A stretch of DNA of 24,643 nt from a virus. The notes beneath the pieces were generated by a model. That model did not search any database and was not told where the DNA came from. It was given only the letters and a program-made list of their open reading frames with translations. The first letter of the stretch is position 1. Each line of letters begins with the position of its first letter. The stretch covers positions 1 through 24,643 of IMG/VR virus record IMGVR_UViG_3300021092_000200. One strand, 5' to 3'. This document shows, one piece after another, positions 1-24,643 of this stretch. The position numbers and the translations under genes were made by a program.

Positions 1-366
1 TATATTCCACTCTGGAGAAAGGCTCCAACAGAAGGAGCAAAACAAGGATCAAGTGGTTTCATTGAAAGTGCAGAGGAGATTCATCTTAGAACTCAACGAT
101 ACGTCGATGCCTTGGAAAGTTGTATTAAGCATTACGAGTTATTGATCGAATCGGGTGTTGCACCAGAACAGGCCAGATTTGTTTTACCCCAGGGAGTTTT
201 TACTGAATGGTGGTGGACGGGTTCTCTTGCTGCCTTTGCCAGATTTTATAAGCAACGCTCGGATCCTCATGCACAATGGGAAATACAACAGTACGCAGAA
301 GCTGTTTCTAGTATAATTCAAAAGCTTTTTCCTGAGTCTTGGTCTTGTTTGATTCAATCTGCATAA
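1..366 (+). CDS. thyX: Flavin-dependent thymidylate synthase ThyX, C-terminal part (5' end outside window)
   Basis: ThyX makes dTMP from dUMP using methylenetetrahydrofolate, with FAD and NADPH, so the phage does not depend on host ThyA. The frame is open from base 1 and gives the last 121 residues. They match the family's C-terminal half: a helix with EQARFVLP, then an aromatic FTEWWWTGSL segment, then KQRSDPHAQWEIQQYA, which carries the conserved Arg and the HAQWEI block seen in the Thermotoga maritima enzyme. The upstream RHR-type FAD motif would lie outside the window. The stop at 364-366 is followed 15 bases later by nrdJ, so the two probably share a transcript and a pathway. No start codon is visible; an internal ATG at 112 is not the start, because conserved-looking sequence continues upstream of it. 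Confidence 0.93.
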   Translation, partial: YIPLWRKAPTEGAKQGSSGFIESAEEIHLRTQRYVDALESCIKHYELLIESGVAPEQARFVLPQGVFTEWWWTGSLAAFARFYKQRSDPHAQWEIQQYAEAVSSIIQKLFPESWSCLIQSA

Positions 367-381
367 ATAAAGAAATACCTT

Positions 382-2316
382 ATGAAAAATCAAATAGAAC
401 TACCGTCACTTTACCAACAATTCATTCATCTTTCCAGATACTCCCGATGGTTAGAAAAAGAACACAGACGAGAAACTTGGACGGAAACCGTTAAACGGTA
501 TTTTGATTTTTTCGAAAATCATTTGGCAGAAAGTCAAAAATATAATCTTTCTAAACAATTACGAACTGAACTAGAAACCAGTGTTTTAAATCTGGAAATC
601 ATGCCCAGTATGAGATCGTTAATGACTTCTGGTGAGGCACTTGACAGAGACAACACTGCAGGATACAATTGTAGTTATGTTGCAGTTAACAGAGTTAGAG
701 CCTTTGATGAAATTTTATACATATTGATGTGTGGTACTGGAGTAGGATTTAGTGTAGAACGCCAATATGTTGAAAAACTTCCTACAATTGCTGAAAACTT
801 TTCTCCATCAGAGACTGAAATCTGCGTGGAAGACAGCAAAGCAGGATGGGCCAGATCTTACAAAGAACTCGTCTCGTTACTTATTGCTGGTCAAATTCCG
901 AGGTGGAACCTTAAGAAGATACGAGCTGCAGGAGCAAGACTTAAAACCTTCGGCGGTCGAGCATCTGGACCGCAACCGCTCAATGATTTGTTCCGATTTA
1001 CCGTTGATACATTCAAAAGGGCTGCTGGCAGAAAACTTACGAGCATCGAGTGCCACGATATCGTATGTAAAATTGCTGAAGTTGTAGTCGTAGGAGGAGT
1101 TCGTCGATCTGCATTAATTTCTCTGTCTAATTTAACAGACGAGAAAATGAGAGACGCCAAAGTAGGACAGTGGTGGGAAGCAAATCCTCAACGGGCATTG
1201 TCTAACAATTCTGTTGCGTATAAAGAAAAACCTGATATTGGTGTGTTTATGGAAGAGTGGTTATCTCTTTATAAATCAAAGAGTGGAGAACGAGGAATTT
1301 TTAATCGTGATGCCTGTAAGAAAACTGTTGCAAAATTAGGAGACAGACGAGATCCTAATTACGAATGGGGTACTAATCCGTGTTCAGAAATTATTCTGAG
1401 AGATCGTGAATTTTGCAATCTGACAGAAGTAATTGTAAGAGAAGACGATACTCCAGAAACTCTTAAACGAAAAGTCCAACTTGCCACTATACTAGGAACC
1501 TGGCAGGCGTCATTGACTCATTTTCCGTATTTGTCTTCAGAATGGAAGAAAAACTGTCAGGAAGAGGCACTATTAGGAGTTTCTCTTACTGGTATTTTAG
1601 ACAACAAGATGATGAGAAATCCCGGCAAAACACTGGAAACTTTGTTGGACGATCTTCGTTCCAGTGCAATCACAACTAATAAAGATTGGGCAAAACGAAT
1701 CGGAATCAATCCTGCCGCTGCAATCACATGCATAAAACCTAGTGGTACAGTTTCACAATTAACAGATTCTGCCAGTGGAATTCATCCAAGACACAGTAAA
1801 TACTATATTCGTACAGTTCGTGCAGACAGAAAAGACCCGTTGTGTCAAATGATGTTAGATAAAGGATTTCCCGCAGAACCGTGCGTAATGAAACCAGATT
1901 CTACCATGGTATTTTCTTTTCCAATAAATTGTCCTAATTCTTTTACCAGGAATGATCTGACTGCAATTGACCATCTCGAGATATGGTTAACTTATCAAAG
2001 ACATTGGTGTGAACATAAACCCAGTATAACTGTAACAGTAAAAGAATCTGAATGGATGGATGTCGGTGCATGGGTATACGAACACTTTGATGAAATCAGC
2101 GGAATATCGTTTTTACCTCATTCCGATCATTCGTATCGTCAGGCACCGTATCAAGAATGCACCAAAGAAGAATGGGAAAGTTTAAGCAACATATTACCTA
2201 AACAAATCAATTGGACTGGAGAACTAGTTTCTTTTGAACAAGAAGATCAAACAGTGGGTAATCAAACTCTTGCCTGTTCGGGTGATAAGTGTGATTTTGT
2301 TGATTTAACTAATTAA
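382..2316 (+). CDS. nrdJ: Adenosylcobalamin-dependent (class II) ribonucleoside-triphosphate reductase
   Basis: Reduces ribonucleotides to deoxyribonucleotides through a cobalamin-generated thiyl radical, without oxygen or an iron cofactor. The 644 residues resemble the monomeric Lactobacillus leichmannii type (739 residues). Visible features: C97 in YNCSYVAV and C345 in REFCNLTEV form the reducible pair; C334 in TNPCSEI is the thiyl-radical Cys, with E336 two residues on; the C-terminal swinging pair is C632/C637 (ACSGDKC). The spacings C334-C345 (11) and C632-C637 (5) equal those of C408-C419 and C731-C736 in L. leichmannii. The stretch between C97 and C334 is about 50 residues shorter than in that enzyme, so a regulatory or insertion segment may be reduced. 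Every catalytic Cys is present, so it should be active. It starts at the first ATG after thyX, with only a weak ribosome site. Confidence 0.95.
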   Translation: MKNQIELPSLYQQFIHLSRYSRWLEKEHRRETWTETVKRYFDFFENHLAESQKYNLSKQLRTELETSVLNLEIMPSMRSLMTSGEALDRDNTAGYNCSYVAVNRVRAFDEILYILMCGTGVGFSVERQYVEKLPTIAENFSPSETEICVEDSKAGWARSYKELVSLLIAGQIPRWNLKKIRAAGARLKTFGGRASGPQPLNDLFRFTVDTFKRAAGRKLTSIECHDIVCKIAEVVVVGGVRRSALISLSNLTDEKMRDAKVGQWWEANPQRALSNNSVAYKEKPDIGVFMEEWLSLYKSKSGERGIFNRDACKKTVAKLGDRRDPNYEWGTNPCSEIILRDREFCNLTEVIVREDDTPETLKRKVQLATILGTWQASLTHFPYLSSEWKKNCQEEALLGVSLTGILDNKMMRNPGKTLETLLDDLRSSAITTNKDWAKRIGINPAAAITCIKPSGTVSQLTDSASGIHPRHSKYYIRTVRADRKDPLCQMMLDKGFPAEPCVMKPDSTMVFSFPINCPNSFTRNDLTAIDHLEIWLTYQRHWCEHKPSITVTVKESEWMDVGAWVYEHFDEISGISFLPHSDHSYRQAPYQECTKEEWESLSNILPKQINWTGELVSFEQEDQTVGNQTLACSGDKCDFVDLTN

Positions 2317-2343
2317 TAAAATACTATTATAAATCAATAGGCT

Positions 2344-2351
2344 TATAAATA
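2344..2351 (+). promoter_or_regulatory. T4-type late promoter (TATAAATA) before the lipoprotein protease
   Basis: Perfect TATAAATA, 17 bases before the ATG at 2369, followed by a strong AGGAGGG ribosome site at 2356-2362. It separates the protease-resolvase pair from thyX-nrdJ and implies late, sigma-gp55-type transcription. A similar TATAAATC lies just upstream, near 2331. Confidence 0.75.
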
Positions 2352-2368
2352 AACTAGGAGGGCTCTTT

Positions 2369-3109
2369 ATGTTCAAAGTCCTTAACTGGTTTGTTTTATC
2401 ATTGCTGTTGATTGGTTGCAGCATCTCCAAACCAATCGTCCAGGTTGAATCAAAAGAAACTGTTCCTAAACTAGGAATATTTCAAGGATTCGATATATGC
2501 ACCACCGAAACAGATTCGTATCCCGGTGTTGTTGCACTACACTCCACAGACTCATTTGTGGGTAGCGGAGTTTTAATTAGTCCATATTATATTCTTACTG
2601 CAGGACATTGTATAGATGGTGGTAATTTAGATTATATCAGATTATTAGACGGTAGAACTTTTTGCATCAGTGAAACAATACTTCATCCTGTATACGGAAT
2701 AGGTGAATTGGTTTTAAATGATATCGGAATAATTGTGTTAAATGAACCAATTCTAGATATAGAAACTTATTCACTGTGTCAATCTATATCTAAAATTTCA
2801 AAATATCAACAAATTGATATTTCAGGATGGGGTGCAAAGATTAAAAAACAAAGCCAGTGGCGTAAGTTTTTCTTTTACGGAGTTCTCCAACGAGAAGAAA
2901 ATCAATTTAAAGTTCTTCCTATTAATGGTACAGTTTGGTTTGGAGATTCGGGAGGTGCAGTATACGCTCAAATTGACGGAAAAAAACATCTAATAGGAAT
3001 AGTAAGTAATTTTTCGGCCACTTTGGTGGAAGGAAAAATACAATTTATAGAAAATTCATTTGTGCGAGTAGATTATTATCTGAGTTGGATCTTGTCTAAA
3101 ACTAAATAG
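2369..3109 (+). CDS. Trypsin-like (S1-type) serine protease with lipoprotein signal
   Basis: Chymotrypsin-fold serine protease of 246 residues. The N-terminus is a lipoprotein signal: hydrophobic residues 8-16, then lipobox L14-I15-G16-C17, so the mature protein should be lipid-anchored in the periplasm. The catalytic triad is complete by motif: H80 in LTAGHC, D118 in NDIGIIVL and S194 in FGDSGGAV. C81 follows the catalytic His as in trypsin, but the usual partner Cys is replaced (SFVGSG), so that disulfide is missing. It has its own perfect late promoter and a strong ribosome site. One base separates it from the resolvase gene. The role is not known; late expression and periplasmic location suggest digestion of an envelope protein during lysis or exclusion of other phages. 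The family call is firm and the role is inference. Confidence 0.9.
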   Translation: MFKVLNWFVLSLLLIGCSISKPIVQVESKETVPKLGIFQGFDICTTETDSYPGVVALHSTDSFVGSGVLISPYYILTAGHCIDGGNLDYIRLLDGRTFCISETILHPVYGIGELVLNDIGIIVLNEPILDIETYSLCQSISKISKYQQIDISGWGAKIKKQSQWRKFFFYGVLQREENQFKVLPINGTVWFGDSGGAVYAQIDGKKHLIGIVSNFSATLVEGKIQFIENSFVRVDYYLSWILSKTK

Positions 3110-3110
3110 T

Positions 3111-3665
3111 ATGATGATAATCGCTGGAATAGATTACAGTCTTAACGGTCCGGCAATATGTGTTACCGATAGTACTATACCATTTGATTTTAAACACTGT
3201 AATTTTTATTTTCTTTCTGATACTAAGAAGTATTCTAAAACATTTCTTAATAATATTCACGGCGAAACATTTAAAGAATATAACGAAGAATCTGAACGAT
3301 ACGATTCAATTTCAGATTGGGTGATGGGAATAGTGGCAGGAATAGATCAAGTGTGTTTGGAAGGATACGCGTATACTGCACAAGGAAGAGTTTTCAATAT
3401 TGCAGAAAATACTGGAATATTAAAGTATAAACTCTGGCAAAGCAGAATACCAGTGGAAGTAGTTCCTCCCACAACAATAAAGAAATCAGCAACAGGTAAA
3501 GGAAATTCAGATAAATCAAAAATGTACGAACAGTTCATGGAAGACACCAGTATTCCTCTTATGGAATTAGTGTCTCCTGATAAAATAAAAATATCAAATC
3601 CGGTTTGTGATATAGTAGATTCGTACTACATCTGCAAATATTTACACGAAAAACTTAACGATTAA
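3111..3665 (+). CDS. RuvC-like Holliday junction resolvase
   Basis: RNase H-fold endonuclease of 184 residues that would cut four-way DNA junctions. Acidic active-site positions are visible in the expected order: D8 in AGIDYSLNG after the first beta strand, E84 in VCLEGYAY, and D167/D170 in CDIVDSYY near the C-terminus. The middle has a basic, glycine-rich GKGNSDKSK segment typical of these phage enzymes, just before the final helix. It starts one base after the protease stop, so it is translationally coupled and under the same late promoter. Late expression fits a job like T4 gp49 (endonuclease VII), resolving branched DNA before packaging. The stop abuts the stop of the convergent gene at 3666 with no spacer. 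Confidence 0.85.
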   Translation: MMIIAGIDYSLNGPAICVTDSTIPFDFKHCNFYFLSDTKKYSKTFLNNIHGETFKEYNEESERYDSISDWVMGIVAGIDQVCLEGYAYTAQGRVFNIAENTGILKYKLWQSRIPVEVVPPTTIKKSATGKGNSDKSKMYEQFMEDTSIPLMELVSPDKIKISNPVCDIVDSYYICKYLHEKLND

Positions 3666-5405
3666 TTATATTCTTGGTTTTTGCTCTGCGTTATTCTGTG
3701 CTTCTCTATCTCGTTGATACTTTAAGGCTGCTTCCCGTTGTCTTCGTTGAGTTTCCTGTGCGTCGGGTAATGGTTGGTTAACTGGATTCTCTCTACCATA
3801 TTGCTCTGGAGTTTTAGGTGTAGGAGCTGCAGCAGGAGGAGCTGCAGCAGGAGCTGCAGCAGCAGGAGCTGCAGCAGCAGGAGCTGCAGCAGCAGGAGCT
3901 GCAGCAGCAGGAGCTGCAACAGGAGCTGCAGAGGGAGCTTGTTTAGATCTTTCAAGGAATCCTCTTTCGACATCATCTGCTGTGACGGGTTCGCCAGTCT
4001 CAAATCCTCTGATTATCTCGGGAGGTGTGTTGGGGTTATACCCAGAGTGCCACGCCTTAGGGCTTGCAGCAGGAGCTGCAGCAGGAGCTGCAGCAGGAGC
4101 TGCAGCAGGAGCTGCAGCAGGAGCTGCAGCAGGAGCTGCAGCAGGAGCTGCAGCAGGAGCTGCAGCAGGAGCTGCAGCAGGAGCTGCAGCAGGAGCTACA
4201 GCAGGAGCTACAGCAGGAGCTACAGCAGGAGCCGTAACATCGCTACCGCTGCCACTGGGAATTCCTTTTGGAGTTTGTGGTGACGCCTTCGTAGTAGGAG
4301 AGGAAGAAGTTGTAGAGGGAGCTTTATAACCAGGATCTCCTGGTTGTTTTAATAATAATGATCCCGTCCCATCTCCCTTTGCTGTAGGAGCGGAAGGAGT
4401 TACAGATCCCGTTTGACTCGTCGAAGCAGAAGAAGCTGCAGACTTAGCCTTTTTAGCTTCTAATTCAGCAGTCTTAGCTTCTAATTCTCGCTCTCTCTGT
4501 CTAATCTGCGCGTCCTGGTACCACATTTGATCTAAATCTGGTCTCTGTTGTTTGACCTTTGCTATATCGGCTTTATTTTGGGCTATCACTTTATCTTGAA
4601 GTTCAAAGGGAGTCATAGTCACATCGTCATAGTAGTCGCCGATTGCTTTTTCTGCATTATTGATTGTATCATTGATTGTATCTATACCCTTGCCGGCTGC
4701 GCCACCGACCACGTCGCCGAGTGCGCCGCCGATGCCGCCGCCAAATACCTGGCCCGGCACGCCGAAGACGGGGCCCAAAACCGTGCCTGCGAAGGTGCCG
4801 ATCCCACCGCCGATGGCCTTTCCAGTTTTTTCGTATACACCAGTCGCTGCCCTACCCGCAGCACTGCCTACAGCCTCTCCAGCTTTCTGGGCAGATGTAA
4901 ATCTTCTAGAAAATTCATCAGGGTCTTGGTCGATCGAGAACGCGCCGGTCTTCACGTGGTCAGCGATGGTGAAAGAAGGTTCATCAAGATCACCGCCGCC
5001 GCTGCCACTGGGAACTCCTTTAAGTCCAGCGATCCCAGTGCCCATTGTTTTAAATTGGTCGATCGAGAACGGGCCGGTCTTCACGTGGTCAGCGACGGTG
5101 AAAGTAGAGTTTTGTGATTGAGTCTCCCTCCCAATGACACTTTGATTTCTCCGCTCATTTAATTGTTTAAACATATGTGACGCAACAGAACTGTTTGAAT
5201 CCTCATATAAAGAATTTGATTTAGACTTGTGCTCACCCCAATAATAATTTAAAGGACTATTTTGCTGCTGTTGTAACTGTTGTTCCTTGACTTGTTCTTC
5301 TATTGACTTTGTAGGAAGTTTCCAGTTATTAATTTTAGCCAGTTTGGTAATAGATTCAGAAATGGATTTAACTAATGAATCTTGTATTTTTTTGGGGGTT
5401 GACAT
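3666..5405 (-). CDS. Putative virion cargo protein with glycine-zipper segment and Ala-Pro repeats
   Basis: Unrecognised 579-residue protein with a modular layout. Residues 1-20 resemble the N-terminal tag of its neighbours, with a possible cleavage site ISE at 15-17. A Q-rich stretch lies at 41-48. Two near-identical 17-residue units, FTVADHVKTGPFSIDQ and FTIADHVKTGAFSIDQ, sit at about 101-117 and 144-160. Residues 184-240 are a glycine-zipper hydrophobic region (GGGIGTFAG, GGGIGGALG). A charged helical, coiled-coil-like part follows at 265-325. The C-terminal half holds two Ala-Pro arrays and ends in a charged tail. The start ATG has an AAGGA ribosome site and an imperfect promoter-like TATAAAATA at 5419-5427. 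Base composition is uneven: the zipper is very GC-rich. It may be a packaged, membrane-active protein; no function is proven. Confidence 0.75.
   Translation of the reverse strand: MSTPKKIQDSLVKSISESITKLAKINNWKLPTKSIEEQVKEQQLQQQQNSPLNYYWGEHKSKSNSLYEDSNSSVASHMFKQLNERRNQSVIGRETQSQNSTFTVADHVKTGPFSIDQFKTMGTGIAGLKGVPSGSGGGDLDEPSFTIADHVKTGAFSIDQDPDEFSRRFTSAQKAGEAVGSAAGRAATGVYEKTGKAIGGGIGTFAGTVLGPVFGVPGQVFGGGIGGALGDVVGGAAGKGIDTINDTINNAEKAIGDYYDDVTMTPFELQDKVIAQNKADIAKVKQQRPDLDQMWYQDAQIRQRERELEAKTAELEAKKAKSAASSASTSQTGSVTPSAPTAKGDGTGSLLLKQPGDPGYKAPSTTSSSPTTKASPQTPKGIPSGSGSDVTAPAVAPAVAPAVAPAAAPAAAPAAAPAAAPAAAPAAAPAAAPAAAPAAAPAAAPAASPKAWHSGYNPNTPPEIIRGFETGEPVTADDVERGFLERSKQAPSAAPVAAPAAAAPAAAAPAAAAPAAAAPAAAPPAAAPTPKTPEQYGRENPVNQPLPDAQETQRRQREAALKYQRDREAQNNAEQKPRI
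3823..3940. repeat. Ala-Pro coding minisatellite, array 1
   Basis: Tandem 12- and 15-base units built from gcagcaggagct, coding on the minus strand for A-A-A-P blocks. Each unit contains the palindrome gctgcagc. It is open in several frames and so creates spurious ORFs on the plus strand. Confidence 0.9.
4066..4230. repeat. Ala-Pro coding minisatellite, array 2
   Basis: About 13 near-perfect copies of a 12-base unit gcagcaggagct. The minus strand encodes A-P-A-V three times, then about ten A-P-A-A units. Copies differ only at the end read first on the minus strand (gctaca instead of gctgca), a pattern expected from recent slippage or unequal recombination. Confidence 0.95.
4691..4820. other. 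GC-rich island inside an AT-rich genome
   Basis: Counting by hand gives 95 G+C in these 130 bases (73%), against AT-rich sequence on both sides. It encodes the glycine-zipper part of the 579-residue protein on the minus strand. Glycine and alanine codons raise GC, but the third positions are also G/C, unlike the GGA/GCA/GCT-rich codons of the same protein's Ala-Pro arrays. Confidence 0.85.
4926..4975. repeat. 50-base direct repeat, copy 1
   Basis: Matches 5055-5104 with two mismatches, offset 129 bases (43 codons). Encodes the second ADHVKTG.FSIDQ peptide of the 579-residue protein. It is also richer in GC than the sequence around it. Confidence 0.95.
5055..5104. repeat. 50-base direct repeat, copy 2
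   Basis: Partner of 4926-4975 with two mismatches. Encodes the first ADHVKTG.FSIDQ peptide. The nucleotide identity exceeds what peptide conservation requires, so the duplication looks recent. Confidence 0.95.
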
Positions 5406-5436
5406 ATAATTATCCTTTATTTTATATCTATAAATG

Positions 5437-5745
5437 TTAACAATTCCATTTTCTTAAAGATTTATTAATTCTGGAATCTGGATCGTTTGCAGTTTTTGCA
5501 CTGGTTAGTTTTCGTTTCATGCCGGTCATTCTTCGACAGAACGACTTTCTTCGTTTATCGTCTTTAGAACCTTTTTTAATTTTTGATGGATCTTTAGTGA
5601 CTGCCGTTTGAAGTTTAGATCCAGGATTTGCCCTTCGATAAGAAGCTACTCCTTTTCGATTAAGGCCTCCTTCGGGATCTTTTCCTTCTTTTCTGGTCCA
5701 GGCTGGACTTTTTACTTCTGTTAAATATTGTCGAAATGAACGCAT
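5437..5745 (-). CDS. Small basic tagged virion protein, DUF6321-like
   Basis: 102 residues. The first ten, MRSFRQYLTE, match the N-terminal tag of other genes here and offer an LTE cleavage site at 8-10. The rest is a conserved basic domain: WTRKEGKDPEGGLNRKG, then YRRANPGSKL, then KRRKSFCRRMTGMKRKL, ending in LRKWNC. From memory this is the DUF6321 family, common in marine T4-like phages (not checked). About one third of its residues are Lys or Arg, so it probably binds nucleic acid; packed in the capsid it could bind phage DNA. The late promoter at 5751-5758 ends five bases before the ATG, so the late transcript would be nearly or fully leaderless. Confidence 0.85.
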   Translation of the reverse strand: MRSFRQYLTEVKSPAWTRKEGKDPEGGLNRKGVASYRRANPGSKLQTAVTKDPSKIKKGSKDDKRRKSFCRRMTGMKRKLTSAKTANDPDSRINKSLRKWNC

Positions 5746-5750
5746 CAGTG

Positions 5751-5758
5751 TATTTATA
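5751..5758 (-). promoter_or_regulatory. Late promoter (TATAAATA) abutting the DUF6321-like gene
   Basis: Perfect TATAAATA on the minus strand, five bases (cactg) before the ATG at 5745. By T4 spacing the transcript would begin at or next to the A of ATG. Confidence 0.7.
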
Positions 5759-5763
5759 TTATT

Positions 5764-6243
5764 TCATTCTTCCAATAATTGAGGTTTTTTACTCATAGAT
5801 CTGGTTTTAATATACCACCATCCGACCACGCCAATCAGTAACAAATAAAATAATAGAGAATACCAATTAAAACGAGTAACTGTTATTTCTGTACCACTCT
5901 TAAGTGATATTTCAGCTCCAGAATCTAATTTAACAGAAACAGATTCATTTAATATCAAAAGAGTATTAGAAGGAATAATAATTTGAGTATTTTTTGGAAA
6001 TTCAAATATTTTTGAATTTGTCTCAAACTTTACAGTTTCGCCCAATGTTGCCTGAACTTGAGCCTCTGTTGTTTGAACATCCGTACCTCTGGGTAACACA
6101 ACAGTAGAAGATTCATTCAAAACAACATCGGTGTCTTTTGTTAAAACATCAGGAGTTTTTTTAGTAAACTCCGGCATCTTTACTACAGGACTACACCCAC
6201 ATAATGTTGTTAAAACCGTCAAAGTACATAATATATTTTTCAT
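5764..6243 (-). CDS. Probable unimolecular spanin (lipoprotein with C-terminal membrane segment)
   Basis: 159 residues with the layout of a u-spanin such as phage T1 gp11. The N-terminal signal ends in a lipobox, L14-C15-G16-C17, for outer-membrane lipid anchoring. About 105 periplasmic residues follow, rich in beta-forming, Thr/Val/Ile-alternating sequence. One strong transmembrane helix lies at about 127-144 (WYSLLFYLLLIGVVGWW), then a short basic tail for the inner membrane. Such a protein links both membranes and fuses them in the last step of lysis. It lies directly after the holin-like gene and a 61-residue gene, supporting a lysis role. There is no sequence match that I recognise, so the call rests on topology and neighbourhood. 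A generic membrane lipoprotein is the alternative. Confidence 0.65.
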   Translation of the reverse strand: MKNILCTLTVLTTLCGCSPVVKMPEFTKKTPDVLTKDTDVVLNESSTVVLPRGTDVQTTEAQVQATLGETVKFETNSKIFEFPKNTQIIIPSNTLLILNESVSVKLDSGAEISLKSGTEITVTRFNWYSLLFYLLLIGVVGWWYIKTRSMSKKPQLLEE

Positions 6244-6429
6244 TTATTTACCTTTTTTCTTTGCTTTCTTTCGAAGTTTAATTTTTGTTTTTGTTTCGAT
6301 CTTACGACTAGTTTCACAACTAGTAGATTTAGAACATCCGATTATATTGCATATCCATAAACGAACTGGTTGAATTTTACATTTCAACCAACTGGCACCA
6401 GATACTAATTTACTATTTAACCATTCCAT
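6244..6429 (-). CDS. Small basic Cys-containing protein between holin and spanin
   Basis: 61 residues, not recognised. A strong AAAGGAG ribosome site lies at the right distance from the ATG at 6429, and its stop abuts the spanin start, so it is very likely translated. The first half is amphipathic and aromatic (WLKCKIQPVRLWICNIIGC) with four Cys in total; the last 20 residues are mostly Lys/Arg. There is no clear membrane helix. Its place in the lysis set suggests a modulator, for example an antiholin-like role, but nothing in the sequence proves it. Confidence 0.6.
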   Translation of the reverse strand: MEWLNSKLVSGASWLKCKIQPVRLWICNIIGCSKSTSCETSRKIETKTKIKLRKKAKKKGK

Positions 6430-6440
6430 GTGATACTCCT

Positions 6441-6878
6441 TTATGATTTATTTGCAGCGGCTGCACTACCAAAGTAAAACCCTACAATTGAAACTAATAT
6501 TTGTCTGTTTTCTACTGTAAACAAATATCCGTTAACGGTTTGAAACAAGGTTGTGGTAGAAGACGGAATTAATCCAAACAACCATTCGGGTGATTTGTAT
6601 TCTACTTCAACTATTGTTGGTATATTGAAAAACGGAAGAATAAACGGAGCCAGTATTGTACCAAAAAGAATTGCCAGTACAATTGTTTGACGAACTCCTT
6701 TTCCTACATCAACAGGAACTCGTTTTACTGCTGCGTCTTTTGCAGATTCTGTAGCATTATGGGCAGTCAAAAGTCGTTGAAAGTTTTCTTGATCGTTCTT
6801 TCTTTTTTCTGCCATGTGACGGAATATAAATCCTGTCACTCCACCTCCTATTAATGTTATGAGTTCCGTTGGAATCAT
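6441..6878 (-). CDS. Putative three-transmembrane holin
   Basis: 145 residues with hydrophobic segments at about 5-19 (ELITLIGGGVTGFIF), 65-87 (TIVLAILFGTILAPFILPFF) and 127-140 (ILVSIVGFYFGSAAAA), with a charged amphipathic region at 20-60. The layout and the C-terminal GFYFG motif resemble holins of the 3TM (gene-transfer-release) family. A holin makes the inner-membrane hole that starts lysis. The ATG overlaps the stop of the 754-residue gene by four bases, and the small gene and spanin candidate follow. No endolysin is evident in the window. The family call is from pattern, not alignment. Confidence 0.6.
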   Translation of the reverse strand: MIPTELITLIGGGVTGFIFRHMAEKRKNDQENFQRLLTAHNATESAKDAAVKRVPVDVGKGVRQTIVLAILFGTILAPFILPFFNIPTIVEVEYKSPEWLFGLIPSSTTTLFQTVNGYLFTVENRQILVSIVGFYFGSAAAANKS

Positions 6879-9139
6879 TTTCTTCTTTTTCTCCTTAGTA
6901 TAGGTGGACGCCGTCTTACTACAACATTGCCGTCTGAGGCATCTTGTCCTATACCTGCGATGCCTCCTGCACCTACACTATTTATAACAGGAGAAGCTTG
7001 TACTGCCTCTCCTTCTTCCCTCAAAAAACCCATTATATTGAATAAAATAGACTCTTTTAAAGAACCTTGCATGAGACGCTTGGCGTATCTATTTTTTTGT
7101 CTAGGGGACATCCCACGCGGCATCATCCCGTGTGCTGCTTTTGTGTCTCCGCTCTGCAGTGCGTTTCGCAAGGCAGTACCAGATACATTACTCAATTCTG
7201 TGCCTGATCCTCTAGTTTCTCCTACTTGATGAAATTGCAAATCTAGATCAACTAATTCTCCAGATTGTGTTTTCCATTTTCCTCCGTTTTTAGTCATGTA
7301 TCTAGTTAAACTGTCTGCAAGATTATTTGGTCCTTTTGTAGTTATTCGATCCGATCCTCCAATAAAATGAATTTTTGTATGTCCTTGACCAATTAATTCG
7401 TCAATATGATGAAAAGGATTTACAGATTCGGGAGAAGTCACAGAATAGTTTATATCTCCAAGATGAGGTTCTGCTGTACTTTGTAGAATTCGACTTTTTT
7501 CTTCATGAGATAGGATATGTCCAGAAGAAGTTGTTGGTCCGTGTACAAAATGAGAGGCTCCAAATTTTCGAGCCAATTCTATACCCTGTCTAGTCATTTC
7601 ACCGTGTGCATCTGTTATAGTTCCAAATTTTCCTGAATACAACACAACACCAGTTGATTTGAGTTTTTTATCGAATTTATCTTTTTGTTCAAAATTTGCT
7701 TTGCTAAAACTTCTTGGAACAAATTTAATCTTTTTTCCATCTTTTTCAGATACTATTCCTTCGTGTTGATGGCCTTCTGCTGGAGTTAATTCTGTAGCAT
7801 GTTTAGTCACGTGATCAACAATAATATCTCTTGCTTGATCTATACTGTTATGAGCATTGAATAATTGTTCAAGTGTTTCCGTGTCTCGAGATAAAATATC
7901 ATAGTGTGCCTGATGTCTTAATTTATCTTTTGGTTTTGCCTTTGCTATTTGATGATCAGTAAATTCTTTGAAGCCTTTTAACGTTCGTTCATGTGTTCCT
8001 CTTTGTACTGCATTGGAAAATTTAACAAGATAAGCAGAACGAGATGCTAATTTATTGGTAAGATCCCGATGTTTGGATATATTTCTCATCAATCTTTGAA
8101 CTTTTTGATCTGAAAGTATTTTAGACGCATTAGCAATATGACCTTTTAATGTTTCTATAGATTGTGGATCAAGTTGTGGAAGATTGGTTAATGCTAGACG
8201 AGGGAAATGTTGTGTATCTGTGTTTAAATGACTCATATCAGGATTTACTAAACTATTTCCGGTTTCAGAATCATATCTGCGGTTTACTGCTATTTGACTT
8301 TCTGCAGATGTAGGATTATTGTATCGGATTAAATTTCCTTTTCCTCGTAAAATAACATCTGCGGTAAAATATTCATTAGGTCCTACTCTAGGATGAGAAG
8401 CTGCTGCAAGAGCTGCTGTTATAGGTTCAATCCAATGCGGCGCATTATTCCGTTTTGCCCAATCAACAAGTTCTTCTTTAGAATAAAAACGATGTTCTCC
8501 TTTGGCATATTCTGCAAAAGGAACACCATTACTCTTACCAGCGTTTACACTCATCACTCCGTCTGCTTTTAAAGATAAATTATGATCATCTGATTGATTG
8601 CCACTTAAAGTATTCAGAATGGAATTTAAATGACCCACTGCAGTTTCGTGACCTCCAGTATAAATTACTTCTCCGACATGAGGTAAACGTGTAGACTTAT
8701 TAGTACTTGCGACTTGTTCAATCAAAAAAGTATTTTCTATTTCTTCTACTTCTTCAATCACAAATCCTTTATCGTATGTTAGGGCAAGTAGTTGTTCTAT
8801 TATAAATTCTCCGTCTGCGCCGTATTTTTCTGCCTCTTCTGCCAAAAGAGGAATTGCAGTTGGAATATATCGTAGTTTAACTTTAATCGACGGATCTATA
8901 ATCTTGTCAAACAGTTTCTTTAAATTAAAAATCATTATATCAAAATTAGTAAGGGCCTTGTTTTCTTGTCTGGTTAATTTATTAGGATCCTTTAAATAAT
9001 TTCCCTTTGCATCGATTATTCCTAATCGATAGGCCATTGTATTTTCAAACGGTGTAGTTATTGCCTTAACATATTTCCACAGAGTAAAACTGTTTATTAT
9101 TCCTCTAAGACCGGCACTAGTAATTTTCTTTTTAATCAT
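6875..9139 (-). CDS. Two-domain protein: ligase-like covalent nucleotidyltransferase plus NMNAT-like adenylyltransferase
   Basis: 754 residues. An N-terminal helical region (about 1-150) leads into a domain with the motifs of covalent nucleotidyltransferases (DNA/RNA ligases, capping enzymes): motif I K191-A-D-G, a motif III-like EYFTADVI at 256-263, motif IV E460-G-I-V, and motif V-like K470-I-K472-F-V. A helical insert separates motifs III and IV. Residues 497-665 look like an NMNAT-type nucleotidyltransferase: GKFGTITDAH at 503-512 in place of the GxFxPxHxGH nucleotide loop, GGSDR at 594-598, and the closing VSGTALR at 652-658. The C-terminal tail has an NSVGAGGIAGIG motif, which I associate with T4-like virion proteins, and a Lys/Arg-rich end. 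The gene overlaps the holin gene by four bases and the upstream gene by eight. Substrates are unknown; NAD or RNA/DNA end chemistry are candidates. Confidence 0.75.
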   Translation of the reverse strand: MIKKKITSAGLRGIINSFTLWKYVKAITTPFENTMAYRLGIIDAKGNYLKDPNKLTRQENKALTNFDIMIFNLKKLFDKIIDPSIKVKLRYIPTAIPLLAEEAEKYGADGEFIIEQLLALTYDKGFVIEEVEEIENTFLIEQVASTNKSTRLPHVGEVIYTGGHETAVGHLNSILNTLSGNQSDDHNLSLKADGVMSVNAGKSNGVPFAEYAKGEHRFYSKEELVDWAKRNNAPHWIEPITAALAAASHPRVGPNEYFTADVILRGKGNLIRYNNPTSAESQIAVNRRYDSETGNSLVNPDMSHLNTDTQHFPRLALTNLPQLDPQSIETLKGHIANASKILSDQKVQRLMRNISKHRDLTNKLASRSAYLVKFSNAVQRGTHERTLKGFKEFTDHQIAKAKPKDKLRHQAHYDILSRDTETLEQLFNAHNSIDQARDIIVDHVTKHATELTPAEGHQHEGIVSEKDGKKIKFVPRSFSKANFEQKDKFDKKLKSTGVVLYSGKFGTITDAHGEMTRQGIELARKFGASHFVHGPTTSSGHILSHEEKSRILQSTAEPHLGDINYSVTSPESVNPFHHIDELIGQGHTKIHFIGGSDRITTKGPNNLADSLTRYMTKNGGKWKTQSGELVDLDLQFHQVGETRGSGTELSNVSGTALRNALQSGDTKAAHGMMPRGMSPRQKNRYAKRLMQGSLKESILFNIMGFLREEGEAVQASPVINSVGAGGIAGIGQDASDGNVVVRRRPPILRRKRRK

Positions 9140-9521
9140 GGAGTGCCTTTAAAACTTTATCTATTCTGTGGTCTGTAGGTATTTCTGAAACGTTTACTTC
9201 TGGTATCTGTTCTGGTATATAATCCAAATATTCCAGAAAAGATTTTAAATATGTATGTAAATCACTTGGAATTTTATAAAATAACATTCTGGTGCATACC
9301 TCTGCGCCAAATATATTTTGCAATATAATTATATGATTTAACAGAAGTCTTTCTTTTAGATCTCCTGTTTTTTTAAATCGAATCAGTAATCTTTTAATAT
9401 ATTTAACTCGAATCAAATCATCATATAGATCTTCTATTTCAGAAAAAGATGAGTTTTTAATAAGATATATCAGAAAATTCTTTTCGTTTAGTTTAGCTAA
9501 TCTTCTGATATGATAATCCAT
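9132..9521 (-). CDS. Conserved T4-like phage protein of unknown function
   Basis: 129 residues, mostly helical. Leu/Ile-rich helices carry YIKRLLIRFKKTGDLKER and LNHIIILQNIFGAEVCTRML, a pattern I have seen in marine T4-like phages without an assigned role. The end (EIPTDHRIDKVLKAL) is acidic, then helical. There is no signal, membrane segment or tag. No clear ribosome site precedes the ATG at 9521; 17 bases separate it from the upstream gene, so it is probably read from the same late transcript. Its last eight bases overlap the start of the 754-residue gene. Confidence 0.7.
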   Translation of the reverse strand: MDYHIRRLAKLNEKNFLIYLIKNSSFSEIEDLYDDLIRVKYIKRLLIRFKKTGDLKERLLLNHIIILQNIFGAEVCTRMLFYKIPSDLHTYLKSFLEYLDYIPEQIPEVNVSEIPTDHRIDKVLKALHD

Positions 9522-9538
9522 GATTTAAACACAACCAT

Positions 9539-10441
9539 TTACTCTTCTGATCTACTATTTTTTTCAAAATTAAATAAAAGTCTTTTTGCAGCTCGCATTT
9601 TATCATTATTATCTAATTTTATTCCTTTTCTGTCATTAGATAATGTTCTTGTTGCAGATTCTACTGCGTAAACAAATCGTTTAAGTGCAGATTCTGTTGT
9701 ATATTTTCCTTTTTTCTTTGATATTTTTAAAGAATCATAAATAGGACCCAGTATTCTTTTATTAGCATCTGCGTCTCTTAGCAAAAACATTTCAACTACA
9801 CGTGCTGGATCTTTTGGTTCTTTTTTAGATTTATTTTTTTCTTTTTCTTCTTTTTCTTCAAATAAATCTGTTTCTTCTGGTAAAGATTCTGGTGTTCCGT
9901 ATAATGTATCAGGTTGAGTTTCTTTGCCTGTTTGATTTGCTTCGGGACCTACTTCTGTGGGACAATCAGTACAAACATGAGAAATTAATTTTGGTTCTGC
10001 AAAAACAAATCCACTAGGATTTTGCATTAAATTGAATCTTAGGATAAGATCAGGATAATCTTCTCCTCTATCGAAAGGTTCTTTTGTTAGATCTGTGGTT
10101 GGAGTAACTCCAAATTTTTCTCCAAATACTCTAACCAATAAAGTATTTACTCCCATTTTTAATTCTTTTGTATTGTCAAAAACAATAACAAGTCCAACCC
10201 CAGCAGCTAATTTTGCACTTAATTCTTTTAATGCCTCTTTGGGATTTAAATACGATCCAGAAAAGAATGATTGAATATACGAATTTAATCTTGCCAATTG
10301 TTCTGGATTTTTAAATGCATAAAATGCTCCTTGCGAACTCAGTGCAGATCTTGGGGCAGGATCTGAAAAACCATTAAAAACTGTTCCTCCAAATGATTCA
10401 CTTTCTGAAATATATTTTTTTAACTGCTTAAAAGTCTTCAT
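9539..10441 (-). CDS. Tagged virion-type protein of unknown function
   Basis: 300 residues. Begins MKTFKQLKKYISES, like the tag of its neighbours, with a possible ISE cleavage site at 11-13. Residues about 40-170 look like a compact domain (SYIQSFFSGSYLNPKEALKEL, later GLVIVFDN) with hydrophobic strands. A Cys pair (CTDC) lies near 157-160, followed by a long acidic Glu/Lys low-complexity stretch (about 190-210) and a helical basic C-terminus (ALKRFVYAVESATRTL). AAGGAGA is a good ribosome site, and the ATG overlaps the upstream stop by four bases, so the genes are coupled. No fold or activity is recognised. Confidence 0.7.
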   Translation of the reverse strand: MKTFKQLKKYISESESFGGTVFNGFSDPAPRSALSSQGAFYAFKNPEQLARLNSYIQSFFSGSYLNPKEALKELSAKLAAGVGLVIVFDNTKELKMGVNTLLVRVFGEKFGVTPTTDLTKEPFDRGEDYPDLILRFNLMQNPSGFVFAEPKLISHVCTDCPTEVGPEANQTGKETQPDTLYGTPESLPEETDLFEEKEEKEKNKSKKEPKDPARVVEMFLLRDADANKRILGPIYDSLKISKKKGKYTTESALKRFVYAVESATRTLSNDRKGIKLDNNDKMRAAKRLLFNFEKNSRSEE

Positions 10442-11331
10442 TTATCTCCTTTTCTATTCTTAAGTATAATGTATGTTGCCAATCTGTATTGGGCGTTTTT
10501 TTTTGTATCGTTTCCTTTTATCGGTTCTGCTTTTACTTTTTTAGCAAGACGATCTCTGGATCCTATTTCTGTTTTTGACATTGTTCCTTTATTTTTACGA
10601 TTAACTATTTCTTCGTTTATTTTTACATTATCAGCATATATAGTTTTCTGTGATCCTCTTTGTCTCCATCCTGTTATTGTACCATTCGATGAAATTGGTC
10701 CCATATCTTGATTTTTTTGATTTTCATCACCACTAGAGGTGGTTCTAGGTTGATAATCTGGAATAGTATATCTCTTTGTTGTTTGTGTGTCTCCAGTGCG
10801 AATACCTACTGCTCTGTGGATACGTTTTGCCACATCTATGGGATTGTACCAGTCATATTGGTTATCGGCGGGAAGCAAATCAATCAGTTTAGGTATCTGT
10901 GCTCCTGGGACTAACCACCACCAATTTGACTTAAAGCTTGGAAACAGTGGTTTACTGTAATGCGATTTTGCTGATTTTTGTGTAATTACAACATTTCCTT
11001 CATCGTCATAGCTATACCCTCTTCTCGTCCGCGGAGCTCCTGTTGATTGATTTACAGACTTTCCTTTAAAGTTAGACATCCAGGATCGATCATCAATAAT
11101 ACCGCTGATACTGAGGTTTTTTTCATTATCGTTCTGTGTTTTTTGTCCAGGGACGGGCATGTTTAAATTAGGGTTTTGGGATTGAGTCCCTGCCCCAATA
11201 ACACCTTGTGTCTTTGAATATTCGAATAAAACTTTGATTTTATTATTCAATGATGTTTCTATTAATTTTTTAGAATTTAAATAATTTTTATTTAAAATTT
11301 CAATTAATATTTGTTTGTTTGGTGTGTTCAT
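10438..11331 (-). CDS. Tagged mosaic protein A of the repeat-flanked cluster
   Basis: 297 residues, not recognised. The first 14 residues, MNTPNKQILIEILN, match those of the next gene upstream (MNTPNKQALIEILK). Candidate cleavage sites are LIE at 9-11 and 23-25. Residues 42-53, QGVIGAGTQSQN, recall QSVIGRETQSQN in the 579-residue protein, also at DNA level. The body is Ser/Thr/Gly/Asn-rich and probably disordered in large part, with one aromatic block (SNWWWLVPGAQIPKLIDLLP) near 135-155, and the C-terminus is basic. It lacks the C-terminal tail shared by proteins B and C. It may be packaged in the capsid. Confidence 0.65.
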   Translation of the reverse strand: MNTPNKQILIEILNKNYLNSKKLIETSLNNKIKVLFEYSKTQGVIGAGTQSQNPNLNMPVPGQKTQNDNEKNLSISGIIDDRSWMSNFKGKSVNQSTGAPRTRRGYSYDDEGNVVITQKSAKSHYSKPLFPSFKSNWWWLVPGAQIPKLIDLLPADNQYDWYNPIDVAKRIHRAVGIRTGDTQTTKRYTIPDYQPRTTSSGDENQKNQDMGPISSNGTITGWRQRGSQKTIYADNVKINEEIVNRKNKGTMSKTEIGSRDRLAKKVKAEPIKGNDTKKNAQYRLATYIILKNRKGDK

Positions 11332-11466
11332 AGATTGTATTTCTTATATTTAGTTATTCTGATAATATATATTTTGAATAGTGTTTATCATCGAGTTTTT
11401 CTATTAATTTATTTTGATAATAACCAACATCTCGATGTTCCCAAAATGCATCAATTGCTATGTTTC
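11291..11466. repeat. Long direct repeat, copy 1
   Basis: About 176 bases, roughly 90% identical to 12252-12427 (offset 961). It covers the start of protein A, the spacer 11332-11353 and the 3' end of gene B. A block of nearly 50 bases, from tttggtgtgttcat to tattctgataa, is identical. Confidence 0.95.
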
Positions 11467-12292
11467 CTGCTATATTTGCCGCCGTTCCCACGCCAGGAAT
11501 AAATCCTATCGCACCCAGAGCTCCTCTGGCTAAAGCTTTTCCCCATTTTCCTTTACTAAGATCATCATAAGCCTGCAATCCTGTTGCTACAGCTCCAGCG
11601 AATGGTATTGCCTTTGCGGCATGTTTACCTATCCCTTTTGCTACATTTATACCAGTACTCGCAGCAGTTTTAGCAGCAGTTTTTATTGTTGCTGGATTAT
11701 TAATGGCAGTGCGAGCGGCAGTGCCAACAGCAGTGCCAGCTTTAGTGGCTATATCCTTAGCAGCGGATAATGTATTTGTAGCTGCAATTCGAGTAGCCTG
11801 TCCTGCACGGTTAGCAACAGAAGATTGTGGGTTAATGGCGGCAATCCCACTTGCTATATTTGTTCCTAATTTCGAAGCTTTCGAAGCTAATTTTGAAACT
11901 AGTCCAGATGACCGAGCAGCATCATATGCGCCCTTAGCTAATGCCACAGTACCCAGTTTTGTTGTATATGAATCTCCTCCAACAGGATTTAACGACGAAT
12001 CTGGTGCGGATTTCATTCCTTGACTTGAATTACTAGATGTTTCGTAGCTATAATCTTCCCGACCACCACTACCACGGCTTCCGATTATATCATCATTCTG
12101 TAAATCACTACTTTCTCCATTTTCATTGCGGCCGGTATAGTTGTTTACATTGCGTGTTGCTGCACCGGATTGATGACTGTAAAGATTTGTGCTGGGTGTG
12201 CGTGAGTTTCTTACTCGGTCTTCGTTTAGAACTTCTAATGTTATTTTATTTTTTAAAATTTCAATTAATGCTTGTTTGTTTGGTGTGTTCAT
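11354..12292 (-). CDS. Tagged mosaic protein B, Ala/Gly-rich hydrophobic
   Basis: 312 residues. The tag is MNTPNKQALIEILK with sites LIE at 9-11 and TLE at 18-20. A polar Asn/Ser/Gly linker follows. Residues about 110-215 are Ala/Lys/Thr helical repeats (AAKTAAST style), then hydrophobic glycine-rich stretches (GKWGKALARGALGAIGFIPG, then GTAANIAGNIAIDAF) that could enter membranes. The last 30 residues, WEHRDVGYYQNKLIEKLDDK.YSKY.LSE, are nearly identical to those of protein C. The tag matches A and the tail matches C, so the gene is a mosaic. It is bounded exactly by the two copies of the long repeat. Function unknown; capsid cargo is the working idea. Confidence 0.7.
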   Translation of the reverse strand: MNTPNKQALIEILKNKITLEVLNEDRVRNSRTPSTNLYSHQSGAATRNVNNYTGRNENGESSDLQNDDIIGSRGSGGREDYSYETSSNSSQGMKSAPDSSLNPVGGDSYTTKLGTVALAKGAYDAARSSGLVSKLASKASKLGTNIASGIAAINPQSSVANRAGQATRIAATNTLSAAKDIATKAGTAVGTAARTAINNPATIKTAAKTAASTGINVAKGIGKHAAKAIPFAGAVATGLQAYDDLSKGKWGKALARGALGAIGFIPGVGTAANIAGNIAIDAFWEHRDVGYYQNKLIEKLDDKHYSKYILSE

Positions 12293-12427
12293 AGATTGTA
12301 TTTCTTATATTTAGTTATTCTGATAACATATATTTTGAATACCGTTTATCATCAAGTCTTTCTATTAATTTGTTTTGATAATAACCAACATCTCGATGTT
12401 CCCAAAGTGTGTCAATTAGTGTATTTC
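12252..12427. repeat. Long direct repeat, copy 2
   Basis: Partner of 11291-11466. It covers the start of protein B, the spacer 12293-12314 and the 3' end of gene C. Recombination between the copies would delete or duplicate gene B as a 961-base unit and leave intact reading frames. Confidence 0.95.
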
Positions 12428-13442
12428 CTATTAAATTTAATCCTGTGCCTGCGGCCACAGCTACACCTGGTGCAATAAAATTTCCGAGAGACTGCACTCC
12501 TAAACCCGCAGCACCAACACCTAATCTGGCTAAAGCTCTACCCCATTTTCCGTTATATAAATCAGCTGAGGCAAGTCCTAAATCTGCTGCAGCGCCGACA
12601 AATGGAACAGCGCGCAAAGCGGCTTTAGCTCCAATTTTCCCTGCTGTTTTAGCAGCAGTCCACGCTAGTGGTTTCGATACTTCTTTTCCTGCAAGGGGTA
12701 TTTTAAGGTGTTCTGCAGCTCCAGCAACCTTGAGTGCATCCGATGCATTGGCTGCTCGTAAAAGATCTGTAGCTTGATCTGCGGTTCTTGCTACACCACC
12801 AAGTTTACCCGTATTAAGTGCTTTTTCTAATCCCGTCACTGCACTGGTTCCGCTAGCCCGAGCAAGAGGACGACCCAATCGCAAGGCTTCTTGTTCTGCT
12901 TTTAGAGCTTTTTCTGCATTTAACCAATTAGCCACATCATCTCCAACATTGAGTCCTGAAGCTCTTGTTGCAATTTGTTGGTGTGACGGAACAGATCTTC
13001 CTATAACACCTTGAGCAAGTCGTCGTGCGCGATCAACCTTAGCTTTAGTAGCTAGTGAGCCCTTGGCAACACCATAACCACCGGCGCCAGCTAAAATATA
13101 TGGCGTTGCTGGTGTATCAGATTCACGCTTTCTATTGTAAGCGAAATCATCTGGTCCAAAATCTTCTGGTTCGTTTCCGGTCGTGGGTCGACCACGACCA
13201 TAACCTCTACCATTATCTCCGCGTCTATTTTCACCGGTAAAAGTATTTACACTATGTATCACTATATCGGGAAACTGTCTAGTTCGTACAATGCCTCTCG
13301 GTGGAGTTGGCATATTAGGCATATCTTCCCCATATCCGTAAAGATCTATTGCGCCAGATTTTTCATCATCTGACATTTCTGTTTGGTCTTGACGTCGTTC
13401 TAATATTGTTTTACTTTTTAAAATTTCTTTAAAATTTTTCAT
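12315..13442 (-). CDS. Tagged mosaic protein C, Ala/Gly-rich hydrophobic
   Basis: 375 residues. Begins MKNFKEILKSKTILERR, a tag of the MKTF/MRSF class with a site ILE at 13-15. A polar linker contains VNTFTGENRRGDNGRG, similar to VNNYTGRNENGES in B. The middle is Ala/Leu helical; residues about 285-345 hold GKWGRALARLGVGAAG and a glycine-rich hydrophobic stretch. The last 30 residues are nearly identical to B. It has a late promoter at 13459-13466 and a GGGAGAAAG ribosome site between the promoter and the ATG, so it has an ordinary leader, unlike several other tagged genes. Probably a paralogue of B with a different N-terminus. Confidence 0.7.
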   Translation of the reverse strand: MKNFKEILKSKTILERRQDQTEMSDDEKSGAIDLYGYGEDMPNMPTPPRGIVRTRQFPDIVIHSVNTFTGENRRGDNGRGYGRGRPTTGNEPEDFGPDDFAYNRKRESDTPATPYILAGAGGYGVAKGSLATKAKVDRARRLAQGVIGRSVPSHQQIATRASGLNVGDDVANWLNAEKALKAEQEALRLGRPLARASGTSAVTGLEKALNTGKLGGVARTADQATDLLRAANASDALKVAGAAEHLKIPLAGKEVSKPLAWTAAKTAGKIGAKAALRAVPFVGAAADLGLASADLYNGKWGRALARLGVGAAGLGVQSLGNFIAPGVAVAAGTGLNLIGNTLIDTLWEHRDVGYYQNKLIERLDDKRYSKYMLSE

Positions 13443-13458
13443 TATACTTTCTCCCGTG

Positions 13459-13466
13459 TATTTATA
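13459..13466 (-). promoter_or_regulatory. Late promoter before protein C
   Basis: Perfect TATAAATA, 16 bases before the ATG at 13442, with the ribosome site GGGAGAAAG in between. Probably heads transcription of the C-B-A cluster and genes beyond. Confidence 0.75.
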
Positions 13467-13470
13467 AAAT

Positions 13471-14082
13471 TTAATTTTCTTGATCTGATATAGTTCTGAT
13501 TCCTAGTTCTACTAAATCTCTAGTTTCTTTGAATGCCACTACCAATTCAGGATCTTCCAGGGCTCGAGTTCTATTACACCAATTCAGAACCAGGGCACCT
13601 ATAATTCGGCCTTTAGATCTTACTGGTAAAACTGAATACATTATTACATTACTGTGTTGTAATATTTGACGAAAAATCGAGGCCTCTTCTAAATGACTGT
13701 AATACATTTCCGGTGAATTTTTTATAATTTTCGAGATAAAATGTGGAAACAGGCTTACCAAAACATCTTTAAAATTTTCTTCTCTGGACACTCCTTTACT
13801 TAAAGACTCGTAAGACAAAGAAAATCTTTTCATGGATATGCCGTCTATGAATTGTCCCCCGTTATGAAACTGAATGAGTTGAACTCGACAGGCTCGAGTT
13901 TTAACTCGGAGTTCCGTCAACAGTTCATGAATTTTATCTATTTCATTCCAGGTTTTTTCAAAATAAACCTTTCTACGAACAAACTTTCTGATTCGATTAA
14001 ACCAAAATCCTATACCCACCAACGAAAGGGCTATACCCAATTCAAACCAAAAACTAAACTCCACGCCTTTGATTAAATCCAT
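13471..14082 (-). CDS. Membrane-anchored GAF-like protein
   Basis: 203 residues. One N-terminal transmembrane helix (about 10-28, FWFELGIALSLVGIGFWF) is followed by a basic segment (RIRKFVRRK) that by the positive-inside rule stays in the cytoplasm. Then comes a coiled segment (43-63) and a GAF-like domain: QLIQFHNGGQF at 68-78, helices, then SVLPVRSKGRIIGALVLNW at 150-168, which has the closing-strand pattern of GAF domains. GAF domains bind small ligands or make protein contacts, but no output domain is fused here. The ribosome site AAGGAG lies at good spacing. A role in sensing host state or timing lysis is possible but unproven. Confidence 0.65.
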   Translation of the reverse strand: MDLIKGVEFSFWFELGIALSLVGIGFWFNRIRKFVRRKVYFEKTWNEIDKIHELLTELRVKTRACRVQLIQFHNGGQFIDGISMKRFSLSYESLSKGVSREENFKDVLVSLFPHFISKIIKNSPEMYYSHLEEASIFRQILQHSNVIMYSVLPVRSKGRIIGALVLNWCNRTRALEDPELVVAFKETRDLVELGIRTISDQEN

Positions 14083-14093
14083 TTGAATTCTCC

Positions 14094-17000
14094 TTAATCA
14101 TTATCTGCGCGGTTCGTACTACGACTACGAACTCTCAAATTTCCAGGAGAATTGTCTCGAGGATCACCGTTTTTGTGATCTACGTCTTTCCCGTCTCCTT
14201 TGCGAACAAGACCTTTTCTTTCTGCCCATCTACGGGCCATATTTCGTTTGCTTCTATTTTTTCGTTGATCAGGTTTACTGTGGTAGTTGTCGTATTCACC
14301 ACGATAATTTCTTTTTTTATTTTCTTCAAGAAATGATTTTGCTAATACAGAATACATTTCAGATACAACTAAAGGAACTTGATGATATTTTCCATTAACG
14401 TAAATTGAATTAAATCTACCGTCTTCCTGATCTGGGATATACTTTGTTATGTCTATCGGATCCATTCGAATAGTATCAATCGAAACGTCAAATATTTGCA
14501 TTAGTTTAAATATATCAGTTCCAGCGTATTCAAATTGAATCTTATCTATTCGTTCCTGATACTCCATCATAGTTTTAATATAGTTTTCTCTTTCTATGTT
14601 CAGTTTATCTGGGTTGTCCGCATTAAACTCTAAAAGCATTCGTAGTAGAGAATTATGAGAAAATCTTACAACTAAATTTTCGTTTGCATTTTCTGCCTGA
14701 GCGGCAAGAGCTAGCCAATTAGCTCTTAAAATAGGAGAAGCTTCAAGTATTAATTTTTTATCTTCTTCGGAAAGACCAGGATTCTGTTCAATGAAGGCCT
14801 GACTTTTTTTACGATGTAGCATATCCTGTCTGTATTCATCTACTTGATTTGGTTTAATGTCTTCCTCGTCTATTCTCTTTTTCAATTCTTCTTCATCAGC
14901 ATCCTCCCAATTTATTTCTACGTCTTCAACTTTTTTATAAAAGTCGGACACTTTTTCATAAAATTCTGTTTTTGTTTTAGCTATCAGTTTATTTAGTTCT
15001 CTCTCAGACAAATTAGGATTCGCTGTCACTGCATTAGAAACTGCCTCAGCTTCTAGCTGAGCATAACGTTCTTTGTTTTGACTTTCTAATGCTGTATTAA
15101 CGGAGGCACTTTTCAATCGTAAATATATTCGAACGTCTGGTGCTACTTTTTCGACTAATTCATCATTTATTTCTGTGAATTCGACTTGCGTTCCATCAGG
15201 TGAAATAGTTAAAAGATGGGTTGCAATTCCTCCTGCTGATGTAGGATCGTTTGGATCAAATTTATGCTCTCCTGTCCATGAATTTCTAATAATAATTTTT
15301 TTCACTTCAGGATGGTTTACTATTTTATCAAGCATTGACTTCAATTCATTTACATGCTCGGTAAATCTTTGAGAAGAAATAATTCCGGAGATTTCTGCAC
15401 TTTGTTCTAACGTTCCTCGTGTTATTATTCTGTTTAACTCTTTTGTTTTTTCCAGAAACGTTCTTATTATTAATTTCGTTTCTTCTGGAACTGCTTCAGA
15501 TTCTAATGCTTTTTGAAATAATACGGTTGCATCCCCAGACTCACTTAAAGCACCAGACATTGTCTGTGCCTCTCCTGTTTTTTGACTAACTTTAACTATT
15601 CCAGACTGCATTTCTGCCAATTTTTGGATATTCTCGGAAGTCTTTTTTTTCTTCTTTAGTAAGTCTCCATACTCTTTTTGCCATTTTTGTAATGCTTTAA
15701 TTATTTGTTCTGGAGTCATTTTGCCATCAGGATTTATTTTTTCCATTGGAATAAATAATAAATCTGGTTTTCCTGTTCCGTCTACTCCGTCTGCTGTTGT
15801 TTTATATCGCTGAGTTCCTACAGCAACAGAATAATAACTTCCTAGAGGTCTATCGCTATTGTTAATTTTCTTTTGATTTATTCTGCTAGCTGCCTCAAAT
15901 GCTATTCCAAATGCAGCATCCTTATCGAGTGCTATTTCTATTTCCTTCTCGGCCAATCCGTATTTTTTTAATTCATTGGTTATATAAGTTAGAGCTTGTT
16001 GTTGTTCTAGAGTTACCTCTGCTCCTACTTTGCCTGATCTGTATGCCAGTTGTGCATCAGGTAAGCTTGTTTGAAATTTTTCTAATTGCTCTGGATATTC
16101 TATGACTGACATATTGGTAGCTGTTACATTAAACCTTTCGGTGGCCCCGGCCGGCGCCCGTTCACCTGTTGGAGGAGGAGGAGAAGGAGGAGCTACTGCA
16201 CCTGCACCCGCACCTGGATCTGGTCCTGATTTGTCTGTCATGTTATTTTCCCTTTTGGTTTCCTTACACTTAACACCTGCTTTTATAGACGTGCCTGTCT
16301 GTACGAAATTGTTTTCTTCTTCATTGAGTTTGCATAATCTTTGTGCTTCTTGTGGAGATTTTAATTTTTTTACTTCTATATGATATCCTTTTTTAACACT
16401 GTCTACATCTACTAGTTTAGTTTTACCTTTTACATCTTTGACTATTCGTGCTCGGTTTATAAATCTAGCAGGATCTTCTTCATTTCTTCGATCAAATCTT
16501 CGTTTTCGTTCTCTATTGGACTCTCGTTCTTCTTGTTCAGTTTGTTTTTCTATAAGATATTTATCAAAATAATTTGCATTTTCTCTCATAGCAAGTCTTC
16601 TCAATCTTCGAGACTCTTGTGCAGGCATTTTTTGAATTCGTTGTTTTATCATTCGATTCAACATAGGTTTTCGTTTTGATATGATTGAATCTATTCTGGA
16701 TCGTGTTGTCAAACTTAAACTAGACCAAGGTTTTCCTCCAGTCAATCTCTTTCTCATTTCATTTTTAACTTGATTATATGCTCTTTTGGCCAATTGAGTT
16801 TTATTTTTTCTTAATCTTTCTCTGATGGCTCTTTTTCTTGCACGAATTCTAGAAGTTCGTTTTGCAGCTCTTCTCATTTTAATTCTAGATGCACTAGATA
16901 CTACTTCAAATAAAGATTCTGGAGAATTTTTGCAAAAATCAAAAAATTCTGATAAAGAAAACCAAGAAGAATCTTGCGTTTCTTCACATTCTGGTAAATT

Positions 17001-17141
17001 TTCTCTGATTTCTTCGTATAATGTTTGGAAATCTGATATTTTTTCTAAATTTAAACCCTCTAATAAAGAAAAAACACAAAAGGCAGCAAAATTTCCAGAT
17101 TCTGCTGCCTCTACTAGTAAATTAGATTCGCTAATTTCCAT
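14094..17141 (-). CDS. Large basic virion-type protein with C-terminal HNH motif
   Basis: 1015 residues. The N-terminus has a textbook cleavage pattern LLVE|AAESG (E11). Residues about 85-230 are strongly basic and helical (MRRAAKRTSRIRARKRAIRE), a pattern I associate with marine T4-like structural proteins. A Pro/Gly/Ala linker covers about 305-335. The long middle is helical and charged, with a segment near NSWTGEHKFDPND followed by hydrophobic strands, recalling phage virion proteins of unknown role. The last 31 residues hold an HNH-type motif: D988-H989, N997, N1001-L, N1010 (VDHKNGDPRDNSPGNLRV). An internal ATG at codon 301 (16241) follows an AAGGGA site and may be a second start or a fusion seam. 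Late promoter at 17149-17156, seven bases before the ATG. Confidence 0.75.
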   Translation of the reverse strand: MEISESNLLVEAAESGNFAAFCVFSLLEGLNLEKISDFQTLYEEIRENLPECEETQDSSWFSLSEFFDFCKNSPESLFEVVSSASRIKMRRAAKRTSRIRARKRAIRERLRKNKTQLAKRAYNQVKNEMRKRLTGGKPWSSLSLTTRSRIDSIISKRKPMLNRMIKQRIQKMPAQESRRLRRLAMRENANYFDKYLIEKQTEQEERESNRERKRRFDRRNEEDPARFINRARIVKDVKGKTKLVDVDSVKKGYHIEVKKLKSPQEAQRLCKLNEEENNFVQTGTSIKAGVKCKETKRENNMTDKSGPDPGAGAGAVAPPSPPPPTGERAPAGATERFNVTATNMSVIEYPEQLEKFQTSLPDAQLAYRSGKVGAEVTLEQQQALTYITNELKKYGLAEKEIEIALDKDAAFGIAFEAASRINQKKINNSDRPLGSYYSVAVGTQRYKTTADGVDGTGKPDLLFIPMEKINPDGKMTPEQIIKALQKWQKEYGDLLKKKKKTSENIQKLAEMQSGIVKVSQKTGEAQTMSGALSESGDATVLFQKALESEAVPEETKLIIRTFLEKTKELNRIITRGTLEQSAEISGIISSQRFTEHVNELKSMLDKIVNHPEVKKIIIRNSWTGEHKFDPNDPTSAGGIATHLLTISPDGTQVEFTEINDELVEKVAPDVRIYLRLKSASVNTALESQNKERYAQLEAEAVSNAVTANPNLSERELNKLIAKTKTEFYEKVSDFYKKVEDVEINWEDADEEELKKRIDEEDIKPNQVDEYRQDMLHRKKSQAFIEQNPGLSEEDKKLILEASPILRANWLALAAQAENANENLVVRFSHNSLLRMLLEFNADNPDKLNIERENYIKTMMEYQERIDKIQFEYAGTDIFKLMQIFDVSIDTIRMDPIDITKYIPDQEDGRFNSIYVNGKYHQVPLVVSEMYSVLAKSFLEENKKRNYRGEYDNYHSKPDQRKNRSKRNMARRWAERKGLVRKGDGKDVDHKNGDPRDNSPGNLRVRSRSTNRADND

Positions 17142-17148
17142 GCCGTTA

Positions 17149-17156
17149 TATTTATA
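17149..17156 (-). promoter_or_regulatory. Late promoter before the 1015-residue protein
   Basis: Perfect TATAAATA on the minus strand with seven bases (taacggc) before the ATG at 17141; no ribosome site fits between them. Confidence 0.7.
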
Positions 17157-17167
17157 ATAATATTTTT

Positions 17168-17635
17168 TTAGATTTCTTGAGTATCAGACTCGTTTTCTTC
17201 ATTTTTTTCGTTTTCTTGTGGGTTTACAGAATCTGGATCATTTAGTGTTTCTTTTTCTTGATCTTCTGTTATAGAATCAATAGATACAGATTCTTCTGGA
17301 ACAAGTCGATATCCTTTATACGACTTTCTTTTTCCAGACAATACTTCACGGAACGCGCCTCGGGACATTTTATTGTCTCTACAGTATTTTAGGATGTTTT
17401 CTATAACTACTATTTCTCCTGCACCGTTTAACATCCGAATAGTTCTTCCTTTCGGTACAGGCGGTTGAGATTTAATCTTACTGTTCCAAATATAATACAG
17501 ACCTTTTTTGTCAAAGCGACCACCGAATCGTTCTAAAAATATAGTACGATACGTTTTTGACTTGGAATTGTCGTTACACAACAACCAAGTCGGACTGAAT
17601 TTTTTGTTAATGTCTTTTTTAAACAACGGCCGCAT
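17168..17635 (-). CDS. Phage protein with NUMOD-like DNA-binding segment
   Basis: 155 residues from the ATG at 17635. A longer frame opens with TTG at 17680, but this would overlap the upstream gene by 62 bases; the ATG overlaps by 17. The N-terminal part (about 1-65) has KDINKKFSPTWLLCNDN and LERFGGRFDKKGLYYIW and is not recognised. Then come a GAGEIVVIENILKYCRDN strand-helix and MSRGAFREVLSGKRKSYKGYRL, the helix-turn-helix and GKRKxxKGYR signature of NUMOD/IENR-type modules found beside homing endonucleases and alone in phages. No nuclease motif is visible. The tail is acidic and probably disordered (about 115-155). It probably binds DNA; its role is unknown. Confidence 0.6.
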   Translation of the reverse strand: MRPLFKKDINKKFSPTWLLCNDNSKSKTYRTIFLERFGGRFDKKGLYYIWNSKIKSQPPVPKGRTIRMLNGAGEIVVIENILKYCRDNKMSRGAFREVLSGKRKSYKGYRLVPEESVSIDSITEDQEKETLNDPDSVNPQENEKNEENESDTQEI

Positions 17636-18272
17636 TGTATTTCTGATATATTTGTATGGCACGACGCAATGGTTTAACAAAATCTATGACATTTTCTTCA
17701 AAAACTTGACAAGTTCCTCGTTCAGATCCCATTATAACACATATTTTTTTGCATTTTTCACCTGTAAGATCTTGCCACATCAGGGCATATGCAGCCGCTT
17801 GCATGAAATAATTTTCAATATCTTCTTTAATTTTAGGTTTGGTGCTGCCCTTAAAGTCTATTACAGTTAATTGTTTGTTGTATTCTGCAATACAGTCTAC
17901 TCTTCCTGCCAGACCGACAGTTTTGCTCCAAAGAGGACACTCCAGTGCGTGAATATTGTTTATTTTATCTATTTTAGATTTCATTAATCGAAATAATTGA
18001 TGTTCTGTTTCGGTTTCTCCTACTTCAATCTGTTCGTTTTTCAGATACGACTCGATTAAATTGTGTAGTTTTGTTCCTCGATCACATACTCGCTGAGATT
18101 CTTCTGGATTTTCTTCTCGCCAACGAGCAAAATGTTTTTGTTTTTGCCAACCTGTAACGGTGGTAACAGAAGGAAATATTCCTGCTGTAGTTTTATAGTG
18201 TCTTTTTCCAGAAACGTCAACTGTTTCTAGAGAAACAGGTTCTAGTATTTTAACGTGTTTAAAATTTCCCAT
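17619..18272 (-). CDS. PD-(D/E)XK exonuclease (Cas4/RecB/MGME1-like)
   Basis: 217 residues with the ordered motifs of the Cas4/RecB-type nuclease fold: GTKLHNLIESYL around H70, GLAGRVDCIAEYN with D126, VIDFKGS with D139 and K141, and QAAAYAL with Q158. These supply metal ligands and the catalytic Lys. An N-terminal PSVTTVTGWQ segment, where substrate DNA is bound in the MGME1 family, is also present. Likely a single-strand-specific DNA exonuclease used in phage recombination or replication. It lies among virion-type genes but has no tag or membrane segment. The ribosome site before the ATG at 18272 is weak. Confidence 0.85.
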   Translation of the reverse strand: MGNFKHVKILEPVSLETVDVSGKRHYKTTAGIFPSVTTVTGWQKQKHFARWREENPEESQRVCDRGTKLHNLIESYLKNEQIEVGETETEHQLFRLMKSKIDKINNIHALECPLWSKTVGLAGRVDCIAEYNKQLTVIDFKGSTKPKIKEDIENYFMQAAAYALMWQDLTGEKCKKICVIMGSERGTCQVFEENVIDFVKPLRRAIQIYQKYNAAVV

Positions 18273-18306
18273 AGCAAAAATAATATACTTCTTTCTTTAA
18301 AGAATG

Positions 18307-19458
18307 TTATAGGGCGATAGGAAGCGAAGCAAAGGCTTGAAGAGCTGCTTGAGTTGGATATTTAATCTCCTGCCCAACAAGTTCTGCAGGACTATAGAAT
18401 CCAGGTGCTGGTCGAATATGCATTTTAGTGCTCCATGATGATGGTCCGAAAGGATTAATCGTTCGTCCACCTGATCCCATGAACATTCGTCGTAACACAG
18501 AATCATCGTAATTAGGATTGTCTTCGGAATTTAGACCAATCAGGCCTTGTGGACGGAGCAAGTTTACTAAATTAGGATATCCAACTACTCGACCAGCTCT
18601 TTTAGCTTTTTCCAAGCCTCCTGGTATAAGGTCAAGATTTCCCAGTTGTTTGTCGGTCTTAATTACGCCTCCACGTGCGGCCACGTATTTATTTATTCGA
18701 TCAATATCAATAAGTTCGTCACTGCCGGTTACCTGCCTCTTAATACCTCCTGTTCCTCTCGCCCACAAATTTCCCTGCTGTTTAGCGGTCTTTGCAGCAT
18801 TCACTGCCGCTAGTCCGGGATCCGTCTTGGCCAAATACGGGTATTGAGAGTCTGGTTGATATCCCGCAAGTTCATCACTGATCCTCTTTCGTTCTGCTTT
18901 CAGTGCATCTCTTTGGGAGTGATAGTTTTGCACCCCTCCGGGGGTTTGGGCGTTAAGGTTTTTCAAATCCGCTAAATCTTGTGTAACTTTCTTTTCTTGG
19001 GCCAATGCAGTTGATTTCATGCTCCCGAGCTCGTTTCTGAATTTTACGATTTTGTTAATTTGTGTATCTAGATTTTGGGCAGCCTTCGCAGCCGGATTTG
19101 CGACAAACTTGCCGAGCCCAAAGCCAATCGCCGCGTCAGTGAATAAGCGAGGTGCGGGTGCGACTTCACCGCTCATTGGATTGAACATTTTATTCACACC
19201 ACGAGCTGCAGCGATCCCACCGCCAGCTAGTCCAACCCCTCGCGAAAGGGCCAATAATCCTGCGCCTACAGGTTGAAGTCCTGGAACAAACATAAGTGCT
19301 CCTCCAGCGAGTCCACTGCCCAACGCAGTCATATCAGCCATACTTTGCAATCCGCCCAAAAATGTAGTTTCAGCTTGCTCTAATAATAAATTTTTGATCA
19401 ATACTTGATTATGAGTTTTTACAGACTCTACTATTTGTTTTCTATTTTTTGTAGTCAT
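18307..19458 (-). CDS. Tagged glycine-zipper protein, possible membrane-active cargo
   Basis: 383 residues. The N-terminus MTTKNRKQIVESVK has [LI]-x-E sites at IVE 9-11 and LLE 25-27. Residues 38-85 are hydrophobic and glycine-rich (LGSGLAGGALMFVPG, then GVGLAGGGIAAARG), a glycine-zipper pattern like that of the 579-residue protein. A second Gly/Ala stretch (AAIGFGLGKFVANPAAKAA) is followed by a coiled-coil-like charged region (about 130-200), then a mixed domain. Base composition is GC-richer than the neighbours: 36 of 60 bases at 19081-19140 are G+C. Unknown function; capsid cargo that interacts with membranes on ejection is one reading. Confidence 0.65.
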   Translation of the reverse strand: MTTKNRKQIVESVKTHNQVLIKNLLLEQAETTFLGGLQSMADMTALGSGLAGGALMFVPGLQPVGAGLLALSRGVGLAGGGIAAARGVNKMFNPMSGEVAPAPRLFTDAAIGFGLGKFVANPAAKAAQNLDTQINKIVKFRNELGSMKSTALAQEKKVTQDLADLKNLNAQTPGGVQNYHSQRDALKAERKRISDELAGYQPDSQYPYLAKTDPGLAAVNAAKTAKQQGNLWARGTGGIKRQVTGSDELIDIDRINKYVAARGGVIKTDKQLGNLDLIPGGLEKAKRAGRVVGYPNLVNLLRPQGLIGLNSEDNPNYDDSVLRRMFMGSGGRTINPFGPSSWSTKMHIRPAPGFYSPAELVGQEIKYPTQAALQAFASLPIAL

Positions 19459-19462
19459 TAAA

Positions 19463-19756
19463 TTATCCTAAATATCGTCTTGATGTTCTAGACGATGCTT
19501 TATCTAATGTTTCGTGTGTGCGTTTTGGAAGTCCTCGTTTCATCTTATTCATCAACCTTCCCCAATCTCCTTTTGTTTTTTTGTTAGGAGTCATTGTAGA
19601 ATCGCTGAATATTTCTACCAGCGCGGGAACAGATTTAACTTCAGTCTTTCCGCACCGAACACAAGAATTAGTCTCTGGATTTTTTCTTTCAGATATAGAT
19701 AAAAATTCTTCAAATCCATGACCGCACGATTCACATAAAAAACAATAAGTGGGCAT
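19463..19756 (-). CDS. FmdB-type zinc-ribbon protein
   Basis: 97 residues. Begins MPTYCFLCESCGHGFE, the usual start of FmdB-family regulatory zinc ribbons (MPTYxYxCxxCGHxFE). The four probable zinc ligands are C8/C11 and C32/C35 (CVRCG). After the ribbon, about 55 residues are basic and helical (WGRLMNKMKRGLPKRTHE, RTSRRYLG). FmdB-like ribbons occur in marine T4-like phages without a proven role; the family may bind nucleic acid. An AGGAAT ribosome site precedes the ATG. Four bases separate its stop from the next gene. Confidence 0.8.
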   Translation of the reverse strand: MPTYCFLCESCGHGFEEFLSISERKNPETNSCVRCGKTEVKSVPALVEIFSDSTMTPNKKTKGDWGRLMNKMKRGLPKRTHETLDKASSRTSRRYLG

Positions 19757-19769
19757 ATATTCCTATTCT

Positions 19770-19961
19770 TTATTCTTGGGGTCTTTTAGGATCTACAGTT
19801 CTTGCTCTTGCGTCTTGTTCTGGTTGTTTAGGTCCTGGAACGTAGCGCGCAGGAGCCTGTTCGATTCTGGCGTTTCCTGGTATATTACCAGATGCTTGTT
19901 GTCTATTTCTTACCACGTTCCCTGTTGTTGGGCGTCTTCTTGAATCTCTGTAATCTGGCAT
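19770..19961 (-). CDS. Small disordered basic protein
   Basis: 63 residues, unrecognised, rich in Arg, Pro, Gln and Gly (DYRDSRRRPTTGN, later PARYVPGPKQPEQDARAR), with no hydrophobic core and so probably disordered. It is likely real: a perfect late promoter lies at 19979-19986, an AAAAGGAG ribosome site sits between promoter and ATG, and it fills the space between two genes on the same strand. It could be a small nucleic-acid-binding or packaged protein. Confidence 0.6.
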   Translation of the reverse strand: MPDYRDSRRRPTTGNVVRNRQQASGNIPGNARIEQAPARYVPGPKQPEQDARARTVDPKRPQE

Positions 19962-19978
19962 ATTACTTTTCTCCTTTT

Positions 19979-19986
19979 TATTTATA
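19979..19986 (-). promoter_or_regulatory. Late promoter before the 63-residue gene
   Basis: Perfect TATAAATA, 17 bases before the ATG at 19961, with ribosome site AAAAGGAG in between. Confidence 0.75.
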
Positions 19987-19990
19987 AAAA

Positions 19991-20380
19991 TTAATCCTTT
20001 AACGATTTTAAATATATTTTAGACTGTTTTTTTCTGACTTGAATATTTACTGGCAATTTCCATTCTTGAAGTATTTCGAGTGCTCGTTTTTCTGTCAATT
20101 TTTCGTCTAATATATAGTTTTTTCTAAATTTACGTCGTTTGACCCAGTATTCAAAATGAGCGTATTCGTGGGCCAAAGTATGTAACCAAACTGTTCTAGG
20201 AACTCCTGCAGCCACTTTAATCCTTCCTCTTTTTTTTCTCATTGGAACTTCAAAAAAGCCTTCAATGGTTTCGTCTTCATCGTCTTTAATACTTTTCCAA
20301 GGAGTAAATGATACCACAATATTATACTCTTTACAATGAGTTTTAACATGTTTAAGAAACTTTTTTAACCGTGTTACCAT
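19991..20380 (-). CDS. Small HExxH zinc metalloprotein (SprT/minigluzincin-like)
   Basis: 129 residues. The helix VWLHTLAHEYAHFEYW carries H71-E72-x-x-H75, the zinc-binding and catalytic motif of gluzincin-type metallopeptidases. A basic strand region (RKKRGRIKVAAGVP) comes before it, and the third ligand is probably the Glu in ILDEKLTEKRALEIL downstream, as in minimal HExxH proteins. The N-terminus is basic and helical. There is no signal peptide, so it acts in the cell or virion. A TTAGGAG ribosome site precedes the ATG, and a late promoter lies 49 bases upstream. The substrate is unknown. It is a possible protease acting on a virion or host protein, or an inactive fold relative. Confidence 0.7.
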   Translation of the reverse strand: MVTRLKKFLKHVKTHCKEYNIVVSFTPWKSIKDDEDETIEGFFEVPMRKKRGRIKVAAGVPRTVWLHTLAHEYAHFEYWVKRRKFRKNYILDEKLTEKRALEILQEWKLPVNIQVRKKQSKIYLKSLKD

Positions 20381-20429
20381 AGAGGATGCTCCTAAGATAA
20401 CATATCAAAGTTACTGTGTCAAGTTATTA

Positions 20430-20437
20430 TATTTATA
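20430..20437 (-). promoter_or_regulatory. Late promoter upstream of the HExxH gene
   Basis: Perfect TATAAATA on the minus strand in the spacer between 20380 and 20442, giving a leader of about 45 bases that includes a proper ribosome site. Confidence 0.7.
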
Positions 20438-20441
20438 TGAG

Positions 20442-20810
20442 TTACAGATTATTTCTTGTTAAATTTAATACTTTATTAATTTGCAATTCGCACTGGGCAT
20501 GTCGGGCCTGTCCGGGCCAATGAATATAATCTTTTTCTTTATTTTTTTGCAAATTTAACAGTAACGGTATAATGGCACGTTCTACTTCTAATAATCGGGC
20601 CTTTAACAGGGCATCGTATTGATTCTTTACTGCCAGGGCACCGTCACATGTGGCATTCATCTGAAGTATTTGATCTAGTTTTGATCGGATTTCTTCAATT
20701 TCTGGATTTTGTTCTTGAGTGTCTCCAGAATCTACTGCACTGAAACCAAAATCATTAGTTGAGGAAGAGTATTGTCTGATAATATCGTCTGGTATATTAG
20801 AATTAAACAT
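20442..20810 (-). CDS. Conserved T4-like phage protein of unknown function
   Basis: 122 residues. The N-terminal 40 are polar and acidic. The rest is helical: IEEIRSKLDQILQMNATCDGA, then KNQYDALLKARLLEVERAI, then KDYIHWPGQARHAQCELQINK. I associate this pattern with a small protein of marine T4-like phages that lies near structural genes, but no role is known to me. There is no tag or membrane helix. No late promoter or clear ribosome site lies in the 20-base AT-rich spacer before the ATG, so it is probably co-transcribed with the tail-tube-like gene. Confidence 0.7.
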   Translation of the reverse strand: MFNSNIPDDIIRQYSSSTNDFGFSAVDSGDTQEQNPEIEEIRSKLDQILQMNATCDGALAVKNQYDALLKARLLEVERAIIPLLLNLQKNKEKDYIHWPGQARHAQCELQINKVLNLTRNNL

Positions 20811-20830
20811 ATATTATATATTATATTTTT

Positions 20831-21403
20831 TTATTGAAAGGAATAATAATCGTATTTCCATTGAATATCAAATGTAGCATGTTGACTAGTTTCATTACTT
20901 AACTGCAATTCTCCAAGTAATGCCGGATAGGCGTTATGAAATATTATAGTTCTTTGCAGATTTGTTGAATCCCATGGAGTATTTTCTGCACCAAGATAAA
21001 TTACACTTAATTTTCCAGTATAACTCGTAAGATCAGTAAAATAAGAAATTTTACCGTCTTTGTCTATATTGTGAATTTTACTGATCCAATTTTCAACAAA
21101 TGTTCTATTAAACGAAGATTCAGTAGAATCTCTTATATCATAACATGTCATTAATAATGGCATAAATTCTCTAATTATTCCTACATTTATAAGAGATCCA
21201 AAATAAGGAAGTGAAACACTTTTTGTTTCACATGCTGGCACTTGCACTGAAATTGCCTGCCATTTCAATAATCCGGGAGTTCCTCCTCCACCTGGTGTTG
21301 GACCAGAATACATCACATCAAATCTATTTGATATATAAATTTTATTATGAGAATCAGTTCTGAGAAAACCTGAAATTGATGTTGGATCACGAGGTGTGGA
21401 CAC
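20831..21403 (-). CDS. Tail-tube-fold protein (T4 gp19/gp54-like)
   Basis: 190 residues. The pattern fits the tail-tube fold shared by T4 gp19 (tube) and gp54 (tube initiator on the baseplate): N-terminal strands (NKIYISNRFDVMYSG), a VQVPACETKSVSLPYFG loop, a long central part, and a C-terminal signature IIFHNAYPALLGELQLSNET followed by the strand TFDIQWKYDYY. The two roles cannot be told apart by eye. The start is GTG at 21403; the late promoter at 21408-21415 ends four bases before it, so the late transcript would have almost no leader. The next ATG in frame would remove the conserved first strands, which supports GTG. Confidence 0.7.
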   Translation of the reverse strand: MSTPRDPTSISGFLRTDSHNKIYISNRFDVMYSGPTPGGGGTPGLLKWQAISVQVPACETKSVSLPYFGSLINVGIIREFMPLLMTCYDIRDSTESSFNRTFVENWISKIHNIDKDGKISYFTDLTSYTGKLSVIYLGAENTPWDSTNLQRTIIFHNAYPALLGELQLSNETSQHATFDIQWKYDYYSFQ

Positions 21404-21407
21404 AGTA

Positions 21408-21415
21408 TATTTATA
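21408..21415 (-). promoter_or_regulatory. Late promoter abutting the tail-tube-like gene
   Basis: Perfect TATAAATA, four bases (tact) before the GTG start; no ribosome site can fit. Confidence 0.7.
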
Positions 21416-21474
21416 ATTATTTGAGAATATTTAAAATTTTATTTCAAAATTTGTATTATAGTTTTTGTGTCCCT

Positions 21475-22008
21475 TTATCCATACTTTGGATGAATTATTT
21501 TATATTGCCGTGACTTTTGTGGTTCTGATTTTGTTTTAGTAGATAATTCTTGTAATATTCCAACTAATGCGTGTCTGTGCATTCTTTCTGTTGGACTGTC
21601 TGGTTCAACTGGTTCAGGTGTCACAGAACTGATGTATTCTGTTGCAGCATTCTCAAATGCCTCGTCATCTGATCCTGGCTCAAGTAAACTGTGTTTTTTT
21701 ATTAAATTTATTCCAGTTATAAGCTGTGCAATATAATTTCTTCGATGTTCACCAGACAAATCAGACCAATCTGTTGGTGTGTGTTCTTCTCCTCGTTCTT
21801 CTGTCTCTATTTTATTATGATATTCGTGTGTGTGGTGAATTCTGCGGGCCATATTTTTCAAAGAATCTGAAGTAATTGGTTCATTTGTTGTTGGATGTCG
21901 TATTCCATCGGCTCGAAGATCTAATAAAACATCGGACAACGAATCTTCGATTGGAGAAGATTCGATTAACATTACGGTTTCTTTTAAAATTTGACGTAGT
22001 GTTTTCAT
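21475..22008 (-). CDS. Tagged virion-type protein of unknown function
   Basis: 177 residues. The tag MKTLRQILKETVMLIESS has E10 and E16 sites (LKE, LIE) at the same positions as the tag of the 629-residue neighbour. The body is helical and His-rich (MARRIHHTHEYHNK, then WSDLSGEHRRNYIAQLITGI) and ends with a basic C-terminus. The middle weakly recalls the first half of RyR-like phage domains, but the second half is absent, so this is not claimed. The late promoter at 22014-22021 ends five bases before the ATG. Confidence 0.7.
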   Translation of the reverse strand: MKTLRQILKETVMLIESSPIEDSLSDVLLDLRADGIRHPTTNEPITSDSLKNMARRIHHTHEYHNKIETEERGEEHTPTDWSDLSGEHRRNYIAQLITGINLIKKHSLLEPGSDDEAFENAATEYISSVTPEPVEPDSPTERMHRHALVGILQELSTKTKSEPQKSRQYKIIHPKYG

Positions 22009-22013
22009 ATTAG

Positions 22014-22021
22014 TATTTATA
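22014..22021 (-). promoter_or_regulatory. Late promoter abutting the 177-residue gene
   Basis: Perfect TATAAATA, five bases (ctaat) before the ATG at 22008. Upstream of it lies A7T7 (22023-22036). Confidence 0.7.
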
Positions 22022-22086
22022 TAAAAAAATTTTTTTGAACCCCGGGGAATCTTTCTAAGGGCCCATGAAATTATTTTACTAAAAAT

Positions 22087-23976
22087 TTATCGGTGATCGG
22101 CCATGTACGCTGAAATTTGCTCCGGTGGGGCCTTACTATATATCGACAAACGAGACGCCTTTTGCCAAGCAAGTTGTCTTACACTTTCATACGGAGATTT
22201 AAGGGCATAATTAATCCGTTCAAATGGGTTCCAACCCGATATGAAGTTGCTATGATTTACTGCTGCTGTTTGTATAGATTCATGATCAGATCGAAGGGCA
22301 GCACTAATGTGTCCTTCACCATTTCCGAAATTGCGATGCTCTACTGCTGCTCTTGCTATGGATTCATCACTAGATCCAAGGGCAGCTCTAATGTGTTCTG
22401 GATCATTTCCGAAATTGCGATGCTCTACTGCTGCTCTTGCTATGGATTCATGACGAGATCGAAGGGCAGCACTAATGTGTTCTGGATCATTTCCGAAATT
22501 GCGATGCTCTACTGCTGCTGTTTGTATAGATTCATGATCAGATCGAAGGGCAACACTAATGTGTCCTTCACCATTTCCGAAATTGCGATGCTCTACTGCT
22601 GCTCTTGCTATGGATTCATGATCAGATTCAAGGGCAGCACTAATGTGTTCTGGATGATTTCCGAAATTGCGATGCTCTACTGCTGCTCTTGCTATGGATT
22701 CATGAGGAGATCGAAGGGCATGAGAAATGTGATTTGGATCATTTCCGAAATTGGGACGATTTACTGCTGCGCTTGCTATGGATTCATGAGGAGATCTAAG
22801 GGCATAAGAAATGTGATCATCCCAATCTCGGCGAGGATTCCTTCTGAAGAACTTCCGCCATATCGCCTGATCGCGGTTGAGACGCTCTACTGCTGCTGTT
22901 TGTATAGATTCATGAGGAGATCGCAGGGCACTAGTAATGTGATCACGCCGATTTCCGAACTTGGGATGCTGTGCTGCTTTTAATGCTACAGATTCATGAG
23001 GAGATGTAAGGGCAATATTAAAGTATTCTTCATCTTCACCATTTCCGAAATTGCGATGCTCTACTGCTGCTCTTGCTATGGATTCATCACTAGATCCAAG
23101 GGCAGCCCTAATGTGTTCTGGATCATTTCCGAAACTTGGATCCTCTACCGCCGATTGTAACTGGTCAGAATTAACATACTGTTCATTTCTTCCAGCAAGA
23201 ATATGGCTTACCTTTTTTTCTCCAGATAATAGTTTAATTGTTTCCCCAAAAACCTGTTTACCTTCTTCACCATCAACTACTTTATTACCGGGGTCAACAA
23301 TTCCCCTGTCCGTATATCCATGAGATAAAACAGGAGTACCTTCTTGATTTGTATAGAAAAATATTCCAGAACCTCGAGAATACCCTTTTAAATGGTTAGG
23401 ACCGCTGTCGTTTTCTTTGGGAAGAACACACCAAGTGTATCCGCCTTGACAAGTTTTTCTTAATGCTCCGCTTATTCTTTTATATTCTTCAAAATCTTTA
23501 ACATCAGAATGATGAACATGATGTACCTGTAGTGTTCCGTGTTGTGGATGTTCTATTTCGCCAATATGGTATTTTGCGAGTTCATCCATTCCTCTAGCCT
23601 GTACTGTACTCTTTATTTGGAGTTCAGGAATATCACTAAACAATTTACTAACAGAATCGTGAGTATGATCTTTTAAAGAACCTTTAACAAGATTTTGTCG
23701 TTTACCTCTTCTCCATTTTCCTAAAGTCATTTGTATTGTAGGATCGTCTTCGTCGGGCTTATATGTTCCGTCTAACAATTGACGAGTCAAAAAATGATGT
23801 TCGTCGACAGTTTGACCAAAAGATCTGGCGTAAGCAATAAGACCTGAAGCCCGTTCTGGATTATTTTTAACCAAAGGATGGTCATTATGAACTTTTAACC
23901 ATTTATTGATATATTCTTGTTTTTTATCTTCAAGTAAAAGAGTATATTCGATTAAATATTGTCGGAAAGAGATCAT
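22087..23976 (-). CDS. Tagged solenoid protein with about eleven 28-residue repeats
   Basis: 629 residues. The tag MISFRQYLIEYTLLLEDK has E10 and E16 sites (LIE, LLE). Residues about 20-260 form a globular part with ALRKTCQGGYTWCVLP and GSGIFFYTNQEGTPVLSHGY, which recalls phage domains with a conserved T-x-W-C segment. Residues 282-608 are about eleven repeats of the form FGNDPEHISAALRSP + HESIARAAVEHRN, 28 residues each, like leucine-rich-variant or HEAT-like helical solenoids (compare D-P-x-x-x-V-R-x-A-V-A). One unit is longer, with a basic WRKFFRRNPRRDW insert. Units are almost identical at DNA level, so copy number may vary. The late promoter at 23982-23989 ends five bases before the ATG. 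Possibly a packaged host-binding protein. Confidence 0.75.
   Translation of the reverse strand: MISFRQYLIEYTLLLEDKKQEYINKWLKVHNDHPLVKNNPERASGLIAYARSFGQTVDEHHFLTRQLLDGTYKPDEDDPTIQMTLGKWRRGKRQNLVKGSLKDHTHDSVSKLFSDIPELQIKSTVQARGMDELAKYHIGEIEHPQHGTLQVHHVHHSDVKDFEEYKRISGALRKTCQGGYTWCVLPKENDSGPNHLKGYSRGSGIFFYTNQEGTPVLSHGYTDRGIVDPGNKVVDGEEGKQVFGETIKLLSGEKKVSHILAGRNEQYVNSDQLQSAVEDPSFGNDPEHIRAALGSSDESIARAAVEHRNFGNGEDEEYFNIALTSPHESVALKAAQHPKFGNRRDHITSALRSPHESIQTAAVERLNRDQAIWRKFFRRNPRRDWDDHISYALRSPHESIASAAVNRPNFGNDPNHISHALRSPHESIARAAVEHRNFGNHPEHISAALESDHESIARAAVEHRNFGNGEGHISVALRSDHESIQTAAVEHRNFGNDPEHISAALRSRHESIARAAVEHRNFGNDPEHIRAALGSSDESIARAAVEHRNFGNGEGHISAALRSDHESIQTAAVNHSNFISGWNPFERINYALKSPYESVRQLAWQKASRLSIYSKAPPEQISAYMADHR
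22152..23133. repeat. Tandem 84-base coding repeats
   Basis: About eleven units encoding the solenoid of the 629-residue protein. The blocks 22321-22413 and 23041-23133 differ at one base in 93 although 720 bases apart, a sign of recent duplication or gene conversion. Confidence 0.95.
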
Positions 23977-23981
23977 ACCGG

Positions 23982-23989
23982 TATTTATA
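23982..23989 (-). promoter_or_regulatory. Late promoter abutting the solenoid gene
   Basis: Perfect TATAAATA, five bases (ccggt) before the ATG at 23976. By T4 spacing the first transcribed base would be the A of ATG. Confidence 0.7.
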
Positions 23990-24018
23990 CTCCGAAATTT
24001 TTAAAAATTTTAATTCAA

Positions 24019-24643
24019 TTAACCGTAGTACTGATCGTCTGGATCTGGTGGCATTTTTGACAAATCTACTTCATCTGGATGTGTTCTTGTTCCCTTCGCA
24101 TGTTCTATACCAGACATTGCCTTTTTAGTGTTTTTATACATCATTTCTATGTGCATATCATCTCCAATCGGCTTACCCCCAGGAGGAAATAGTTCGTTGC
24201 GAAGATCTTCGATAGCTTTAATATCATTAACATGACGTTCTATGACTTCTTGTCTAGACATTCCATAAAGACTATGACTCCGTGGTAACATTGGATAACG
24301 AAGATCATTTAGATCTCCGAAATACGGATGTTGTTTGGATATTTCTGCAAATGTGGTTAGAGCATTTCGTACTTCATTCGCAAAATTAGGATTTTTATTG
24401 ACCATGTTGACCATATTACGATTTTCACCATTTTTCCAGGATGATGCCAACTCATGAATACGATCAATATGTGGCATTTTACCTCCACGAGGAGCGCCAA
24501 TTGAACCTGTTAGGTCATTTATCTTATCAAGAGCACTTGCTCTGGAAGGACCTAGATCTACTTCGTGATCTTCTAGATCTATTTTTGCCTCTTGTAATCT
24601 GTGTATAATTTTAGTTCTTAGTTGTTCTGTTAATTCTTGTTTA
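24019..24643 (-). CDS. Unknown phage protein, 5' end outside window
   Basis: At least 207 residues; the frame stays open to the window edge. An ATG at 24477 follows GGAGGTAAA, which looks like a ribosome site, but the upstream in-frame sequence (LTEQLRTKIIHRLQEAKIDL, then SIGAPRGGK) is coherent protein, so I treat the gene as longer and that ATG as internal or, less likely, a second start. The visible part is polar and helical, rich in His, Asn and Met (NMVNMVNKNPNFANEVRNAL, HIEMMYKNTKKAMSGIEHAK), and ends in an acidic PPDPDDQYYG tail. No motif is recognised. Whether it carries the neighbours' N-terminal tag cannot be seen. Confidence 0.6.
   Translation of the reverse strand, partial: KQELTEQLRTKIIHRLQEAKIDLEDHEVDLGPSRASALDKINDLTGSIGAPRGGKMPHIDRIHELASSWKNGENRNMVNMVNKNPNFANEVRNALTTFAEISKQHPYFGDLNDLRYPMLPRSHSLYGMSRQEVIERHVNDIKAIEDLRNELFPPGGKPIGDDMHIEMMYKNTKKAMSGIEHAKGTRTHPDEVDLSKMPPDPDDQYYG

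Follow-up and report, generated by a model that had tools for sequence, protein, structure and literature searches.

The 754-residue protein encoded at positions 6875–9139 of a 24,643-nucleotide stretch of viral DNA (the window, meaning the whole stretch analyzed) is probably an end-joining enzyme of a divergent, RNA-ligase-like kind that is coupled to a partner of the HIGH nucleotidyltransferase superfamily. Its central part belongs to DUF6267 (PF19782), which, judging from its predicted structure, is likely an unrecognized family of the covalent nucleotidyltransferase superfamily, nearest in fold to RNA ligases. No library labels DUF6267 a ligase, and its annotation is unknown function.

A three-part fusion protein

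The ORF lies on the minus strand and begins with an ATG, whereas the plus strand across the same interval is riddled with stops. It overlaps its neighbors at both ends: the start codon with the end of the upstream gene, the stop codon with the beginning of the ORF that follows (ATGA). The first-pass annotation of this DNA had the span right and missed the strand, as well as the third, N-terminal phage domain and the existing family DUF6267. The protein and its neighbors comprise the following features:

6875–9139, minus strand: whole fusion ORF, 754 aa, ATG at 9139
8720–9139, minus strand: N-terminal domain, aa 1–140, PHROG 18642/2086 (E = 1.4e-20 and 5.5e-11)
7664–8704, minus strand: DUF6267, RNA-ligase-like nucleotidyltransferase domain, aa 146–492 (PF19782 and AlphaFold2/Foldseek)
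7064–7651, minus strand: HIGH-superfamily nucleotidyltransferase domain, aa ~497–692, PPAT/NadD-like fold (PHROG 395 cytidyltransferase, E = 9e-4)
6878–7033, minus strand: disordered basic tail, aa 703–754 (pLDDT <50)
9132–9521, minus strand: upstream gene, DUF7207/PHROG 407 (E = 9.8e-31), overlapping the fusion start
14094–17141, minus strand: 1015-aa protein with a C-terminal HNH, its middle similar to AGE60460 (BLASTP E = 9e-10)

The same order of PHROG 18642/2086 domain, DUF6267, and HIGH-superfamily nucleotidyltransferase recurs in four other loci (L001, L002, L004, and L096). Residues 14–139 match a domain of T4-like phages that has no assigned function (PHROG 18642), is modeled at low confidence, and exists as a separate protein in HTVC008M (AGE60475) and in further T4-like phages. 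The DUF7207/PHROG 407 family is also found within the DUF6267 cluster of Kyanoviridae, and AGE60460 is the HTVC008M gene immediately upstream of DUF6267, with a nuclease-like signature.

Two further statements about the ORF proved weak. It had been placed just before lysis genes, but the next ORF (6441–6878) gives only a sub-threshold holin match (E = 0.098). Its tail had been likened to virion proteins, but searching phage records with aa 703–754 returned no match, and one short look-alike was seen in a Melnitz gene. That gene adjoins a homologue of the fusion's N-terminal domain. LxE at aa 139–141 (conserved, where the N-terminal domain gives way to the ligase-like domain) and at aa 706–708 was considered as a pair of prohead-protease sites and given no weight because the protein contains nine [LIF]xE tripeptides.

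The DUF6267 domain has an RNA-ligase-like predicted fold

A tblastn search of phage records with each domain on its own returned nothing for DUF6267 and, for the cytidyltransferase, weak hits of PA5oct type alone. The domains are too divergent for this search, so the comparisons relied on family profiles and on intermediate relatives. Residues 320–485 score 39.6 bits (E = 5.6e-10) against the Pfam DUF6267 profile, whose gathering cut-off is 27 bits. An AlphaFold2 model of this part reached a pLDDT of 90.5 and a pTM of 0.88. In a Foldseek search of the PDB, the best 25 matches were all RNA ligases (among them Naegleria, archaeal, and T4 Rnl1) or an annotated ATP-dependent ligase. The best of these has E = 4e-3 at probability 1.00, none passes E = 1e-3, and global TM-scores to the PDB ligases are low (0.2–0.27). 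In BFVD, the named matches past the family members are mostly RNA ligases that phages and giant viruses encode.

The first-pass annotation had expected residues 150–490 to fold like the nucleotidyltransferase/OB family. Structure prediction gave a fold related to the nucleotidyltransferases and no OB domain; the module instead carries inserted helices, located after motif IIIa and ahead of motif IV:

7799–8167, minus strand: helical bundle, aa 325–447, between motifs IIIa and IV (as judged from modeled secondary structure)

After motif V, where an OB fold was looked for, the models have one helix, then the linker and the HIGH domain.

Sequence profiles alone did not reach ligases in Pfam or the PDB. 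A PDB sequence-profile search with DUF6267 yielded helical artefacts only, and neither Rnl1 (PF09511) nor Rnl2 (PF09414) is among the 25 families listed for DUF6267 family members. Alignment of the DUF6267 profile to T4 Rnl1 with hhalign was insignificant, its best stretch being exactly motifs IV–V. An hhalign match to T4 DNA ligase (E = 0.021) was discarded as it falls outside the ligase motifs; the Alt and UvsW controls were worse.

Conservation of the ligase motifs

We aligned 67 relatives, with identity down to 17–25%. K191, D193, G194, K213, D261, E460, G461, V463, and K472 are identical in 67/67, which at such divergence argues that the ligase-type motifs are not due to chance:

8558–8569, minus strand: motif I KADG, aa 191–194 (K, D, and G in 67/67)
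8501–8503, minus strand: K213, candidate motif Ia lysine (67/67)
8351–8374, minus strand: motif III-like EYFTADVI, aa 256–263, with D261 (67/67)
8273–8296, minus strand: motif IIIa-like QIAVNRRY, aa 282–289, with N286 (His in 66/67 relatives)
7751–7762, minus strand: motif IV EGIV, aa 460–463 (E, G, and V in 67/67)
7712–7732, minus strand: motif V KIKFVPR, aa 470–476 (K472 in 67/67, V in 65/67, R476 in 66/67)

K191 is the predicted AMP-accepting lysine. Compared with the motifs of RLIG1, whose motif IIIa His is His195 (PMC11494293), motifs III, IIIa, IV, and V follow in order as D261, H/N286, E460-G461, and K472. Most relatives read QGD at motif III, with Asp where Glu is usual, and EGYV or EGFV at motif IV, where the window protein has EGIV. 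Motif V has a single lysine, the second lysine of KxK being replaced by V474.

Activity may be reduced or lost, given Asp for Glu in motif III, Val for the second lysine in motif V, and Asn for His in motif IIIa. The window copy could even have lost catalysis altogether and be a structural relative inside the head, with the fold preserved and the chemistry gone, and N286, the loss of W192 in the window clade, the disordered basic tail, and a TDAH loop in place of TxGH in the HIGH domain would all suit such a protein. We consider this very unlikely: K191, D193, G194, K213, D261, E460, and K472 are all kept, and the four nearest relatives retain His at 286.

The HIGH-superfamily domain

In Foldseek, the C-terminal domain matches the PPAT structure 3otw (E = 2.6e-4, TMt = 0.68), and PPAT, NadD, FAD synthetase (FADS), and HldC match its fold alike. 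Three loops together with the Rossmann-like fold place it in the HIGH superfamily (PHROG 395):

7604–7633, minus strand: GKFGTITDAH, aa 503–512, a TxxH form of the HxGH loop
7346–7360, minus strand: GGSDR, aa 594–598 (aligned with GSDR/GGDR in free-standing cytidyltransferases)
7166–7186, minus strand: VSGTALR, aa 652–658, counterpart of the ISSTxxR loop

The window's TDAH is a Gly-to-Ala variant; among motif matches in the fetched loci, duplicates counted, TxGH occurs 129 times, HxGH 7 times, and TxAH 10 times. Membership in a NadR/NadM-type NAD salvage system was rejected because the kinase, Nudix, or NadV parts that go with it are missing from the fusion.

The first-pass annotation had listed KADG (191–194), EYFTADVI (around D261), EGIV (460–463), and KIKFV (around K472), then GKFGTITDAH, GGSDR, and VSGTALR; all are there and in that order. 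Its proposal of a ligase-like domain fused to an NMNAT/HIGH-type domain is backed by the predicted fold, motif conservation, the families of both halves, and their recurrent adjacency and fusion.

Gene linkage and recurrent fusion

DUF6267 was found in 471 phage records, mostly of ocean cyanophages. A cytidyltransferase domain matched by the HTVC008M query is present in 53 of 80 loci, often as the next, overlapping gene, and PHROG 455 covers both proteins. Fusion of the ligase-like and HIGH domains is seen in about three lineages, which stand apart in the tree: the window clade, L128/L147 with S-PM2, and L138. Kyanoviridae, which are T4-like marine phages, carry the 'cytidyltransferase', DUF6267, and PHROG 2086 as separate genes of one cluster, and the window ORF is a fusion of these three. 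The DUF6267 gene sits between those for the gp41 helicase and the gp61 primase. Not every locus has a linked partner or kinase; a kinase is present in 10 of 80. In HTVC008M, a polynucleotide-kinase-like protein is encoded two genes downstream, which puts RNA-repair company near the ligase-like gene.

A scan of genome contigs gave only ten loci. Nearly all of them lie on contigs from marine metagenome assemblies or single cells, which are probably viral, and the scan therefore provided no cellular homologue with informative context. S-CREM2 ORF153 was wrongly taken for DUF6267, which in this phage lies at 58914–59762.

The repeated pairing with a HIGH-superfamily nucleotidyltransferase could also mean that the ligase fold was repurposed for nucleic-acid-end capping, protein AMPylation, or HIGH-linked activation of a small molecule (NAD+- or CoA-like), and the deviations in motifs III and V, the absent OB domain, and the long unique insert fit such a change of function. 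Yet no such pairing was found in a known small-molecule enzyme, the nearest structures are polynucleotide ligases, and RNA ligases that lack an OB domain exist (T4 Rnl1, RLIG1), which makes repurposing improbable.

Probable packaging of relatives in the phage head

The cytidyltransferase was detected in virions of S-SM1, S-CREM2, S-SCSM1, and S-SZBM1 (PMC3037559, PMC10665884, PMC9602691, PMC9146016), and the virion-detected proteins start with T4-type capsid-targeting sequences. Under a strict rule (N-terminal, positions 4 and 7 aromatic, 8 aliphatic, and 10 Glu), such a sequence is present in 25 of 79 DUF6267 relatives and was not found in the window protein. The S-SZBM1 DUF6267 protein, SSZBM1_141, is not named in the main text of that phage's paper, virion protein table included (PMC9146016). 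As the best reading, we think it likely that in relatives the partner HIGH enzyme is packaged in the head and injected, and many of the ligase-like DUF6267 proteins probably are too.

Ligase content of DUF6267-bearing genomes

In a profile census, whose sample is dominated by one phage family, Rnl1 and Rnl2 were not found in any of 15 DUF6267-bearing genomes, and an ATP-dependent DNA ligase was present in one and absent in 14. The exception is Stenotrophomonas phage DLP6. PF01068 occurs in 0/14 of the Kyanoviridae-type genomes with DUF6267, and PF01653 in 0/10 of those checked. T4, KVP40, and phiM12 encode Rnl1, Rnl2, and an ATP-dependent DNA ligase, and DUF6267 is absent from all three.

DUF6267 is the sole ligase-like gene found in every cyanophage-type genome checked, so it may be the ligase these phages supposedly lack. 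Tentatively, and at somewhat less than an even chance, we propose that it is the missing Kyanoviridae ligase: an ATP-dependent polynucleotide ligase of new architecture, regularly paired with a HIGH partner, packaged in the head and injected in many of these phages, and joined with the rest of the set into a single polypeptide in the window phage. A narrower role as the missing replicative and repair DNA ligase, replacing T4 gp30 on nicks and Okazaki fragments, would agree with the gene's place between helicase and primase, with the PF01068 and PF01653 counts, and with a review that found no g30 homologues in cyanomyoviruses and allowed for distant ones (PMC2984593). This is unlikely, as DLP6 carries a DNA ligase beside DUF6267 and no Rnl1 or Rnl2, the fold matches are mainly to RNA rather than DNA ligases, the OB domain is absent, and the host ligase can substitute in T4 and E. 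coli (PMC2984593).

Proposed function

For the preferred RNA-ligase-like reading, K191 would attack ATP to form lysyl-AMP, the AMP would be moved to a 5′-phosphate end, most likely of RNA (e.g., a cleaved tRNA) and less likely of nicked DNA, and attack by a 3′-OH would then seal the end. In substrate binding, the helical insert probably does the work of an OB domain or a C-terminal domain. The HIGH domain, from its PPAT/NMNAT fold, would transfer a nucleotide onto a small substrate that bears a phosphate and might in this way regenerate NAD+. The two domains may act together, as their recurrent adjacency and fusion suggest.

A ligase-fold identity makes the question of the missing cyanomyovirus ligase directly testable, offers a mechanism-level hypothesis for the 'cytidyltransferase' that proteomics repeatedly finds in virions, and points to a new source of enzymes that join nucleic acids. 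If the missing-ligase reading is true, end repair would be available in many such phages from the first minutes of infection.

Comparison with known systems

The T4 Rnl1-PseT tRNA repair system resembles the arrangement in HTVC008M, where a ligase-like and a polynucleotide-kinase-like gene lie close together, and phage NAD+ salvage (NadM/NadR/NadV) shares a HIGH-family adenylyltransferase; unlike these systems, the window protein has no Rnl1, PNKP fusion, NadV, Nudix, or NadR kinase domain. T4 Rnl1 (RnlA), the Naegleria RNA ligase, archaeal Rnl3, and RLIG1 have in common with it the predicted nucleotidyltransferase fold, KxDG, and the order of motifs III, IIIa, IV, and V, without profile-detectable sequence homology. 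The window protein differs from these RNA ligases in its motif III Asp, its single motif V lysine, and the helices inserted between IIIa and IV, and in lacking an OB or Rnl1-type C-terminal domain. The virion-detected cyanophage cytidyltransferase (T4-GC190, PHROG 395) shares the HIGH fold and the GR/KF...T/HxGH, GSDR, and SASKMR/SGTALR loops, whereas the window copy is fused behind a ligase-like domain, reads TDAH, and has no capsid-targeting sequence of its own. DUF6267 and PHROG 455, the latter combining DUF6267 with the cytidyltransferase, are the closest relatives, and neither library gives a ligase fold or activity. By score, window residues 146–492 are a member, in a divergent copy (~20% identity) that adds the PHROG 2086 domain and the tail.

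Architecture of the fusion protein

6875–9139, minus strand, fusion ORF of 754 codons
9132–9521, PHROG 407 gene, directly upstream of the fusion

The fusion ORF overlaps both neighboring genes: its ATG lies over the end of the gene before it, and its stop over the start of the one that follows. The first-pass annotation had proposed a ligase-like covalent nucleotidyltransferase fused to an NMNAT-like adenylyltransferase; all the motifs it named are there, in the order and at the positions described, and both enzyme-like parts were found, but the parts number three, with an extra N-terminal phage domain. Residues 14–139 match PHROG 18642 (E = 1.4e-20) and PHROG 2086 (E = 5.5e-11), a domain that stands alone in phage HTVC008M; KVP40, phiM12, and further T4-like phages encode relatives of it. 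Residues 320–485 match Pfam DUF6267 above the Pfam cut-off, a homology that alignment widens to residues 146–492, and the C-terminal part matches the PHROG 395 cytidyltransferase. The same architecture is kept at ~61–80% identity in four full- or near full-length relatives (viral loci L001, L002, L004, and L096) and a fifth, partial one from viral metagenomes; the fusion is therefore no assembly accident. In Melnitz, the gene that immediately follows PHROG 2086 encodes DAPANASGSAVAGTGDDSSTVVVKKK, which resembles the window protein tail VINSVGAGGIAGIGQDASDGNVVVRRR.

Predicted folds of the two enzyme domains

An AlphaFold2 model of residues 146–492, based on a 67-sequence DUF6267 alignment, has a pLDDT of 90.5 and a pTM of 0.88. 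Its best 25 PDB matches are RNA ligases from Naegleria, archaea, and T4 (Rnl1), except for an Aquifex protein that carries the annotation ATP-dependent DNA ligase; T4 Rnl2 is at rank 38. The best E is no better than 4e-3, and global TM is ~0.25. Among predicted viral structures, the top matches are family members, followed by named entries that are mostly RNA ligases of phages and giant viruses. K191, D193, G194, K213, D261, E460, G461, V463, K472, F478, and N482 are identical in all 67 sequences. A helical bundle is modeled between motifs IIIa and IV, and no OB domain appears in the DUF6267 or full-length models. Profile searches with sequence alone made no connection between DUF6267 and ligase families, so the ligase assignment rests on fold and motifs. 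The first-pass finding is real: DUF6267, listed as unknown in annotation libraries, is by its predicted fold a covalent nucleotidyltransferase resembling RNA ligases; it carries a distinct insert, and a HIGH-family enzyme recurs as its partner.

In the full-length model, the HIGH-family region is confident and the N-terminus and tail have low confidence. Structure matches of this second domain fall in the HIGH superfamily: PPAT (E = 2.6e-4, TMt 0.68), NadD, FAD synthetase, and HldC. Its loop reads TDAH in the window protein; relatives have HxGH or TxGH, the latter being shared with PPAT. The fold matches agree with an NMNAT-like domain, but NMNAT is one possibility among several.

Recurrent fusion and gene neighborhood

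The window clade, locus L138, and loci L128 and L147 together with S-PM2 all have direct DUF6267–cytidyltransferase fusions. The groups separate in the alignment tree, with weak support around L138, which suggests about three fusion events. The 591-residue 'cytidyltransferase-like' protein of S-PM2, among the first predicted-viral-structure matches, is evidently such a fusion: it is unbroken in one database entry, and both halves are seen in the older record NC_006820, frame-broken at ~103530.

In Kyanoviridae, the parts of the window fusion are separate neighboring genes; the cytidyltransferase gene often comes next after DUF6267, the two overlapping, and a PHROG 407 gene shares the gp41–gp61 interval with DUF6267, a PHROG 2086 gene coming behind in HTVC008M. 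HTVC008M also has, in addition to its PHROG 2086 gene, a polynucleotide-kinase-like protein two genes downstream of DUF6267. Homologues of the latter occur in 10 of 80 loci; the HTVC008M cytidyltransferase domain is matched in 53, many of the remaining loci being incomplete.

The middle of window ORF 14094–17141 is homologous to the protein upstream of HTVC008M DUF6267 (E = 9e-10). The genes that immediately precede DUF6267 in HTVC008M, Melnitz, S-SM1, S-CAM9, and DLP6 encode differing proteins with a common short signature, PK(T/S/C)D(F/I)xF...S(M/L/H)K.G...Q..SG, also carried by 14094–17141. The signature looks like a PD-(D/E)XK nuclease core; Pfam gave no match. A nuclease–ligase–nucleotidyltransferase trio may form a conserved unit.

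Other window genes include three tandem paralogue-like proteins (10438–11331, 11354–12292, and 12315–13442, minus strand), the first two sharing the N-terminus MNTPNKQxLIEIL and the second and third ending alike, in HRDVGYYQNKLIE.LDDK.YSKY.LSE. Tandem repeats of 12 and 15 bases (4065–4232 and 3822–3931) in ORF 3666–5405 encode a long Ala-Pro/Ala stretch. A ribonucleotide reductase (382–2316, plus strand; PHROG 367, E = 3e-184) lies on the strand opposite the head-type genes.

Ligase content of DUF6267 genomes

The ligase census covered 15 DUF6267 genomes or long contigs: HTVC008M, Melnitz, Syn19, S-H9-1, ACG-2014e, S-CAM9, S-SZBM1, S-CREM2, S-RSM4, P-SSM2, S-PM2, S-SM1, two long IMG/VR contigs, and the Stenotrophomonas phage DLP6. 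Pfam profiles found Rnl1 or Rnl2 in none of the 15, an ATP DNA ligase in DLP6 only, and no NAD ligase in the ten searched for it. Among phages without DUF6267, T4, KVP40, and phiM12 each have DNA ligase, Rnl1, and Rnl2, pf16 has DNA ligase and Rnl2, and PA5oct has DNA ligase. Most DUF6267-positive genomes belong to one family, so they do not count as independent cases and the census is suggestive. According to a review from 2010, no g30 homologues are found in cyanomyoviruses; it judged absence of the gene more probable than distant, unidentified homologues (PMC2984593). DLP6 has its own DNA ligase and no RNA ligase, which tips the balance to an RNA substrate.

Capsid targeting

T4 internal proteins are directed by N-terminal sequences: their targeting depends on residues 4 and 7, their cleavage on residues 8 and 10 (PMC9026906). 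A strict rule, M..[FY]..[FY][LIV].E, fits 25 of 79 DUF6267 proteins and a looser rule 31, the 79 not being independent sequences; at internal methionines, the counts were 0 and 5 of 3141. The cytidyltransferases of S-SM1 (T4-GC190 = SSM1_190, MKKFSAFLNE) and S-CREM2 (ORF154, MKNFSSFLTE) match perfectly, and both were detected in purified virions (PMC3037559, PMC10665884), with the proteomics authors warning of possible carry-over from lysate. SSZBM1_140 starts MRFRQFIIE, one residue shorter. No targeting sequence was found at the N-terminus of the window protein or in the S-SZBM1 DUF6267 protein, which is not named in the main text or virion table of that phage's paper (PMC9146016). Together, targeting sequences and virion data make injection likely for the cytidyltransferase partner; for many of the DUF6267 proteins it is plausible, and for the window fusion unproven.

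Two other window proteins have strict targeting-type starts. A 629-residue protein (22087–23976, minus strand; MISFRQYLIE|Y) contains ~7 copies of an 84-base (28-residue) repeat (HESIARAAVEHRNFGN...), has no PHROG match, and is possibly a head-packaged repeat protein. The other is a DUF6321 protein (5437–5745, minus strand; MRSFRQYLTE|V); this domain bears a 100–120-residue N-terminal extension in L001–L004, and in PHROGs it is the C-terminal module of many differing phage proteins.

Proposed mechanism and comparison with RLIG1

Beyond the fold assignment, we infer every step of the mechanism. Most likely, the ligase domain would adenylylate itself and then a 5'-phosphate end, which it would seal by the logic of T4 Rnl1–PseT repair of cleaved tRNAs; the HIGH domain would contribute a nucleotide-transfer step, possibly NAD+ restoration. 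RNA and NAD+ are both known targets when infected bacteria attack their own components, the one by cleavage and the other by depletion (PMC9503650, PMC7824862).

In the RNA ligase RLIG1, a member of the same superfamily, the residues used are Lys in motif I, Glu in motifs III and IV, His in motif IIIa, and Lys in motif V (PMC11494293). DUF6267 deviates in motif III, with Asp where RLIG1 has Glu, and in motif V, where Val replaces the second lysine; the motif IIIa His is common to RLIG1 and 66 of the 67 aligned sequences, the exception being the window protein, with Asn (N286).
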